Assembly: GCF_024758505.1 (NCBI RefSeq)
Contig: NZ_CP077970.1
Location: forward strand, 3,472,001 to 3,536,000
Direction of reading: 5' to 3'
Length of the DNA stretch: 64,000 nt
From: Bradyrhizobium arachidis
GTDB taxonomy: Bacteria; Pseudomonadota; Alphaproteobacteria; Rhizobiales; Xanthobacteraceae
Below the pieces are notes generated by a model, which saw only the letters and a list, made by a program, of their open reading frames with translations, made no database searches and was not told where the DNA came from. Below, one piece after another: positions 1 through 64,000 of the stretch (its first letter is position 1; each line of letters starts with the position of its first letter). A program made the position numbers and the translations under genes.

Positions 1-13
1 TGTGCGGATGCGA

Positions 14-33
14 GCCGTCCCCACCCGGACGGC
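14..33. terminator. Stem-loop at left edge
   Basis: GCCGTCC and GGACGGC form a 7-bp stem around a 6-nt loop. No T-run follows. It could end a gene lying left of the window. Only the inverted repeat is observed; the terminator role is a guess. Confidence 0.3.
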
Positions 34-92
34 TTGTCCGCCAATTTCCGCAACATCCTATTGGCAGAGCGTCGCGAATGAAATGCCCGCGA

Positions 93-107
93 TTAAGACA
101 ATCTTAA
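93..107 (+). promoter_or_regulatory. CtrA-type box (perfect TTAA-N7-TTAA)
   Basis: TTAA, seven bases, TTAA, the consensus for the CtrA cell-cycle regulator in Alphaproteobacteria. It lies about 205 bp before the Hpt gene start at 313. The 312 bp left of that gene hold no credible ORF, only this box, a second box at 223-241 and the stem-loop at 14-33. The match is seen in the sequence; binding by CtrA is inferred. Confidence 0.5.
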
Positions 108-222
108 TCATCGTTAACAGGATTGGGGCGTAACGCCTTAGCAATAAATGAAATTCTCCACGGGACTCGCCGGATTGCGGCAACTTTTCGTCAATATGGC
201 GGCGGAATTGGGTAAAATATGG

Positions 223-241
223 ATAACGTTCCGTTAACCAT
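223..241 (+). promoter_or_regulatory. Second CtrA-type box with TTAACCAT half
   Basis: ATAA-N7-TTAACCAT, one mismatch in the left half and an extended TTAACCAT right half. It is 72 bp before the Hpt start at 313, a typical position for direct CtrA control. Together with the box at 93-107 this makes a tandem arrangement. Confidence 0.5.
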
Positions 242-312
242 TTCCATGGTTGGGTTGACCCCACGCTCGCCGCCGGACCGGCGGTCCGAAATGCGATGCC
301 GGGGCCCGCGCC

Positions 313-690
313 ATGATGCCTGAACTGCAACGGATGGACTGGATGCCCTCGCCGCCGCTTGCTCCGCTCGACAATCCCCTCGATCTCGACCATCTCGCGC
401 GCATGACGCTCGGCGATGCCGCGCTGGAACACGAGGTGCTCGCAATGTTCGCCGAGCAGTCGACCCGGCTGATCGCGGCGATGGCGGCTCTGCCGGCGGA
501 TGCGTCAGCGCTCGCGCACAAGCTGAAGGGCTCGGCCCGCGGGATCGGCGCCTTCGCGGTGGCCGATGCCGCAGCAGGGCTCGAATGCGCGCTCCGGACC
601 GGCGATCACCCGTCCCGTGCCTTCGCGGAGCTGAAGGAGGCGGTGGCCGAGGCGCAGGACGCGATCGAGACGATTTTGCGCCGGGCTTGA
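313..690 (+). CDS. Small Hpt-domain phosphotransfer protein
   Basis: The 125-residue product is essentially one histidine phosphotransfer domain. The motif HKLKGSA places the phospho-accepting histidine at residue 69, inside a predicted four-helix bundle (about residues 25-122). There is no kinase or receiver domain, so it would shuttle phosphate between a hybrid histidine kinase and a response regulator encoded elsewhere. Two adjacent ATGs (313 and 316) and further in-frame ATGs at 334 and 343 leave the start uncertain, because no clear ribosome site is visible. Two CtrA-type boxes lie upstream, suggesting cell-cycle control. It is much shorter than the CtrA phosphotransferase ChpT and lacks that protein's ATPase-like second domain, so I do not call it chpT. 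Confidence 0.8.
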   Translation: MMPELQRMDWMPSPPLAPLDNPLDLDHLARMTLGDAALEHEVLAMFAEQSTRLIAAMAALPADASALAHKLKGSARGIGAFAVADAAAGLECALRTGDHPSRAFAELKEAVAEAQDAIETILRRA

Positions 691-807
691 GCCGATCCCA
701 AAATCCACCGTATTGCCGGGGCTTTGCGCACTAGCGCGCCGCCTATCGACCCGTTATAGGACAGCCCGGACCCTCCTCATTCCCAGCTTCCGGCAGCACG
801 AGCGCAC

Positions 808-1128
808 ATGGCCAAAATTCACTATGTCGACCACAAGGGCGAAACCCGCACGGTAGAAGTCGAGAACGGCGCGACCGTGATGGAAGGCGCCATCCGCAAC
901 GCCATTCCCGGGATCGAGGCCGAATGCGGCGGCGCCTGCGCCTGCGCCACCTGCCACGTCTATGTCGACGAAGCCTGGCGCGAGAAGGTCGGCAGCCCGA
1001 CGCCGATGGAGGAGGACATGCTCGATTTCGGCTTCGACGTGCGCCCGAGCTCGCGCCTGTCCTGCCAGATCAAGGTGTCCGACGACCTCGACGGGCTCGT
1101 GGTGTCGACACCGGAGCGGCAGGCCTAG
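808..1128 (+). CDS. Adrenodoxin-type 2Fe-2S ferredoxin
   Basis: A 106-residue electron carrier. Cluster-ligand cysteines follow the C-x5-C-x2-C...C pattern of vertebrate/bacterial adrenodoxin-like ferredoxins: Cys40, Cys46, Cys49 and Cys86 (RLSC). An extra cysteine sits at 44. The protein has no signal peptide and should act in the cytoplasm, passing electrons to P450s or Fe-S assembly. A ferredoxin-NADP reductase is encoded 0.7 kb downstream on the same strand (1864-2892), which is a plausible partner although a thioesterase on the other strand lies between. ATG at 808 gives the standard N-terminus. Confidence 0.9.
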
Positions 1129-1212
1129 AGCTTCCGTTCGGAAGCTCTGGATTCTTAGTTCTGACGCGTTTTCTTGACGCGAACCGGTGTCCACTTCGCT
1201 CGAAAACGCTTT
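1127..1212. repeat. Intergenic palindromic repeat element
   Basis: The element starts with a perfect 9-bp hairpin (AGAGCTTCC / GGAAGCTCT, 1127-1148) overlapping the ferredoxin stop codon. It continues with a stretch bounded by GCGTTTTC (1166-1173) and GAAAACGC (1202-1209). I recognise this GACGCGTTTTC...GAAAACGC unit as a dispersed intergenic element of Bradyrhizobium-type genomes. It sits between convergent genes and could act as a bidirectional terminator. Recognition from memory, not a search. Confidence 0.6.
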
Positions 1213-1220
1213 GGTTTTTC

Positions 1221-1688
1221 TTACTCCTTCGGCGGCGCGACCTCGATGCCGCGCTTGTGCCAGGGTTTCAGTTTCTCCACGACTTCAGCCGTGAGCGGCG
1301 TCGGCCGCCGCGTCGCCTCGTCGATCATCACGCCCACCGACATCGCCGACGCGACGCATTTGCCTTCGGAAAACACCACCTGCTCGAAGGTGACCGAGGT
1401 CCGCCCCAGTTTCACGACGCCGAGCCCGAGCTCGATTTTCCCCGGCCAGTGCAGCTCGCTGCGGAAATGGATGTCGAGCCGCACCATGATCCACGCCAGC
1501 CCCGGTGGCGTAAGTCCGTATTCAGAGCTCTTCATCAGCGTGACGCGGCCGGTCTCGAAATAGGTGGCGTAGACCGCGTTGTTGACGTGCTGGTTGGGGT
1601 CGAGATCACCGAAGCGGACGTTGTCACTCAGCCGGTACGGAAAATCCTCCAGGCGCGGCGTCGAATCCAGGCGGCTTGGTGCATTCAC
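1221..1688 (-). CDS. Hotdog-fold acyl-CoA thioesterase
   Basis: The 155-residue protein is one 4-hydroxybenzoyl-CoA-thioesterase-like hotdog domain. The signature RFGDLDPNQHVNN (residues 25-37) contains the Asp and the HVNN stretch typical of YbgC/FadM-like acyl-CoA thioesterases. It probably hydrolyses an acyl-CoA, with the substrate unknown. Length matches the family (130-160). It lies on the minus strand between ferredoxin and ferredoxin reductase and shows no operon partner. Confidence 0.85.
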   Translation of the reverse strand: MNAPSRLDSTPRLEDFPYRLSDNVRFGDLDPNQHVNNAVYATYFETGRVTLMKSSEYGLTPPGLAWIMVRLDIHFRSELHWPGKIELGLGVVKLGRTSVTFEQVVFSEGKCVASAMSVGVMIDEATRRPTPLTAEVVEKLKPWHKRGIEVAPPKE

Positions 1689-1854
1689 CGATTGATCTCC
1701 CTCATTGTCCGCCCGTTACAGCCCAGTTATTCCGGCCCGACAAGTGGGCGGCGGGGAAGGCGGCTACCGCTTTTCTGCCTTCCCTGATCCGTTCCCGTTG
1801 GCTAGACAGATGGGGCCCTTCCTGCCCGCCGGGCCAACCGATCAAGACCGATAA

Positions 1855-2892
<1,038 letters not shown>

Positions 2893-2988
2893 CAGAGGGG
2901 CGCATACCCCCTGTTCGTGGCGCTGGAACCCTTCGCGAAATAGCCTTAGTCTGCGGCCATCCAGTCGTGGGTTAGCAAGGTGATCATA

Positions 2989-3594
2989 ATGCGGAATATC
3001 TTTTCCAGCTTCCGACTGCTCTCTGCCGTGACAGGTGCGGCGCTGACGCTCGTGATGCTCCAGCCCGCATCAGCTCAAGTTCAGCAGCAGCCGACGGCCG
3101 CCGGGCTCTGGCAGAAGATCGAGGATGGCAAGCCGGTCGGCTGGTTCCTCTTCATCGATCGCGGTGGTGTCTTCGAAGGCGTGATCGCAAAAACCTTTCC
3201 GCGGCCGGGCGACGACCCGAACGAGGCTTGCAACAAGTGCACTGACGATCGCAAGAACGCGCCGGTGCTTGGCCTGTCCTTCGTGCGCGACATGAAGCGT
3301 GACGGCTTGAAGTACGAAGGCGGCAACGTGCTCAACCCGCGCGACGGCAATATCTGGAAGGCCAACATGAAGGTCAGCCCGGACGGGCAGACGCTGACCT
3401 TGCGCGGCTATCTCGGCATTTCCCTGCTCGGCAAGGACGAGAGCTGGACCCGCCTGCCTGATGCCAACATCGCGCAGATCGATCCCGCCATCGTCGCAAA
3501 ATATCTGCCCGCGCAGGCCGCCGCCGCGGTGAAGCCGCCGGCCGCGCCGAAGAAGAACCCAGCCCCAGCAATGGCGCCCGCGCCGAAGCAGTAG
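2989..3594 (+). CDS. Exported DUF2147 family protein
   Basis: About 201 residues with an N-terminal signal peptide ending around ASAQ, then a DUF2147 domain ([15 protein letters not shown] through the ESWTR region) and an Ala/Pro/Lys-rich tail. The two cysteines in the domain (CNKC) suit a periplasmic disulphide or metal site. DUF2147 proteins are secreted and of unknown function. I chose ATG 2989 because AAGG lies 8 nt upstream; an in-frame GTG at 2980 would add three residues. Confidence 0.8.
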
Positions 3595-3811
3595 GGCTGC
3601 GAGACGGCACGCAGGGCCGTCATTCAAAGGGCTAATCGCCCCAGCAATCTGAACAGTAGTTCCCCGGACTGCGCTTTGGCTCTTGTTTTGCATAGCCTGA
3701 AGCCAAAGCTGCTGGGGGAGCGAATCGCTGTTTCCACGCCTGCTGCAACCCTGCAGCCGGAGGACAGCGGCGCTTGCGCCCCGCGGCGAACACGATCCGC
3801 GGAGACGACGA

Positions 3812-4165
3812 ATGCCTGCGAGACTGCGTGCGGCTTTGGTGCTCGGGCTCATGGCCGGGCTCGCCAATTCGGCACTGGCGCGCGATGACGGCCGTTTTGC
3901 CAATTCGCCGCTAAAACCCTGGTTCGAAAGCCTGCACAGCGAATTCGGGGCATGCTGCTCCGATGCCGACGGTTACGTGCTGGCTGATGCCGATTGGGAA
4001 TCCTATCAGGGCAAGTACCGCGTGATGATCGACAATGTGTGGGTCATCGTGCCTGACGGCGCGGTGCTCACGCAGCCGAACAAGATCGGCCGCACGATGG
4101 TGTGGAAGCACTATATCGACGGCCACCCGCGCGTGCGCTGCTTCATGCCGGGCAGCATGACGTAG
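3812..4165 (+). CDS. Small exported protein of unknown function
   Basis: 117 residues. A signal peptide (RAALVLGLMAGLANSALA) is followed by about 90 residues with a Cys-Cys pair (GACCSD) and a third cysteine near the end (VRCFMPG). GGAGACG upstream supports the start. Similar small secreted proteins are common in Bradyrhizobium, but I cannot name a function. A remnant of a second copy of its 3' end (DGRPRIRCFMPGSMT-stop) lies at 8440-8501; see the scar described there. Confidence 0.7.
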   Translation: MPARLRAALVLGLMAGLANSALARDDGRFANSPLKPWFESLHSEFGACCSDADGYVLADADWESYQGKYRVMIDNVWVIVPDGAVLTQPNKIGRTMVWKHYIDGHPRVRCFMPGSMT

Positions 4166-4178
4166 TTTTCCTATATTT

Positions 4179-4275
4179 GAGCATGATCTCCGCGCAAACG
4201 CGTTCCGCGTTTGTCGCGAGGGAAAACCGCGTCACACTTTTCGCTAACGCGGCCCTTCGGGTCCGGATCATGCTC
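4179..4275. repeat. Intergenic repeat with terminal inverted repeats
   Basis: The 97-bp element is bounded by a perfect 10-bp inverted repeat, GAGCATGATC (4179-4188) and GATCATGCTC (4266-4275). Internally it carries CGCAAACGCGTTCCGCGTTTG and AACCGCG/CGCGG-type palindromes. I recognise it as a dispersed element found many times in Bradyrhizobium genomes. It abuts the stop codon of the TonB receptor gene, sharing one base with it, and follows the small exported-protein gene, so it could terminate both convergent transcripts. Confidence 0.65.
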
Positions 4276-6527
4276 TAGAACCTGTACGTCACGCTGCCGA
4301 GCACGGTGCGGCCGATGCCGTAAAAGCAGTCGCCGCGTGCCAGGCACGTGGTGACGTGGCGCTTGTCGAAGAGGTTGCTGGCGTTGACCTGTAACCGCCA
4401 CGGACCGTTGTCGTAGCGGACCATGGCGTCGAACAACGTGTAGTCCGGCGTTCGGATGGTGTCGGTGCCGTCCCAGGACTGTCCGATATAGCGTACGCCG
4501 CCGCCGACGGTGACGCCGGGCAGGCCGAGCACCGTCAGGCGATATTTTGCCCACAGCGAGGCCTGCTGCTCCGGCACGGTCTCGACATGCTTGCCGGCAT
4601 TGTCGCCGCTTTCGACGCGCGCATCGAGATAGGTGTAGGCGGCGATGAGGTCGAGATCCGGCGTGACGCGCGTCAGCACCTCGAGTTCCGCGCCGCGAAT
4701 GCGCACCTTGCCGGTCTGGACCGAGAGCAGCGGATTGTCGGGGTCGCTTGCCAGCCGGTTTCGCTCTGTCGTATCGAAGATCGCGCCGTTGATCGCGTTG
4801 CCGGGCGCGGGATTGTACTTGAAGCCGAGCTCGACCATTTCGCCGCGCTGAGGCGCGCAGACGGTTGCGCAGACCGCTGCGCCAAAGATCGGATTGAACG
4901 ATTGCGCATAAGTCACGTAGGGCGTCAGGCCAAACGGAAGTTCGTACATCAGCGCGGCGCGGCCGGTCGTCGCCTGGTGGGTCTCGACCGGCAAGCCCTG
5001 CGTAGCGCTGGTAACGTAGTCGTGGCGCAGGCCGAGGACCGCGAGCCATGGTCCCAACCGCAACTGGTCCTGCGCATAGATGCCGAGCTGGCTCTGTTTC
5101 AATTCCGGCTCGGCGCTCATGGCCGGCGGTGCGATGCCGGTATAGACCGGCGCGTAGAGGTCGAACGGCGTCGCATCATAGTCGCCGCCGGATGACGCGC
5201 GTTCCCTGAAATTGCGATAGTCGACGCCGAACAGCGTCTTGTGCTGGACGGGGCCGGTTGTGAACTTCAGCTCGGCGTTGCTGTCGGAGGTGAGGGTGTC
5301 CTTGACGCTGTCGCGGGCCCAGACGAAGCGTGCCACCGTGCGCCGCGCGGGATCGAGGAACGGATTGTCCGGGTTCGTGTACACGTCCGGATACATGCCG
5401 TGATAGATGCCCTCGACATGGGTGTAGCGCACGTTCTGCCGGACCGTGAGCGCATCGTTGAAGCGATGCTCGAACAGGCTGGAGATCGCGCCGGTTTCGG
5501 TCTGGTAGCGGTCCCAGCCCGGCTCACTGGTGAAGCGGTTGACCGGAATGAAGCCGTTGGGACCGGGATAGAGCGTGCCTTCATGCGGCAGGAAGGCGGT
5601 GGTCGAACCGGTCTTGTCCTTCTGATAGGTGCCGAGCACGGTCCAACTGGTGTTGTTGGTCGGCCGCCATGTCAGCGAGGGCGCGAGCAGGATGCGGTCG
5701 TCCTTGACATAGTCGGTCTGTGTGTCGCTGTCGCGGAACACGCCGACGAAGCGGTAGAGCCACTCACCGTCCCTGGTCAGCTTGCCCGTGGAGTCGAGCT
5801 GCACCTGCTTGCGATTGAAGCTGCCATACTGCACGCCGATCTCGTTGGCGCTTTCGGCCTGCGGCCGCTTCGAGATCAGGTTCAACAGGCCTGCCGTCGA
5901 GGTGTCGCCGTAGAGCACGGAGGAGGGGCCGCGCAACACCTCGATGCGCTCGAGCGTGTAGGGATCGGGCCGCCATTCGTTGAACAGCCAGGTGTTCACC
6001 ACGCGCGTGCCGTCGAGATAGATGTTGGGATCCTGGCCGCGGACGCGCGGATAGTCGCCGCGCGAATCCGCGCCATAGGCATCCGCAAACACGCCGGGCA
6101 CATAGCGCAACGACTCCTGCACATTGGTCGCGCCCTGGTCGATGACGCGGTCGGCGGTGACGACGGTGATCGATTGCGGCGTCTCACGCAGCGGCGTGTC
6201 GGTCTTGGTACCGGTCGCGCTGCGGCTCGCGACATAGCCGCGCACGGGGCCCGTCGCGGTTTCGCCGGCGCCGGCGCCTTGCCCCGCCACGGCTGCATCA
6301 TTATTCGCCGGCGCGCGCTGAGCCTGGCGGCGGCGGCTTGCTGCTTGCGCAGCCTGGCGCGCGCGAGTCTGGTTGGCGCGCACAGCGGGACGCGACGACT
6401 GCTCGACGACGACGGGCGGCAAGTCCTGCGGCGCGGGTTGAGCCTCTGCTTCGGCGAACGCCATCATGCCGGCCAGCATCGGCAGCACGCTGCCGAGAAT
6501 TCCCGTCGTCTTCAGATATGTTGTCAT
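4275..6527 (-). CDS. TonB-dependent siderophore receptor
   Basis: About 750 residues: signal peptide (ending near AEAEA), a Pro/Gln/Arg/Ala-rich linker, a plug domain (from TPLRETPQSITVV through IEVLRGPSSVLYG and GLLNLISKRP) and a 22-strand barrel ending in the outer-membrane signature SVTYRF. The plug motifs place it with the FhuA/FoxA ferric-siderophore receptor group. It would import an iron chelate across the outer membrane using TonB-ExbBD energy encoded elsewhere. I chose ATG 6527 (GGGG nearby); ATG 6542 and TTG 6563 are in frame upstream. A possible Irr-type iron-control motif lies at 6617-6641. Confidence 0.88.
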   Translation of the reverse strand: MTTYLKTTGILGSVLPMLAGMMAFAEAEAQPAPQDLPPVVVEQSSRPAVRANQTRARQAAQAASRRRQAQRAPANNDAAVAGQGAGAGETATGPVRGYVASRSATGTKTDTPLRETPQSITVVTADRVIDQGATNVQESLRYVPGVFADAYGADSRGDYPRVRGQDPNIYLDGTRVVNTWLFNEWRPDPYTLERIEVLRGPSSVLYGDTSTAGLLNLISKRPQAESANEIGVQYGSFNRKQVQLDSTGKLTRDGEWLYRFVGVFRDSDTQTDYVKDDRILLAPSLTWRPTNNTSWTVLGTYQKDKTGSTTAFLPHEGTLYPGPNGFIPVNRFTSEPGWDRYQTETGAISSLFEHRFNDALTVRQNVRYTHVEGIYHGMYPDVYTNPDNPFLDPARRTVARFVWARDSVKDTLTSDSNAELKFTTGPVQHKTLFGVDYRNFRERASSGGDYDATPFDLYAPVYTGIAPPAMSAEPELKQSQLGIYAQDQLRLGPWLAVLGLRHDYVTSATQGLPVETHQATTGRAALMYELPFGLTPYVTYAQSFNPIFGAAVCATVCAPQRGEMVELGFKYNPAPGNAINGAIFDTTERNRLASDPDNPLLSVQTGKVRIRGAELEVLTRVTPDLDLIAAYTYLDARVESGDNAGKHVETVPEQQASLWAKYRLTVLGLPGVTVGGGVRYIGQSWDGTDTIRTPDYTLFDAMVRYDNGPWRLQVNASNLFDKRHVTTCLARGDCFYGIGRTVLGSVTYRF

Positions 6528-6616
6528 TCGCGACCCCATCATTTCGGTGGGGACGACTAACAAGCACCATCGTCACGCTGAAGAGCCGGAGGGACGCAAC
6601 GGCCCCTCAATCACCC

Positions 6617-6641
6617 GTTTTAGAATTAGTATTCCTGTAAA
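6617..6641 (-). promoter_or_regulatory. Possible Irr/ICE-like iron-control motif
   Basis: Upstream of the siderophore receptor, the minus strand reads TTTACAGGAATACTAATTC followed by TAAA. The right half TTCTAAA equals half of the iron control element as I remember it (TTTAGAA-N3-TTCTAAA), but the left half is broken by an insertion. The rest of the 6564-6902 gap (339 bp, divergent) shows no other clear signal. Weak candidate only. Confidence 0.28.
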
Positions 6642-6902
6642 CGGAACGCACGCCGCTTGATGCGAACGCGCGCATGCATGAGAGTTAGCGTGGGGGCGTG
6701 CGTCTCCACACCAGCGCTCACATCATCCGAGCCCCAATGTTCGGCCAAAGTGCTGCGCACGCATCTGCAAGATGACGGAAAGAGTTTGGTGACGACGTTT
6801 CAGTCGCCTTGATGAACTGCGACAATATTCTTCCTTCGAATGCGCTCCTCAGTGGGCGCACGCGCGTTATCATCGGGGCGGCGCGAATTTGCGGAGGAAG
6901 GA

Positions 6903-8402
6903 ATGGGTATCGAGGCAGAACTGAAATTCCGCATCCCCGCCCGCAATCTGAAGGCGCTGCGCCGGATTCCCGGAGCCAAGTTCGGCCCTCGATCTGAAAC
7001 CGATCTGGTCTCGACCTATTTCGATACCGCGAACCACAAGCTGAAGCGCCGTGGCCTGACGCTTCGCGTCAGACAAAATGGCAAGACGAACATCCAGACC
7101 ATCAAATCGGCCAACGGCGCGCAATTTGGTCGCGACGAATGGGAAACGGAGATCAAGGACAGTGCGCCTGACCTTGGCAAAGCCAAAGGCACGCCGGTCG
7201 AGCCGCTCGCGACCAGGAAGTTGCGCCGCAAGCTGAAGCCCGTGTTCGAGACCTCGGTCCATCGTACCACAGTGCCTTTGCGCACCCGACGAAGCGAGAT
7301 CGAGCTTGCCGTCGATCGCGGTCGCATCACGGCGGGACGCCGTTCGAGCCCCATCGAGGAGGTTGAGCTCGAGCTCAAGAGCGGCCGGCCGGTCGATCTG
7401 TTCCGGATCGCCAGGGCGCTGCAGCGCAAGTCCGGGGCCGAGCTCGATCTGCGCTCGAAGGCAGAGCGGGGATATGATCTCCTCCGGAACAGCGGCCATC
7501 CAGTCACCGCCGTCGAGCCAATCGAGCTGAAGCCTGGCCTGACCCCAGGTGAGGTGTTTCGCTTGATCGGGCGCGCCGCGTTCCGGCATTTTTCGGCCAA
7601 CGTGGACCCGGTCCGCAACGGCGATCCGGAAGGCATCCATCAGATGCGGGTTGGACTGCGGCGGCTGCGTACGGCCATATCGCTGTTCTCAAAAGTCCTC
7701 ACCGGCGCCGGAATGGAAAGCATCAAGACCGAGCTGAAATGGCTCACGTCGGAGCTTGCGCCTGCGCGGGAGATCGACGTCTTCGTGACGGAAAACGTCG
7801 AACCGGCGACGCACGACGCATTGCTGCATCGGGGCGGCAAGGCGATCAAGAAAGAGTTCTCAGCGAGGCGCAAAGCCGCATTCGCGCGTGCGGCAAAGGC
7901 GGTCAATTCGCAGCGCTACCGGTCGTTGCTGATCGACACCCTGCAATGGATCGAAGCGAAACAAACGGTGGCGACCGGGGATGCCGGAGCGCGGATTGAC
8001 GAATATGCCGACGACCTGCTGCGTCGCCGCATCAAGAAGGCACGCAAGGATGGCCGGCATCTCGGCGAGATGTCGATCCCGGAGCGGCACAAGTTCCGTA
8101 TCAGGATCAAGAAGGTCAGATATGCAATCGAGTTCCTTGAAAGCCTTTATCCGGGCAAGCGCGAACAGAGACGGCTCGCGCGCATGTCAAAGCATCTCAA
8201 GCGGATTCAGGACGCGTTGGGCTCGCTCAATGACTTCGCCGCACATCGCGAGATCGCCGTCGATGCCGCGCTCAATGAGTCCCGTCGAAATGGCCGAGTG
8301 CGCGCTTTTGCATCGGGCATAGTGCTCGGCCGCGAGGATCAGGCGATCAAGCCGCTGATGAAGGTCGCGACCAGGGAAGCGCGCGGGCTCGCCGCATTTT
8401 GA
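6903..8402 (+). CDS. CYTH-CHAD protein (inorganic triphosphatase-like)
   Basis: About 499 residues in two domains. The CYTH domain (residues 1-200) begins with the signature EAELKF and has the DLVSTYFDT and ELKSG strands of triphosphate tunnel enzymes. The CHAD domain (about 220-495), rich in conserved His and Arg/Lys, has IHQMRVGLRRLRTA and RIRIKKVRYAIEF. Such fusions are related to E. coli YgiF, which hydrolyses tripolyphosphate; CHAD domains bind polyphosphate. GGAGGAAGG at 6891-6900 fixes the start at ATG 6903 rather than an upstream in-frame ATG at 6840. Confidence 0.88.
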   Translation: MGIEAELKFRIPARNLKALRRIPGAKFGPRSETDLVSTYFDTANHKLKRRGLTLRVRQNGKTNIQTIKSANGAQFGRDEWETEIKDSAPDLGKAKGTPVEPLATRKLRRKLKPVFETSVHRTTVPLRTRRSEIELAVDRGRITAGRRSSPIEEVELELKSGRPVDLFRIARALQRKSGAELDLRSKAERGYDLLRNSGHPVTAVEPIELKPGLTPGEVFRLIGRAAFRHFSANVDPVRNGDPEGIHQMRVGLRRLRTAISLFSKVLTGAGMESIKTELKWLTSELAPAREIDVFVTENVEPATHDALLHRGGKAIKKEFSARRKAAFARAAKAVNSQRYRSLLIDTLQWIEAKQTVATGDAGARIDEYADDLLRRRIKKARKDGRHLGEMSIPERHKFRIRIKKVRYAIEFLESLYPGKREQRRLARMSKHLKRIQDALGSLNDFAAHREIAVDAALNESRRNGRVRAFASGIVLGREDQAIKPLMKVATREARGLAAF

Positions 8403-8408
8403 TCGGGA

Positions 8409-8442
8409 TCAGGTCACTGGCGCGGGGTTGAACAGCGTGAGA
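8409..8442 (-). pseudogene. Remnant of garD 3' end
   Basis: On the minus strand this stretch encodes [14 protein letters not shown], the exact C-terminus of the galactarate dehydratase gene at 12919-14460. Bases 8413-8442 match 12923-12952 at 29 of 30 positions. Homology stops just beyond 8442, where a remnant of another gene begins without a spacer. It is too short to encode anything and is best read as a recombination scar. Confidence 0.75.
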
Positions 8443-8501
8443 AGCGCTCTGTCGACGGCCGTCCGCGCATTCGCTGCTTCATGCCGGGCAGCATGACGTG
8501 A
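8440..8501 (+). pseudogene. Remnant of the 3812-4165 gene 3' end
   Basis: The plus strand reads KRSVDGRPRIRCFMPGSMT-stop, matching the C-terminus KHYIDGHPRVRCFMPGSMT of the small exported protein gene ending at 4165. The last 48 bases differ at only a few positions. The fragment begins exactly where the garD remnant (8409-8442) ends. No start or upstream body is present. Confidence 0.75.
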
Positions 8502-8533
8502 AGCGCCTTCTTGCTTGCGTCCGGCGGCGTGGA

Positions 8534-9517
8534 TCATCGCAGGCGGAATGCGGCGGAGCGGATGTCGGAGGGAGTCGCGTTGTAGGCGCGGCGGAACGCC
8601 CTGTTGAAATAGGAGATGTCGCTGAAGCCGCAATCGAAGGCGACCGCACTGATCGTGCGGGTCGCCAGGTCCGGGTCCTTCAGCATCTGCAGCGCGCATT
8701 CCAGCCGGCGGGCCATCACGAACTCCGAGAAGCTGGTGCCGTCACGCTCGAACAGCTTGTGCACGTAGCGCGGCGAGACGCCGTGGCGCAACGCGACGCT
8801 CGCCGCCGACAGTTCGTGATCGCCGACGTTCTTGCGAATGTCGGTCTTGATGGCCTGAAGCCGTGCGGCCGCAACGCCGCGCCGTTCCGCTTCGTGCGCC
8901 ACGTCGGCGCTCGTGCCGAGCGCGAGCGCCGCGAGATCAATGATGTGGCTCGCGACCGCTTGTGCGATCGAGGGGTCATCGAGCGGACCCGCCGCATGAA
9001 GCGCATTCACATACTGCACGAGCAGTCGAAGCGCGCCATTCTCGGCAGGGATCTGGCTCGCATAGGCTGAATCGAGATCCTGCACCAGCGCCGCAAGTTC
9101 CGGCCGGGGCAGCACGATGGTCAGGAATTGTCCGGGGCGGTGCATCGTGCTGATCGACGGATCGGTGCCGGAGATCACGACGGCCGTGCCGGGACGGCCG
9201 ATGATCTCGCGTCCGAGCTGCCGCGTGGTCGAGGCGCCACTGATCAATACCGAGAGGCCAAAGCCGTCCCGGGCGCCGACGAGGTGCTGCCGGGTGAGGT
9301 GATAATGCGCAGGCGATCGCGATCCAGCGACGAGGCCGATGCCCGGCAGGCTCTGGAAGGTCACGCTGGCATGAAACGGCTCATCGCCGATCGGCTCGAT
9401 GTCCACATTCGCGATGCTGCGGCCGTAGAACTCGCGCCATTTGGCGAGGCGTTGCCGGGCGGGGAATGCGTCTGTGGAGATCCGGGCCGGAGCAAAGGGT
9501 GATTTGGGCGGGGCCAT
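8534..9517 (-). CDS. AraC-family transcriptional regulator
   Basis: 327 residues. The N-terminal 200 residues resemble the AraC-binding-like sensor domain of the OxyR-independent, cupin-like type. The C-terminal ~100 residues form the double helix-turn-helix: first HTH around ELSAASVALRHGVSPRYVHKLF, second around TISAVAFDCGFSDISYFNRAFRRAYNATPSDIR, the latter being the classic AraC signature. The ligand is not evident. It is transcribed away from the two outer-membrane protein genes to its right, so it could control them; direct repeats at 11378-11411 have the 21-bp spacing typical of AraC-family sites. Confidence 0.9.
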   Translation of the reverse strand: MAPPKSPFAPARISTDAFPARQRLAKWREFYGRSIANVDIEPIGDEPFHASVTFQSLPGIGLVAGSRSPAHYHLTRQHLVGARDGFGLSVLISGASTTRQLGREIIGRPGTAVVISGTDPSISTMHRPGQFLTIVLPRPELAALVQDLDSAYASQIPAENGALRLLVQYVNALHAAGPLDDPSIAQAVASHIIDLAALALGTSADVAHEAERRGVAAARLQAIKTDIRKNVGDHELSAASVALRHGVSPRYVHKLFERDGTSFSEFVMARRLECALQMLKDPDLATRTISAVAFDCGFSDISYFNRAFRRAYNATPSDIRSAAFRLR

Positions 9518-9775
9518 AGAGAATAGTTGCGGTCGAGCGTCCGGCGGTTCGATCGACTATCAGCCGGAAACGCACCGAGCAACTGCGTGAGGCGACATCT
9601 TGTTGTCCGAATGCATCATATGCGCAGCTTTGATGGTCGAGTTCGCATCCGTCCTGTTGTGTTCACTCCGGTCCAAGTCGCGCGCGGCGCCGACGATTAA
9701 ATGATCCTGCGGCGGGCATGTTCGCCCGCTCGGGATTCGCGCAACGCGCGCAGGGCTGTCGGAAGGGACGTGGGA

Positions 9776-11299
9776 ATGGTGGACGGGGCGGCGAAGCAGG
9801 AACGGTTCGGGGCGTTGGAGCGCGGGCAGAGCTCTCCTGCGGTGGCGCGTTATCCCGGCCTCGTGCGCCTCGGCATTGCATGCGCCTGGCTTGCCTTGCC
9901 GATCAGCGCCGCGACTGCCCAGACGGTGCGCGCTCCTGCACCTGCAGCGGCGACCGTCGCGAGTTGGGCCGGCTTTTATCTCGGCGCGGGCGCCGGCTAC
10001 GGCGCGACCGCCTTCAACGAGGCGACATACAGCTTTGACGCGCAGTTCTCCGGGACGCAGCCTCGGGCGGGGCAGGGGGCGTTTGCCACACTGCTCGCGG
10101 GCTACGATTGGCAGTTCGCATCGCGCTTCGTCCTCGGGGCGATGATCGATGTCGATTTCGGCGGACCTGAGGCCCGCAACGACTTTTCGGGCTTTGGCGT
10201 TCCCGGCCCCTTTCATTTCAAGCGCGAAGGTGCGTGGTCGGCGGGCGTGCGTTTCGGCGTGTTGATGACGCCTGATACGCTCGTCTATGTGCCGGTGGGC
10301 TTCCGCCAGGCCAGGTTCTCCTGGGAAGATGCGTATTTCTCCTTCATGAGCCAGCCGATCGGGCGTTCGGCAACGACCCAGGGCTGGTTCGCAGGTCTTG
10401 GCCTTGAAACGCGGATCGGCGGCAACTGGACGCTGCGCGGAGAGTATCGCTACGCGGCGTTCGGCGATGTCTGCGCCGGCAGCCGAACGTTCCAGACCAC
10501 CTCGATCTGCCAGGGCACGCAGCCGACCTTCGGCATCACCCGCATCGAAGACCTGGTCGAGCAATCGTTTCGCGTCGCGGTTGCCTATCGCTTTCCAACC
10601 GGCGCGCCGCTCGACACCACGGGATTTGGCGCGACGGCTGGCTTGCGCAACTGGACCGGCTTCTACCTTGGCGGCGGCGTCGGCGGTGGAAGCCAGCACA
10701 TGAGCAACCGCAGCTACGACTACCTCACCGGCAGCTATCAGACGTCCGTTGATCTTGGCGGCCGGGGCGTGCTCGGGACCATTCTTGCCGGCTACGACCA
10801 CAAGTTCGCGCCGCATTGGGTGGCAGGTGTGTTCGCCGATGGGGAGTGGAGCAACATCGGCTCGCGTCAGGTGCAGAACAACGGCATCAATTCGAGTAGC
10901 GGTTCGTTCACGCGCGATCGCGCCGTCTCGGCCGGTGCGCGCCTCGGCTGGCTCGCGATGCCCGATACGTTGCTCTATGTACCGGTCGGCTACACGCAAT
11001 CGCACTATTCCTGGGACGGTTCGTTCCACAGCTTCAGCCCCGTCGACAAGAAGACCTTCGATGCCTCGCTCGGCGGAATCTTCGCCGGGTTCGGCATTGA
11101 GACCATGTTCGCCGATCACTGGTCGCTGCGCGGGGAGTACCGCTATGCCTGGCTGAGCGGCAACGTCTGCGGCGGCAGCACCGTGGTCCAGGTCACCCCG
11201 ATCTGCAAAGGCGTCAACGACGGCGTCGATTACGTCCTGCGCACCGAGAATTTCCGCGAGCAGACGGTGCGCGCCGTCGTCTCGTACCGGTTCAATTGA
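9776..11299 (+). CDS. Outer-membrane protein with two tandem Omp25-type barrels
   Basis: About 507 residues. After a signal peptide (LGIACAWLALPISAATAQ) come two homologous halves, each a complete small barrel. The first starts WAGFYLGAGAGYG and ends near RVAVAYRF; the second starts WTGFYLGGGVGGG and ends with VVSYRFN. Both share the LGWL..PDTL.YVPVG and LRGEYRYA segments. Usual family members (Omp25/Omp31, 200-280 residues) contain one such barrel, so this is a fused duplication. GGAAGGGA before ATG 9776 decides the start; an in-frame ATG at 9701 lacks a ribosome site. Function beyond a structural or porin role is unknown. Confidence 0.82.
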   Translation: MVDGAAKQERFGALERGQSSPAVARYPGLVRLGIACAWLALPISAATAQTVRAPAPAAATVASWAGFYLGAGAGYGATAFNEATYSFDAQFSGTQPRAGQGAFATLLAGYDWQFASRFVLGAMIDVDFGGPEARNDFSGFGVPGPFHFKREGAWSAGVRFGVLMTPDTLVYVPVGFRQARFSWEDAYFSFMSQPIGRSATTQGWFAGLGLETRIGGNWTLRGEYRYAAFGDVCAGSRTFQTTSICQGTQPTFGITRIEDLVEQSFRVAVAYRFPTGAPLDTTGFGATAGLRNWTGFYLGGGVGGGSQHMSNRSYDYLTGSYQTSVDLGGRGVLGTILAGYDHKFAPHWVAGVFADGEWSNIGSRQVQNNGINSSSGSFTRDRAVSAGARLGWLAMPDTLLYVPVGYTQSHYSWDGSFHSFSPVDKKTFDASLGGIFAGFGIETMFADHWSLRGEYRYAWLSGNVCGGSTVVQVTPICKGVNDGVDYVLRTENFREQTVRAVVSYRFN

Positions 11300-11377
11300 C
11301 GGCCGCAGCAGCGTCGTTGGCGTGAATCTCCTTGTTGCCGAAATGCACCGGCGATCGATGAAAGCAGGACGAATGCA

Positions 11378-11411
11378 CTCCAGTCCAAGCTGATTTCGCT
11401 CCAGTCCAAGC
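11378..11411 (+). promoter_or_regulatory. Direct repeats spaced 21 bp, possible AraC-type operator
   Basis: CTCCAGTCCAAGC occurs at 11378-11390 and again, perfectly, at 11399-11411. The 21-bp period is two helical turns, which suits a dimeric AraC-type activator. The pair ends 55 bp before the GTG start of the second double-barrel gene. The nearest candidate protein is the AraC regulator at 8534-9517. Repeats are observed; the binding partner is inferred. Confidence 0.45.
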
Positions 11412-11465
11412 CTCGATCGGCACGGTCCCGTAGATTCGTGCGACGTCGAACGAAAGGAATTGATC

Positions 11466-12911
11466 GTGAAGAACGCGCTTCTCGTTGCCGCTGCGATGGT
11501 CCTGGGTGGAGTGGCCGCTGCCGACGCGGCCGATCTGCCGCGGCCGTCCTATGTCAAGGCGCCGCGGCTCGAGGCCACGCTGTACGACTGGACCGGCTTC
11601 TATGTCGGCGTCAATGCGGGCTATGGCGTCGGCCGCAATCTCACGAGTTCCGGCTTCACCGGCACGATCTTCAATGAGACCAATCGGCTCGCGCCGCAGG
11701 GCGGGCTCGGCGGTGTGCAGGCAGGCTATAACTGGCAAGCCGGGAATTTCGGTCTCGGCAATGTCGTCGTCGGTGTCGAGGCGGACATCCAGGGTGCGGA
11801 CCTCAACGACGATCGCTGTGGCATCTTTGCGCTGACGAACTGCACCGCCACCGGCGTGCGCTATGCGCAACGGCTCGGCTGGTTCGGCACGGCGCGTGGC
11901 CGCATCGGCCTCGCCAATGGTCCGGTGCTGAGCTACGTGACCGGCGGCGTCGCCTATGGCGGCGTGCGGACCAGTCTCAGTGAGACAACCGACAGCTTCG
12001 CCACCAGCGAGACGCGGACAGGCTGGACCATCGGCAGCGGCGTCGAAGCCGCTCTTGCCGGCAACTGGACCGGGAAAATCGAATATCTCTATCTCAATCT
12101 CGGCACCCAGACCGGTGCTGGCACCCTGCTGGCGGCGCCGACGAACTTCTCGTCGGATATCCGCGAGCACATCTTCCGGGTCGGGTTGAACTACCGCGTG
12201 GGCGGCGCCTCCTATCGAGAGCAACCGGTCGCGAACTGGGCAGGCTTTTATGTCGGCGGCAATGTGGGTTCGGCGATCGCTCGTAATGACAGCACCTATG
12301 GTGTCGCCGGCACGGCCGACCCCGGACGCCACGAACTGAGCCCGAAGGGATTCATCGGCGGCGCGCAGACCGGTTACAACTGGCAGGCATCCAACTGGGT
12401 GTTCGGCCTGGAAGCCGACTTTCAGGGCTCGACCCAGCGCGACAACGAGCTGTGCCTGGTGTGGTGTGGCATCGGCGGCGTGCCGTTCCTGGACGACGTC
12501 ACCATCGATCAACGGATGACCTGGCTCGGCACGGCGCGGGCGCGCATCGGCTATTCGGTCGGATCATCCCTGTTCTATCTGACTGGGGGCGCGGCCTATG
12601 GCAATGTCAGGACGACTCTTGTCGACACCAGCAATTTCGGCGTCTTCGCCTCCCAACAGGTGACGTCGTCGCACAGCAGGAGCGGCTACGTCGTCGGCGG
12701 CGGTCTGGAGTCACCTGCCAATTTGTTCGGCCTGCTCGGACCGAACTGGACGGCGAAGACCGAATATCTGTTCGTGGACCTCGGCAGCGTCACCGACGTG
12801 CACACCACCATCTTCGGCGCAACCTTCGCTCATACCAGCCACTTGCAGGAGCACATCTTCCGCAGCGGGTTGAACTACCACTTCAACACGCCTGTTGTCG
12901 CGAAGTACTGA
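11466..12911 (+). CDS. Second outer-membrane protein with two tandem Omp25-type barrels
   Basis: About 481 residues: a signal peptide (KNALLVAAAMVLGGVAAADA), then two homologous barrels. The first starts WTGFYVGVNAGYGVGRN and ends FRVGLNYRVG; the second starts WAGFYVGGNVGSAIARN and ends FRSGLNYHFN. Each has the GGVQAGYNWQ / GGAQTGYNWQ and LGTARARIGY segments of Rhizobiales Omp25-like surface proteins. GTG 11466 has AAAGGA at a good distance; TTG 11460 is closer than usual. It follows a gene with the same double architecture, so the pair may come from one duplication, although they are far diverged from each other. Confidence 0.82.
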   Translation: MKNALLVAAAMVLGGVAAADAADLPRPSYVKAPRLEATLYDWTGFYVGVNAGYGVGRNLTSSGFTGTIFNETNRLAPQGGLGGVQAGYNWQAGNFGLGNVVVGVEADIQGADLNDDRCGIFALTNCTATGVRYAQRLGWFGTARGRIGLANGPVLSYVTGGVAYGGVRTSLSETTDSFATSETRTGWTIGSGVEAALAGNWTGKIEYLYLNLGTQTGAGTLLAAPTNFSSDIREHIFRVGLNYRVGGASYREQPVANWAGFYVGGNVGSAIARNDSTYGVAGTADPGRHELSPKGFIGGAQTGYNWQASNWVFGLEADFQGSTQRDNELCLVWCGIGGVPFLDDVTIDQRMTWLGTARARIGYSVGSSLFYLTGGAAYGNVRTTLVDTSNFGVFASQQVTSSHSRSGYVVGGGLESPANLFGLLGPNWTAKTEYLFVDLGSVTDVHTTIFGATFAHTSHLQEHIFRSGLNYHFNTPVVAKY

Positions 12912-12918
12912 GGCGCCG

Positions 12919-14460
12919 TCACGTCACCGGCGCGGGGTTGAACAGCGTGAGATCGTTGTGGATGCCCCAGCGGTCCGACCACGGTTTTGTGCGGCCGCTG
13001 GCGACGTCGAGGATCAGGCGGAACAGGTCCCAGCCGGTTTCCTCGATGGTCTTCTCGCCGGTGGCGATGCGGCCGGCATCGAAGTCGATCAGGTCTTTCC
13101 AGCGCCGCGCGAGCTCCGAGCGCGTCGCGACCTTGATGACGGGTGCGGCCGCAAGGCCATAGGGCGTGCCGCGGCCGGTGGTGAACACCTGCAGCGTCAT
13201 GCCGGAGGCGAGCTGGAGCGTACCGCAGATGAAGTCGCTCGCAGGCGTCGCCGCAAACAGCATGCCCTTCTGCGTCGCCTTCTCGCCCGGCGAGAGCACG
13301 CCGGTGATCGCGCTCGAGCCGGACTTGACGATCGAGCCCAGCGATTTCTCCACGATGTTGGCGAGGCCGCCCTTCTTGTTGCCCGGCGTGGTGTTGGCGC
13401 TGCGATCGGCGCCCCCGCGCGCAAGATAGGAATCGTACCAGGCCATCTCGCGCACCAGCGCGCGGCCGACGTCCTCGTTGATGGCGCGGCGGGTGAGGAG
13501 CTGGATGGCGTCGCGCACCTCGGTCACTTCCGAGAACATCACGGTGGCGCCGGCGCGCACGAGGAGATCCGCGGCAAAACCGACGGCCGGGTTCGCGGTG
13601 ACGCCGGAAAACGCGTCGCTGCCGCCGCATTGCAGGCCGATGATGAGATCGGCGGCGGAACAGGTCTCGCGCTTGCGCCTGTTGAGCACTTTCAGGCGGG
13701 CTTCCGCCTGGGTCATGATGGCATCGACGATGGCACCAAAGCCGTCAAAGGCCTCGTCCTGCATGCGCACGATGGCATCGCTGACGCCTTCGGGCACGAG
13801 GCGCTCGGGCGCGAGCTTTTCGCAGCCGAGGCCGACGACGAGAATCTCGCCGCCAAAGTTCGGGTTGAGGGCGAGGTTTTGCAGCGTGCGGATCGGCACC
13901 ACCGCATCGGGCGCAGTGATGGCGACGCCGCAGCCATAGGCATGGGTGAGCGGCACGACGTCGTCGACGTTTGGATATTTTGGCAGCAGCTCGGCGCGGA
14001 TGCGCTTCACCGCATACTCCATCGTGCCCTTGACGCATTGCACGGAGGAGGAGATGCCGAGGATGTTCTTGGTGCCGACGGAGCCGTCCGGGTTGCGATA
14101 GCCTTCGAAGGTATAGCCTTCGAGCGGCGGCAGCGGCGCCGGTACGGCGGTCGAGATTTCGAGCTTGTCGAGCGCGGGCGCCTCCGGCATGCGGATGCGC
14201 GCCTCATCCACCCACTCGCCGGCGAGGATGAGGGAGGCGGCATAGCCGATCACCTCGCCATAGCGGATGATCGGCGCGTCCTGCGCGATGTCGACCAGCG
14301 CCGTCTTGTGCCCTTGCGGGACGAAGGCGCGCAGCGTCAGCCCGCAGGTAAAACGGGATCCGGCGGGAAGCCCGAAATCATTGACCACGATCGCGACATT
14401 GTCGCGCTCGTTGAGCTTGATGTAACGGGGCTGCTCTTTCGCTGCGACTGACTGGTCCAT
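12919..14460 (-). CDS. garD: Galactarate dehydratase
   Basis: 513 residues, close to the 523 of E. coli GarD and with the same C-terminus [12 protein letters not shown]. It has an N-terminal SAF-like domain (residues 1-100) and the UxaA/GarD catalytic region ([24 protein letters not shown]). The enzyme removes water from galactarate to give 5-dehydro-4-deoxyglucarate, the same product as GudD, which the kdgD product then uses. It is the last gene of the minus-strand hexarate cluster; 160 bp holding a foldback repeat separate it from the aldehyde dehydrogenase gene. An altronate dehydratase (UxaA) role is less likely given the neighbours and tail. Confidence 0.85.
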
Positions 14461-14475
14461 GAGGACTCCGAATGT

Positions 14476-14613
14476 GTAGGGCGGGTTAGCCTTGCGACTG
14501 CGCGAAGCGCAGTTCGCTCAGCGTAACCCACCAACGTCTTTATCCGCGTAAGCAGAAGAGGTGGGTTACGCCTCGCGGACTGCTCGCGCAGCCGCGGGGC
14601 TAACCCACCCTAC
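14476..14613. repeat. Foldback intergenic repeat
   Basis: GTAGGGCGGGTTAGC (14476-14490) is mirrored by GCTAACCCACCCTAC (14599-14613) with one mismatch. Inner arms such as CAGCGTAACCCACC and GGTGGGTTACGC pair as well, giving a long cruciform. I recognise the GTAGGGTGGGTTAGC ends as a repeat frequent in Bradyrhizobium. It sits inside the hexarate cluster, between the dehydrogenase and garD genes, where a folded transcript could lower or stabilise expression of garD. Confidence 0.65.
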
Positions 14614-14620
14614 GATATCG

Positions 14621-16069
14621 TCAACCCGGATTGGTGTAGGCGGTCTTCACTGTGGTGTAGAACTCCCGTGCATAGGAACCCTGCTCGCGGGCGCCGTAGC
14701 TCGAGCCCTTCCGGCCACCGAACGGCACGTGATAATCGACGCCGGCGGTCGGCAGATTGACCATCACCATGCCGGCCTCGCTGTTGCGCTTGTAGTGCGT
14801 CGCGTATTTCAGGCTGGTGGTGCAGATGCCGGAGGCAAGCCCGAACTCGGTGTCGTTGGAGATCGCGAGCGCCTCTTCGTAATTCTTCGCGCGGATGACG
14901 GCGGCCACAGGTCCAAAAATTTCTTCACGCGCAATGCGCATGTTGTTGTTGGCTTCCGTGAAGAGCGCCGGCTGGAGATAGTGGCCGGGCGTTTCGCGCT
15001 TCAACAGCTCGCCGCCGAAGGCGAGTTTTGCGCCTTCGTCCTGGCCGACCTTGAGGTAGCGCAGGTCCTGGTCGAGCTGGCTCTGGTCGACCACGGGGCC
15101 GATATGGACGCCGGCCTTGAGCGCGTCGTCGACCTGCAGCGCCTTCATGCGCTCGGTCATCGCCTCGACGAAGCGATCGTGAATGCCGGCCGTGACGATC
15201 AGACGCGAGGAGGCCGTGCAGCGCTGGCCGGTCGAGAAATAGGCGCCGTTGACGGCGACCTCGACCGCGGTCTTGAGGTCGGCGTCGTCGAGCACGACGA
15301 GCGGGTTCTTGCCGCCCATCTCGAGTTGGAATTTTTTCATCGGCGTCGAGAGCACGCAGGCCTGCGCGATCTTGCGTCCGGTCTGCACCGAGCCGGTGAA
15401 GGAGATCGCGGCCACGTCGGGATGGTCGAGCAGCGTCTGGCCGACCACGGAGCCCGAGCCGACCACGAGGTTGAACACGCCGGGGGGAATGCCGGAGCGG
15501 GTGATGATCTCGGACAGCGCATGCGCGGAGCCCGGCACCAGTTCGGCGGGCTTGAACACGACGGTGTTGCCGTAGCAGAGCGCGGGCGCGATCTTCCAGG
15601 CCGGGATCGCGATCGGGAAATTCCACGGCGTGATCATGCCGACGACGCCGACGGGCTCGCGGGTGATCTCGACTTCGAGGCCGGGACGGACGGACGCGCC
15701 TTTCTCGCCGGTCAGCCGCAGTGCTTCACCGGCGAAGAACGCAAAGATCTGGCCCGCGCGTGCGACCTCGCCGATGCCTTCGGGCAAGGTCTTGCCTTCC
15801 TCGCGGGCGAGCAGGCGGCCGAGCTCTTCCTTGCGGGCGAGGATCTCGGCCGAAATCTTGTTGAACGCGTCGTAGCGCTCCTGCGGCGTCGAACGCGACC
15901 AGGCGGGGAAGGCGGCCTTCGCGGCGGCGATCGCCTTCTCGGTCTGCGCCTTGTCGGCCTTGGCGTATTCGCCGACGACATCGTTCGTGTTGGAGGGGTT
16001 GATGTTCCTGGTGACGGCGGAGCCGTCGACCCATTCGCCGCCGATGAAGTTTTTCAGGATCGCTGTCAT
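14621..16069 (-). CDS. Alpha-ketoglutaric semialdehyde dehydrogenase
   Basis: 482 residues of the NAD(P)+ aldehyde dehydrogenase fold. Visible catalytic parts are Asn150 (TPWNFP), Lys173 (FKPAE), Glu250 (LEMGGKNP) and the nucleophile Cys284 (GQRCTASS). By position between gudD and garD it should oxidise 2,5-dioxopentanoate to 2-oxoglutarate, the final step of the hexarate route. Sequence alone would also fit succinate-semialdehyde dehydrogenase-like enzymes; the context decides. The start is 18 bp from the gudD stop, so the two are likely co-transcribed. Confidence 0.85.
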   Translation of the reverse strand: MTAILKNFIGGEWVDGSAVTRNINPSNTNDVVGEYAKADKAQTEKAIAAAKAAFPAWSRSTPQERYDAFNKISAEILARKEELGRLLAREEGKTLPEGIGEVARAGQIFAFFAGEALRLTGEKGASVRPGLEVEITREPVGVVGMITPWNFPIAIPAWKIAPALCYGNTVVFKPAELVPGSAHALSEIITRSGIPPGVFNLVVGSGSVVGQTLLDHPDVAAISFTGSVQTGRKIAQACVLSTPMKKFQLEMGGKNPLVVLDDADLKTAVEVAVNGAYFSTGQRCTASSRLIVTAGIHDRFVEAMTERMKALQVDDALKAGVHIGPVVDQSQLDQDLRYLKVGQDEGAKLAFGGELLKRETPGHYLQPALFTEANNNMRIAREEIFGPVAAVIRAKNYEEALAISNDTEFGLASGICTTSLKYATHYKRNSEAGMVMVNLPTAGVDYHVPFGGRKGSSYGAREQGSYAREFYTTVKTAYTNPG

Positions 16070-16087
16070 TCTTTCCTCCAGAGTTTC

Positions 16088-17443
16088 TTAGCGCACGAGG
16101 CAGGGACGCTTGTCGTCAAAGGTCCAGCCGGGGATCAGGTACTGCATGGCAATAGCGTCATCGCGTGCGCCAAGTCCATGCTGCTTATAGAGGCCATGCG
16201 CCGCTTCGATGGCAGCCCGGTCGATTTCGACGCCGAGGCCCGGCCTGTCAGGCACGGCGATCTTGCCGCCCTCGATCCTGAACGGCTCCTTGGTCAGTGC
16301 TTGACCGTCCTGCCAGATCCAGTGAGTGTCGATCGCGGTGACCTTTCCGGGCGCAGCGGCGCCCACATGGGTGAACATCGCGAGTGAAATGTCAAAATGG
16401 TTGTTGGAGTGCGAGCCCCAGGTGAGGCCATTGTCGCGGCAGGTTTGGGCAACACGCACCGAGCCCTGCATGGTCCAGAAGTGGGGATCGGCGAGGGGAA
16501 TGTCCACCGAGCCGAGCCGTAGCGCATGGGAGAGCTGGCGCCAGTCGGTCGCGATCATGTTGGTAGCGGTCGGCAAGCCCGTGGCGCGGCGGAACTCGGC
16601 CATGATCTCGCGGCCGGAGAAGCCGGCCTCCGCGCCGCAGGGGTCCTCGGCATAGGCGAGGATGCCGTGCATGTCCTTGCAGAGCCGGATCGCCTCGTCG
16701 AGCGACCAGGCGCCGTTCGGATCCAGCGTGACGCGCGCATTGGGAAAGCGTTTGGCGATTGCGGTGACTGCCTCGATCTCCTGCTCGCCGCGCAACACGC
16801 CGCCCTTGAGCTTGAAATCGGCAAAGCCGTAGTGGTCGTGGGCGGCTTCGGCGAGCCGCACCACGGCTGCCGGCGTCATCGCCTCCTGATGGCGGAGATT
16901 GAACCAGGCGGGCTTGCCGGTCTCGCCTTCGATATAGGCGAGGCTGGTCTTGCTGACGTCGCCGACGAAGAAGAGGTAGCCGAGGGTCTCGACGCTGTCG
17001 CGCTGCTGTCCCTCACCGAGCAGGGCTGCGACGGGAAGGCCGAGATGCTTGCCGAGCAGGTCGAGCAGCGCCGACTCCACCGCGGTGACCGCATGGATCA
17101 TGATGCGCAGGTCAAACGTCTGCTTGCCGCGGCCGCCGGCGTCGCGGTCGGCGAATTTTGAGCGCATGTCGGCGAGGATGTTGTTGAGCGAGCCGACGGT
17201 CTTGCCGATCACGAGCTCGCGTGCATCTTCCAGCGTCTTGCGGATCTTTTCGCCGCCCGGCACCTCGCCGACGCCGGTGTGGCCGGAGTCGTCGGTGAGG
17301 ATCACGATGTTGCGGGTGAAGAACGGCGCGTGCGCGCCGCTTAGGTTGAGGAGCATGCCGTCGCGGCCGGCGACCGGGATCACCTGCATCGCCGTGACGA
17401 CCGGTGCACCCAGGAATCCGATGTGGATCGCATCGTGAACCAT
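16088..17443 (-). CDS. gudD: Glucarate dehydratase
   Basis: 451 residues, enolase superfamily, very close to E. coli GudD in the N-terminal signature ([44 protein letters not shown]). Metal and catalytic motifs are present: [27 protein letters not shown] and [10 protein letters not shown]. It dehydrates D-glucarate (and often L-idarate) to 5-dehydro-4-deoxyglucarate. It is flanked by kdgD 28 bp upstream and the semialdehyde dehydrogenase 18 bp downstream, consistent with one transcript. Confidence 0.93.
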
Positions 17444-17471
17444 TCGCCGCTCCTCCCTGTCTTGCCTTGGC

Positions 17472-18416
17472 TTATTCTGCCGCCTGCTGCGCCGATTGGA
17501 TGGCGGGCAAGTTTTGCACGAGTGCGGTCAGTTCCGCCATCTCCTGTTCGGTCAGGTCGGTGAGCGGCGGACGGACCGGGCCGGAATCGCGGCCGATCAC
17601 CTTCATGCCGGCCTTGATGATCGAAACGGCGTAACCCTTCTTGCGGTTGCGGATCGCGATCAGCGGCAGGATGAAGTTCTTCAAGCCGGCGTGGATCGCC
17701 TCGTGATCGCGCTTGCGCACCGCGGCGTAGAACTTCGTGGCGAATTCCGGCACGAAGTTGAACACGGCGGAGGAATAGGTGGTCACGCCCATGTCGAGAT
17801 AGGGCAGTGCAAAAGTCTCGGCGGTCGGCAGGCCGCCGATATAGGTCAGGCGGTCGCCGAGCTTGGTGTAGACGCGGGTCATCAGCTCGATGTCGCCGAT
17901 GCCGTCCTTGTAGCCGACGAGGTTCGGGCAGCGATCGGCGAGACGCGCGAGCGTGTCGGGCTGGAGAATGGCGTTGTCGCGGTTGTAGACGATGACGCCG
18001 ATCTTGACACTGGCGCAGACGGCTTCGACATGGGCGGCAAGGCCGTCCTGCTCGGCATGGGTGAGATAGGGCGGCAGCAGCAACAGGCCGTCGGCGCCGG
18101 CCTTTTCCGCACCGATGGCAATCTCGCGGGCGGTCGCGGTGCCGTAGCCTGTGCCGGCGAGCACGGGCACGCGGCCTTTGGTCTCCTCGACCGCGACCTT
18201 GACCACTTCAGGAACTTCCGCCGCCGTCAGGGAGAAGAACTCACCGGTGCCGCCGGCGGCAAACAAGCCGGCGACGTCATAGCCGCACAGCCAGTCCATG
18301 TTGGCGCGGTAGGTCGCCTCATCGAACGAATAGTCGGCCTTGAACGGCGTGACGGGGAAGGACAGGAGGCCGGAACCGATCTTTGCGGCCATCTCCTGCG
18401 GGGTCATCTTGCTCAT
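17472..18416 (-). CDS. kdgD: 5-dehydro-4-deoxyglucarate dehydratase
   Basis: About 314 residues, dihydrodipicolinate-synthase-like barrel. The Schiff-base lysine is in [10 protein letters not shown] and the proton-relay tyrosine in VIVYNRDN. The substrate loop [12 protein letters not shown] is typical of KdgD. It converts 5-dehydro-4-deoxyglucarate to 2,5-dioxopentanoate with loss of CO2 and water, linking both dehydratases of the cluster to the dehydrogenase. AAGGGAG just upstream fixes ATG 18416; a longer in-frame start at 18497 has no such site. Confidence 0.92.
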
Positions 18417-18569
18417 GGGCGCCACTCCCTTTTCTGGCTTTGGGGGACACGCGAGGGGCGCGCGTCGATGTTGTGGGGGACGCGAGGACGCGTCCATGGG
18501 CCATTTACTTAAGAGAGCATTCGATGCGCGTCCAAGCCAAAGCCTATATCGAATGATGCGTCTTGAGCA

Positions 18570-19523
18570 TCAATCTTCCATCGCTTCCGCCGAGCCCAGC
18601 TCGCCCGCGATCTTCACCAGCGCCGACAGCAGCGGGTTCTCGTCGTCGCGGCGCCACACCATGAACAGCTCGGCCGGGACGCGCGTGCGCAGCTTCAACG
18701 GCCGCAACCGCACGTCCGAGATTTTCAGGCTGGCGGCGGCGGCCGGCACGATGGAAAGACCGAGGCCGGCGCGCACCATCGCGAGGATGGAATGGATCTG
18801 GCTCAAATGCTGGACGTAACGCGGCAAGATGTCGGCGCGCGTGAACAGCGCCACCAGCAGATCGTGGAAATAGCGGCTCTCATAGGGCGAGTACATCACG
18901 AAGGGCTGGTTGTCGAAGTCCTTGATCGTGACGGACTCTGCACCGGCGAGCGGATGCTTCTTCGGGATCGCGGCGAGCAGGGGCTCTGCGACCACCCGGC
19001 GGCTCGCAATCTCGGGCCGCGCGATCGGCGGACGCAGCAGGCCAGCGTCGATCTGGCCGGAGGCAAGCGCCTCGAATTGGTCGCCCGATACCATCTCCTT
19101 CAGCGAAAAATCGACCTCGGGCATTTTTGCGCGGCAGGCGGCGACGAGCTCGGGCAGGAAGCCGTAGGCGGCGGCCGCCGTGAAGCCGATCTTCAGCGAG
19201 CCGGTCTTGCCGAGCGCGATGCGGCGGGCGACCTGCGAGGCGCTCTCGGCGAGTTTCAGGATGCGGCGCGCTTCGGGCAGAAAACTGCGGCCCGCGGGGG
19301 TCAGGCGCACCGAGCGGCTGGTGCGCTCCAGGAGCGGCGCGTCGATGATGTGCTCGAGCACCTGGATCTGCCGCGACAGCGGCGGCTGGGTCATGTTCAA
19401 CCGCGCCGCGGCGCGGCCGAAATGCAATTCCTCCGCCACGGTCACGAAACAGCGGAGTTGGTTGAGGTCGAACATCGATACAGACCGTAGATGGATAAGG
19501 CGCTTCTCCGGCATTTCTAGCAT
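18570..19523 (-). CDS. LysR-family regulator of the hexarate cluster
   Basis: 317 residues: an N-terminal winged HTH (FVTVAEELHFGRAAARLNMTQPPLSRQIQVLE) and a LysR substrate-binding domain from about residue 100. Most LysR proteins would start at the internal ATG 19475 (MFDLNQ), but a strong GGAGGTGA lies directly before ATG 19523, so I favour the longer form with 16 extra residues. It lies between the transporter and kdgD genes on the same strand, so it probably responds to glucarate, galactarate or a breakdown intermediate and controls this cluster. Confidence 0.87.
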   Translation of the reverse strand: MLEMPEKRLIHLRSVSMFDLNQLRCFVTVAEELHFGRAAARLNMTQPPLSRQIQVLEHIIDAPLLERTSRSVRLTPAGRSFLPEARRILKLAESASQVARRIALGKTGSLKIGFTAAAAYGFLPELVAACRAKMPEVDFSLKEMVSGDQFEALASGQIDAGLLRPPIARPEIASRRVVAEPLLAAIPKKHPLAGAESVTIKDFDNQPFVMYSPYESRYFHDLLVALFTRADILPRYVQHLSQIHSILAMVRAGLGLSIVPAAAASLKISDVRLRPLKLRTRVPAELFMVWRRDDENPLLSALVKIAGELGSAEAMED

Positions 19524-19605
19524 CGATCACCTCCGAAACAAAGACGGCGGCTTTTTGAGAGCCGCCGTGAGTTGCCTGATCCAGCTCCGCCTTTAGGCGG
19601 TGCGC

Positions 19606-20961
19606 TCAGGAGGAAGGCTTCAGCACCACCCGCTCGATCTTGCCGACGATCACCAGATAGGCGATGGCGGCGACCAGCGCGTTGGCGCCGACGAACACCA
19701 GCGCGCCGTTGAACGAGCCGGTCGCGGCCAGGATGTAGCCGATCACGATCGGGGTGGTGATCGAGGACAGGTTGCCAAACGTGTTGAACAGGCCGCCGGA
19801 AACGCCGCCGGCTTCCTTGGGCGAGGTGTCGGAGACGACCGCCCAGCCGAGCGCGCCGATGCCCTTGCCGAAGAAGGCGAGCGCCATGAAGCCGACCACC
19901 AGCGCCTGTCCATCGACATAGTTGCAGGCGATGATCGACATCGACAGCAGCATGCCGCCGACGATCGGGATCTTGCGCGCCAGCGTCAGGGAGCTCGTCT
20001 TGCGCAAAATCGCGTCCGAGATGACGCCGCCGAGCACGCCACCGATGAAGCCGCACAGGGCGGGGAGGGTCGCGACGAAGCCCGCCTGCAGGATCGACAG
20101 ACCGCGCTCCTTGACGAGGTAGACCGGGAACCAGGTCAGGAAGAAATAGGTCAGCGTGTTGATGCAGTATTGGCCGATATAGACGCCGAGCATCATGCGG
20201 TTGCCGAGCAGTTGCCTTATGTGACCCCACTTCGGCCCGGAGTCCGGCGCGCGCTCGTGCTTCAAATCGTCCTTGGGCGCGTCGAGGTCGACCAGCGCGC
20301 CGCCCTCCTTGATGTAGTCGAATTCGGCTTCGTTGATGCCGGGGTGTTCCTTCGGCCCGTAGATGGTCTTGAGCCAGACCATGCCCATGATGATGCCGAG
20401 CCCACCCATGACGAAGAACACGTAGCGCCAGCCATAGGCGTGGGCGATCCAGCCCATCAGCGGCGCGAACAGCACGGTCGCGAAATACTGTCCGGAGTTG
20501 AAGAAGGCCGACGCGGTGCCGCGCTCATTGCCGGGAAACCAGGCCGCGACGATGCGCGCATTGGCCGGGAATGACGGGGCTTCCGCGATGCCGACCAGGA
20601 AGCGCAGCGCGAACAGCACGGTGACGGCGGCGGCTCCGTTGAAGAAGCCGATCCAGCCCTGCATCACCGTGAAGATCGACCAGACGATGATGCTGAAGGC
20701 GTAGACGATGCGCGAGCCGTAGCGGTCGAGCAGCCAGCCGCCGGGAACTTGCGCTGCGACATAGGACCAGCCGAAGGCCGAGAAGATGTAGCCCATGGCG
20801 ACGGGATCGAGGTGCAGTTCCTTCGACAGCGCAGGACCTGCGATCGAGAGCGTGGCGCGGTCGGCATAGTTCACGGTCGTGACCAGGAACAGCATGGTCA
20901 CGATGAAAAGCCTGACGCGGGATCTCCTCGCGTCCACCGCTGATGACACCACTGCGCTCAT
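19606..20961 (-). CDS. MFS hexarate transporter (GudP/GarP-like)
   Basis: About 451 residues, 12 predicted membrane segments, anion:cation symporter type. Motifs NYADRATLSIAGPALSKEL, GWSYVAAQVPGGWLLDRYG and RFLVGIAEAPSFPANARIVAAWFP are those of GudP/GarP/ExuT transporters. It should import glucarate or galactarate with protons. GAGGAGG before ATG 20961 fixes the start; an in-frame codon at 21024 is less likely. It is first in the minus-strand cluster. Confidence 0.88.
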   Translation of the reverse strand: MSAVVSSAVDARRSRVRLFIVTMLFLVTTVNYADRATLSIAGPALSKELHLDPVAMGYIFSAFGWSYVAAQVPGGWLLDRYGSRIVYAFSIIVWSIFTVMQGWIGFFNGAAAVTVLFALRFLVGIAEAPSFPANARIVAAWFPGNERGTASAFFNSGQYFATVLFAPLMGWIAHAYGWRYVFFVMGGLGIIMGMVWLKTIYGPKEHPGINEAEFDYIKEGGALVDLDAPKDDLKHERAPDSGPKWGHIRQLLGNRMMLGVYIGQYCINTLTYFFLTWFPVYLVKERGLSILQAGFVATLPALCGFIGGVLGGVISDAILRKTSSLTLARKIPIVGGMLLSMSIIACNYVDGQALVVGFMALAFFGKGIGALGWAVVSDTSPKEAGGVSGGLFNTFGNLSSITTPIVIGYILAATGSFNGALVFVGANALVAAIAYLVIVGKIERVVLKPSS

Positions 20962-21158
20962 CGCGCGCCTCCTCGAATTATTTCCTCGAGGCCTTGTTAG
21001 TGGCGCGCGGCGCGCGGAGTCCAAGTTGAAGGGAGTATCGATTGATGCAGAATTTGGATCGATGTACCCGATCGCGAATGATCCAAAGCGGACAACGTCC
21101 GTGTTTTTGCTGTATAGTGCAGCTCATGAGCGAGCTGCCTGTTTTGGGGGCTAAGATC

Positions 21159-21434
21159 ATGCACAGAATACTTGCTTCATTATCCTTGGCCTTCGTTGCC
21201 CTTCTTTGCGGTCCACAAGCAAGGGCGCAACAGGTTGCAGCCGAAACCCCGCAACAAATGCTGTCGGCTCAGATTCGCATGCAGGGTTTCATCTGTGAAA
21301 AGCCGCTTGGTGCAACGCGAGACAAAAAGCGTTCCCGGCCAGACCGCGCTGTCTGGGTGCTTAAGTGCAGCAACGCGACCTACAGAATCTCGCGCGCCCC
21401 AGACATGGCGGCGAAGGTCGAACAGCTTCCGTGA
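21159..21434 (+). CDS. Small secreted protein of unknown function
   Basis: 91 residues. A signal peptide (RILASLSLAFVALLCGPQARA) precedes about 65 residues with two cysteines (FICEKP and VLKCSN) likely to form a disulphide. The sequence VLKCSNATYRISRAPDMAAKVE resembles short secreted proteins common in Bradyrhizobium; none has a known function to me. GGGGG 8 nt upstream supports ATG 21159 over in-frame codons at 21042 and 21126. From its stop to 21595 no gene is evident. Confidence 0.65.
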   Translation: MHRILASLSLAFVALLCGPQARAQQVAAETPQQMLSAQIRMQGFICEKPLGATRDKKRSRPDRAVWVLKCSNATYRISRAPDMAAKVEQLP

Positions 21435-21595
21435 GCGAAGGACTCGTCGGAGACTGGATGCCAGTCTTTCGCAATGCCTGTTGGAGTGAATAGCAGGCGA
21501 TTTGTTCGTGACCTTGGCGCAACAGCCGCGACGGATTTTTCGATTGGGACCGTGAACATCGACAGCAATGACGATCTGGAGAGCGGTGGCGCGCG

Positions 21596-23560
21596 CTACT
21601 GCTTCGTTCCGAGCGGCAGTGGCAGCAACTGCCCGCGCGTCACGCTCGGCGCCACCGCGTCGAGGCCGAGTACGGCGCTAGCGGCGGGCAGTGCGGCATC
21701 CGCCATCGCGGCATGGCCTTCGGCGGACGGATGCACCGCGCCGCCATAGACCGCCGAGAGCACGCCCCAGGTCGCGTCGTGAATGTCGGAGGGCTGGCTC
21801 GCGGCGGGCAGGCCTTGCGGATAGGTCATCGCGGCAAAGTAGCTGTCATTGGCGTCGCGGATCCAGCGCGCCCGGGGCAGGTAGGCGCGATAGTCGGAGG
21901 CGCCGTGGCCGCACAGCATCGGCTGGCTCGCCGCCGAGATGATGTCGGGGTTGAAGGTCTGGCCGTTCTCGGCAAAGCAGGTGCGGTCGAATTCCGGATC
22001 GTTGCCGGCGCGCGCGCAGAAACCGTGATCGGCGAACGTCGCCTGATGGGCGTCGACGAAGGTCATGCGGTCGGCCTCGGGATCCCTGCACAGCGCGCCG
22101 CGGGTGCAGGTGGCGAGCCCCTTCAACTGCGGCAGAAATTCCGTGTCGACGAAGGTCGAGACACGGGCGAGCCGCTGCGGATCGATGTTGAAGGCGGGGT
22201 GGACGTCGAAGCCTGCGCGGCCGCCGCGGCAGGGCACGCCGCCGTCGGCCAGCGCCGGATTGGCATAGGACACGTAGACCACGTGCGAGAGATCGCCGCC
22301 GACCAGCGGCTTCAGCGCCTCGCGCAGCTTGACGAAGTTTTGCGGCAGCTCGCGCACCAGCGCATCGCGGGAGTCGTCGACGCTTGCCATCACACCGCTG
22401 CGCGCGAACAGCGTACGCTCGGTCGCGGTCTCCACCATCACGTCGGCGACGAGGCCGGAGAAATAGACGTCGTTGGCGCCGACCGACAGCAGCACGAGGT
22501 CGAGCGTGCGATCCGGCTGGCGGCGCTTGGCCGCCGTCAACGCCTCGCGCAATTCGGCGACCTGTGCGTTGACGTTGACCTGGCAGTTGCCACCCTTGCC
22601 GGGCGGACATTCGCGCGCACGCTGCGAGCCGAGCAGGCCGGAGCCGATGCTGGCGCCGGTGCAGGCAAGCGGCAGATAGGTCACCGCGATGTGCGGGTAG
22701 CGCAGGGCGAGCGCGAGTGCGGTGCGGGTCTGGTAGCTGTAGAGCGAGCGGTGACAGGAAGCGTTGAACCACAGCGCACTGTATTTCTGCCAGTTGGCGA
22801 GCGTGTCCGGCGCCTCGCAGGCACGGCCCCCCTTGAAGCCGGCGCGGCTCGGCCGGTAGTACCCCGCGCCTGCGGTGCCGAGATAGGAGCGGAAGCAAAA
22901 ACCTTCGTCGGAGAGTGCGATCGCCCGGTCCGGATTGCCTTCACCCGAGGCGATGCTGTCGCCGAGCCCCGCGACGAAGATGTCGCGGACCTGGATCTCG
23001 GCTTGGACACGCTGGGTCGGATCGGAGCCGGACGACACGTCGACGGTTGCAACCGTCGGCCTGCCGTAGCGGACGCGCAGATTGACCGGCTCGGCGCAGT
23101 CGAAGGTCGAACTTTGCGGTCCGTCGCCGTCGTCGAACGACCAGGCGCAGGTGGCGCCGACCGGCACCGCGCCGCTCAGGCGCACCGTGACGGGATGGTC
23201 GATCGGGGTGAGGTAGCTTTCCTTGACGTTGTCGCGGTTGCAGGGCTCGCTGACCCGGCCCGCAAGATCGATGCAGAGGCGGTTGACCGTGTTGCGCGCC
23301 CAGCCGCGGCCGTCGCTCTGCAATTCCAGCGCCTGTTCGGAGGCGAGGATGCTGCGGTTGCGGGCGCTGTCGAGCTGGAGCAGGAAGTCGCGCTCCTCGC
23401 GGAACAGCCGGAAGCGGTTGCGCACTTCCCAGCTGATCTGCATGGCGCCAATCTGCACAGCGCCCGCGCCCTGCGCGGCCGCCCGTTCGGCCGGCACGGA
23501 GGCAAGGGGGCCGGCCAGCAGGGCGGCGGCGAGCAAGGTGCGAATGGTAGGTCGGATCAT
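21596..23560 (-). CDS. Exported SGNH/GDSL hydrolase
   Basis: About 654 residues with a signal peptide (LLAAALLAGPLASVPAERAAA). An N-terminal region (about 40-200) has Ig-like strands. The SGNH domain follows, with block I GLGDSIASGEGN, block III GANDVYFS and block V HPSAEGH, giving Ser, Asn and His/Asp of the catalytic set. Such enzymes cleave esters of lipids or polysaccharides outside the cytoplasm. Many cysteines (CRGGRAGF, CTRGALC, CARAGN) suggest periplasmic disulphides. The substrate is not predictable. ATG 23560 is chosen because the signal peptide begins there. Confidence 0.82.
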   Translation of the reverse strand: MIRPTIRTLLAAALLAGPLASVPAERAAAQGAGAVQIGAMQISWEVRNRFRLFREERDFLLQLDSARNRSILASEQALELQSDGRGWARNTVNRLCIDLAGRVSEPCNRDNVKESYLTPIDHPVTVRLSGAVPVGATCAWSFDDGDGPQSSTFDCAEPVNLRVRYGRPTVATVDVSSGSDPTQRVQAEIQVRDIFVAGLGDSIASGEGNPDRAIALSDEGFCFRSYLGTAGAGYYRPSRAGFKGGRACEAPDTLANWQKYSALWFNASCHRSLYSYQTRTALALALRYPHIAVTYLPLACTGASIGSGLLGSQRARECPPGKGGNCQVNVNAQVAELREALTAAKRRQPDRTLDLVLLSVGANDVYFSGLVADVMVETATERTLFARSGVMASVDDSRDALVRELPQNFVKLREALKPLVGGDLSHVVYVSYANPALADGGVPCRGGRAGFDVHPAFNIDPQRLARVSTFVDTEFLPQLKGLATCTRGALCRDPEADRMTFVDAHQATFADHGFCARAGNDPEFDRTCFAENGQTFNPDIISAASQPMLCGHGASDYRAYLPRARWIRDANDSYFAAMTYPQGLPAASQPSDIHDATWGVLSAVYGGAVHPSAEGHAAMADAALPAASAVLGLDAVAPSVTRGQLLPLPLGTKQ

Positions 23561-23662
23561 GGCCCGAGTTTTCAACGTCAGAGTTGAGGCGGAAATAAGA
23601 GAAGCGCGCCGCATCGACTGCGACGTTTGGCTACCCCGTTCGCGCCCTGTCCCGGCTCGTGA

Positions 23663-24736
23663 CTACCGTTTCGCCTGCCGCAGCGGCCGCTCCATGGGCG
23701 TCACCTGCTTGGGCAGGTTACCTTGCGCGCAGGCTTCCGCAAGCCGCCGCCGCTCCTGCCAGGGCTCCACCACGTTCATCCAGAGCTCCCGCGCTCCCAT
23801 GATCGAGATGGCGATGCCGAACGGGATCATGAAATAGAGGATGCGGAAGACCAGGAGCGTGGCCAGCAGCTCCTCGCGGCCGAACTCCGGCAACGCCACC
23901 AGCATGGCGGCGTCGAACACGCCGATGCTGCCGGGCGCATGGCTGGCAAAGCCGAGCAGGGTTGCCAGGATGAACACCACGGAGAGCGACATGAAGTCGA
24001 TATGGGGGTTTGCCGGCACCAGGAGATACATCGCCAGGGCGCAGAAGCCGAGATCGACCACGCCGATCAGGATCTGCACCAGCGTCAGCGGAGCCGACGG
24101 CAGCACCACCTTCCAGCCCTTCTGGCCGAGTTCGCGGCGCTTGTCGCCCATCGAGAGCCAGACCAGATAGGCGGCGATCGAGGCGAGGCCACCGAGCGCG
24201 ATCAGCCGGTTGATCGCCGGCGGCAACTGGTCCATGGCGCTGGCCGCGTCGGGATGCCAGGCCATGCCGATCGAGAGCACGAAGATGTTACCCAGCCAGA
24301 AGGTCAGGCCGGAGAGGAAGCAGATTTTTGCGACATCGATCGCGTTCAGCCCGTAGTCCGAATAGATCCGGAAACGGATGGCGCCGCCCGTGAACACGGT
24401 GGCTCCGATATTGTGGCCGATCGAATATGAGGTGAAGCTGGAGAGCGCCGCGATGCGGTAGGGGACGTGCCGCTTGCCGATCGTTCGCAGTGCAAAGAAG
24501 TCGTAGAAGGTCAGCGTACAGAACGCGAAGAAGACGCACAGCGCCGCAAGCCCGATATGGCCGCGGGGAATCTCGGTCAGCGCGGTCAGGATGACGCCGG
24601 TATCGATGCCCTTGAGCGTTCGCACCAGCGTGGTCATCGCGAAGGCGATGATCATCACGCTCGCGGCAATACCCAGCCGTCGCCAGCCGATCCATCTTTT
24701 GAAGCCGCGTTTCAGCGCGGACAGCAGTTCGTGCAT
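23663..24736 (-). CDS. Lysylphosphatidylglycerol synthase-like membrane protein (UPF0104)
   Basis: 357 residues with about 8-9 membrane segments and the UPF0104/LPG_synthase_TM pattern (SSFTSYSIGHNIGATVFTGG, GFASHAPGSIGVFDA). This is the flippase-like half of MprF; the soluble aminoacyl transferase domain is missing. It may move a lipid across the inner membrane, but the substrate is unknown. C-terminal tail is basic and cytoplasmic. Confidence 0.82.
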   Translation of the reverse strand: MHELLSALKRGFKRWIGWRRLGIAASVMIIAFAMTTLVRTLKGIDTGVILTALTEIPRGHIGLAALCVFFAFCTLTFYDFFALRTIGKRHVPYRIAALSSFTSYSIGHNIGATVFTGGAIRFRIYSDYGLNAIDVAKICFLSGLTFWLGNIFVLSIGMAWHPDAASAMDQLPPAINRLIALGGLASIAAYLVWLSMGDKRRELGQKGWKVVLPSAPLTLVQILIGVVDLGFCALAMYLLVPANPHIDFMSLSVVFILATLLGFASHAPGSIGVFDAAMLVALPEFGREELLATLLVFRILYFMIPFGIAISIMGARELWMNVVEPWQERRRLAEACAQGNLPKQVTPMERPLRQAKR

Positions 24737-25037
24737 TCATCCTCCCGGCGGGGCGGCAAGACCGACCCAACCGGGCCTCTGGCCGATTGGGCGCGATCGT
24801 TGCCCAGGGTTAGGCGTCGATCGCTTGGCATATCCCCGTTCCTTAAGGCAAAAACGGCGGCTTGTGCAGCCCTTGACAAGGAGAGGTTCTGCATTTGGCC
24901 GACCTCTTTGTCATACGTCCTACACATTGCCGCGCGTTAAGGTTTTCGAGTCGCGAAAGTGCGGCATTCCGCAGCCCTTAGCATGTCAAACCGATGTGCT
25001 GCGCGCCTTGTTCCAGCTCAAGGTTATCAGCCGCTTC

Positions 25038-25062
25038 GGAACGTCCGCGCAGGCGGTCCGTT
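25038..25062 (+). promoter_or_regulatory. EcfG-type general-stress promoter
   Basis: GGAAC (25038-25042), 17 bases, then CGTT with GTT at 25060-25062. This is the alphaproteobacterial EcfG consensus (GGAAC-N16/17-cGTT). It lies 89 bp before the YciF-like gene, a family often under general-stress control. The rest of the 24737-25150 gap (414 bp) shows no other feature. Confidence 0.55.
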
Positions 25063-25150
25063 AGCGCTCTATCAGCAATCGAACGGAGCGGATGACGGCT
25101 TGCCTGCAAGCCGGCGCAGCGCTGTTCCCGAAGAAACGAGGATTGGAACG

Positions 25151-25657
25151 ATGGGACTGTTCACCAAGGACATCAAGACCATGAACGACCTGTTCGTGCA
25201 TCAATTGCAGGACATCTACTATGCCGAGCAGCAGCTCACCAAGGCGCTGCCGAAAATGGCAGATAAGGCGACCGATCCACAACTGAAGCAGGGCTTTTTG
25301 ACGCATCTCGAGGAAACCAAGCAGCATGTGAAGCGCCTGGAAGAGGTCTTCAGGATGCACGGTGTAGCGGTGAAGGCGGTCGACTGCCCGGCGATCGATG
25401 GCATCATCGAGGAAGCGGAAGAAACTGCCGGCGACGTCGCCGACAAGGCGGTGCTGGACGCGGCCCTGATCAACGCGGCGCAGGCCGCCGAGCACTACGA
25501 GATCACGCGCTATGGCAGCCTGATCGCCTGGGCCAAGCAGCTCGGCCGCAGCGATTGCGCGAGCGTGCTCGCCAAGACGCTGGAGGAAGAGAAGGCGACC
25601 GACCAGAAGCTCACCAAGCTTGCCGAAAGCAAGGTCAATCTGCGCGCCGCGAGCTGA
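25151..25657 (+). CDS. YciE/YciF-like ferritin-fold stress protein (DUF892)
   Basis: 168 residues, all-helical. The signature FVHQLQDIYYAEQQLTKALPKM is that of DUF892/YciF proteins, which form ferritin-like four-helix bundles with a dinuclear metal site; Glu/His residues at EQQL, HLEETKQH and AAEHYEI are the likely ligands. The role is linked to stress survival. The start at ATG 25151 follows GAGGATTGG. An EcfG-type promoter at 25038-25062 fits. Confidence 0.88.
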   Translation: MGLFTKDIKTMNDLFVHQLQDIYYAEQQLTKALPKMADKATDPQLKQGFLTHLEETKQHVKRLEEVFRMHGVAVKAVDCPAIDGIIEEAEETAGDVADKAVLDAALINAAQAAEHYEITRYGSLIAWAKQLGRSDCASVLAKTLEEEKATDQKLTKLAESKVNLRAAS

Positions 25658-25711
25658 GCGGACGGCGCCATACGACGTCGCGCCGCAACGCGCGGCGTCG
25701 TTGCGTTCATC

Positions 25712-25729
25712 ATTCGATAATTATCGAAT
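25712..25729. promoter_or_regulatory. Perfect 18-bp palindrome, probable operator
   Basis: ATTCGATAATTATCGAAT is a perfect palindrome in AT-rich DNA within a GC-rich region, 56 bp before the efflux pump gene at 25786. Size and symmetry fit a dimeric repressor of the TetR or MarR type. No such regulator gene is adjacent. Confidence 0.5.
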
Positions 25730-25785
25730 CATGATGTCGCAAAACCGGCATAGTCTTCGCGCGGGGCTGCAATCCGGGTGGCAGC

Positions 25786-27186
25786 ATGCGAAGCAACACC
25801 GTCAAGTATGAACCCTTTGAACCGGCGCGCGAGCGCGGAGCGCGGCCGGGTCTTGCATCGTCGCTGACGCTCGCGGCGATGAGTCTCGGCTATGGCGTGG
25901 TGCAGCTCGACGTCACGATCGTCAATACGGCACTCAATGCGATGGGCGAAGCGCTGGGCGGCGGCGTGGCCGAGTTGCAATGGGTCGTCAGTGCCTACAC
26001 CATCTCCTTTGCCGCCTTCATTCTGACTGCGGGCGCGCTCGGCGACCGCATCGGCGCCAAACGCGTCTTCATGGCAGGCTTTGCAATCTTCACTGCGGCG
26101 TCGCTGGCCTGCGCGCTGGCGCCGAATGCGGCTGCCCTGATCGGTGCCCGGCTGCTCCAGGGATTGGCGGCGGCGATTTTGGTGCCGAACTCGCTCGCGC
26201 TGCTGAACCATGCCTATCCCGACGACAAACGGCGCGGACGCGCGGTCGCGATCTGGGCTGCGGGCGCAAGCTGCGCGTTGACCGCGGGTCCGTTCCTCGG
26301 CGGCGGGCTGATCGCGACGGTCGGCTGGCGCGCGATCTTTCTGGTCAATCTGCCGATCGGGCTCGCGGGCCTCTGGCTGACGTGGCGCTATGCCGATGAG
26401 ACCGCGCGTTCGTCCGCGCGCGAGATCGATCTGCCCGGGCAATGCGCGGCGATCGGCGCGCTCGGTGCGCTTGCCGGCGCCATCATCGAGGGCGGCGAAC
26501 TCGGCTGGAGCCATCCGGCTGTCATCGCCGGCTTTGCGGTAGCCGTCGTGTTGGGAGCGCTGTTCGTTTGGAACGAGCGGCGCGCGGCTCAGCCGATGCT
26601 GCCCTTGTCCCTGTTCGAAAACCGCCTGTTCGCGCTGACGTCTTCGGTCGGCCTGCTCGTCAACATCGCGATCTACGGCCTGATCTTCGTGCTCAGCCTC
26701 TACTTCCAGCGCGTCAACGGCCTGTCGGCGTGGCAGACCGGGCTCGCCTTCGTGCCGATGCTGGCGGCCGTGCTCCCGGTCAACCTGGCGGCGCCGCGCG
26801 TTGCCGAGCGGATCGGTCCCTGCATGACCATGATCATCGGCGCGCTGCTCTCGGCGCTCGGCTGTCTCGGCCTGCTCGGCGTTGCGCCCGACACCAGCTA
26901 TTGGGCGATCTTCATCCAGATGATCATGATGAGTGCGGGCCTCGGCCTGTTGGTGCCGCCCTTGACGTCGACGCTGCTCGGCAGTGTCGAGAAGGCACGT
27001 TCGGGGATCGCAGCAGGCGTCCTGAATGCGACAAGGCAGACGGGTAGTGTGCTTGGCGTGGCCCTGTTCGGGTCGCTGATAGCGGGCGATTTCATGTCGG
27101 GGATGCATGTGGCGCTCATCATCGCCACAGTGGTGCTCTGTCTTGCGGCAGCGGCGATCTGGCGCGCCACCCCGGCGCGCCGATAA
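25786..27186 (+). CDS. DHA2-family MFS efflux transporter
   Basis: 466 residues, about 14 predicted membrane segments. The early motif QLDVTIVNTALNAMG is the DHA2 (EmrB/QacA) signature D1, followed by GALGDRIGAKR (motif A) and RLLQGLAAAILVPNSLALLNHAYPD. It should export drugs or toxic compounds using the proton gradient. There is no membrane-fusion partner next to it. GGGTGG upstream and a palindrome at 25712-25729 support this start and suggest repression. Confidence 0.9.
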   Translation: MRSNTVKYEPFEPARERGARPGLASSLTLAAMSLGYGVVQLDVTIVNTALNAMGEALGGGVAELQWVVSAYTISFAAFILTAGALGDRIGAKRVFMAGFAIFTAASLACALAPNAAALIGARLLQGLAAAILVPNSLALLNHAYPDDKRRGRAVAIWAAGASCALTAGPFLGGGLIATVGWRAIFLVNLPIGLAGLWLTWRYADETARSSAREIDLPGQCAAIGALGALAGAIIEGGELGWSHPAVIAGFAVAVVLGALFVWNERRAAQPMLPLSLFENRLFALTSSVGLLVNIAIYGLIFVLSLYFQRVNGLSAWQTGLAFVPMLAAVLPVNLAAPRVAERIGPCMTMIIGALLSALGCLGLLGVAPDTSYWAIFIQMIMMSAGLGLLVPPLTSTLLGSVEKARSGIAAGVLNATRQTGSVLGVALFGSLIAGDFMSGMHVALIIATVVLCLAAAAIWRATPARR

Positions 27187-27301
27187 CCAAATGCAAGCAT
27201 CCGTCCAAATGCTTCGTTCACCATGAGCGGAGCCGGGACATAATCGGTTACATCGTATCCACTTCTGCTCATTTTAGTGCAGGCTCCAACAGGGACCTGC
27301 A

Positions 27302-29701
27302 ATGTACCAAGTTCTCTATTGCCTCACCGCGGAGCACGATTGGCTCCTGGTTGCGCTCGGCGGCGCGGTGTGCCTGCTCGCCAGTGCCGCGGCGATCAGC
27401 CTGTTTCACCGGGCGCGGGCGGCTCGGGGACATTCGCGTGTGGCCTGGATCGCGCTGGATGCGGCCGTCAGCGGCTGCGGCATCTGGGCGACGCATTTCA
27501 TCGCCATGCTGGCCTATGGGCCGGGCGCCGGCGCGGCCTACAACATTCCGGTAACCATCCTGTCCCTGGTCTTCGCGATATCAGTGACCTTCGTCGGCTT
27601 GAGCATCGCGGTCTCCGCGACTCGGCGGCGGTTCGTCGCCCTTGGCGGCGCGATCGTTGGCACCGGCGTTGCAGCCATGCACTACACCGGCATGATGGCG
27701 CTGGAGATGCCGGCGCGCATCGGCTGGACCGGCGGCACGGTTGCAGCTTCGGTCCTGTTCGGCATCGTCTTTGGCGCGATCGCGCTCTCCGTCGCCGCGC
27801 AGCGCGACGATATCCGTCACGGCCTGGGCGCTGCGGGCCTGCTGACGCTCGCCATCGTTGCGCACCACTTCACCGCGATGGGTGCGGTCTCGTTGACACC
27901 CGATCCGACGCTCGCGGTCGGCGGATTGTCGATCCCGCCGGGCGCGCTGTCGTTCCTGACGGCGAGCGCCGCGGTCGCCATCATTGCCATCGCGCTGGTC
28001 GCGGCACTTCTCGACCGGCGCGCCAAGGGCGAACTTGGCCGCCAGCAGGTCGTGCTCGACACCGCGCTCGAGAACATGTCGCAGGGCCTGTGCATGTTCG
28101 ATGCGGACGGCAAGATCCTGCTGTTCAACGAGCGCTACGCCGCGATGCTGGGCCGCACCAACATGCAGCTCACGGGCCGCCTGCTGCTCGACGTGATCCG
28201 TGAACAGCAGGCCATGGGGCAATGGGACGGTGATCCCGAGGAGTTTTTCGACCGCCTGGTGACTGATGCTCGCGAGGGCCGCAGCACGACCACCAGCGTG
28301 AACCGCTTCAACCGCTCGATCCGCGTCGTCAACGAGCCGATGGCCGGCGGCGGCTGGGTTGCGACCTTCGAGGACATCACCGAATGGCTCGCGGCGCAGG
28401 AGAAGATCTCGCACATGGCGCGCCATGATGCGCTGACCAATTTGCCTAACCGCGTGCTGTTTCACGAGCAGCTCGATCAGGGACTGCGCCTGGCCAGGCC
28501 CGGCGACCAGCTCGCCGTGCTCTGCCTCGATCTCGATCACTTCAAGGACATCAACGACTCGCTCGGCCATCCCATTGGGGACGCGCTGCTCAAGGAGGTC
28601 GGCCGGCGGCTCGCCGCCTGCGTCGGCGAGAACGACACCGTGGCGCGGCTCGGCGGCGACGAGTTCGCCGTCGTGCAGCTCGGCAGGCAAGAGGAGGCCG
28701 CGGCGTCCGTGCTTGCCGGCCGGCTGGTCGAGGTGATCTCGGCACCGTATGACATCGCCGACCACCAGATCGTCATCGGGGTCAGCATCGGCATTTCGCT
28801 ATTCCCCCAGGACGGCGACAATCCGAACGAGCTGCTGAAGAACGCGGATCTCGCGCTGTACCGCGCCAAGGCCGATGGCCGGGGCACCTATCGCTTCTTC
28901 GAGACCGGCATGGACGCGCGCGCCCAGGCGCGGCGCCTGCTGGAGATGGATCTGCGGGCCGCGGTGCAGCGCAACGAGTTTGCCGTCTACTATCAGCCGA
29001 TCCGCGACGTGGCGCGCGACGTGGTCGTCGCCTTCGAGGCCTTGGTTCGCTGGAAGCATCCCGAGCGCGGTTTGATTTCGCCGGTCAACTTCATCCCACT
29101 GGCCGAAGAGACCGGCCTCGTCGTGGCGCTCGGCGAGCAAGTGCTGCAGGTCGCCTGCGCCGAGGCCGCGACCTGGCCGGACGACATCGGCGTCGCCGTC
29201 AATTTGTCGCCGGTTCAGTTCAAGAGCCCGAACCTCGTGGCGTCGGTCGTGGATGCGCTCGCGCTATCCGGACTCGATGCACGCCGTCTCGAGTTGGAGA
29301 TCACCGAGTCCGTCCTGCTGCAGAACAGCGAGGCGACGCTGACGACCCTGCACGAGCTGCGCGCGCTCGGCGTGCGGATCTCGCTCGACGATTTCGGCAC
29401 CGGCTACTCGTCGCTGAGCTATCTGCGCAGCTTCCCCTTCGACAAGATCAAGATCGACCGCTCCTTCGTGCAGGAGCTGTCGACGCGCGAGGACTCCATG
29501 GCGATCGTCCGCGCCGTGACCGGTCTCGGGCGAAGCCTCGGCATTGCAACGACCGCCGAAGGCGTCGAGAATGACGCGCAGCTCGAGTTGCTTCGGCGCG
29601 AAGGCTGCACCCAAGTGCAGGGTTATCTGTTCAGCCAACCGCGGCCGGCGTCCGAAGTCACCAATATGCTGGAACGGCCGAGGTTCCGCGCCTCGGCCTG
29701 A
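27302..29701 (+). CDS. MHYT-PAS-GGDEF-EAL cyclic-di-GMP protein
   Basis: 799 residues. Residues 1-245 are an integral-membrane MHYT sensor with the repeats THFIAM, MHYTGM and HHFTAM, proposed to bind copper and sense O2, CO or NO. A PAS domain (about 250-365) follows, then GGDEF (core GGDEF near residue 452, intact) and EAL (FEALVRW near 577, with DDFGTGYSSL and the EGVE motif). Both catalytic motifs look complete, so it could make and break c-di-GMP. The gene stands alone 36 kb from the flagellins, but c-di-GMP commonly controls motility. Confidence 0.92.
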   Translation: MYQVLYCLTAEHDWLLVALGGAVCLLASAAAISLFHRARAARGHSRVAWIALDAAVSGCGIWATHFIAMLAYGPGAGAAYNIPVTILSLVFAISVTFVGLSIAVSATRRRFVALGGAIVGTGVAAMHYTGMMALEMPARIGWTGGTVAASVLFGIVFGAIALSVAAQRDDIRHGLGAAGLLTLAIVAHHFTAMGAVSLTPDPTLAVGGLSIPPGALSFLTASAAVAIIAIALVAALLDRRAKGELGRQQVVLDTALENMSQGLCMFDADGKILLFNERYAAMLGRTNMQLTGRLLLDVIREQQAMGQWDGDPEEFFDRLVTDAREGRSTTTSVNRFNRSIRVVNEPMAGGGWVATFEDITEWLAAQEKISHMARHDALTNLPNRVLFHEQLDQGLRLARPGDQLAVLCLDLDHFKDINDSLGHPIGDALLKEVGRRLAACVGENDTVARLGGDEFAVVQLGRQEEAAASVLAGRLVEVISAPYDIADHQIVIGVSIGISLFPQDGDNPNELLKNADLALYRAKADGRGTYRFFETGMDARAQARRLLEMDLRAAVQRNEFAVYYQPIRDVARDVVVAFEALVRWKHPERGLISPVNFIPLAEETGLVVALGEQVLQVACAEAATWPDDIGVAVNLSPVQFKSPNLVASVVDALALSGLDARRLELEITESVLLQNSEATLTTLHELRALGVRISLDDFGTGYSSLSYLRSFPFDKIKIDRSFVQELSTREDSMAIVRAVTGLGRSLGIATTAEGVENDAQLELLRREGCTQVQGYLFSQPRPASEVTNMLERPRFRASA

Positions 29702-29704
29702 GGC

Positions 29705-30139
29705 TTACGCCCTGCGCAGGGAGAAATGCGCGCCGCAGAACGCCATGACTGCGCCGAGGCACAGCGCGGCGAGACCCGCGAGCACGCCCGAGATGGTCGG
29801 GATCGGGCTCGGCGCGGAGGCGGCCTGGCCGGCACCCGCGAGCAGCAGCACGCCGACCGCGATCAAAAACTGCCGCATCCGCTGCGGGATCTGCCCGGAG
29901 GCGGCGCTGTGCATCAGCGTTGCCGTGAAGTAGCCGCCGGAGAAGCCGACCGTCGCAATCAGCCACCAGGCAATTGCCGCGCCTGCCGGCATGAACTCAT
30001 GCGCGTTCGAGCGCCAGAGGCCGCCGAGGTCGAGCCCGTAGCGCGCACCCAGCATGTGGACCGCGAGCGCGAGCAGCACGCCCGAGATCATGGCGCCACC
30101 GAGGATCAGGCGGCGTGGGAAATAGGTCGTCTCAGCCAT
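29705..30139 (-). CDS. Small membrane protein of unknown function
   Basis: About 144 residues with four predicted membrane segments (LILGGAMISGVLLALAVHML, AIAWWLIATVGFSGGYF, FLIAVGVLLLAGAGQAA, GVLAGLAALCLGAVMAFC). I recognise no family. It converges with the cyclic-di-GMP gene, three bases apart at the stops, and diverges from the gene at 30214. An in-frame ATG at 30175 would add 12 residues; the shorter start is preferred because the longer would leave almost no room for the divergent promoter. Confidence 0.6.
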   Translation of the reverse strand: MAETTYFPRRLILGGAMISGVLLALAVHMLGARYGLDLGGLWRSNAHEFMPAGAAIAWWLIATVGFSGGYFTATLMHSAASGQIPQRMRQFLIAVGVLLLAGAGQAASAPSPIPTISGVLAGLAALCLGAVMAFCGAHFSLRRA

Positions 30140-30213
30140 GGTCCGCTTGTAGGATGGCGCAAGGCCGATGCGCAAGCTTGTCGCGGTGCGGCGCGGTGGA
30201 TGAGTTTGGATCG

Positions 30214-30804
30214 ATGCAGATATCCGAGGCGGAGGCGAGGGCGCCTGCCACGAGTTATGCCTACAAGGCCTCGCTGATCGGCTCGGCGCACCGGTTCGAG
30301 CTGACGGAGGAGGGACTGTCCTGGCACATCGCCGGCCGCTCCGGCCTGTGGGGCTACGGCGAGATTTCCGCGATCCGCCTGTCGTACCGGCCGGTGTCGA
30401 TGCAGCAGCACCGGTTTCGCGCCGATCTCAGCCATGTCGATGGCGGTCGCATCGCGATTCTGTCGACGAGCTGGCAAACCGCGGCGCTGATGGCGCCACA
30501 GGACTATGGCTATCGCGACTTCATCGTCGAGCTGCATGCCCGGACGGCGAAGGCCGGTAGCCGCGCCGTCCTGACCGCGGGCCTCGGCCGCGTCACCTAT
30601 GCGGCGGCGCTCGCCCTGTTGGCGTTTCTGGCGGTTGCGATGGCCGGGCTCTTCATCCGCGCAATCATGGTCGGCGAATTCGCGGGCGTGCTGTTCATCA
30701 TAGGCTTTGCCGCGCTGTTCACCTGGCAAGTCGGCGGCTTCATCCGGCGCAACCAGCCGCGGACCTACCGTTTCGATGCGCTGCCGGCTGCCGTGCTGCC
30801 GTAA
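30214..30804 (+). CDS. Membrane-anchored hypothetical protein
   Basis: About 196 residues. The N-terminal 120 residues are soluble and beta-rich with a PH-like feel (LTEEGLSWHIAGRSGLWGYGEISAIRLSYRPVSM), and the C-terminal part has two membrane segments (AAALALLAFLAVAMAGLFI and FAGVLFIIGFAALFTW). I know no function for it. ATG 30214 is chosen over 30115 because the upstream frame overlaps the divergent gene. Confidence 0.6.
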   Translation: MQISEAEARAPATSYAYKASLIGSAHRFELTEEGLSWHIAGRSGLWGYGEISAIRLSYRPVSMQQHRFRADLSHVDGGRIAILSTSWQTAALMAPQDYGYRDFIVELHARTAKAGSRAVLTAGLGRVTYAAALALLAFLAVAMAGLFIRAIMVGEFAGVLFIIGFAALFTWQVGGFIRRNQPRTYRFDALPAAVLP

Positions 30805-30868
30805 GCCTGCAACCGGCCGCAATCAATCGTGACTTCGCGACTGCGTGCCGGTGCCGCATCGTGCTGTT

Positions 30869-31468
30869 ATGTCGGACATGGACCGCAGCACCCGGCTGCC
30901 GACGGCGGACGAGATCGCCGCCATCAACGCCACCCATCTGATCGAGACGCCGCTGCGGCCGGCCGACCTCCTGTTCCTGTTCGGCACAAGGGAGGACGTC
31001 GCCCTGCGCGCCGAGACCGCCGCGCGGCTGTGGCGCGAGGGCTATTTCCGCTGGTCGATTGTCAGCGGTGGGGTGACGCCGGGCTCGGAGCAATCCGAGT
31101 GCAATGTCATCAAGCCGGCGATGGTGGCGGCGGGCATTCCGGCCGAGCGGATCTTGGAAGAGCATTGCGCCATGAACACCGGCGAGAACGTCATCTTCTC
31201 GCTGCCGATCATCGATGCCGCCATCGGCCTGCGCAACATCCGCAGCGTGATCTGCCTCGGCAACACCTGGACCGCGCGCCGCTATCCGATGACGCTGCAC
31301 CGGCACTGGCCGGAGGTGACGAAGATGCTTCTCACCGTCGACAGTTTTGCGACGCCGCGCGCGCTCTGGCACACGAACGCCGAACTTTGCCGCCGGATGC
31401 TGCGGGAATGGGACAAGATCGCGCCCTACAAGGCGAAGGGATTTATTGCGGAATGGCCGGAGGCGTAG
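30869..31468 (+). CDS. YdcF-like DUF218 protein
   Basis: About 199 residues of the DUF218/YdcF fold: DLLFLFGTREDVALRAETAARLW, then IVSGGVTPGSEQSE and the ENTxEN-like NTGENVIFS loop. Members bind nucleotides such as SAM in E. coli YdcF, and their biological role is unclear. No signal peptide is present, unlike membrane SanA types. GTG 30845 is in frame upstream; ATG 30869 fits the family start better. Confidence 0.75.
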   Translation: MSDMDRSTRLPTADEIAAINATHLIETPLRPADLLFLFGTREDVALRAETAARLWREGYFRWSIVSGGVTPGSEQSECNVIKPAMVAAGIPAERILEEHCAMNTGENVIFSLPIIDAAIGLRNIRSVICLGNTWTARRYPMTLHRHWPEVTKMLLTVDSFATPRALWHTNAELCRRMLREWDKIAPYKAKGFIAEWPEA

Positions 31469-31472
31469 GTCA

Positions 31473-32816
31473 CTATTCGGTCGAGTCAAAATCCTCTTCC
31501 CGTGCACGCAGCATCGAGGCCAACGTGCGCAGGCCGGCGTCGAGTTGCTCGAAACTCGGTGCACCGAGCGCGAGCCGCACCGCGTTCGGCGCGTGACCGG
31601 AGGCGATTGCGAACGTCGTCGACGGCGTCAGCGCGATGTCGCGGCGGCCGGCGGCGGCGACGAAGGTCTGCGAGCGCCAATGATGCGGCAGCGCCAGCCA
31701 CAGATGATAGGAGCGCGGGTCGGACTGCATGTCGAAGCCGGCAAGGCGCTGTGCCGCGAGGTGCTGACGCTTGCCCGCATCGATCCGCTTGAGCCGGGAC
31801 AATTCGGCCGCGGTGCCGTCGCCCATCAGCCGCTGCCCGGCCGCGAAGGCATAGCCTGATGCGGTCCAACCGCCCGAGCGCACCGATGCCATCACGCTTT
31901 CGCGCAATTGCGGCGGACAGACGATGAAGCCGAGCGCGAGCCCAGGTGCCACCTTTTTCGACAGGCTGTCGACCACAAGGCAGCGGTCTGGCGCAAGTGC
32001 AGCGAGCGGTGCTTCGTCGGCCAGAAAACCGTAGACAGTGTCTTCGATGATCGGCAGGTCGAGCTTTTCGGCAACGCGCAAAATGTCGTTGCGACGCGCC
32101 AGCGGAATGGTGATGCCGAGCGGGTTCTGGATCGTCGGCTGCAGATAGAGCGCCGCCAGATGCGCCTCGCGATGCGCCTTCTGGATGGCGTCGGGACGCA
32201 TGCCATGCTCGTCCATCGACAGCGGCACCAGCGTGATGCCGAGACGTGCGGCGATGCCCTTGATGAAGGGATAGGTCAGCGCCTCCACACCGCAGCGTCC
32301 GCCGGCGGGAACGAGTGCTGCGAGCGCAGCCGCGATGCATTGCCGGCCGTTGGACGTGAACACGAGGTGATCGGGATTCGGCGACCAGCCCTGGCGCGAG
32401 AGATAGGCGGCGGAAATGCTGCGCGTCGTCGCAGTCCCGGTGCTGGTCGCGGGACGCAGCGCGACTTCCAGTGCGTCGGGCCGTTCGAGGCCGGCAAGAC
32501 TCTTGGCGATCATCGCGGTCTGCTGCGGCAGTAACGGATAGTTGAACTCGAAATCGACGCGCGCGCCGCGCGGCTCTGCCGGCGCAGTGATTCCGCGCCG
32601 CGCCTCTCCGGAAATGAACGTGCCGCGGCCGACTTCGCCGACCACGAGTCCGCGGCGCAGCAACTCCGTGTAAACCCGGCTCGCGGTAGAGACGGCAATT
32701 CCCCGCTCATACGCAAAACTACGTTGCGGCGGCAGGCGGTCGCCTGGTCTGCGGGCACCGCTCGAAATCTCGGCAGCGATGGTATCGGCCAGTTTCACGT
32801 ATTCGAACTTCGACAT
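31473..32816 (-). CDS. MocR-family (GntR-PLP) transcriptional regulator
   Basis: About 447 residues. An N-terminal GntR winged HTH (LADTIAAEISSGARRPGDRLPPQRSFAYERGIAVSTASRVYTELLRRGLV) is linked to an aminotransferase-like domain with the PLP lysine in VDSLSKKVAPGLALGF. MocR regulators sense PLP or amino compounds and control vitamin B6 or amine metabolism. ATG 32816 gives the standard N-terminus. Direct repeats of TTGCACCGAG lie immediately upstream (32819-32851), as expected for autoregulation. Confidence 0.9.
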   Translation of the reverse strand: MSKFEYVKLADTIAAEISSGARRPGDRLPPQRSFAYERGIAVSTASRVYTELLRRGLVVGEVGRGTFISGEARRGITAPAEPRGARVDFEFNYPLLPQQTAMIAKSLAGLERPDALEVALRPATSTGTATTRSISAAYLSRQGWSPNPDHLVFTSNGRQCIAAALAALVPAGGRCGVEALTYPFIKGIAARLGITLVPLSMDEHGMRPDAIQKAHREAHLAALYLQPTIQNPLGITIPLARRNDILRVAEKLDLPIIEDTVYGFLADEAPLAALAPDRCLVVDSLSKKVAPGLALGFIVCPPQLRESVMASVRSGGWTASGYAFAAGQRLMGDGTAAELSRLKRIDAGKRQHLAAQRLAGFDMQSDPRSYHLWLALPHHWRSQTFVAAAGRRDIALTPSTTFAIASGHAPNAVRLALGAPSFEQLDAGLRTLASMLRAREEDFDSTE

Positions 32817-32818
32817 TA

Positions 32819-32851
32819 TTGCACCGAGAGCAATGTTTTCCTTGCACCGAG
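32819..32851. promoter_or_regulatory. Direct repeats at the mocR start, probable autoregulatory site
   Basis: TTGCACCGAG occurs at 32819-32828 and again at 32842-32851, perfect copies with a 23-bp period. They lie just before the MocR gene start, covering its leader, and about 150 bp before the DUF1127 gene on the other strand. MocR proteins typically bind paired direct repeats. Confidence 0.45.
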
Positions 32852-32999
32852 GATTGTACTGGAGCATTTAAGTTCCATCAAGTTCCGCGATTGGACCGAG
32901 GGCTGCGAGAGCAATCCGAGGGCAATAAGGAGCAGGCGCTTCAGCGCCTGGGCCGACGGCCAGCCGTCGCCGCGCGGGACCGATAGCCGGAGAAGAACA

Positions 33000-33236
33000 A
33001 TGACCACGATCTTGCAGACTGCCGGGCAGAATTTGAGCCCATCCTCATCGGGCGGATTTCTCCGCTCCGTCGTCAACGGCGTGCAGGCGCTGTTCGACCA
33101 TCTGGAGCGCCGTGCCGCGATCAAGACGCTGAACGAACTCGACGAGCGCGCGCTGCGCGACATCGGGATCTCGCGCTCCCAGATCGAGGATGCCGTCTAC
33201 GGATCGGTAAAAACCGACCTGATGCGCTACATGTGA
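33000..33236 (+). CDS. DUF1127 small protein
   Basis: 78 residues. The C-terminal DUF1127 motif is clear (LDERALRDIGISRSQIEDAV). Short Arg-rich DUF1127 proteins in Alphaproteobacteria influence small-RNA and phosphate metabolism; this one is longer with a Ser/Gly-rich N-terminus. GGAGAAGAA precedes the ATG. It is divergent from the MocR gene. A strong hairpin follows at 33243-33273. Confidence 0.8.
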   Translation: MTTILQTAGQNLSPSSSGGFLRSVVNGVQALFDHLERRAAIKTLNELDERALRDIGISRSQIEDAVYGSVKTDLMRYM

Positions 33237-33242
33237 CGCGCA

Positions 33243-33273
33243 GTGACGGCCGGGGCATGGCCCCGGCCGTCAC
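33243..33273. terminator. Strong hairpin between convergent genes
   Basis: A perfect 14-bp stem (GTGACGGCCGGGGC / GCCCCGGCCGTCAC) with a 3-nt loop, between the DUF1127 and universal-stress-protein genes. It lacks a T-run but should block transcription in both directions. Confidence 0.65.
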
Positions 33274-33311
33274 GGGTGCGGGGCCCGCTCGCCCCGACGA
33301 CGTTGCAAACT

Positions 33312-33737
33312 TTAGTGCCGCACCACCAGCACGGAGCACTTTGCGTAGCGCACGACGTGGCCCGCGTTGGAGCCCAGAAAATAGGTGCGCATCGCCGGCC
33401 GGTGTGAGGTCATGACGATGAGGTCGGCCTTCATCTGGGCCGCTTCCTCCAGGATCTCGTGATAGATGCCGCCCTGCCGCACCACGCTCGAGATGTGACC
33501 GGCCTCGATGCCGGATTCGCGTGCGACGATGGCGAGCGCCTCTTCGGAGGTCTGACGTTGTTGCTCGTCGAAATCGGCCGGGACGTATTCGGCCAGCATC
33601 ACCGGCGTCATCGGCAGCACGTTGAGCAGGCGCACCGCGCCGCTCCAGGTCTGCGATAGCGTTGCCGCGGTCGCGATGGCCGGCTTCGCCAGATCGGTGT
33701 CGGCGAGGTCGATGGGCACGAGGATGGACTTGAACAT
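33312..33737 (-). CDS. Universal stress protein UspA-like
   Basis: 141 residues, single Usp domain. It opens ILVPIDLADTDLAKPAI and ends with the nucleotide-binding pattern GSNAGHVVRYAKCSVLVVR, which matches the ATP-binding type only loosely. Members act in stress adaptation. GGGAGG precedes the start. It is 60 bp from the SixA-like gene on the same strand and may be co-transcribed with it. Confidence 0.88.
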   Translation of the reverse strand: MFKSILVPIDLADTDLAKPAIATAATLSQTWSGAVRLLNVLPMTPVMLAEYVPADFDEQQRQTSEEALAIVARESGIEAGHISSVVRQGGIYHEILEEAAQMKADLIVMTSHRPAMRTYFLGSNAGHVVRYAKCSVLVVRH

Positions 33738-33797
33738 CTGCGCCTCCCTGTCGGTCGATCAAGCCGGATCGGAAGACTTGAGACAGCGCCCGTCGTC

Positions 33798-34334
33798 TCA
33801 CGCCTGCTTCAGCAGCTTGGGGCTGACGAACAGCGCCAGCTTCCCGCGGCGGTATGCCACGTCACCCCAATCCTTGACGTCAAAGTCGAAGATCGCAAGT
33901 CCCGCCGTCGGCAGATTGTGGGCGAGCGCCTTGCTGCTGGCCGCATCACCACTGCCTGTCAGCATCAGCGCGAACTCGTGCATGCCGGGATTATGGCCGA
34001 CCAGCATCAGCCGTTTGGGATTTGCCGGAATTGTCGCGGTGCGAATGGTTACCAGGAGGTGCGCCGGATCGGCGCCGTAGAGTTCCGGCAGGAATTCGAC
34101 CTGTGGCGCAGCGACGTGCGCCTTCATGGCCTCCCAGGCGAGGTCCCAAGTCTGCCTGGCGCGTACCGCCGGCGACACCAGTACCATGTCCGGGGAGGGC
34201 CCGTGATCGGCGATCCATTCGCCGATTCGGGCCGCGTCCTTGTGGCCGCGGTCGTCGAGGCGGCGATCCTTGTCCCGGCCGCTTGGCGCGTCAGTCTCGG
34301 TCTTGGCGTGACGCAGCAGCAACAGTCGGCGCAT
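33798..34334 (-). CDS. SixA-like histidine phosphatase
   Basis: 178 residues of the histidine phosphatase superfamily. The catalytic LLLLRHAKT carries the phospho-accepting His (a Lys replaces the usual Glu/Gly, as in SixA). A second His is in LVGHNPGMHEF. SixA proteins dephosphorylate Hpt or phosphotransfer proteins, and the Hpt protein at 313-690 is a conceivable, but distant, substrate. It lies upstream of the Usp gene. Confidence 0.85.
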   Translation of the reverse strand: MRRLLLLRHAKTETDAPSGRDKDRRLDDRGHKDAARIGEWIADHGPSPDMVLVSPAVRARQTWDLAWEAMKAHVAAPQVEFLPELYGADPAHLLVTIRTATIPANPKRLMLVGHNPGMHEFALMLTGSGDAASSKALAHNLPTAGLAIFDFDVKDWGDVAYRRGKLALFVSPKLLKQA

Positions 34335-34427
34335 GGCATTCTCGAATCGTTGGGGACAGGAATTAATCTACAGACGCCGGTTGAGGACAAGGTGACAAGC
34401 GCCCGATCGGTCCTTTAAGAAAACGAC

Positions 34428-35861
34428 ATGAGCGAGACTTTCACAAGCGTGTCCCAGGACGAGGCCGGCTTTCGCGAGCGCGTACGGCTATCCTTCGATC
34501 TCGATGCCGATATCTGTGTCATTGGGGCCGGATTGGCCGGATTGACCATTGCGCTGGAAGCGGCCCGGCTCGGAGCGAGCGTCGCGGTCCTGGAGGGACG
34601 GCATATCGGCTGGAACGCCTCCGGCAACCAGCTCGGCACCGTGATGCCCGGCTTTGCGCTGCCGCTGGCCGATCTGATCGAGCGCATCGGTTTCGAGGAT
34701 GCCCGTGAGCTCTGGACGTTGTCGCTGGACGGCGCCGAATTCGTCCGCGCCAACGCCACCGAGGACGCGATGCTGGGGATCGGCCTCAGCGAAGGTGTGC
34801 TCGAAGTCTCCAACGTCGATGCCGGTGATCGTCTGATCAGCCGCCTCCAGATGCTGTACGAGGACTTCGATACCGATGTCGAAGGATGGCAGGTCGAGCG
34901 CGTGCGCGAGACGCTGAAGACCGATCATTATTTCCACGGCGTCTATTATCCCAGGGCGTTTCAGGTCGACGGCCGCAAATACATCCATGCGCTCGCGGCG
35001 CTGGCGCGGCGGGCCGGCGCGCGGATTTTTGAGGATACGCCGGTTGTCAGCATCGATCATTCCGGCATTCGCAAGCGCATCGTCACGCCGTCGGCGCGCT
35101 TGCGTGCCTCACATATCGTGCTTGCCGGCAACATCCATCTCGGCGCGCCGCTGAGGCGCCTGTCGGAGACCTTGCTGCCGGTGTGGCGCTATGCCGGCAT
35201 CACCGAGCCGCTCGGCGAACGCGTGCATGACATCGTCGCCTTCAAGGGCTCGGTGATGGATACCGATGGCATCGATCATTTCCGGATCGTCGACGGCGAT
35301 CGGCTGCTGTGGGCGAGCCCGGAAACCACCTGGGAGGCCAAGCCGCAGCGCTTCGCCGGCGCGATCAAGCGGCGGATCAGCAGCATATTTCCTGATCTCG
35401 GCGATGTCGCGATCGCGGACGTCTTTGGCGGGGTCACCGGCCAGACCGTGCACGGCATGCCGCAGATCGGCCAGTTGCGCAAAGGCCTGTGGGTGGCCAG
35501 TGGCTTCGGCCGCCAGGGCATGAACACTTCCGCGATGGCCGGCCAGTTGATCGCCCGCAGCATTTTGTGGGGCGACGAGCGCTGGCGGCTGTTCTCGCCG
35601 TTCGAATTGGTGTGGGCGGGGGGCCCGACCGGCCGCGTGGCCGGCCAGTTGATTGGCATGTGGGGCAGGGCGAGCTCGGCAGCCGCGGGCACGCTTGCCC
35701 GCTACCGGGAGCGGGCCCGGGTCAAGGAGCGCGAACGCGAGACCCGTCTTGCGGAGGCCAACCGGGCTGCCGGTACCGGGCCGCGCCGTGCGCCGCCCGG
35801 CGCGGTCCGACCGGCCCGTCCGGAACCGGTGCGCCATGAAGGCGAGGGCATCTCGCAATAA
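34428..35861 (+). CDS. FAD-dependent oxidoreductase (DAO family)
   Basis: 477 residues. The FAD motif VIGAGLAGLTIALEAARLG (near residue 30) and LEGRHIGWNASGNQLG follow the PuuB/gamma-glutamylputrescine oxidase branch of amine oxidases. The C-terminal glycine motif is in GVTGQTVHGMPQIG and VASGFGRQGMNTSAM. About 75 C-terminal residues are very basic and Pro/Ala-rich and do not belong to the catalytic fold. It probably oxidises an amine or amino acid. It faces away from the SixA gene with 93 bp between. Confidence 0.8.
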   Translation: MSETFTSVSQDEAGFRERVRLSFDLDADICVIGAGLAGLTIALEAARLGASVAVLEGRHIGWNASGNQLGTVMPGFALPLADLIERIGFEDARELWTLSLDGAEFVRANATEDAMLGIGLSEGVLEVSNVDAGDRLISRLQMLYEDFDTDVEGWQVERVRETLKTDHYFHGVYYPRAFQVDGRKYIHALAALARRAGARIFEDTPVVSIDHSGIRKRIVTPSARLRASHIVLAGNIHLGAPLRRLSETLLPVWRYAGITEPLGERVHDIVAFKGSVMDTDGIDHFRIVDGDRLLWASPETTWEAKPQRFAGAIKRRISSIFPDLGDVAIADVFGGVTGQTVHGMPQIGQLRKGLWVASGFGRQGMNTSAMAGQLIARSILWGDERWRLFSPFELVWAGGPTGRVAGQLIGMWGRASSAAAGTLARYRERARVKERERETRLAEANRAAGTGPRRAPPGAVRPARPEPVRHEGEGISQ

Positions 35862-35976
35862 GACGTCATCTCGCAATAAGTTGAGAAAATTCACCGCCTG
35901 ACCGTGTAACGTCGGGCGTTGAAGCCCGTATCTCAGCGCGTGGACAGGTGAGAAGTCCCCTCGCACGGAGAAAGAG

Positions 35977-36477
35977 ATGTTTGACCGCCGCATCCTGCTG
36001 ACGACCGTTGCCGGCCTGTTTGGCCTTGCCGCGTTCCGCTGGCTGAGAGCCACGCCGGCACAAGCCGCGGAGAAGTTCGAGATCGAGAAGACCGAGGCGG
36101 AGTGGCGCGCCCAGCTCACGCCGCAGCAATATGAGATTTTGCGCAACCACGGCACTGAGCGGCCCGGCTCGAGTCCGCTCCTGAAGGAGAAGCGCAAGGG
36201 CACCTTCGCCTGCGCCGGCTGTGACCTGCCGCTGTTCTCCTCGGAGACGAAATTCGAGAGCGGCACGGGCTGGCCGAGCTTCTACCAGCCGATCGAAGGC
36301 AATGTCGGCAAGACGGAGGACCGCACCTACGGCATGGTCCGCACCGAGGTGCATTGCCGTCGCTGCGGCGGCCATCTCGGCCACGTCTTCGACGACGGTC
36401 CGAAGCCGACGGGACTGCGCTACTGCATCGACGGGTTTGGCCTGGTCTTCCATCCCGCCGCGGCGTCGGCAACGTAA
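35977..36477 (+). CDS. msrB: Exported methionine-R-sulfoxide reductase MsrB
   Basis: 166 residues. A signal sequence with Arg-Arg ([18 protein letters not shown]) and a cut near AQA suggests Tat or Sec export; the twin-arginine match is partial. The MsrB domain has two zinc CxxC pairs (CAGC and CRRC), GTGWPSFY and the catalytic cysteine in RYCIDGF. The usual N-S/G-A-S-L follow-up is changed to DGFGL, as in other exported MsrB proteins. It repairs oxidised methionines in periplasmic proteins. Confidence 0.9.
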
Positions 36478-36539
36478 GGCGTTCCGTCGGCCCGCACATG
36501 ACGATACGCCCCGGCAAATGTTGCCGGCCCGGCAATTGT

Positions 36540-36561
36540 GCCCCGGTCGGTCGGCCGGGGC
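36540..36561 (+). terminator. Hairpin after msrB
   Basis: GCCCCGG and CCGGGGC pair around an 8-nt loop, 60 bp after the msrB stop. It separates msrB from the flagellar locus. Confidence 0.5.
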
Positions 36562-36601
36562 CTCTCCATTTAAGTCATTGATTTCACGAAAATACCCGCA
36601 T

Positions 36602-36617
36602 TGGCATAGGCCTTGCG
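36602..36617 (+). promoter_or_regulatory. Sigma-54 promoter of flgE
   Basis: TGGCATAGGCCTTGCG has the GG-N10-GC spacing of sigma-54 promoters (consensus TGGCAC-N5-TTGC, one mismatch). It lies 73 bp before the flgE start, the usual place, and hook genes in related bacteria depend on sigma-54 with FlbD. Confidence 0.65.
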
Positions 36618-36690
36618 ACTGTCTCCTTCGATTGCGGCCATGGGCACAAGGTGTCGACTGGCCGCCGAGATCGAATTTGGAGACAAAGTT

Positions 36691-38943
36691 ATGGGTATCT
36701 TCGATGCGATGAACACGTCGGTGGGCGGCCTTCAGGCGCAGTCCTACGCGTTGCAGAACATCTCCGGCAACATCGCGAACTCCTCGACCACCGGCTACAA
36801 GGGCATCGGGACCAGCTTCGTCGATCTCATTCCCGACTCCTCCGTACCGAGCAAGCAGGTCGCGGGCGGCGTGACGGCCAACGCGAAAGCGACCATCACC
36901 ACGCAGGGTACGATCTCGTCCTCCAGCGTCGCCACCAACATGGCGATCACCGGCGACGGCTTCTTCTCGGTGCAGAAAGCGAGCGGCGTCGTCGACAACG
37001 TGCCGGTGTTCGACGGCGTCACCTATTACAGCCGCCGCGGCGACTTCCAGGTCAACGCCAACGGCAATCTCGTCAACGGCGCCGGCTACTATCTGATGGG
37101 TGTCGCGGTCGACCCGAAGACCGGTAACCCGACCGGCAGCGTGCCGACGGTGCTGCAGTTCCAGAACAACTTCGTTCCGGCGCAGGCGACGACCTCTATC
37201 CAGTACGCGGCGAACCTGCCGACGCAGCCGAATACGGTGGCGAGCTCGACCGCGACGCCCGGTTCGCTGCTGGCCGCCGGTGGACTCAATCCGTCGGATT
37301 ATGCCGCAAACCCGCTGGCGGTAGGCACCCCGCCGGCGCCCTATACCAACGCAACAGCTTCCGGCGCGGCAGCCACGGGCAACATCCGCTCGGCCTACTC
37401 GTCGACGACTGCAGTGGGCACGACCGCGCTCCAGAACAATTCCTCGGCTGCGGCATCGACGACCACGTCCCTCGATAATACCGCGGGCGTGCATCTCGCA
37501 TCGAGCATCCTCACCGGATTGAGCGGTCAAACGCTGACGATCAACGGCAACACGATCACCTTCAACAACGGCACCACCGTCACGCCGGCCGGCAGCAACA
37601 CCACGATCGGCCTCGGTGCGGGCACCACCGCGACAGTTGCCGACATCCTGAATGCGATCCAGTTGGCCGGCGGCGCCGGCGTCACGGCAACCCTGACCGC
37701 CAGCGGCAACATCCAGATCGTTTCTGGTGCAACGACGGACGTGGCGGTCGGCAGCGGCACGGCAGCAACAGCACTAGGTATCAGCAGCGTGACGCGCGGC
37801 GGCAACGTGCTGTCGACGCCTGCGATTTCGGGCGCCACGGTGCTGAGCGGTGCCGCAACGGCAGGCGGCGCACAAGTGCTCTCGTCGGGCTTTGCTGCCG
37901 GCGACACCATCACGGTCGACGGTCAGACGCTGACCTTCATGGCCTCCGGCGCCTCGGGTGCGAACCAGATCAATGTCACCGACAATATCACGACCTTGCT
38001 CGGCAAGATCGACGCTCTCTCCGGAGCCTCAGGATCCTCGGTCAGCGCCGGCGGTGTGATCACGCTCAACACCGGCACCGTCGCCAACCTGACGGTGTCC
38101 AGCTCCAACAGCTCCGCCTTTGCTGCGCTCGGCTTCACCTCGACCATCACCAAGAATCGCAACGGCGGCGGCACCGCCGGCACGGGGACCGTGATCGGCA
38201 ACGACATCGCCACCTTTACAAAGGAATCGATCAGCGGTGGGGCGGTGACCGCTTACAACGCGGCCGGCACGCCGGTGAACCTGCAATTGCGCTGGGCCAA
38301 GACCGACAGCGCCTCGCTCGGCACGGGTCACTCCGACACCTGGAACCTGTTCTATCAGACCGACCCGAATGCGACCGGCACGACGGTCGGTTGGGTCAAC
38401 ACCGGGCAGGCCTTCACCTTTGCCAGCGACGGCTCACTGACCTCGCCCACCGGTTCGGGCATCACCATCAACAACGTCAGCGTCAGCGGCCAATCGCTCG
38501 GCTCGGTCGCCTTCAACATCTCCTCGGGCGGCCTGACGCAATATGCGAGCACCAGCGGTGCGGTGACCATCAACACCATCACGCAGAACGGCTACGCCGC
38601 CGGTCAGCTTCGCTCGGTCGCCGTCAACAACAACGGCCTTGTGGTCGGCACCTTCTCCAACGGTCAGAACCTCGACCTCGCCCAGGTGACGCTGTCGCAC
38701 TTCAACGGCACCAACTACCTGAAGGCGCTGGACGGCGGCGCTTATGCCGTGACCGACCAGTCGGGTCCGGCGATCGCGGGTGCCTCGGGCAACATCTCAG
38801 GCTCCTCGCTTGAAGGCTCCAACACCGACATCGCCGACGAGTTCACCAAGCTGATCGTGACTCAGCAGGCCTATTCGGCCAACACCAAGGTCATCACGAC
38901 GGCGAACTCGATGGTGCAGGATCTCCTGAACGTGTTGCGCTGA
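36691..38943 (+). CDS. flgE: Flagellar hook protein FlgE with inserted repeat modules
   Basis: 750 residues, about twice the usual 400. N-terminal (MGIFDAMNTSVGGLQAQSY, NISGNIANSSTTGYKG) and C-terminal (FTKLIVTQQAYSANTKVITTANSMVQDLLNVLR) hook domains are standard. The extra mass is two modules (about residues 276-365 and 403-486) of the kind GxTLTxNGxTITF...GTTATVADILNAI, probably Pfam DUF1522, also present in FlgL and the flagellins. A GGAG at 36679-36682 fixes ATG 36691; the in-frame ATG at 36613 would leave no leader. A sigma-54 promoter precedes it. Confidence 0.9.
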   Translation: MGIFDAMNTSVGGLQAQSYALQNISGNIANSSTTGYKGIGTSFVDLIPDSSVPSKQVAGGVTANAKATITTQGTISSSSVATNMAITGDGFFSVQKASGVVDNVPVFDGVTYYSRRGDFQVNANGNLVNGAGYYLMGVAVDPKTGNPTGSVPTVLQFQNNFVPAQATTSIQYAANLPTQPNTVASSTATPGSLLAAGGLNPSDYAANPLAVGTPPAPYTNATASGAAATGNIRSAYSSTTAVGTTALQNNSSAAASTTTSLDNTAGVHLASSILTGLSGQTLTINGNTITFNNGTTVTPAGSNTTIGLGAGTTATVADILNAIQLAGGAGVTATLTASGNIQIVSGATTDVAVGSGTAATALGISSVTRGGNVLSTPAISGATVLSGAATAGGAQVLSSGFAAGDTITVDGQTLTFMASGASGANQINVTDNITTLLGKIDALSGASGSSVSAGGVITLNTGTVANLTVSSSNSSAFAALGFTSTITKNRNGGGTAGTGTVIGNDIATFTKESISGGAVTAYNAAGTPVNLQLRWAKTDSASLGTGHSDTWNLFYQTDPNATGTTVGWVNTGQAFTFASDGSLTSPTGSGITINNVSVSGQSLGSVAFNISSGGLTQYASTSGAVTINTITQNGYAAGQLRSVAVNNNGLVVGTFSNGQNLDLAQVTLSHFNGTNYLKALDGGAYAVTDQSGPAIAGASGNISGSSLEGSNTDIADEFTKLIVTQQAYSANTKVITTANSMVQDLLNVLR
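37531..37628 (+). repeat. 98-bp tract shared with flgL
   Basis: By eye, 37531-37628 in flgE equals 42024-42121 in flgL with a single base difference, while flanking DNA is only about 80% alike. It covers the most conserved module (LTINGNTITFNNGTTVTPAG...). This points to recent exchange or conversion between the two genes. Confidence 0.7.
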
Positions 38944-38985
38944 TCGGCTTCTCGACGCGTAACGTAACCAAAGGCGGCCAGTAAG

Positions 38986-40869
38986 ATGGGTTTGAGTTCA
39001 GCCCTAGCCAGTGCGATGAGCGGTCTGCGTGCCAACCAGGCTGCTCTGTCGATCGTCTCGTCGAACGTCGCAAACTCGCAGACGCCGGGTTACGTCACCC
39101 AGACGCCCAACCAGATCGAGGTCTCCACCGGCGATTTCGGATCGACGGTGGTGACGACCGGCGTCAGCCGGGATCTCGACAATTTCGTGCTGGGCCAGTT
39201 GCGCACCGAGACGGCCGGCAGCGGTTACGCCGACCAGATGGCCAACATTTTGAAGCAACTTCAGAACGTCTACGGCAATCCCGGCGGCAGCGGCACGCTT
39301 GAAACCGCGCTCAACACCTTCACCAACTCGCTCCAGGCGCTGTCGACCAGCGCCGGTTCCTCGTCGGCACAGACGGTCGCGCTGGCGGCGGCGCAGTCGC
39401 TGGCCCAGCAACTGAACGTCTCGACCAAGGGCATCCAGTCGCTGCGCTCCAATGTCGAGCAGGATCTCGGCACATCGGCGCAGCAGGCCAACGCGGCGAT
39501 GCAGAAGGTCGCCGACATCAACACCAAGCTCCAGGGCCTGGCGGCGAGCGATCCGTCCGCCGCAACCCTGATGGACCAGCGCGACCAGGCGATCAACACG
39601 CTGTCGAAATTCGTCGACGTGCGCGTCACCGTCGACGGATCGAACCAGGCCAACCTCTACACCACCACAGGCATCCAGCTTGTCGGCGCCGGGCTCGCCT
39701 CGCAGTTCACCTTTGCATCGGCCGGTGCACTGACGGCGACCTCGCTCTACAACATCGACCCGGCGAAATCGACCGTCGGTGCACTCAACATCAAGCTGCC
39801 GAACGGCTCGCAGCTCGACGTCGTCGCCAACAACGTGGTGTCCTCCGGCCAGATCGCCGCCGATCTCAAGCTGCGCGACCAGACGCTGGTGCAGGCGCAG
39901 AACCAGCTCGACCAGCTCGCTGCGACGATGTCGAGTGCGTTGTCCGACAAGACCACGGCAGGCACCGCGACCTCGACCGCGCCGGCGGGCTTCGATCTCG
40001 ACCTCGCGGGTTCTCTGCCGGGCAATACGGTCAACATCACCTATACCGACACCGCGACCAACACGCAGCGTCAGGTTACGCTGGTCAACGTTACCGATCC
40101 GGCGGCGCTGCCGCTCCAGAACGCCCCCAACGCCAACCCGGTGCAGGTCGGCGTCAACTTCTCCAACGGTATGGCCGCGATCGCGGCGGCGCTGAACAAT
40201 GCGTTGCCCAGCTCGCATCTGGCGTTCTCTGCGGCGCCGTCGCCCGCGACGGCCACGACGCTGCGCGTCACCGACGACGGCTCGGGCCTTGCCAAGATCA
40301 CGTCGACGTCCACCACCAAGACGATCTCGTCGCTGACATCCGGCAATCCGCAACTGGCACTGTTCACGGACGGCGGGCAGGCGCTCTATACCGGCGCGAT
40401 CACCTCGTCTGGTTCGCAGATGACCGGCCTTGCCGGGCGCATCGCGGTGAACACGGCGGTTTCAGCCGATCCGACCAGACTGTCGGTGTACAACACGTCG
40501 CCGGTGACGCCGGCCGGCGATACCACGCGTTCGGACTTCCTCTATTCGCAGCTCACCAACACGGTGTTCTCCTATTCGCCGCAGACTGGCCTCGGTTCCG
40601 CGAACCAACCTTTCACCGGCTCCGTCTCGAGCTACCTCCAGCAGTTCCTGAGTATCCAGAGCAATGCCTCGACCCAGGCGACGCAATTGCAGCAGGGCCA
40701 GAGCGTCGTGGTCTCGACGCTGCAGGCAAAGTTCAACTCGACCTCCAGCGTCAGTCTCGACACGGAGATGTCGAACCTGATCCAGCTTCAGAATGCCTAT
40801 GCCGCCAACGCCCATTTGATGTCGGTGGTGCAGAACATGATGAACACCTTGATCCAGGCTCAGATCTAA
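38986..40869 (+). CDS. flgK: Hook-associated protein 1 (FlgK)
   Basis: 627 residues. N-terminal flagellar-rod-like motif (ALSIVSSNVANSQTPGY) and a C-terminal coiled helix (SLDTEMSNLIQLQNAYAANAHLMSVVQNMMNTLIQAQ) typical of FlgK. It joins hook and filament. The central part (about 330-490) is an insertion without the DUF1522-like signature seen in its neighbours. It is 42 bp after flgE and 17 bp before flgL, so the three are likely one transcript from the sigma-54 promoter. Confidence 0.9.
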   Translation: MGLSSALASAMSGLRANQAALSIVSSNVANSQTPGYVTQTPNQIEVSTGDFGSTVVTTGVSRDLDNFVLGQLRTETAGSGYADQMANILKQLQNVYGNPGGSGTLETALNTFTNSLQALSTSAGSSSAQTVALAAAQSLAQQLNVSTKGIQSLRSNVEQDLGTSAQQANAAMQKVADINTKLQGLAASDPSAATLMDQRDQAINTLSKFVDVRVTVDGSNQANLYTTTGIQLVGAGLASQFTFASAGALTATSLYNIDPAKSTVGALNIKLPNGSQLDVVANNVVSSGQIAADLKLRDQTLVQAQNQLDQLAATMSSALSDKTTAGTATSTAPAGFDLDLAGSLPGNTVNITYTDTATNTQRQVTLVNVTDPAALPLQNAPNANPVQVGVNFSNGMAAIAAALNNALPSSHLAFSAAPSPATATTLRVTDDGSGLAKITSTSTTKTISSLTSGNPQLALFTDGGQALYTGAITSSGSQMTGLAGRIAVNTAVSADPTRLSVYNTSPVTPAGDTTRSDFLYSQLTNTVFSYSPQTGLGSANQPFTGSVSSYLQQFLSIQSNASTQATQLQQGQSVVVSTLQAKFNSTSSVSLDTEMSNLIQLQNAYAANAHLMSVVQNMMNTLIQAQI

Positions 40870-40886
40870 CCGGCAGGCTCTGAAAC

Positions 40887-43199
40887 ATGTCGATCAGCAG
40901 CATCAACTATTCCTCGTCGATTCTCGGCGCGCAGGTCCGCAACATCAACCAGCAGCTCACCGATCTGTCGACGCAGCTCTCCACCGGCAAGCTGTCGCAG
41001 AGCTATTCCGGCATGGGCACCAACGAAGGCTTTGCGATCGCCTCGCGGGCGCAGCTGTCCAACATCGCGGCCTATACCGACACGATCACCAACGTGAATG
41101 TCAGCATCAACCTCGCCAACACGGCCTTGCAGGCGCTGACGACCATTCGCAGCAACACGCAGACTGGCGCTGCGAACACCGCGCAGGACCTCAACGTCAA
41201 CGGACAGACGATCGCGCAGAACACGGCGGCGGCCCAGTTCGGCTCGATGGTCGGCGTGCTGAACACGCAGACCGGCAACCGCTATCTGTTTTCCGGGACG
41301 GCCTTCAATACGCAGCCGGTGACCAACGCCGGCGACATCATCAACGGCACCACGACCCAGGACGGCTTCAAGACCGTGATGGCCGAGCGCCAGGCGGCTG
41401 ACCTCGGCACCAACGGCATGGGACGGCTGGTTCAGACGCAGCCGACCCCAAGCTCCATCAACGTGGCCGAGGACTCCGCCACGTCGCCGTTTGGCCTGAA
41501 GCTCAAGGCGGTCTCCTCGACGCTGACCGGCGCGACCTTGACCGGCCCGAGCGGATCGCCCGTATCGTTTTCGGTCGATCTCAACGGCAACAATCCCGCC
41601 GACGGCGACAAGCTCAGCGTCCAGTTCACGCTGCCGGACGGCACGACCGAGCAGATCGATTTGACCGCGAGCAGCAAGACGCCGACGCCCGTGGGCAGCT
41701 TCGCGATCGACACCACGACGCCGGCCAACACGGCGACCAACCTCAACAACGCGCTGAACATCGCCATCAAGAAGCTCGCCGGCACCTCGCTGGTCGCGGC
41801 ATCAGCGATTACGGCGGGCGACAATTTCTTCAACACGGTGGGGTCGACGACCGCGAATGCGGCGGCCACCGGCAATCTGCGCTCGGCCTATACCTCCACG
41901 ACTGCGACTGGCTCGGTCGCCTTGCAGGACAACGCAGCGGTCGCGGCAGCCTCGACCACCTCACTCGATGCGACCGCAGGTAACCATCTCGCTTCGGGCA
42001 TCCTCACCGCGCTCGGCGGGACGACGCTGACGATCAACGGCAACACGATCACCTTCAACAACGGCACCACCGTCACGCCGGCCGGCAACAACACCACGAT
42101 CGGCCTCGGTGCGGGCACCACGGCGACGGTTCAAGACATCCTGACTGCGATCCAGACCGCCGGCGGCGCTGGCGTCACCGCGACGCTGAGTCCCAGCGGC
42201 AACATCCAGATCTCCACCGGCACCACCACCGACGTCTCCGTCACCGGGGGCGCGGCAGCGACGGCGCTGGGCATCAGCAGCGTGGCGCGCGGCGGCAACG
42301 TGCCGTCGACGCCTCCGATCACCGGCTCAACCGTGCTGAGCGGTACTGCGACGGCGGGCGGCCCGGAAGTGCTCTCATCGGGCTTCGCGGCCGGCGACAC
42401 CATCACGGTCAACGGTCAGACTCTGACGTTCATGACCTCGGGCGCCACCGGCCCAAACCAGATCAACATTACCGACGACGTGACAACTCTGCTCGGCAAG
42501 ATCGACCAGATCACCGGGACCTCGAAGCCGTCGACCATCCATGGCGGCGTGATCACGATCAACACCGACGACCCCGGCAGCCTGAACATCACGAGCTCCA
42601 ATGCGAGCGCGCTCGGATCGCTCGGCTTCTCCTCGACCACGATCACGGCGGCGAAGGCGCCGCTGCGGGTCGGTTCATCGCCCGCGGGATCGGCCACGAC
42701 GCTCGTCAACGGCACGGCCAACACCGTCAGATGGTACAACGGCAATGACGGGCCGGGCTCGGCGCGCTCCACGGCGGTGGCCCGGGTCGACGACTCCATC
42801 ACGGTCCAATACGGCGCGCAGGCCGACGAGGATGCGATCCGGCGGCAATTGCAGGCGATCGCCGTGTTCGGAACGTTCTCGACCTCGACCACGGGGCAAT
42901 ACTCCGGCGGTGCGGTCGCAGCCCTGAGCCAGAGAACGGCGCAGGCGCTGACCCAGCAGCCCGGCCAGCAGCGCATCGAGGACATCCAGACCGATATCGC
43001 GATGTCCCAGAATACGATGAAGGACGCGACCACGCGCCAGACCCAGGCCAAGGCGCAGCTCCAGACCATCATCGACCAGGCTGAGTCGGCCTCGCCCGAT
43101 CAGGTCGCCAGCGAAATCCTGTCGCTCCAGAACGCCCTCCAGGCCTCCTACCAGACGACCGCCAGCCTGGCGCAGTTGTCGCTCGTGAAGTTCCTCTGA
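40887..43199 (+). CDS. flgL: Hook-associated protein 3 (FlgL) with inserted repeat modules
   Basis: 770 residues, over twice the usual 300-350. The N-terminus (QVRNINQQLTDLSTQLSTGKLSQSYSGMG) and C-terminus (QNALQASYQTTASLAQLSLVKFL) are flagellin-like junction-protein helices. A large central insertion (about 200-600) contains two DUF1522-like modules (residues about 376-460 and 503-588), strikingly close to those of FlgE in protein and DNA. It sits between FlgK and the filament. Confidence 0.88.
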   Translation: MSISSINYSSSILGAQVRNINQQLTDLSTQLSTGKLSQSYSGMGTNEGFAIASRAQLSNIAAYTDTITNVNVSINLANTALQALTTIRSNTQTGAANTAQDLNVNGQTIAQNTAAAQFGSMVGVLNTQTGNRYLFSGTAFNTQPVTNAGDIINGTTTQDGFKTVMAERQAADLGTNGMGRLVQTQPTPSSINVAEDSATSPFGLKLKAVSSTLTGATLTGPSGSPVSFSVDLNGNNPADGDKLSVQFTLPDGTTEQIDLTASSKTPTPVGSFAIDTTTPANTATNLNNALNIAIKKLAGTSLVAASAITAGDNFFNTVGSTTANAAATGNLRSAYTSTTATGSVALQDNAAVAAASTTSLDATAGNHLASGILTALGGTTLTINGNTITFNNGTTVTPAGNNTTIGLGAGTTATVQDILTAIQTAGGAGVTATLSPSGNIQISTGTTTDVSVTGGAAATALGISSVARGGNVPSTPPITGSTVLSGTATAGGPEVLSSGFAAGDTITVNGQTLTFMTSGATGPNQINITDDVTTLLGKIDQITGTSKPSTIHGGVITINTDDPGSLNITSSNASALGSLGFSSTTITAAKAPLRVGSSPAGSATTLVNGTANTVRWYNGNDGPGSARSTAVARVDDSITVQYGAQADEDAIRRQLQAIAVFGTFSTSTTGQYSGGAVAALSQRTAQALTQQPGQQRIEDIQTDIAMSQNTMKDATTRQTQAKAQLQTIIDQAESASPDQVASEILSLQNALQASYQTTASLAQLSLVKFL
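42024..42121 (+). repeat. 98-bp tract shared with flgE
   Basis: Counterpart of 37531-37628 with one mismatch (A for G). See that entry. Confidence 0.7.
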
Positions 43200-43208
43200 G
43201 GGCGTCCG

Positions 43209-43227
43209 TTAAGGTCCCGTTAACCAT
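43209..43227 (+). promoter_or_regulatory. CtrA-type box before the glycosyltransferase cassette
   Basis: Perfect TTAA-N7-TTAA with the extended half TTAACCAT, immediately after the flgL stop and 48 bp before the glycosyltransferase start at 43275. It suggests the four-gene cassette has its own cell-cycle promoter rather than only read-through from flgL. Confidence 0.6.
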
Positions 43228-43274
43228 GCCTCTTTACCTCTTGGTGAGGAATTGGGGCGCGTGGGGAGCCGTCG

Positions 43275-44057
43275 ATGTCGGAGCGGATGCAACTGGTCGT
43301 AGCCACGCCGTGTTTCGGCGGGCAGGTGTCGAGCATTTATGCGAGTTCGATCTTCGCGCTGCAGCGCGCCGTGCACGGCATGTCCAATCTCGAGCTCAAG
43401 GTGCTCTTGCGCGACGGAGACGCGCTGATCACGCGGGCGCGGGCCAATCTGGTCGCGATGTTCCTCGACGATCCCAAGGCGACGCATTTCCTGTTCGTCG
43501 ACGCCGATATCGGATTTAAGCCCGAGCAGGTGTTCCGGCTGATCGAATGCGGTGCCGACGTCGTGGCCGGCTGCTACCCGATCAAGCGGGTCAACTGGAA
43601 TAAGGCCAAGCGGGCGATCGAGGCGGGGCGGGCGGACGTTGCGGCGGCCTCGCTGGACTACGTGCTCGAGATCGAGGACCCCGACCGCATCGTGGTGGTC
43701 AACGGCTTTACGCGCGTGCGTTATGCGGGCACCGGATTCCTGATGATCCGGCGTCACGTGCTGGAGGCGATGTGCCGCCATCCTGACTACGCGAACCTGC
43801 AATTCTTCCGCGAGCATTCGCACGACACGCTGGCCGCGAGCCGCAACCGCTTCGCACTGTTCGAGTGCATGATCGACCCCGCGACCGGCACCTATCTCTC
43901 CGAGGACTTTGCCTTCTGCAAGCGCTGGACCGACATCGGCGGCGAGATCTGGGCCGACATCCAGAGCTCGCTCGATCACGTCGGGCCCTCGGTATTCCAC
44001 GGCGACATCGCCTCGCAATTCGCGGCGGCGCCGGCCGTAGCCGCCGATGCCGCGTGA
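43275..44057 (+). CDS. GT-A-type glycosyltransferase-like protein
   Basis: 260 residues, no signal peptide or membrane segment. A nucleotide-sugar-binding core is suggested by TRARANLVAMFLDDPKATHFLFVDADIGF, with the DxD pair at Asp76 and Asp78, and an acidic stretch YLSEDFAFCKRW later. The fold resembles Anp1-like or GT2-like enzymes. Placed between hook-junction and flagellin genes and behind a CtrA box, it is a candidate for sugar attachment to flagellin or another filament part. GGGGAG upstream supports the start. The target is inferred from context only. Confidence 0.7.
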   Translation: MSERMQLVVATPCFGGQVSSIYASSIFALQRAVHGMSNLELKVLLRDGDALITRARANLVAMFLDDPKATHFLFVDADIGFKPEQVFRLIECGADVVAGCYPIKRVNWNKAKRAIEAGRADVAAASLDYVLEIEDPDRIVVVNGFTRVRYAGTGFLMIRRHVLEAMCRHPDYANLQFFREHSHDTLAASRNRFALFECMIDPATGTYLSEDFAFCKRWTDIGGEIWADIQSSLDHVGPSVFHGDIASQFAAAPAVAADAA

Positions 44058-44066
44058 GCCTCGCCG

Positions 44067-45677
44067 ATGAATGCCGGTGCGTCCCGTTTGCGTCCTGCGG
44101 ATGGTCCGCGCTATCGCTTGCGCGATCTCTTCACGCCGCTCGAGACGCTGCTCGCGTCCGGCGGTGACGTCCGCCTCGCGCTCGATCCGCAAAGTCGCCT
44201 GAACGCCTATGGCTGTGCGCCGGTGCCGTCCGACGAGGTTTGGAACTTCGCGTCCTCGACCGCTTCGTCGATCTCCGAGTCCGCCTATGAGCGGGCCGCG
44301 CTGGCGCGCGAAGAGCTCGTCCACAAATCGCTGTTCGACGAGGTGGACGTCGCTTTCGATGCCCGCGTCGAGGACATGCGCGACGAGCTGCGCAGCCATC
44401 TGCAGATTCCGCCGCGGGTTGACGTGGTGTTCTCGCCCTCGGGCACCGACTCCCAGCTTCACGCGCTGTTCCTGGCGCGCGCCGCGCTCGGCCGTCCGCC
44501 GGTGGCGATCGTCGTCGGCTCCGATCAGACCGGAAGCGGCGCGGCTGCAACCGCGCGCGGACATCATTTCAGCAGCCTAACGGCGAGCGGCGTCTCGGTG
44601 CGCAAGGATGCTCCGATCGCAGGTCTTGCCGGTGATTCCATCGCGCTGCCGCTGCGCGATGCCGTCCCCGTCATCGCTCAGCGCCGGGATGCCGATGCCG
44701 AGATCTTGCGGGCGATCGAAACCACGGTCGCGCGGGGCGCGCCGGTGCTGCTTCAGATCATGGACTCCTCGAAGCTCGGCTGGCGTGCGCCGAGCGACGC
44801 CTGCCTCGATGAGATCGCGCGGCGCTGGCCCGGCAAGGTCAAGATCGTCGTCGATGCCTGCCAGATGCGGCTCGGGCGCCGCCGGCTGCGTTTCTATTTG
44901 GACCGCGGCTACATGGTGCTGGTGACCGGTTCGAAATTCTTCGGCGGACCGGCCTTCAGCGGCGCGTTGCTCGTGCCAAAGGGATTTTCGCGCGCGCTCG
45001 ACCAGGATGCGGAGATTGCGCCGGGTTTCTTCGACTATGCGAGCCGTAGCGATTGGCCGAAGGGCTGGCCTGCGCTCAGATCCCGTTTCGAGAGCCGGCC
45101 GAATTTCGGCCAGTGGCTGCGCTGGGAAGCGGCGCTGAGCGAGATGGCCGCCTACTATGCAGTGCCCGGTGCATTCCGCGCCCGCGCGCTGGCCGAGCTT
45201 GAGGCCGGCATTGACAGCATGATCGCGCTGACGTCGTCGCTCAGTGCGGTGTCCGCGCCGCGGCAGACCGGCGTCGATGACGAGGAATTCGCCCACGCCA
45301 CTATCTTTCCGTTCACGCTGCTACGGCAGGGCAAGCCGATCCCGATCGCCGACACCAGCGCCATCTATCGCGCGCTCGCACGCGACATGAATGGCGACAT
45401 CGACGGCAGCGCTGCAGACCGCGAGGTCGCCGCGCAACGCTGCCTCGTCGGTCAACCGGTGCGGATCGATCTGCCCGATGGCACGCCGCACGCCGCGCTG
45501 CGGCTCTGCGTCGGCGCGCGGCTGGTGACCGAGGCCTGGTCGCCGGACGCAGCAAAAGCGCAGCGCAATCTGCAGCACATTCTCGATCGCATCGCCCATG
45601 TGATCGTGAAGATCGAGCTGTTGCTGGGCCGCGCTGACGGCGCGGCGCAAGTGACGACGTCTGTTTCCGGAGTTTGA
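44067..45677 (+). CDS. PLP-dependent fold-type I enzyme of unknown reaction
   Basis: 536 residues. Asp263 (VVDACQMR) and the predicted Schiff-base Lys290 (VTGSKFFGGPAFSGALL) are the PLP site of class V aminotransferase/desulfurase-like proteins. The N-terminal part contains FSPSGTDSQLHALFLARAA, a typical cofactor phosphate-binding region. It could be an aminotransferase, a lyase or a retro-aldol type enzyme; nothing in the sequence decides. It begins 9 bp after the glycosyltransferase stop and its own stop is 1 bp before the ATP-grasp start, so the genes are tightly coupled. Confidence 0.72.
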   Translation: MNAGASRLRPADGPRYRLRDLFTPLETLLASGGDVRLALDPQSRLNAYGCAPVPSDEVWNFASSTASSISESAYERAALAREELVHKSLFDEVDVAFDARVEDMRDELRSHLQIPPRVDVVFSPSGTDSQLHALFLARAALGRPPVAIVVGSDQTGSGAAATARGHHFSSLTASGVSVRKDAPIAGLAGDSIALPLRDAVPVIAQRRDADAEILRAIETTVARGAPVLLQIMDSSKLGWRAPSDACLDEIARRWPGKVKIVVDACQMRLGRRRLRFYLDRGYMVLVTGSKFFGGPAFSGALLVPKGFSRALDQDAEIAPGFFDYASRSDWPKGWPALRSRFESRPNFGQWLRWEAALSEMAAYYAVPGAFRARALAELEAGIDSMIALTSSLSAVSAPRQTGVDDEEFAHATIFPFTLLRQGKPIPIADTSAIYRALARDMNGDIDGSAADREVAAQRCLVGQPVRIDLPDGTPHAALRLCVGARLVTEAWSPDAAKAQRNLQHILDRIAHVIVKIELLLGRADGAAQVTTSVSGV

Positions 45678-45678
45678 G

Positions 45679-46923
45679 ATGCAGCACTTTTCCGATCCGC
45701 ATCGCCTGACCGCGCCGCAATTCGCGGACCGCATCGGCTTCGCGCGGCTGACGCATCAGGCTTTTGACGGCGTCGACCTGCGTCCGTTGCGCGATCGGCT
45801 CGTTGCCAAGATCGCCGATGGTACTGCGCAGGCAGGCGAGGGGCTCGATCTGTCGCTGATCGCCCAGCTCCTCGGCGACAAGGAGGGCGGGCTTGCGATC
45901 CAGGCGGAAGTGCTCGCCTTCCATCAACTGTTCCGCTCGCCCTGCGCCGTGACGAAACCGGCACTGCGTGTGCTTGCGCTTGCGGCGGCGATCGACATGG
46001 GCGGCAACACGCCGATCGAATTTTTGCTCGAAGGATCCGAGATCGAGCTGCTGACGCTCTATGTGGTGAAGGACGTCGGTCTGCCCGAGCCGCTGCCGGA
46101 TCACGACGTCGCCATCGTCGTGGCATCCGACTCCGAAGAGTGTCGCGAGGCACTCGCGTCGATCGACAATGCCGCATCGCGCTGGCCGCGGCCGCTGCTC
46201 AATCGTCCGGACCGCATCGCCAATCTCGATCGCGACAAGCTCTACCGCCTGCTTGCGGACATTCCGGGGCTCGACATTCCCGCAACGATCTGCGCCATGC
46301 GCTCGCAATTGACGGCACTTGCGGCTGGCGAGATGCGTTGCGGCGACATCGCCGACGAACTTTGCTTTCCGATGATCGCGCGCCCGCGCGGATCGCATGC
46401 CGGCGTCGGCCTCGCCAAGATCGACGATGCCGCTTCGCTCGCAAGCTATCTGACCGAACGAAGCGAGCAGGAGTTTTTCGTCGCGCGCTTCGTCGATTAT
46501 GCGAACGCTGACGGTCTCTACCGCAAATATCGTCTCGCCATCGTCGACGGCCGCCCTTACGCCTGTCACATGGCAATCGCGGATCGCTGGGACATATGGT
46601 ACCTCAATGCCTACATGGCGTTCAGCGAGGAGAAGCGCGCCGAAGAGGCGGCCTTCATGCACGACTTCGACGACGCGTTTGGTCGTCGCCATCGCGCTGC
46701 GCTCGACGAGATGAGCCGGCGCGTCGGGCTCGACTATTTCACCATCGACTGTGCCGAGAATAGCGACGGCGAGCTCCTGATCTTCGAGGCCGACAACACG
46801 GCAGTCGTGCACAACATGGATTCGCCGGACGTGTTTCCTTACAAACAGCCGCAGATGCGCAAGATCTTTGCTGCGTTCACTGCGATGCTGGCGCGTCACG
46901 CGAAAGCCGGGAGCCAGGCATGA
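45679..46923 (+). CDS. ATP-grasp ligase-like protein
   Basis: 414 residues. The C-terminal half is an ATP-grasp domain: lysine/arginine-rich nucleotide lid (FPMIARPRGSHAGVGL, residues 230-244), the YRKYRLAIVDGRPYACHMAI strands, and metal ligands Asp357 (YFTIDCAE), Glu370 and Asn373 (LLIFEADN). This is the layout of RimK/D-Ala ligase-like enzymes that join a carboxylate to an amine through an acyl phosphate. The N-terminal 170 residues are unlike known domains. Between two PLP enzymes, it may link the amine one of them makes to an acid or protein. Confidence 0.72.
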   Translation: MQHFSDPHRLTAPQFADRIGFARLTHQAFDGVDLRPLRDRLVAKIADGTAQAGEGLDLSLIAQLLGDKEGGLAIQAEVLAFHQLFRSPCAVTKPALRVLALAAAIDMGGNTPIEFLLEGSEIELLTLYVVKDVGLPEPLPDHDVAIVVASDSEECREALASIDNAASRWPRPLLNRPDRIANLDRDKLYRLLADIPGLDIPATICAMRSQLTALAAGEMRCGDIADELCFPMIARPRGSHAGVGLAKIDDAASLASYLTERSEQEFFVARFVDYANADGLYRKYRLAIVDGRPYACHMAIADRWDIWYLNAYMAFSEEKRAEEAAFMHDFDDAFGRRHRAALDEMSRRVGLDYFTIDCAENSDGELLIFEADNTAVVHNMDSPDVFPYKQPQMRKIFAAFTAMLARHAKAGSQA

Positions 46924-48428
46924 ACGAGATCGTCAGGAACGACGTGAACACCGCAGTCGAGAGCGCATCGCTCGATCCGCAAGATTGGAGCGCGTTTCGC
47001 GCGCTTGCGCATCGCATGCTCGACGAGACGATCGATTCCATCGCCAATGTTCGCGAGCGGCCTGTCTGGCAGCCGATTCCGGATCGCGTTCGCGCGGAGT
47101 TCAGAGCCGATGTGCCGCGCGCAGCCGCCGAGCTCGGCGATGTCTATCGCGAGTTCTCGGAAAACATTGCGCCGTACGCCACCGGCAATGTGCATCCCGG
47201 CTTCATGGGCTGGGTACATGGCGGCGGCACCGCGGTCGGCATGGTTGCAGAGATGCTGGCGGCGGGACTGAACGCCAATCTCGGTGGCCGCGATCACATG
47301 CCGATCGAGGTGGAGCGGCAGATCGTCGAATGGATGCGTCAGTTGTTCGGCTTCCCGCAAGGTGCGAGCGGCATCCTCGTCACGGGCACGTCGATGGCCA
47401 ACCTGATGGCAGTGCTGGTGGCGCGGAGCTCCGCACTCGGCACGCTGGCTCGGCAGCATGGTATCGGCAATGACGGCGCCTTGCTCACGGCCTACACGTC
47501 GAAGGCGGCGCATGGCTGCATTTCTAGGGCAATGGATATTGCGGGCCTCGGCACCGATGCGCTGCGCAGGATCGATATTGATGCCGATCATCGCATCGAC
47601 GTCGCCGCGCTACGCGCGCAGATCGCGATCGATCGCGAAGTCGGGTTCAAGCCGTTCCTCGTCGTCGCATCCGCCGGCACGGTCGACATCGGTGCGATCG
47701 ATGACCTCGAGGCGCTCGCGGCGCTGTGCCGCGAAGAGCAGATCTGGTTTCATGTCGATGGTGCATTCGGTGCGCTTGCCGTCTTGTCGGACGAGCTTGC
47801 GCCGCTGCTCGCCGGCATCGAGCTCGCGGACTCCATCGCGCTGGATTTCCACAAATGGGGGCAGGTGCCTTACGATGCCGGCTTCCTGTTGGTCCGCGAC
47901 GGCGAGCGGCATCGGCAGGCGTTTGCGCAGCCTGCGGCCTATTTGCGCCGCGAGGCGAGGGGGCTTGCCGCAGGTTCACACTGGCCGTGCGATTTCGGAC
48001 CTGATCTGTCGCGCGGCTTCCGCGCGCTGAAGACCTGGTTCACGCTGAAGACGTTCGGCACCGAACGGCTCGGCGCGGCGATCGCGCGCACCTGCGCGCT
48101 CGCAAAGTATCTCGAAGCGCGCGTCGTCGCCGAGCCAAAACTCGAGCTGCTCGCGCCGGTCAACCTCAACATCGTCTGCTTCCGCTATCGCGCCGATGAT
48201 GCGGATGGGATCAACGGCGAGATCGTCGCGGATATCCAGGAGTCTGGTATCGCGGCGCCATCGAGCACGACGCTCGACGGCAAGCTCGCGATCCGCGCGG
48301 CGATCGTCAATCACCGCACCGATGCGAGCGACATCGATGCGCTGGTATCGGCCGTGCTCGAGTTCGGCGCGCGCCGCAGCGGCGATGGCGTCGTCGAGAT
48401 CGCAGCACCGCCGCTCGCGGCACAATAA
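46920..48428 (+). CDS. PLP-dependent group II amino-acid decarboxylase
   Basis: 502 residues. Diagnostic parts: FMGWVHGGGTAVGMVAEML, GTSMANLMAVLVAR, stacking His199 (AAHGC), Asp280 (FHVDGAFGA) and Schiff-base Lys312 (DFHKWGQVPYDAGFL). This is the aromatic/acidic amino-acid decarboxylase family (DDC, GAD, CSAD). The substrate cannot be told. Its ATG overlaps the ATP-grasp stop by 4 bp (ATGA), implying coupled translation. A hairpin at 48458-48480 ends the unit. Confidence 0.83.
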   Translation: MNEIVRNDVNTAVESASLDPQDWSAFRALAHRMLDETIDSIANVRERPVWQPIPDRVRAEFRADVPRAAAELGDVYREFSENIAPYATGNVHPGFMGWVHGGGTAVGMVAEMLAAGLNANLGGRDHMPIEVERQIVEWMRQLFGFPQGASGILVTGTSMANLMAVLVARSSALGTLARQHGIGNDGALLTAYTSKAAHGCISRAMDIAGLGTDALRRIDIDADHRIDVAALRAQIAIDREVGFKPFLVVASAGTVDIGAIDDLEALAALCREEQIWFHVDGAFGALAVLSDELAPLLAGIELADSIALDFHKWGQVPYDAGFLLVRDGERHRQAFAQPAAYLRREARGLAAGSHWPCDFGPDLSRGFRALKTWFTLKTFGTERLGAAIARTCALAKYLEARVVAEPKLELLAPVNLNIVCFRYRADDADGINGEIVADIQESGIAAPSSTTLDGKLAIRAAIVNHRTDASDIDALVSAVLEFGARRSGDGVVEIAAPPLAAQ

Positions 48429-48457
48429 GTCCCGACAACGACACCACCAAAACAAAA

Positions 48458-48480
48458 CGCCCCGGACATGGTCCGGGGCG
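48458..48480. terminator. Bidirectional terminator
   Basis: Perfect 10-bp stem CGCCCCGGAC / GTCCGGGGCG with loop ATG. The left flank AACAAAA gives a U-run for minus-strand transcripts, so it is a good terminator for flbT and also closes the convergent decarboxylase gene. Confidence 0.75.
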
Positions 48481-48508
48481 AGTCTGCGTTGGAGGTGCGT
48501 CGGTCGGA

Positions 48509-48928
48509 TCAGGCCGCCGAACTGACGTCGCCGGTTTGTGTAGCGAGGTGGGTGCGAAGCTTCTCTTCGTAGGCGATCAGCTTGCGGGCCTCTTTCAGCG
48601 CCCTGTAGAGGTCGCCGTTCAGAATGTGGTTGTTGATGTTCTCGATGATCGGCCAGGAGCTCGGCACCGCCGTGACGATGTCGCGCACCAGGTTGAAGTA
48701 GGTGCCGTGCTGGGTCTGCGGATCCGGCGAGATGTACATAAGCTGCACCGCCAGATAGACGAGCTTGGCGGGCGTGTCAGCCGTCTCGGGCGTCAGAATG
48801 TCCCGCTCGCGCAGGATCGGCACGTTCTCGCCGTCGATCAGGAGGCGGGCGCGCTGATCGGTGTTGGTTATCACGCAGTTACCGACGATGATGCGTTCGT
48901 GCGGTCTGAGCTCGACCTTGAGAGCCAT
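48509..48928 (-). CDS. flbT: Flagellar biosynthesis repressor FlbT
   Basis: 139 residues, matching the family (ELRPHERIIVGNCVITNTDQRARLLIDG, LVYLAVQLMYISPD, NNHILNGDLYRALKEARKLIAYEE). In Caulobacter, FlbT binds the 5' leader of flagellin mRNA and destabilises it until the hook is finished. Here it is encoded next to four flagellins whose leaders share conserved blocks, so the same role is likely. The 308-bp divergent gap to the first flagellin is described with the leader elements. Confidence 0.92.
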   Translation of the reverse strand: MALKVELRPHERIIVGNCVITNTDQRARLLIDGENVPILRERDILTPETADTPAKLVYLAVQLMYISPDPQTQHGTYFNLVRDIVTAVPSSWPIIENINNHILNGDLYRALKEARKLIAYEEKLRTHLATQTGDVSSAA

Positions 48929-49146
48929 GCCTGTTCTCCATCAACGCTTTCGTAACCAGCGCTGTTTTGGGGCTTATCAGGCTGCAATCCTTCCCTAACA
49001 TTAGTTAACGAGTTGTGAAGGTCTCGGGTGCATCGAGAAAAGCAAAGCAAGATCAATAAGATGATTGAGGGTGAAAATACGCGGCGGGTGCCGCGATACC
49101 CCCATTTCGCGCGCCGACTCAGAGAATGCGGCGTTTTCATTTCATG

Positions 49147-49233
49147 CTTCGTTAGATTCTCAAACGCACGGTCCGCCTGTCTCGCGATCAATCACGATCG
49201 ACAAGACACGCACGCTTACCAGAAAGGTAACAC
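49147..49233 (+). promoter_or_regulatory. Conserved leader of flagellin gene 1
   Basis: CTTCGTTAG (49147-49155) lies 81 nt before the start, and ACCAGAAAGGTAACAC (49218-49233), containing the ribosome site, precedes the ATG. Related blocks occur at the same distance before flagellins 2 and 3. The gap 48929-49236 holds no credible gene. The conserved leader is a candidate target for FlbT; I cannot tell promoter from RNA element by sequence alone. Confidence 0.5.
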
Positions 49234-49236
49234 GCA

Positions 49237-51525
49237 ATGACCGGCATCGTCCTCTCAGCATCCGTTCGTCAGAACCTGCTGTCCCTCCAGTCCACCGCTG
49301 ACCTCCTCGCCACCACCCAGAACCGTCTCTCGACCGGCAAGAGCGTCAACTCGGCTCTCGACAATCCGACCAACTTCTTCACGGCACAGTCGCTCGACAA
49401 CCGCGCCAGCGACATCAACAACCTGCTCGATGGCATTGCCAACGGCGTGCAGGTTCTGCAGGCTGCCAACACCGGCATCACCTCGCTGCAGAAGTTGATC
49501 GACAGCGCGAAGTCGATCGCCAACCAGGCGCTGCAGACCACGGTCGGCTACTCCACCAAGTCCAACGTCTCGGCCACCGTTTCGGGCGCGACGGCTGCGG
49601 ACCTCCGTGGCACGACCTCCTATGCCAGCACCGTTGCCACCAGCAACGTGCTGTATGACGGCACCGCGGGCGGCACCCATGCCGCGACCTCGGCCATCAC
49701 GCTGGGCGCGACCCAGGGCGTTACCACGGGTGCTACGGCAACCGCCGGTGACGGTTCGACGGCTCTGTCCGCCGGCATCACCCTGATCGCGAACGGTGCG
49801 GCGACCGCGACCGGCCTGATCGGCAACGCTCAGCCTGCCGATGGCGACACGGTTACCGTCAACGGCCACACGATCACCTTCCGCGCCGGTGCTGCTCCGG
49901 CCTCGACCGCTGTCGCCAGCGGCTCGGGCGTCAGCGGCAACATCGTGACGGATGGCAGCGGCAACTCGACCGTCTTCCTCGGCACGACCGCTGCTCCGGC
50001 GGCGACCGTTGGCGATCTCGCCACCGCGATCGACCTCGCCAGCGGCGTCAAGGTTGCCGTGAACAGCGCGGGTGCTGCGACCATCAGCACGAGCGCTGGT
50101 GAGACGGCCTCCGACATCGGCGTCACCACGGCCAGCAAGGTTACGCTGCGCAGCTCCACCGGTGCCGATCTCAACGTCACCGGCAAGGCTGACCTCTTGA
50201 AGGCTCTGGGTCTGACCTCTTCGGTCGGCGGCGGCAACGCCACCGTGACCGTCGCGCGCAGCACCAGCGCGGCTTCGCTCGGTCAGCTGATCCAGGACGG
50301 CTCGACGCTGAACGTGAACGGTCACGTCATCAGCTTCAAGAACGCCCCGGTCCCGGGCTCTGCCGGTGCGCCGGCGATCCCGACCGGCTCCGGCAAGAGC
50401 GGCAACGTCATCACCGACGGCGCCGGCAACTCGACGGTCTATCTGCAGGCCGGTACGGTTGCTGACGTCCTGAACGCGATCGACCTTGCCACCGGCGTGC
50501 AGTCCGCCACGATCGCCGCCAACGGCACCGCGACCCTTGCGGCCGCGTCCGGCCAGACGGCTTCGTCGGTCAACGCCTCCGGTCAGCTCAAGATCTCGAC
50601 CGGCGTCAATGCTGACCTGTCGATCACCGGCACGGGCAACGCGCTGAACGCGCTGGGTCTCGCCGGCAACACCGGCACGGCCTCGGCCTTCACGGCGGCT
50701 CGCACCTCCGGCATCGGCGGCATCTCCGGCAAGACCTTGACCTTCACCTCCTTCAATGGCGGTTCGGCGGTCAACGTCACCTTCGGCGATGGCACCAACG
50801 GCACGGTCAAGACGCTCGATCAGCTCAACTCGCAGCTCCAGGCCAACAACCTGTCTGCGACGATCGACGCCAACGGCCGTCTGACGATCTCGACGACGAA
50901 CGACTACGCGTCTTCGACGATCGGTTCGGCGGCTGCGGGTGGTGTGATCGGTGGTACGCTCACCACCGCGCTCACCTTCTCGACGGCGTCTTCGCCGGTT
51001 GCTGACACTGTTGCACAGACTTCCCGGGCAAACCTGGTCAGTCAGTACAACAACATCCTGAACCAGATCGACACGACCTCGCAGGACTCCTCGTTCAACG
51101 GCGTCAACCTGTTGAACGGCGACCAGCTCAAGCTGGTGTTCGACGAGACCGGCAAGTCGAGCCTGAACATCACGGGTGTGACCTACAACTCCAAGGGTCT
51201 GGGCCTCGCTGCGTTGACCGGTGGTGTCGACTTCATCGACAACTCCGCCACCAACAAGGTGCTGTCCGGTCTGAACTCTGCGTCCAGCACGCTGCGTTCG
51301 GAAGCGTCGAGCTTGGGTTCGAACCTCTCGGTCGTGCAGGTGCGTCAGGACTTCAACAAGAGCCTGATCAACGTGCTGCAGACCGGTTCGTCGAACCTGA
51401 CGCTGGCCGACACCAACGTCGAAGCGGCGAACAGCCAGGCACTGTCGACCCGTCAGTCGATCGCGGTCTCCGCGCTGTCGCTGGCCAACCAGTCGCAGCA
51501 GAGCGTGCTGCAGCTCCTCCGCTAA
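49237..51525 (+). CDS. Flagellin 1 of a four-gene tandem array
   Basis: 762 residues. D0/D1 helices are in residues 1-110 (SVRQNLLSLQSTADLLATT, SALDNPTNFFTAQSLDNRA) and 597-762 (ending ANQSQQSVLQLLR). The middle has three related modules (about 194-325, 340-485, 490-590) with the pattern GDTxTVNGHTITF...GNSTVYL...DLATAIDLASGV, probably DUF1522/Flagellin_IN type. Large flagellins of this kind build the thick filament of Bradyrhizobium. Much of its first half is identical in DNA to flagellin 2. A terminator follows at 51555. Confidence 0.92.
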   Translation: MTGIVLSASVRQNLLSLQSTADLLATTQNRLSTGKSVNSALDNPTNFFTAQSLDNRASDINNLLDGIANGVQVLQAANTGITSLQKLIDSAKSIANQALQTTVGYSTKSNVSATVSGATAADLRGTTSYASTVATSNVLYDGTAGGTHAATSAITLGATQGVTTGATATAGDGSTALSAGITLIANGAATATGLIGNAQPADGDTVTVNGHTITFRAGAAPASTAVASGSGVSGNIVTDGSGNSTVFLGTTAAPAATVGDLATAIDLASGVKVAVNSAGAATISTSAGETASDIGVTTASKVTLRSSTGADLNVTGKADLLKALGLTSSVGGGNATVTVARSTSAASLGQLIQDGSTLNVNGHVISFKNAPVPGSAGAPAIPTGSGKSGNVITDGAGNSTVYLQAGTVADVLNAIDLATGVQSATIAANGTATLAAASGQTASSVNASGQLKISTGVNADLSITGTGNALNALGLAGNTGTASAFTAARTSGIGGISGKTLTFTSFNGGSAVNVTFGDGTNGTVKTLDQLNSQLQANNLSATIDANGRLTISTTNDYASSTIGSAAAGGVIGGTLTTALTFSTASSPVADTVAQTSRANLVSQYNNILNQIDTTSQDSSFNGVNLLNGDQLKLVFDETGKSSLNITGVTYNSKGLGLAALTGGVDFIDNSATNKVLSGLNSASSTLRSEASSLGSNLSVVQVRQDFNKSLINVLQTGSSNLTLADTNVEAANSQALSTRQSIAVSALSLANQSQQSVLQLLR
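49510..50006 (+). repeat. 497-bp tract identical in flagellins 1 and 2
   Basis: I find no mismatch by eye between 49510-50006 and 52163-52659 (constant offset 2653), including third codon positions. The flanks differ at many silent sites. This indicates recent gene conversion. Confidence 0.75.
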
Positions 51526-51554
51526 TCGCGGCGGACATCGCCAACAAGACAATG

Positions 51555-51587
51555 GCGGCGGGGCTTCGGCCCCGCCGCTTTCTTTTT
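51555..51587 (+). terminator. Terminator of flagellin 1
   Basis: GCGGCGGGGC, loop TTCG, GCCCCGCCGC, then TTTCTTTTT: a textbook intrinsic terminator 29 bp after the stop. Each of the first three flagellin genes ends with a related GC stem. Confidence 0.9.
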
Positions 51588-51801
51588 GTCTCGGCGGTTC
51601 GTCGAGGCAGCGCTCGCGAGCAAGGTAAATGCTTTCCGCGATATGCCGCTTTGCTCACTGTGAGTTATGGTTGACAAGTCGCAAACGTCACGTCGCTGCG
51701 CGAAAAATCATCATCCGATCATGACGATACGCGTGGGCTCGATCTGGCTCTGACGATCCATATGGTGAATCCGCGCAAGGACTGGCGCGACGCGCTTCAT
51801 G

Positions 51802-51886
51802 CTTTGTTAGCCGTCTGCGTTCACCGTCCCGGCCATCGATTAATCTTGATCGAAGTTAGTTGCGTAGCGTACCAGAAAGGTAACAC
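51802..51886 (+). promoter_or_regulatory. Conserved leader of flagellin gene 2
   Basis: CTTTGTTAG at 51802-51810 (79 nt before the ATG) and ACCAGAAAGGTAACAC at 51871-51886 correspond to blocks in front of flagellin 1. The second block is identical in both genes. A TTGATCGAAG stretch between them matches the CGATCGA seen before flagellins 1 and 3. The 51588-51801 part of this gap has no clear feature. Confidence 0.5.
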
Positions 51887-51889
51887 TCT

Positions 51890-54178
51890 ATGTCCGGTAT
51901 CGTTCTCTCGTCGTCGGTTCGTCAGAACCTGCTTTCTCTCCAGTCGACCGCTGATCTTCTCGCCACCACCCAGAGCCGCCTTTCCACCGGTAAGAGTGTC
52001 AACTCGGCTCTCGACAATCCCACCAACTTCTTCACGGCACAGTCGCTCGACAACCGCGCCAGCGACATCAACAACCTGCTCGATGGCATTGCCAACGGCG
52101 TGCAGGTTCTGCAGGCTGCCAACACCGGCATCACCTCGCTGCAGAAGCTGATCGACAGCGCCAAGTCGATCGCCAACCAGGCGCTGCAGACCACGGTCGG
52201 CTACTCCACCAAGTCCAACGTCTCGGCCACCGTTTCGGGCGCGACGGCTGCGGACCTCCGTGGCACGACCTCCTATGCCAGCACCGTTGCCACCAGCAAC
52301 GTGCTGTATGACGGCACCGCGGGCGGCACCCATGCCGCGACCTCGGCCATCACGCTGGGCGCGACCCAGGGCGTTACCACGGGTGCTACGGCAACCGCCG
52401 GTGACGGTTCGACGGCTCTGTCCGCCGGCATCACCCTGATCGCGAACGGTGCGGCGACCGCGACCGGCCTGATCGGCAACGCTCAGCCTGCCGATGGCGA
52501 CACGGTTACCGTCAACGGCCACACGATCACCTTCCGCGCCGGTGCTGCTCCGGCCTCGACCGCTGTCGCCAGCGGCTCGGGCGTCAGCGGCAACATCGTG
52601 ACGGATGGCAGCGGCAACTCGACCGTCTTCCTCGGCACGACCGCTGCTCCGGCGGCGACAGTCGGCGATCTCGCGACCGCGATCGACCTCGCCAGCGGCG
52701 TCAAGGTTGCCGTGAACAGCGCGGGTGCTGCGACCATCAGCACGAGCGCTGGTGAGACGGCCTCCGACATCGGCGTCACCACGGCCAGCAAGGTTACGCT
52801 GCGCAGCTCCACCGGTGCCGATCTCAACGTCACCGGCAAGGCTGACCTCCTGAAGGCTCTCGGCCTGAGCTCGGCCGTCGGCGGCGGCAACGCCACCGTG
52901 ACCGTGGCGCGCACCACCAGCGCGGCTTCGCTCGGTTCGTTGCTGCAGGACGGCTCGACGCTGAACGTGGATGGTCACGTCATCAGCTTCAAGAACGCCC
53001 CGGTTCCGGGCTCTGCCGGTGCGCCGGCGATCCCGACCGGCTCCGGCAAGAGCGGCAACGTCATCACCGACGGCGCCGGCAACTCGACGGTCTATCTGCA
53101 GGCCGGTACGATTGCTGACGTCCTGAACGCGATCGACCTTGCCACCGGCGTGCAGTCCGCCACGATCGCCGCCAACGGCACCGCGACGCTTGCGACTGCC
53201 TCCGGCCAGACCAACTCGTCGGTCAATGCCTCCGGTCAGCTCAAGATCTCGACCGGCGTCAACGCCGATCTGTCGATCACCGGCACCGGCAATGCGCTGA
53301 ACGTTCTCGGCTTCGCCGGCAACACCGGCACCGGGACGGCCTTCACCGCGGCTCGCACCTCCGGCATCGGCGGCATCTCCGGCAAGACCCTGACCTTCAC
53401 CTCCTTCAGCGGCGGTTCGGCGGTCAACGTCACCTTCGGTGATGGCACCAACGGTACGGTCAAGACGCTCGATCAGCTCAACTCGCAGCTCCAGGCCAAC
53501 AACCTGTCTGCGACGATCGACGCCAACGGCCGTCTGACGATCTCGACGACGAATGACTACGCGTCCGCGACGATCGGTTCGGCGGCTGCGGGGGGTGTGA
53601 TCGGTGGTACGCTCACCACCGCGCTCACCTTCTCGACGGCGTCTTCGCCAACGCAGGATACGGTTGCACAAACGACCCGTTCAAACCTGGTCAACCAGTA
53701 CAACAACATCCTGCAGCAGATCGACTCCACCTCGCTCGACTCCTCGTTCAACGGTGTCAACCTCTTGAACGGCGACCAGCTCAAGCTGGTGTTCGACGAG
53801 ACCGGCAAGTCGAGCCTGAACATCACGGGCGTGACCTACAACTCGAAGGGCCTGGGCCTGGCCGCGTTGACCGGCGGCGTCGATTTCATCGACAACTCCG
53901 CCACCAACAAGGTGCTGACCAACCTGAACACCGCGTCCAGCACGCTGCGTTCGGAGGCTTCCGCGCTCGGTTCGAACCTCACGATCGTGCAGGTGCGTCA
54001 GGACTTCAACAAGAACCTGATCAACGTGCTGCAGACCGGTTCGTCGAACCTGACGCTGGCCGACACCAACGTCGAAGCGGCGAACAGCCAGGCGCTGTCG
54101 ACCCGTCAGTCGATCGCGGTCTCCGCGCTGTCGCTGGCCAACCAGTCGCAGCAGAGCGTGCTGCAGCTCCTCCGCTAA
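51890..54178 (+). CDS. Flagellin 2 of the array
   Basis: 762 residues, same layout as flagellin 1 and nearly identical to it through the first two modules; differences gather in the second half of the middle (for example ALGLSSAVGG, VLGFAGNTGTGTAF) and in short stretches near residues 590-615. D0/D1 ends are intact, so it should polymerise. It ends VLQLLR as do all four. Separate leader and terminator suggest a monocistronic transcript. Confidence 0.92.
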   Translation: MSGIVLSSSVRQNLLSLQSTADLLATTQSRLSTGKSVNSALDNPTNFFTAQSLDNRASDINNLLDGIANGVQVLQAANTGITSLQKLIDSAKSIANQALQTTVGYSTKSNVSATVSGATAADLRGTTSYASTVATSNVLYDGTAGGTHAATSAITLGATQGVTTGATATAGDGSTALSAGITLIANGAATATGLIGNAQPADGDTVTVNGHTITFRAGAAPASTAVASGSGVSGNIVTDGSGNSTVFLGTTAAPAATVGDLATAIDLASGVKVAVNSAGAATISTSAGETASDIGVTTASKVTLRSSTGADLNVTGKADLLKALGLSSAVGGGNATVTVARTTSAASLGSLLQDGSTLNVDGHVISFKNAPVPGSAGAPAIPTGSGKSGNVITDGAGNSTVYLQAGTIADVLNAIDLATGVQSATIAANGTATLATASGQTNSSVNASGQLKISTGVNADLSITGTGNALNVLGFAGNTGTGTAFTAARTSGIGGISGKTLTFTSFSGGSAVNVTFGDGTNGTVKTLDQLNSQLQANNLSATIDANGRLTISTTNDYASATIGSAAAGGVIGGTLTTALTFSTASSPTQDTVAQTTRSNLVNQYNNILQQIDSTSLDSSFNGVNLLNGDQLKLVFDETGKSSLNITGVTYNSKGLGLAALTGGVDFIDNSATNKVLTNLNTASSTLRSEASALGSNLTIVQVRQDFNKNLINVLQTGSSNLTLADTNVEAANSQALSTRQSIAVSALSLANQSQQSVLQLLR
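52163..52659 (+). repeat. 497-bp tract identical in flagellins 2 and 1
   Basis: Counterpart of 49510-50006; see there. Confidence 0.75.
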
Positions 54179-54207
54179 TCGCGGCGGACATCGCAAGCAA
54201 GACAATG

Positions 54208-54237
54208 GCGGCGGGGCTCTAGCCCCGCCGCTTTTTT
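54208..54237 (+). terminator. Terminator of flagellin 2
   Basis: GCGGCGGGGC, loop TCTA, GCCCCGCCGC, then TTTTTT. Stem sequence equals that after flagellin 1. Confidence 0.9.
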
Positions 54238-54426
54238 GCGTCGGCAGGAGAGGGGAGGCAGCGCACCGCATAAAAAAGTAACCGTAAAAAGTAACTGGCG
54301 GTTATGGTTAATGGCGCACTAACGAGCAAAAAACGCCAGCGATTACAGGACTTATTCTGATCGCCTCAGCTGTCCTGCGTGCGATTATGGTGAACCGACG
54401 CTTATGAGCGCGAGCGCCATTTCACC

Positions 54427-54511
54427 CTTTGTTAGCCATGATCCCTCAGGCTGTCCTCGTCACTCGATCCATCGCGATCGAAGGAAGACGCGTAAGCCAG
54501 AAGGGTAAAAC
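54427..54511 (+). promoter_or_regulatory. Conserved leader of flagellin gene 3
   Basis: CTTTGTTAG at 54427-54435 (77 nt before the ATG), a central CGCGATCGAAGG, and GCCAGAAGGGTAAAAC at 54496-54511 with the ribosome site. Placement matches the leaders of flagellins 1 and 2. The 54238-54426 part of the gap shows no gene. Confidence 0.5.
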
Positions 54512-54512
54512 T

Positions 54513-56801
54513 ATGTCCGGTATCGTTCTCTCTGCGTCGGTTCGTCAGAACCTGCTTTCTCTCCAGTCGACCGCTGACCTCCTCGCCACCACTCAGAACC
54601 GTCTGTCGACCGGCAAGAGCGTCAACTCGGCGCTCGACAATCCCACCAACTTCTTCACCGCCCAATCGCTCGACAACCGCGCCAGCGATATCAACAACCT
54701 GCTCGATGGCATCGCCAACGGCGTGCAGGTGCTGCAGGCCGCCAACACCGGCCTGACCTCGCTGCAGAAGCTGATCGACAGCGCGAAGTCGATCGCCAAC
54801 CAGGCGCTGCAGACCACGGTCGGCTATTCCACCAAGTCCAACGTCTCGACGACGATCGCGGGTGCAACTGCCGCCGACCTCCGCGGCACTACCAGCTTCG
54901 CCAGCGCTCTCGCTTCGAGCAACGTGCTGTATGACGGCACTGCGGGCGGCACCCATGCCGCGACCTCGGCCATCACGCTGGGCGCGACCCAGGGCGTTAC
55001 CACGGGTGCTACGGCAACCGCCGGTGACGGTTCGACGGCTCTCTCGGCCGGCATCACCCTGATCGCCAACGGTGCGGCGACCGCGACCGGCCTGGTCGGC
55101 AACGCCCAGCCCGCCGACGGTGACACGCTCACCGTCAATGGCCACACGATCACCTTCCGTGCCGGTGCTGCGCCGGCCTCCACCGCTGTTCCGGCTGGTT
55201 CGGGCGTCAGCGGCAACATCGTCACCGACAGCAGCGGCAACTCGACCGTCTACCTCGGCACGACCGCTACGCCGGCCGCGACCACCGGCGACCTCGTCAC
55301 CGCGATCGACCTCGCCAGCGGCGTGAAGGTTGCCGTCATCAGCGCCGGTGCCGCGACGATCAGCACGAGCGCCGGTCAGACGGCCTCCGACGTTGGCGTC
55401 ACCACGGCCAGCAAGGTGACGCTGCGCAGCTCAACCGGCGCCGACCTCAGCGTCACCGGTAAGTCGGACCTCTTGAAGGCTCTCGGCCTCAGCTCCGCGA
55501 CCGGCGGCGGCAACGCGTCGGTGAGCGTCAGCCGCACCACCAGCGCGGCCTCGCTCGGTCAGTTGGTGCAGGACGGTTCGACGTTGAACGTGGATGGTCA
55601 CACCATCACCTTCAAGAATGCTCCGGTTCCGGGCTCTGCGGGTGCTCCCGCGATCCCGAGCACCTATGGCAAGACGGGCAACGTCATCACCGACGGCAAC
55701 GGCAACTCGACGGTCTATCTGCAGGCCGGTACGGTCGCCGACGTCCTGAACGCGATCGACCTTGCCACCGGCGTCCAGACGGCCAGTATTGCCGCCAACG
55801 GCACCGCGACGCTGTCGACCGGCACGGGCCAGTCCAACTCGTCGATCAACACCTCCGGCCAGCTCCGGATCTCGACCGGCATCAACGCCGACCTGTCAAT
55901 CACCGGCACGGGCAATGCCCTGAACGTGTTCGGTCTCGCCGGCAACACCGGCACGGCGAGTGCGTTCACCGCCGCGCGTACTTCCGGCATCGGCGGCATC
56001 GCTGGCAAGACCTTGACCTTCACTTCCTTCAACGGCGGCACGGCGGTCAACGTCACCTTCGGCGACGGCACCAACGGCACCGTCAAGACGCTCGATCAGC
56101 TCAACACGCAGCTTCTGGCCAACAACCTAGCTGCGACGATCGACGCCAATGGCCGCCTGACGATCACTGCCTCTAACGACTACGCGTCGTCGACGATCGG
56201 TTCGCTGACGGCGGGTGGCACGATCGGCGGTACCCTGACCGCGGCACTGACCTTCTCGACGGCCTCGACCCCCGTTCAGGACGCAGTTGCCCAGACCGCG
56301 CGTGCCAACCTGGTGTCGCAGTACAACAACATCCTCAACCAGATCGACACGACCTCGCAGGACTCCTCGTTCAACGGCGTCAACCTGTTGAACGGCGACC
56401 AGCTCAAGCTGGTGTTCGACGAGACCGGCAAGTCGAGCCTCAACATCACCGGCGTGACCTACAACTCCAAGGGTCTGGGCCTCGCCGCGCTGGTCGTGGG
56501 TGTCGACTTCATCGACAACTCGGCGGCCAACCGGGTGCTCACCAACCTCAACGCTGCCTCGAGCACGCTGCGGTCGGAATCCTCCACGCTGGGTTCGAAC
56601 CTCTCGGTGGTGCAGGTGCGTCAGGACTTCAACAAGAACCTGATCAACGTGCTGCAGACCGGTTCGTCGAACCTGACGCTTGCCGACACCAACGTCGAAG
56701 CGGCCAACAGCCAGGCGCTGTCGACCCGCCAGTCGATCGCGGTCTCCGCGCTGTCGCTGGCAAACCAGTCGCAGCAGAGCGTCCTTCAGTTGCTCCGCTA
56801 A
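54513..56801 (+). CDS. Flagellin 3 of the array
   Basis: 762 residues from ATG 54513 (GAAGGG ribosome site); an upstream in-frame TTG at 54429 lies inside the conserved leader and is rejected. The architecture is as in flagellins 1 and 2, with more substitutions (KSNVSTTIAGATAADLRGTTSFAS, GKSDLLKALGLSSATGGG). A patch around 54919-55042 is again nearly identical in DNA to flagellins 1 and 2, embedded in more diverged sequence, which suggests mosaic conversion. Conserved D0/D1 ends. Confidence 0.92.
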   Translation: MSGIVLSASVRQNLLSLQSTADLLATTQNRLSTGKSVNSALDNPTNFFTAQSLDNRASDINNLLDGIANGVQVLQAANTGLTSLQKLIDSAKSIANQALQTTVGYSTKSNVSTTIAGATAADLRGTTSFASALASSNVLYDGTAGGTHAATSAITLGATQGVTTGATATAGDGSTALSAGITLIANGAATATGLVGNAQPADGDTLTVNGHTITFRAGAAPASTAVPAGSGVSGNIVTDSSGNSTVYLGTTATPAATTGDLVTAIDLASGVKVAVISAGAATISTSAGQTASDVGVTTASKVTLRSSTGADLSVTGKSDLLKALGLSSATGGGNASVSVSRTTSAASLGQLVQDGSTLNVDGHTITFKNAPVPGSAGAPAIPSTYGKTGNVITDGNGNSTVYLQAGTVADVLNAIDLATGVQTASIAANGTATLSTGTGQSNSSINTSGQLRISTGINADLSITGTGNALNVFGLAGNTGTASAFTAARTSGIGGIAGKTLTFTSFNGGTAVNVTFGDGTNGTVKTLDQLNTQLLANNLAATIDANGRLTITASNDYASSTIGSLTAGGTIGGTLTAALTFSTASTPVQDAVAQTARANLVSQYNNILNQIDTTSQDSSFNGVNLLNGDQLKLVFDETGKSSLNITGVTYNSKGLGLAALVVGVDFIDNSAANRVLTNLNAASSTLRSESSTLGSNLSVVQVRQDFNKNLINVLQTGSSNLTLADTNVEAANSQALSTRQSIAVSALSLANQSQQSVLQLLR

Positions 56802-56828
56802 TAAGCAGCTGAAATCACTAAATAAATC

Positions 56829-56862
56829 GAGCGACGGGGCCTTTGCCCCGCCGCTCTTTTTT
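56829..56862 (+). terminator. Terminator of flagellin 3
   Basis: GAGCGACGGGGC, loop CTTT, GCCCCGCCGCTC, followed by TTTTTT. One internal A-C mismatch. Confidence 0.88.
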
Positions 56863-56910
56863 GCCGTCCGGGAGGTCGTTTTGGCGTTAACCCGCCACTA
56901 ACCGTAACGC

Positions 56911-56929
56911 TTAAGTCGTCGTTAACCAT
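56911..56929 (+). promoter_or_regulatory. CtrA-type box before flagellin 4
   Basis: Perfect TTAA-N7-TTAACCAT, 100 bp before the ATG of flagellin 4. Flagellins 1-3 have instead a CTTTGTTAG block in a similar place, so this copy may be timed differently. Confidence 0.6.
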
Positions 56930-57029
56930 ACTTTAAAGGACAGACCCTACAACTGGACAAAAGCCCGCTTTCCAGATCGGCGAGCCCCGATTCGTACCCG
57001 GTATCGCGCTTCAAGAGGAAGACCCGCCA

Positions 57030-59318
57030 ATGTCCAACATCGTTCTCTCGGCGTCGGTTCGCCAGAACCTGTTGTCGCTGCAGTCGACGGCCGACCTGCT
57101 GGCCACGACGCAGGAGCGCCTGGCCACCGGCAAGAAGGTGAACACGGCGCTCGACAATCCCACCAACTTCTTCACTGCACAGGGGTTGGACAACCGGGCG
57201 AGCGACATCAGTAACCTCCTCGACGGTATCAACAACGGTGTGCAGGTGCTTCAGGCGGCGAATACCGGCATCACCTCGCTGCAAAAGCTGATCGACAGCG
57301 CGAAATCGATCGCCAACCAGGCGCTCCAGACCACCGTCGGTTACTCCACCAAGTCGAACGTCTCGACCACGATCCCCGGCGCAACGCCGGCCGATCTGCG
57401 CGGCACGACGAGTTACGCGAGTGCGACGGCCAGCAGCAACGTTCTCTACGCAGGCGCGCCGGGTGGTACGACCGCGGCGACCGCGGCGGCGACCCTGGGC
57501 GCACCGCAGGGTGTGACGACCGGCGCGGCGGCAACCGCCGGCGACGGCACCACGGCGATCACCCCCGCCATCACCCTGATCGCAAACGGTGCTGCGACTG
57601 CGACCGGTCTCGTCGGCAATGCCCAGCCGGCCGACGGCGACACGCTGACCGTCAACGGCCACACCATCACCTTCCGCGCCGGTGCAGCTCCGACGACCTC
57701 GACCGTCACGAACGGCTCCGGCGTCAGCGGCAACATCGTCACCGACGGCAACGGCAATTCGACGGTCTATCTCGGCACCACCGCGGCGCCGACCGGCACC
57801 GTCGGCGACCTTTCGACCGCGATCGATATCGCCAGCGGTGTGAAGGTTGCCGTGATCAGCGCGGGTGCCGCGACGATCAGCACCAGCGCCGGTGAAACCG
57901 CCTCCGACATCGGTGTCACCTCGGCCGGCAAGGTCACGCTGCGCAGCTCCACCGGTGCTGACCTCAGCGTCACCGGCAAGGCCGATCTTCTGAAGGCCCT
58001 CGGCCTGACCACGGCGACCGGCGGCGGCAATGCCTCGGTGAACGTGAACCGCACCACCGGTGCCGGCTCGCTCGGCCAGCTGGTCCAGGACGGCTCCACG
58101 CTGAACGTCGATGGACACATCATCACCTTCAAGAATGCTCCCGTGCCGGGATCGGCGGGTGCCCCCGCGATCCCGACCGGCTACGGCAAGACCGGCAACG
58201 TCATCACCGACGGCAACGGCAACTCGACGGTCTACCTCCAGGCCGCCAGCGTCACCGATACTCTCAACGCGATCGATCTCGCGACGGGTGTGCAGACCGC
58301 AAGCATCGCCGCCAACGGCGTTGCGACGCTGTCGACAACGTCGGGCCAGGCCAACTCGACGATCAATTCGTCCGGCCAGCTCAAGCTTTCGACCGGTATC
58401 AACGCCGATCTCTCGATCACGGGCACCGGCAACGCACTGAACGTGTTCGGCCTCGCCGGCAACACCGGGACGGCGACCGCGTTCACCGCAGAGCGCACCT
58501 CCGGTATCGGCGGTATCTCCGGCAAGACGCTGACGTTCACGTCCTTCAACGGCGGCACGCCCGTGAACGTCACGATCGGTGACGGCACAAACGGCACCGT
58601 GAAGACGCTGAACCAGCTCAACGTCGCGCTCCAGGCCAACCATCTGACCGCCACGATCGATGCCAACGGCGTGCTGACGGTCACCACCGTCAACGAATAT
58701 GCCTCCTCGACGCTCGGCTCGGCGCTCGCGGGCGGCGTGATCGGCGGCACCATCACCGGGACACTTGCCTTCACCACCGCACAGCCGCCGATCGAAGATC
58801 CGGTCGCACAGACTGCGCGTGCGAACCTGGTCAACCAGTTCAACAACATCCTTGCGCAGATCGACACGACCTCGCAGGATTCCTCGTTCAACGGCGTCAA
58901 CCTGCTCAACGGCGACACGCTGAAGCTCGTCTTCAACGAGACCGGCAGCTCGACGCTCAGCATCAACGGCGTTGTGTTCAACGCAGCCGGCCTGGGACTC
59001 AGCAACCTCGTCAGCGGTGTCGACTTCATCGACAACGGCGCGACCAACAAGGTGCTCACGAGCCTCAACGCGGCGTCGAGCACGCTGCGCTCGGAAGGTT
59101 CGGCGCTCGGCTCGAACCTCTCGATCGTGCAGGTGCGTCAGGACTTCTCGAAGAACCTGATCAACGTGCTGCAGACCGGTTCGTCGAATCTCACGCTTGC
59201 CGACACCAACGAGGAAGCGGCGAACAGCCAGGCGCTGTCGACGCGTCAGTCGATCGCGGTCTCCGCGCTGTCGCTGGCGAACCAGTCGCAGCAGAGCGTG
59301 CTGCAGCTCCTCCGCTAA
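57030..59318 (+). CDS. Flagellin 4, the divergent member of the array
   Basis: 762 residues with the same three-module middle. It differs from the others even in the D0/D1 parts (RLATGKKVNTALDNPTNFFTAQGLDNRA, ADTNEEAANSQ) and in module 3 (EYASSTLGSALAGGVIGGTITG). The leader also differs: AGAGGAAG is the ribosome site and a CtrA box lies upstream. It is probably a filament component with distinct timing or position. A stem-loop at 59352-59373 with T-rich tail follows. Confidence 0.92.
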   Translation: MSNIVLSASVRQNLLSLQSTADLLATTQERLATGKKVNTALDNPTNFFTAQGLDNRASDISNLLDGINNGVQVLQAANTGITSLQKLIDSAKSIANQALQTTVGYSTKSNVSTTIPGATPADLRGTTSYASATASSNVLYAGAPGGTTAATAAATLGAPQGVTTGAAATAGDGTTAITPAITLIANGAATATGLVGNAQPADGDTLTVNGHTITFRAGAAPTTSTVTNGSGVSGNIVTDGNGNSTVYLGTTAAPTGTVGDLSTAIDIASGVKVAVISAGAATISTSAGETASDIGVTSAGKVTLRSSTGADLSVTGKADLLKALGLTTATGGGNASVNVNRTTGAGSLGQLVQDGSTLNVDGHIITFKNAPVPGSAGAPAIPTGYGKTGNVITDGNGNSTVYLQAASVTDTLNAIDLATGVQTASIAANGVATLSTTSGQANSTINSSGQLKLSTGINADLSITGTGNALNVFGLAGNTGTATAFTAERTSGIGGISGKTLTFTSFNGGTPVNVTIGDGTNGTVKTLNQLNVALQANHLTATIDANGVLTVTTVNEYASSTLGSALAGGVIGGTITGTLAFTTAQPPIEDPVAQTARANLVNQFNNILAQIDTTSQDSSFNGVNLLNGDTLKLVFNETGSSTLSINGVVFNAAGLGLSNLVSGVDFIDNGATNKVLTSLNAASSTLRSEGSALGSNLSIVQVRQDFSKNLINVLQTGSSNLTLADTNEEAANSQALSTRQSIAVSALSLANQSQQSVLQLLR

Positions 59319-59351
59319 TCGGAAGGCTGAGAACCGTCGTTCAAATCGTCG

Positions 59352-59380
59352 CGGCGGAGCCAATGCTCCGCCGTTTGTTT
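59352..59380 (+). terminator. Terminator of flagellin 4
   Basis: CGGCGGAGC, loop CAAT, GCTCCGCCG, then TTTGTTT. The remaining 59381-59608 before flaF has no clear gene. Confidence 0.85.
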
Positions 59381-59608
59381 GAGTGAAATCGTCAAGACAC
59401 GATTAGCTCAAATCTTCACGTAACGAGCATCACCGTTTACAGCCTGCGCGAGCGAATCTAGTTTCGAGAAGTGGAAGCATCCGCGACCCGTAATTCTCCG
59501 GAGGGGCTTCCATCGTGTCACGTAAGCAAATCTTAAGCGGTGCTGCCTAGGGTTGGGAAAGAAATCCTTAAGCCTGTGTATTGGGCGAGGAAACCTCCAG
59601 GGTGACGA

Positions 59609-59977
59609 ATGTCGAATTCTGCTGCTTCGGCCTACGCGCGTGTTGCCACGACTACTGCATCTCCTCGAGACATCGAGGCGCAGACGCTGCTCAAGGCCGC
59701 CAACAAGCTGCAGGATGCGATCAACAATGCTGATCCGCTCAGCGAGCAGACCATGCAAGCCCTGATGTTCAACCGCAAGCTCTGGACCATCTTCCTCAGC
59801 GAAGCGATGCGCGAGAACAATCCGCAGCCGCTCGACGTCCGGCAGAAGATCGCCAACATCAGCGTGTTCGTGCTGAGCCAGACCGCTGCGCTACAAATGA
59901 GCCCGCAGTTCGATCACTTCCGTCCCCTGATCGAGATCAACCGCAACATCGCGGCCGGTCTCTCCGGCCGTCCGTAA
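59609..59977 (+). CDS. flaF: Flagellar biosynthesis regulator FlaF
   Basis: 122 residues, family pattern AASAYARVATTTASPRDIEAQTLL and MFNRKLWTIFLSEAMRENNPQPLDVRQKIANISVFVL. In Caulobacter FlaF is needed for flagellin secretion or translation and opposes FlbT. It flanks the flagellin array opposite flbT. GGGTGACGA precedes the ATG. Confidence 0.9.
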   Translation: MSNSAASAYARVATTTASPRDIEAQTLLKAANKLQDAINNADPLSEQTMQALMFNRKLWTIFLSEAMRENNPQPLDVRQKIANISVFVLSQTAALQMSPQFDHFRPLIEINRNIAAGLSGRP

Positions 59978-59990
59978 CGGGGGCGCGCCC

Positions 59991-60359
59991 GTGGCCGACA
60001 TCCTGAGCATCCTGTCGAAGTCGTATCGTTCGAGTGCTCTGTCGTCCGCGCCGACCAGCGGCAAGTACGTCGCCGTCGATCCGGATGCCTATCAGGGCAC
60101 CTGGAGCGGCAAGTATGCCAACGGGAAATCGTTCTCGCTCAGCATCACCAATGTCAGCGGCTTTCGCGCGCAGATCAGATACCAGAGCGAGGGGACTACT
60201 CAGTATCAGCAGGTGCTGATCAAGGATAATTCGTTCCGCTTCGGCGATACGAAGTTCACGCTGAGCAAGCAGGGGCAGGCGGTCATCAAGAACGTCGTTA
60301 CCGATCCCGCGACCGGCACGACGTATCTGGATACGGCCTACGCGACCCAGGATAGCTGA
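59991..60359 (+). CDS. Small unknown protein downstream of flaF
   Basis: 122 residues from GTG 59991, 13 bp after the flaF stop with GGGGGCG as ribosome site. The N-terminal 25 residues are Ser-rich; the rest is beta-rich (DAYQGTWSGKYANGKSFSLSITNVSGFRAQIRYQSEG) and lipocalin- or DUF-like. No cysteine and no signal peptide. I know no function. Its tight spacing suggests a flagellar role. Confidence 0.65.
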   Translation: MADILSILSKSYRSSALSSAPTSGKYVAVDPDAYQGTWSGKYANGKSFSLSITNVSGFRAQIRYQSEGTTQYQQVLIKDNSFRFGDTKFTLSKQGQAVIKNVVTDPATGTTYLDTAYATQDS

Positions 60360-60368
60360 CAGCGACGC

Positions 60369-60731
60369 TCAGGCGCTGCGGTCGGTGCTGATCGGACGCG
60401 AGGGCTCGGATTTGCTCATGTCGAGGGCGTGGAAATAAGCTCGCCGCCGCAGCATGGCCTCGTCAGGAAATTGATTCACAACCGCGTCGGTCTTGTCGTT
60501 GACGACCTGGAAGACGAACGACGCTGCCGCCTGGTCGAACACGACCTGCCGGGAAATATTCTCGTTGTGCTGCAGATCGTTGCGCACGCTCGCGCCAGCC
60601 TCGCTCGCGCTCACCGTTTGGCTCGCGGGCAAGTCAGTTTGCACAGCCTCGTTCGCCGCCGGACCGGGCGTCGGTGCGATCTGCACGGGGGCCGGGATCC
60701 CCACCGGCCGAATGCTGAAATCTGTACTCAT
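60369..60731 (-). CDS. flaG: FlaG-like flagellar protein
   Basis: 120 residues. The C-terminal half (FQVVNDKTDAVVNQFPDEAMLRRRAYFHALD) matches the FlaG/YvyC pattern (DKTGEVIRQIPPEEML), after a disordered Pro/Ala/Gln-rich N-terminus. FlaG affects filament length in other bacteria. It converges with the small gene at 59991-60359, 9 bp apart, and lies 142 bp downstream of flgN on the same strand. Confidence 0.7.
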   Translation of the reverse strand: MSTDFSIRPVGIPAPVQIAPTPGPAANEAVQTDLPASQTVSASEAGASVRNDLQHNENISRQVVFDQAAASFVFQVVNDKTDAVVNQFPDEAMLRRRAYFHALDMSKSEPSRPISTDRSA

Positions 60732-60873
60732 GGCGCCCTCCTGGTGCCTCGCGAGTCAAATCCCAACCCATCACTGGCCGCAACTATGGAACGGCAGTCT
60801 TAAAGGTCTGGTTAGGAATTATGGCTAACGGGGCGCCTGATTCGGGGCGCGACTTTTAATAAAGTCTGTCAGC

Positions 60874-61371
60874 TCAGAGCGAGCGGCTGACGGCGAGCGG
60901 CGTGATGTGACGCGGGCCCGGTGCGGCGCGACGGCCGGCGGCGGTATAGGTGTTGGGCACGTTGCGCTTCTGGATCTCGGCGTTGACGCCGCGCACGACG
61001 CTCTCGGACACCGCGTGGGCGGTCGCGAGCACCGTGAGATTGACCTGGAGCATGGCGCGGAAGGCATCGTGGTGGCGGTGCAGCGTGGAGAGCAGCTCCG
61101 GCGCCGACTTGGCGAGCTGGGCCTGGTTCGCCTTCAATTGCCCGACGGCGCCGACATAGCGGCGCGACAGTTCCTGCTTCTGGGCTTCGAACGCCATCGC
61201 CTCGCGCAGCTTGCCGGCGCGCACCAGCTCGGTCTCGCGCTCGACCAGGCCGAGCAGGGCGTTCATCGCGTCCATCAGCTCCTTGGCGAGCCTGTGGGCC
61301 TCAGTGCTGCCGGGCGCGGGTGCCGGGCGTTGGGCGGGCATCGGCTGACGTGACGCGCTGAAGTGGTTCAT
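60874..61371 (-). CDS. flgN: FlgN-like flagellar export chaperone
   Basis: 165 residues, mostly helical with heptad-like pattern from 25 to 130 (AKELMDAMNALLGLVERETELVRAGKLREAM) as in FlgN, the chaperone for FlgK and FlgL. A basic C-terminal tail follows (GRRAAPGPRHITPLAV). It starts 12 bp after the flgJ stop, in the flgI-flgJ-flgN operon. Name is by pattern and position. Confidence 0.7.
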   Translation of the reverse strand: MNHFSASRQPMPAQRPAPAPGSTEAHRLAKELMDAMNALLGLVERETELVRAGKLREAMAFEAQKQELSRRYVGAVGQLKANQAQLAKSAPELLSTLHRHHDAFRAMLQVNLTVLATAHAVSESVVRGVNAEIQKRNVPNTYTAAGRRAAPGPRHITPLAVSRSL

Positions 61372-61383
61372 GTCGTTCGATCC

Positions 61384-61764
61384 TTACGCCGAGCGGGCGA
61401 TGTTCGGCGAGGCTTTGGCCTGCTGGAGGATGAGGGTGCGATAGACGTCACTGGCGATGCCGACGCCGCCGGCATTCGCAAAATTCTTCGAATATTGCTC
61501 GGTCAGCATCGAGCGCCACACGCCGGTGCCGGTCGTGCTGCCGAACGGGCCTTCGCCCTTCACGCCCGACGTCATCTGCGAGAACATCGCATTGAGGAAC
61601 ATGCCCTCGAAGTCGGTGGCGGTCTTCTGGGCGCGTGCCTGCTGCTGCGGCGAGACCTTTTGCAGCGCCGCGGCGAGCTCGAAATCCGGGCGCCCGTTGC
61701 GGCTCTGCACGGAGAAAGCCGAGGAGACGAGGGAGGCGGAGTTGATCATGCCGGTCGCCATCAC
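61384..61764 (-). CDS. flgJ: Rod-binding protein FlgJ (N-terminal domain only)
   Basis: 126 residues with the rod-binding pattern (TATDFEGMFLNAMFSQM, GGVGIASDVYRTLILQQAK). The muramidase domain of enterobacterial FlgJ is absent, normal for Alphaproteobacteria. It helps rod assembly in the periplasm. Its start overlaps the flgI stop by 4 bp. Confidence 0.85.
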   Translation of the reverse strand: MMATGMINSASLVSSAFSVQSRNGRPDFELAAALQKVSPQQQARAQKTATDFEGMFLNAMFSQMTSGVKGEGPFGSTTGTGVWRSMLTEQYSKNFANAGGVGIASDVYRTLILQQAKASPNIARSA

Positions 61765-62885
61765 ATCACCTCGATATCGGCTTCGATCGCGCCGGCGGCC
61801 TTGATCGCCTGCAGGATGCTGATGAGGTCGCGCGGGCCGATGCCGAGACCATTGAGGCCGTCGACGAGCTGTTGCAGCGAGACGCCGTCCTTGACGACGG
61901 CGAACTTCTTGCCGTCCTCGGTGACGCTGACGCCGGTGCGCGGCGCGACCACGGTGCGGCCGCGCGACAGCGGGTTGGGCTGGCTGACCTGCGGGCTCTC
62001 CGAGATCGTGACGGTGAGATTGCCTTGCGCAACGGCGACGGTGGCGACGCGGACATCGCGGCCCATCACGATGATGCCGCTTCGTTCGTCGATGACGATC
62101 TTGGCGGCGAGATCAGGATCGACCTGGAGCTGCTCGATCTCGGTGAGGAAGGCGACGACGTTGCCCTTGAACTCCGCCGGAATGGAGAGCTGCACCGTCG
62201 AGGGATCGAGCGGCTCGGCGGTCTTGACGCCGAGATAGTCATTGATGGCGGCCGCAATGCGCTTCGCGGTGGTGAAGTCGGCGTTGCGCAGGGCCAGGCG
62301 GACGTTCGGCAGCCGGTTGAGCGCGAATTCGATCTCGCGCTCGATGATGGCGCCGTTGGCGATACGTCCGACCGTGGGCACGCCGCGTACGATCTTGGCG
62401 GCTTCGCCCTCGGCCTGAAAGCCGGAGATCGCGAGCGAGCCTTGGGCCACGGCATAGACGTTGCCGTCGGCGCCGAGCAGGGGGGTAACGAGCAGGGTGC
62501 CGCCCTGGAGGTTCTTGGCGTCGCCGAGCGCCGACACCGTGACGTCCATCCGGGTGCCTTGCGTGGCGAAGGCCGGCAGGTTGCCCGTCACCATGACGGC
62601 GGCGACGTTGCCGGTGCGGATGGTGGCGCCGCGGATGTTGACGCCCATGCGTTCCAGCATCGCCTGCAGCGACTGCTTGGTGAAGGGGATGTTGTTGAGC
62701 GTGTCGCCGGTGCCGTTGAGGCCGACGACGAGGCCATAGCCGATGAGCTGGTTCTGCCGCACGCCTTCGATGTTGGCGAGGTCCTTGATGCGCGAGGTCG
62801 CGCCAGCGGATGCGACTGTGAACGCCAGCGCTGACAGCGCGGCGCAAGCCACTCCCAAAACCCTTGCCCAACGAACGCCTGACAT
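61761..62885 (-). CDS. flgI: Flagellar P-ring protein FlgI
   Basis: About 374 residues: signal peptide ending near ASAGATS, then the P-ring protein start SRIKDLANIEGVRQNQLIGYGLVVGLNGTGD and the C-terminal VSLQQLVDGLNGLGIGPRDLISILQAIKAAGAIEADIEVM. It forms the periplasmic ring around the rod. GGGGAG supports ATG 62885; an in-frame codon at 62912 adds nine residues. It is the first gene of flgI-flgJ-flgN and is divergent from fliX, the arrangement known in Caulobacter. Confidence 0.95.
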   Translation of the reverse strand: MSGVRWARVLGVACAALSALAFTVASAGATSRIKDLANIEGVRQNQLIGYGLVVGLNGTGDTLNNIPFTKQSLQAMLERMGVNIRGATIRTGNVAAVMVTGNLPAFATQGTRMDVTVSALGDAKNLQGGTLLVTPLLGADGNVYAVAQGSLAISGFQAEGEAAKIVRGVPTVGRIANGAIIEREIEFALNRLPNVRLALRNADFTTAKRIAAAINDYLGVKTAEPLDPSTVQLSIPAEFKGNVVAFLTEIEQLQVDPDLAAKIVIDERSGIIVMGRDVRVATVAVAQGNLTVTISESPQVSQPNPLSRGRTVVAPRTGVSVTEDGKKFAVVKDGVSLQQLVDGLNGLGIGPRDLISILQAIKAAGAIEADIEVM

Positions 62886-63092
62886 CCTCTGCTCCCCGAG
62901 GCCCTTCAACATTCGGACCTTTCGACACTCCCATGACGATGCGGTCCGCCTTCCTCCATGCGAGCGCTGTGCCAGAGCGATGCGACGCGATTAGGTGCTT
63001 GAGGGGATTGACTAAATGTCTTCTGATCAGCTCCAGGAGGCGTTCGCCTTGAGGAGCGAAACTGCCGCCTGTCGGCAGATTTTGCCGGGCTG

Positions 63093-63111
63093 TTTACGCG
63101 TCATTAACCAT
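63093..63111. promoter_or_regulatory. CtrA-type box in the fliX-flgI divergent region
   Basis: TTTA-N7-TTAACCAT, one mismatch in the left half, 46 bp before the fliX start. In Caulobacter the fliX-flgI region is CtrA-controlled, so function is plausible. The rest of the 62886-63156 gap shows nothing further. Confidence 0.55.
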
Positions 63112-63156
63112 AAAGCGGCGAAGCTGCGGCTCGATCGATCACCCGGATTCCAACCG

Positions 63157-63570
63157 ATGCGCATCTACGGACCGAACGGCACGACGCTTGGAACGCCCGC
63201 TGGCCAGGCCAAGCGGACGGGCTCCAGCACCTTCGTGCTGCCCGATACCTCCTCGACGCAGGAGACTCGCGCTGCGGCCGCGCCGAAGGCCGCCGCCAAC
63301 ATCGATGCGCTGCTGGCCTTGCAAGGCATCGAGGAGGATCCGGTCGAGCGCCGCAAGCGCTCGGTCGCCCGCGGCCGCACTGCGCTCGACGTGCTCGACG
63401 ACCTCAAGCTCGGCCTGCTCTCCGGCAATCTCGACTCCTCGACGGTGATGCGGCTGCGCGACGCGGCTGCGAACCTGAAGTCGTCATCCGGCGATCCCGG
63501 GCTGGATGCGGTTCTGTCCGAGATCGAGCTGCGCGTGGAAGTCGAGCTCGCCAAGGCCGGGCAGGCGTAG
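63157..63570 (+). CDS. fliX: Flagellar assembly regulator FliX
   Basis: 137 residues, small helical protein with the FliX pattern (RIYGPNGT, IDALLALQGIEEDPVERRKRSVARGRTALDVLDDLKLGLLSGNL). In Caulobacter FliX works with FlbD to time sigma-54 flagellar genes, which fits the sigma-54 promoter of flgE here. ATG 63157 is chosen because an upstream in-frame ATG at 63016 would run through the CtrA box. Confidence 0.88.
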   Translation: MRIYGPNGTTLGTPAGQAKRTGSSTFVLPDTSSTQETRAAAAPKAAANIDALLALQGIEEDPVERRKRSVARGRTALDVLDDLKLGLLSGNLDSSTVMRLRDAAANLKSSSGDPGLDAVLSEIELRVEVELAKAGQA

Positions 63571-63579
63571 TCGTTATCC

Positions 63580-63745
63580 GTCACCCTGAGGTGCGCGCCC
63601 TGCAGCGCAGGGCGAGCCTCGAAGGGCGACGGCCCGGCTGCTACCGTGAAGACATCAGCGAGCGTTGCTACACCTCGGCCGTACATCCTTCGAGGCTCCC
63701 CGCGCGGTGCTTCGCGCCGCGCAGCTCGCACCTCAGGATGACGGG
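63580..63745. repeat. Long foldback intergenic repeat
   Basis: GTCACCCTGAGGTGCG...GCGAGCCTCGAAGG (63580-63626) is mirrored by CCTTCGAGGCTC...CGCACCTCAGGATGACGG (63687-63745). The CCTGAGGTGCG / GAGCCTCGAAGG arms are a dispersed repeat that I recognise from Bradyrhizobium and Rhodopseudomonas. It lies between convergent fliX and the HxlR gene and may terminate both. Confidence 0.7.
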
Positions 63746-63762
63746 GCCCCTGTGGGCCTCCT

Positions 63763-64000
63763 TTACGCCGCTTCCTGCTTCTGCTGCGCATCGTAACGGC
63801 GCTGGGCGGCGAGCACGTCCTTCAGATTCTGCTCGGCCCAATCGCGCAACGGATCGACGGCGGCGGCGAGCGTCAGGCCGAGCTGCGTGATCGAATACTC
63901 CACCGTCACAGGCACGGTTGCGATGGCACGCCGTCTGATCAGCCCGTCGCGTTCAAGTGACTTGAGAACCTGGCTCAGCATCTTCTGCGAAATGCCTTCA
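63763..64000 (-). CDS. HxlR-family regulator (5' part outside the window)
   Basis: The visible C-terminal ~79 residues carry the end of the winged HTH typical of HxlR (GISQKMLSQVLKSLERDGLIRR), the wing (TVPVTVEYSITQLG) and a basic Gln-rich tail. HxlR proteins often sense aldehydes or thiol-reactive compounds. The N-terminus and the usual sensing cysteine lie beyond position 64000. Confidence 0.8.
   Translation of the reverse strand, partial: EGISQKMLSQVLKSLERDGLIRRRAIATVPVTVEYSITQLGLTLAAAVDPLRDWAEQNLKDVLAAQRRYDAQQKQEAA

Follow-up and report, generated by a model that had tools for sequence, protein, structure and literature searches.

A compact set of four genes in the flagellar locus of Bradyrhizobium arachidis most likely decorates the flagellum chemically, in a manner not previously described. 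The genes lie in a stretch of 64,000 nucleotides from contig NZ_CP077970.1, hereafter the window, and code for a predicted glycosyltransferase (GT), a PLP enzyme (PLP), an ATP-grasp ligase (ATPg) and a PLP decarboxylase (DC). The reading that we tentatively favour is that of an accessory, CtrA-controlled operon modifying the Bradyrhizobium subpolar filament by means of two separable modules, one adding a sugar through GT and the other an amine through an amide bond. It is built on gene order, conservation, an upstream box, predicted folds and gene losses. The flagellar link proposed in the original prediction is real, if not without exceptions, and spans several genera of the family. The place of the unit is conserved within the genus, four other genera have parts of it in their flagellar loci, and the box is conserved in Bradyrhizobium. 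In a literature search that left most subscription journals and all supplements outside its scope, such a cassette was named in none of the titles and abstract openings listed.

Organisation and control of the cassette

Four packed open reading frames occupy positions 43275-48428 of the plus strand, with flgL on one side and flbT on the other (Table 1). They are spaced, in order, by a gap of 9 bp, a gap of 1 bp and a 4-bp overlap, in agreement with the packing and placement originally described. Upstream, flgE and flgK were identified by Pfam. The genome is a single contig of 9.43 Mb in which PLP was matched once, and the locus is the four-flagellin, subpolar-type locus of Bradyrhizobium, its placement in the genus coming from named relatives. 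According to the excerpted text of PMC4823718, the subpolar filament of B. diazoefficiens is made of four large flagellins, FliC1-4 (bll5843-bll5846), a feature common to both loci.

Table 1. Coordinates of the cassette and its surroundings in the window
Feature	Position	Strand	Remarks
flgL (neighbour)	40887..43199	+	assigned by position behind flgK and conservation in relatives; no Pfam match
CtrA-type box TTAAGGTCCCGTTAAC	43209..43224	.	perfect; starts 66 bp 5' of first gene
GT, predicted GT-A glycosyltransferase, 260 aa	43275..44057	+	invariant D76xD78, E210D211xxF214C215
PLP, predicted fold-type I, class V-like PLP enzyme, 536 aa	44067..45677	+	invariant K290 (TGSK), D263, S125-G126-T127
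ATPg, predicted ATP-grasp ligase, RimK/LysX-like, 414 aa	45679..46923	+	four-helix N-terminal extension (21-81)
DC, group II PLP decarboxylase, 502 aa	46920..48428	+	PF00282; H311-K312 and Y341 invariant in 13 sequences
Hairpin, predicted terminator of flbT	48458..48480	-	10 pairs; U-tract on minus strand
flbT (neighbour)	48509..48928	-	downstream of cassette, opposing strand
Four flagellin genes, 762 aa each (neighbours)	49237..59318	+	first one tested by Pfam

The perfect CtrA box that had been noticed in front of the first gene, of the form TTAA-N7-TTAA(C), is borne out as more than a chance occurrence. The motif TTAAN7TTAAC has four matches in the window against 0.01 expected in shuffles, two of the four being this nearly palindromic box read on both strands. 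We infer from its sequence that CtrA would bind there. Among the 70 flagellar loci compared below, 58 have the strict box, six a one-base (TTAG) variant and four none in the searched stretch (L200, L202, L203 and L211), and two were not judgeable; the box is thus conserved, as 58 strict and six one-base variants, in the 68 assessable loci. L202 and L203 have a TTAG box before GT instead. An alignment of 60 upstream regions shows 98% identity to the window in the half-sites, as against 62% in the spacer and 74% in the rest of the 150 bp; the stretch immediately 3' of the box is likewise well conserved. The box is also retained at loci where GT, the first gene, has been deleted. As for loci outside the main Bradyrhizobium group, L041 has a box before PLP, and the 300 bp preceding ATPg contain none in L099, L103, L106, L107 and L113; in L106 and L107, DC stands in front of ATPg and the search covered the stretch before ATPg only. 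No strict box lies within 300 bp before the Rhodopseudomonas-type trio discussed below (0/16), and weaker CtrA control may operate there, since 6 of the 16 loci carry, at about -138 to -155, a variant that differs by one base.

The strong hairpin noted at the end of the cassette does exist, but not as an intrinsic terminator of these genes. Because the U-tract that follows it is found on the minus strand only, the hairpin has, by its sequence, the make-up of an intrinsic terminator for flbT, and the place of the U-tract rules it out as that of the cassette. It may also stop the cassette transcript in some other way.

Predicted activities of the four enzymes

The enzyme classes first proposed hold with unequal firmness: DC is clear from PF00282, GT is predicted from weak Anp1 matches and a DxD motif, and ATPg and PLP from their modelled folds. 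By its sequence, DC clearly belongs to the group II PLP decarboxylases. It matches PF00282 with an E value of 2e-65 (221.4 bits, cut-off 27) and aligns with known enzymes at the catalytic His-Lys (K312) and the loop Tyr (Y341). The best PDB rows were 4obu from R. gnavus and 5o5c, DfoJ. Substrate-named NCBIfam decarboxylase models do match DC, but the protein falls far under their cut-offs, too far for a substrate to be named from them.

The predicted structure of ATPg has an ATP-grasp fold that over residues 93-414 comes nearest to the RimK/LysX/ArgX ligases. It differs from them in its extra N-terminal helices and scores far below the RimK family cut-off (TIGR00768; 17.8 vs 143.4 bits). The window protein has neither a Pfam nor a TPR match, and Pfam and NCBIfam, as searched, hold no named function for the family. 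TPRs are present in 7 of the 26 members of the family profile, for which reason the PDB TPR matches of that profile (A2) were discounted. ATPg may act on a protein, since its nearest folds, RimK and LysX, do so, and since the helical extension and the TPR precedent of Caulobacter FlmG point the same way. On a Paraburkholderia plasmid, an ATPg gene is found with a SerC-like gene.

PLP is predicted to adopt a fold-type I, class V-like arrangement, a fold shared with class V aminotransferases, NifS and C-S lyases. These were tied as nearest folds, which precludes naming the reaction in this way. Unlike them, the window protein matches no Pfam or NCBIfam model. The class V aminotransferase model (PF00266) found 2 of 18 relatives (best E 0.0043) and gave no match to the window protein, and the PLP profile retrieved nothing useful from PDB sequences. 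In R. rhenobacensis, PLP and ATPg are fused in one 953-aa frame.

GT is predicted to be a GT-A glycosyltransferase because 5 of 15 family members match Anp1 weakly (best E 5.6e-4) and because D76 and D78 are invariant across 15 sequences. The GT2 and GT21 models match one member each of 15 relatives; the window protein has no match to any of these models, no TPR and no other Pfam match, and its profile found nothing useful among PDB sequences. Among 15 listed phage relatives, one is annotated as a glycosyltransferase.

Flagellar association and separability of the genes

We compared 78 named loci, chosen as the best by ATPg similarity and hence mostly of one genus. Flagellar genes are present in 70 of them; their recognition relied on likeness to six window proteins, and distant ones may escape it. 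Homologous cassettes mostly away from flagellar genes, which the original prediction had named as the outcome that would count against it, are not what we found in this set. The eight remaining loci are six from Rhodopseudomonas, one from Tardiphaga and L215, whose stretch is cut short. In the genus of the window, ATPg occurs in 20 of 27 sampled genomes; it is beside flbT in all 18 whose context was read, and in the other two (G064 and G277) flbT lies within 1.7 kb on the same contig. Elsewhere in the family, flagellar loci contain ATPg and DC (L103), DC and ATPg (L106, L107), PLP and ATPg (L041) or two copies of ATPg (L113).

Ligase and decarboxylase form the stable core, with DC present in 75 of the 78 loci; of the three without it, L200 and L215 have short stretches and the Tardiphaga locus L209 has no DC nearby. 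This stability suggests that an amine is formed and then ligated through an amide bond. GT and PLP come and go. Among the 70 flagellar loci, GT is intact in 59, PLP (searched at the locus, not genome-wide) in 58 and both in 52, leaving 11 without intact GT and 12 without intact PLP. In a 296-genome sample of the family, counting fragments and distant members, ATPg was matched in 67 genomes, GT in 57 and PLP in 41. The independent absences of GT and of PLP rule out one indivisible pathway. The coherent four-gene chemistry first envisaged has to be given up: GT and PLP are lost independently, some flagellar loci have GT alone, and non-flagellar ones can hold the trio with no GT.

It is quite possible that the PLP-ATPg-DC trio makes a small amide, dipeptide-like or an amine conjugate, unconnected with filament chemistry. 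In Bradyrhizobium it would have come under a CtrA-type promoter and hence be made at flagellation, with GT an unrelated neighbour that may glycosylate flagellin. A small metabolite as the product is nearly as likely as protein modification. The six flagellar query proteins are all absent from the 20-kb stretch around the Rhodopseudomonas-type trio (15/15); in Rhizobium tumorigenes the trio is found on a plasmid, ordered ATPg-PLP-DC and away from flagella; in Sinorhizobium a distant relative of PLP comes after an NRPS gene; and GT and the trio are separable. All of this fits such a metabolite. Against it, ATPg and DC share flagellar loci in several genera with differing gene orders, and the nearest folds of ATPg act on proteins. 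Furthermore, of the 50 genomes whose ATPg has an identity of about 40% or higher, 49 possess flbT, as against 172 of 246 others (Fisher p 3.5e-6, relatedness not corrected).

GT itself can be separated from the other genes and is a glycosyltransferase often associated with flagella. All five Acetobacteraceae plasmids found carry a relative (39-43% identity) placed between the fliI/fliJ position and motB; in Acetobacter persici, GT is split into two ORFs, and the gene in the place of fliJ carries the annotation hypothetical. None of six other plasmids read has a flagellar context for GT. Their GT neighbourhoods include a calcium-binding protein with a type I exporter, an autotransporter, other glycosyltransferases and nearby type VI secretion genes, the remaining ones being without a clear partner. 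Where GT has been deleted, its remnants differ in extent (residues 1-33; 1-32; 1-40 then directly 182-259; 235-260; 1-22; 200-260), which points to several separate deletions. One remnant-bearing genome, G299, has an additional distant GT (37% identity).

That only GT acts on the flagellum, with ATPg, DC and PLP providing or altering the donor sugar that it uses (such as an amino-acyl or amine-amidated uronic acid), appears doubtful to us. Of the four genes, GT is under the strongest constraint (dN/dS 0.035-0.060), and it has flagellar relatives in another bacterial order, those just described, as this proposal would have it. Nevertheless, ATPg, and DC where the locus reaches, are kept in the 11 flagellar loci without intact GT; in one of these, L200, absence is a matter of the stretch only, an intact GT being present on another contig. 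GT in turn occurs without the other three genes, and no recognised sugar-nucleotide enzyme is found among the four.

Seven of the 27 sampled Bradyrhizobium genomes have no cassette, and all seven keep flgK and the flagellar locus; five have flbT immediately after flgL, one is rearranged, and L230 has two unrelated large ORFs at that place. The five uninterrupted loci and L230 would suit mere passengers at an insertion-prone flgL-flbT junction, with no cell-surface function, a highly improbable reading given the conserved promoter box and the purifying selection on all four genes (dN/dS 0.035-0.273 in five window-to-relative comparisons).

Some observations speak against a dedicated flagellar role, namely the non-flagellar Rhodopseudomonas trio without a strict box, the R. 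tumorigenes plasmid trio, the Bradyrhizobium strains that lack the unit and keep the locus, and GT outside flagellar loci (L118, L235, L237).

The check on co-occurrence with large flagellins suggested at the outset yields a soft trend with counter-examples both ways, so that we do not regard the cassette as a requirement of large flagellins. In Bradyrhizobium-type loci with intact GT and a complete flagellin, the longest flagellin has at least 515 aa in 27 of 27 non-duplicates (left out are the duplicates L153, L170 and L183, and L036 with only a 123-aa piece). In loci without intact GT it has at most 418 aa in 8 of 11 (duplicate L211 left out), the exceptions being L199 (547), L103 (619) and L113 (761), the last from a genome with GT on another contig. 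Read from coordinates, flagellins are of about 547 aa in GT-deleted G296, and of 760 aa for one in GT-deleted G302; they are of about 390-400 aa in G305 and G310, which do have GT. Of the four GT-only loci, L120, L121 and L123 have flagellins of 384-385 aa and L122 one of 612, and L228 has a 749-aa flagellin and no cassette.

Proposed function and relation to known systems

In the two-module operon that we favour, GT would most likely glycosylate a protein of the filament or hook while this is still in the cytoplasm, prior to its export. The second module would consist of DC and ATPg, with PLP as an accessory. DC would most likely decarboxylate an amino acid to an amine, and ATPg would most likely join this amine, or an amino acid, to a carboxylate acceptor by an ATP-driven amide bond, the acceptor probably being a filament protein or the sugar added by GT. 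Substrates, acceptor and step order are what we infer. It is tempting to go further and propose that, ahead of export, the RimK-like ligase, recruited via its helical N-terminal part, couples the DC-made amine through an amide bond to flagellin (or FlgE/K/L) carboxylates, and that GT, working alongside, represents a new class of flagellin glycosyltransferases, small and cytoplasmic; in this full form, the proposal is rather unlikely. To our knowledge, no amide-type, ATP-grasp-dependent modification of the flagellar filament has been reported, and a CtrA-timed protein-ligation system would be the first.

Bradyrhizobium includes soybean inoculants, and a chemical coat on the subpolar flagellum, if true, would matter for motility and attachment and for how plants and phages recognise the bacteria. 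In B. diazoefficiens, it was the subpolar flagellum that responded in a capillary chemotaxis assay, as stated in the excerpted text of PMC4823718. Strains with natural loss of GT or PLP offer ready-made comparisons for intact-mass work, and one identified product would annotate a wide ligase family, that of ATPg with its TPR-fused relatives.

As for known systems, the Caulobacter FlmG glycosylation system, as the excerpted text of PMC7591256 presents it, is likewise alphaproteobacterial; it is under CtrA control, which for the cassette is suggested by the conserved box. The TPR part of FlmG binds flagellins, and TPR parts occur in relatives of ATPg; FlmG acts in the cytoplasm on several flagellins, as would be expected of the cassette GT. 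FlmG unites TPR and glycosyltransferase domains in one protein, whereas the 260-aa cassette GT has no TPR and shows a weak likeness to Anp1-type glycosyltransferases. The cassette also has no pseudaminic acid gene (the one NeuB homologue of the genome lies 113 kb before the window), and to the glycosyltransferase it adds DC, PLP and ATPg.

Fused and paired ATP-grasp genes

The single 953-aa frame of Rhodopseudomonas rhenobacensis that holds both the PLP and the ATP-grasp enzymes is a natural fusion. In a related genus, a 761-aa flagellin gene is directly followed by a TPR-fused ATP-grasp gene, downstream of which lies a gene of no known identity with a weak HAD-hydrolase match. As for the Rhizobium tumorigenes ATP-grasp protein, its sole Pfam match is of the Synapsin type, and it bears a C-terminal extension that is reminiscent, on visual inspection, of a C39-like cysteine peptidase. 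Three Bradyrhizobium loci (L202, L203 and L215) harbour two ATP-grasp genes, in the order PLP-ATP-grasp-glycosyltransferase-ATP-grasp, with the decarboxylase gene behind them in two.

Surroundings of the cassette and its relatives

Two of the three Rhodopseudomonas-type contexts listed (L040 and L047, not L043) have the PLP-ATP-grasp-decarboxylase trio near the gene of a CpdR-resembling response regulator and near genes resembling ftsEX, all identified by eye. In another Bradyrhizobium, the flgL-flbT junction is occupied by two large, unrelated ORFs; judged by eye, one looks like a cyclase/ATPase regulator, the other like a patatin-like protein. The window has two more perfect CtrA-type boxes, which overlap each other on opposite strands and lie a short distance before the start of the fourth flagellin gene (57030). 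A MocR-type regulator, a GntR-aminotransferase fusion, is encoded upstream of the flagellar genes, and one NeuB homologue is found 113 kb before the window.

Coordinates of the features described
Feature	Location
PLP/ATP-grasp frame	L040:9272-12133 (= L218:8360-11221)
Flagellin and TPR-fused ATP-grasp genes	L113:590-4699
R. tumorigenes ATP-grasp	L135:9980-11692
Junction ORFs	L230:6463-11260
CtrA-type boxes	window 56911-56936
MocR-type regulator	window 31473-32867
NeuB homologue	G000:C1:3357828-3358631 (L219)
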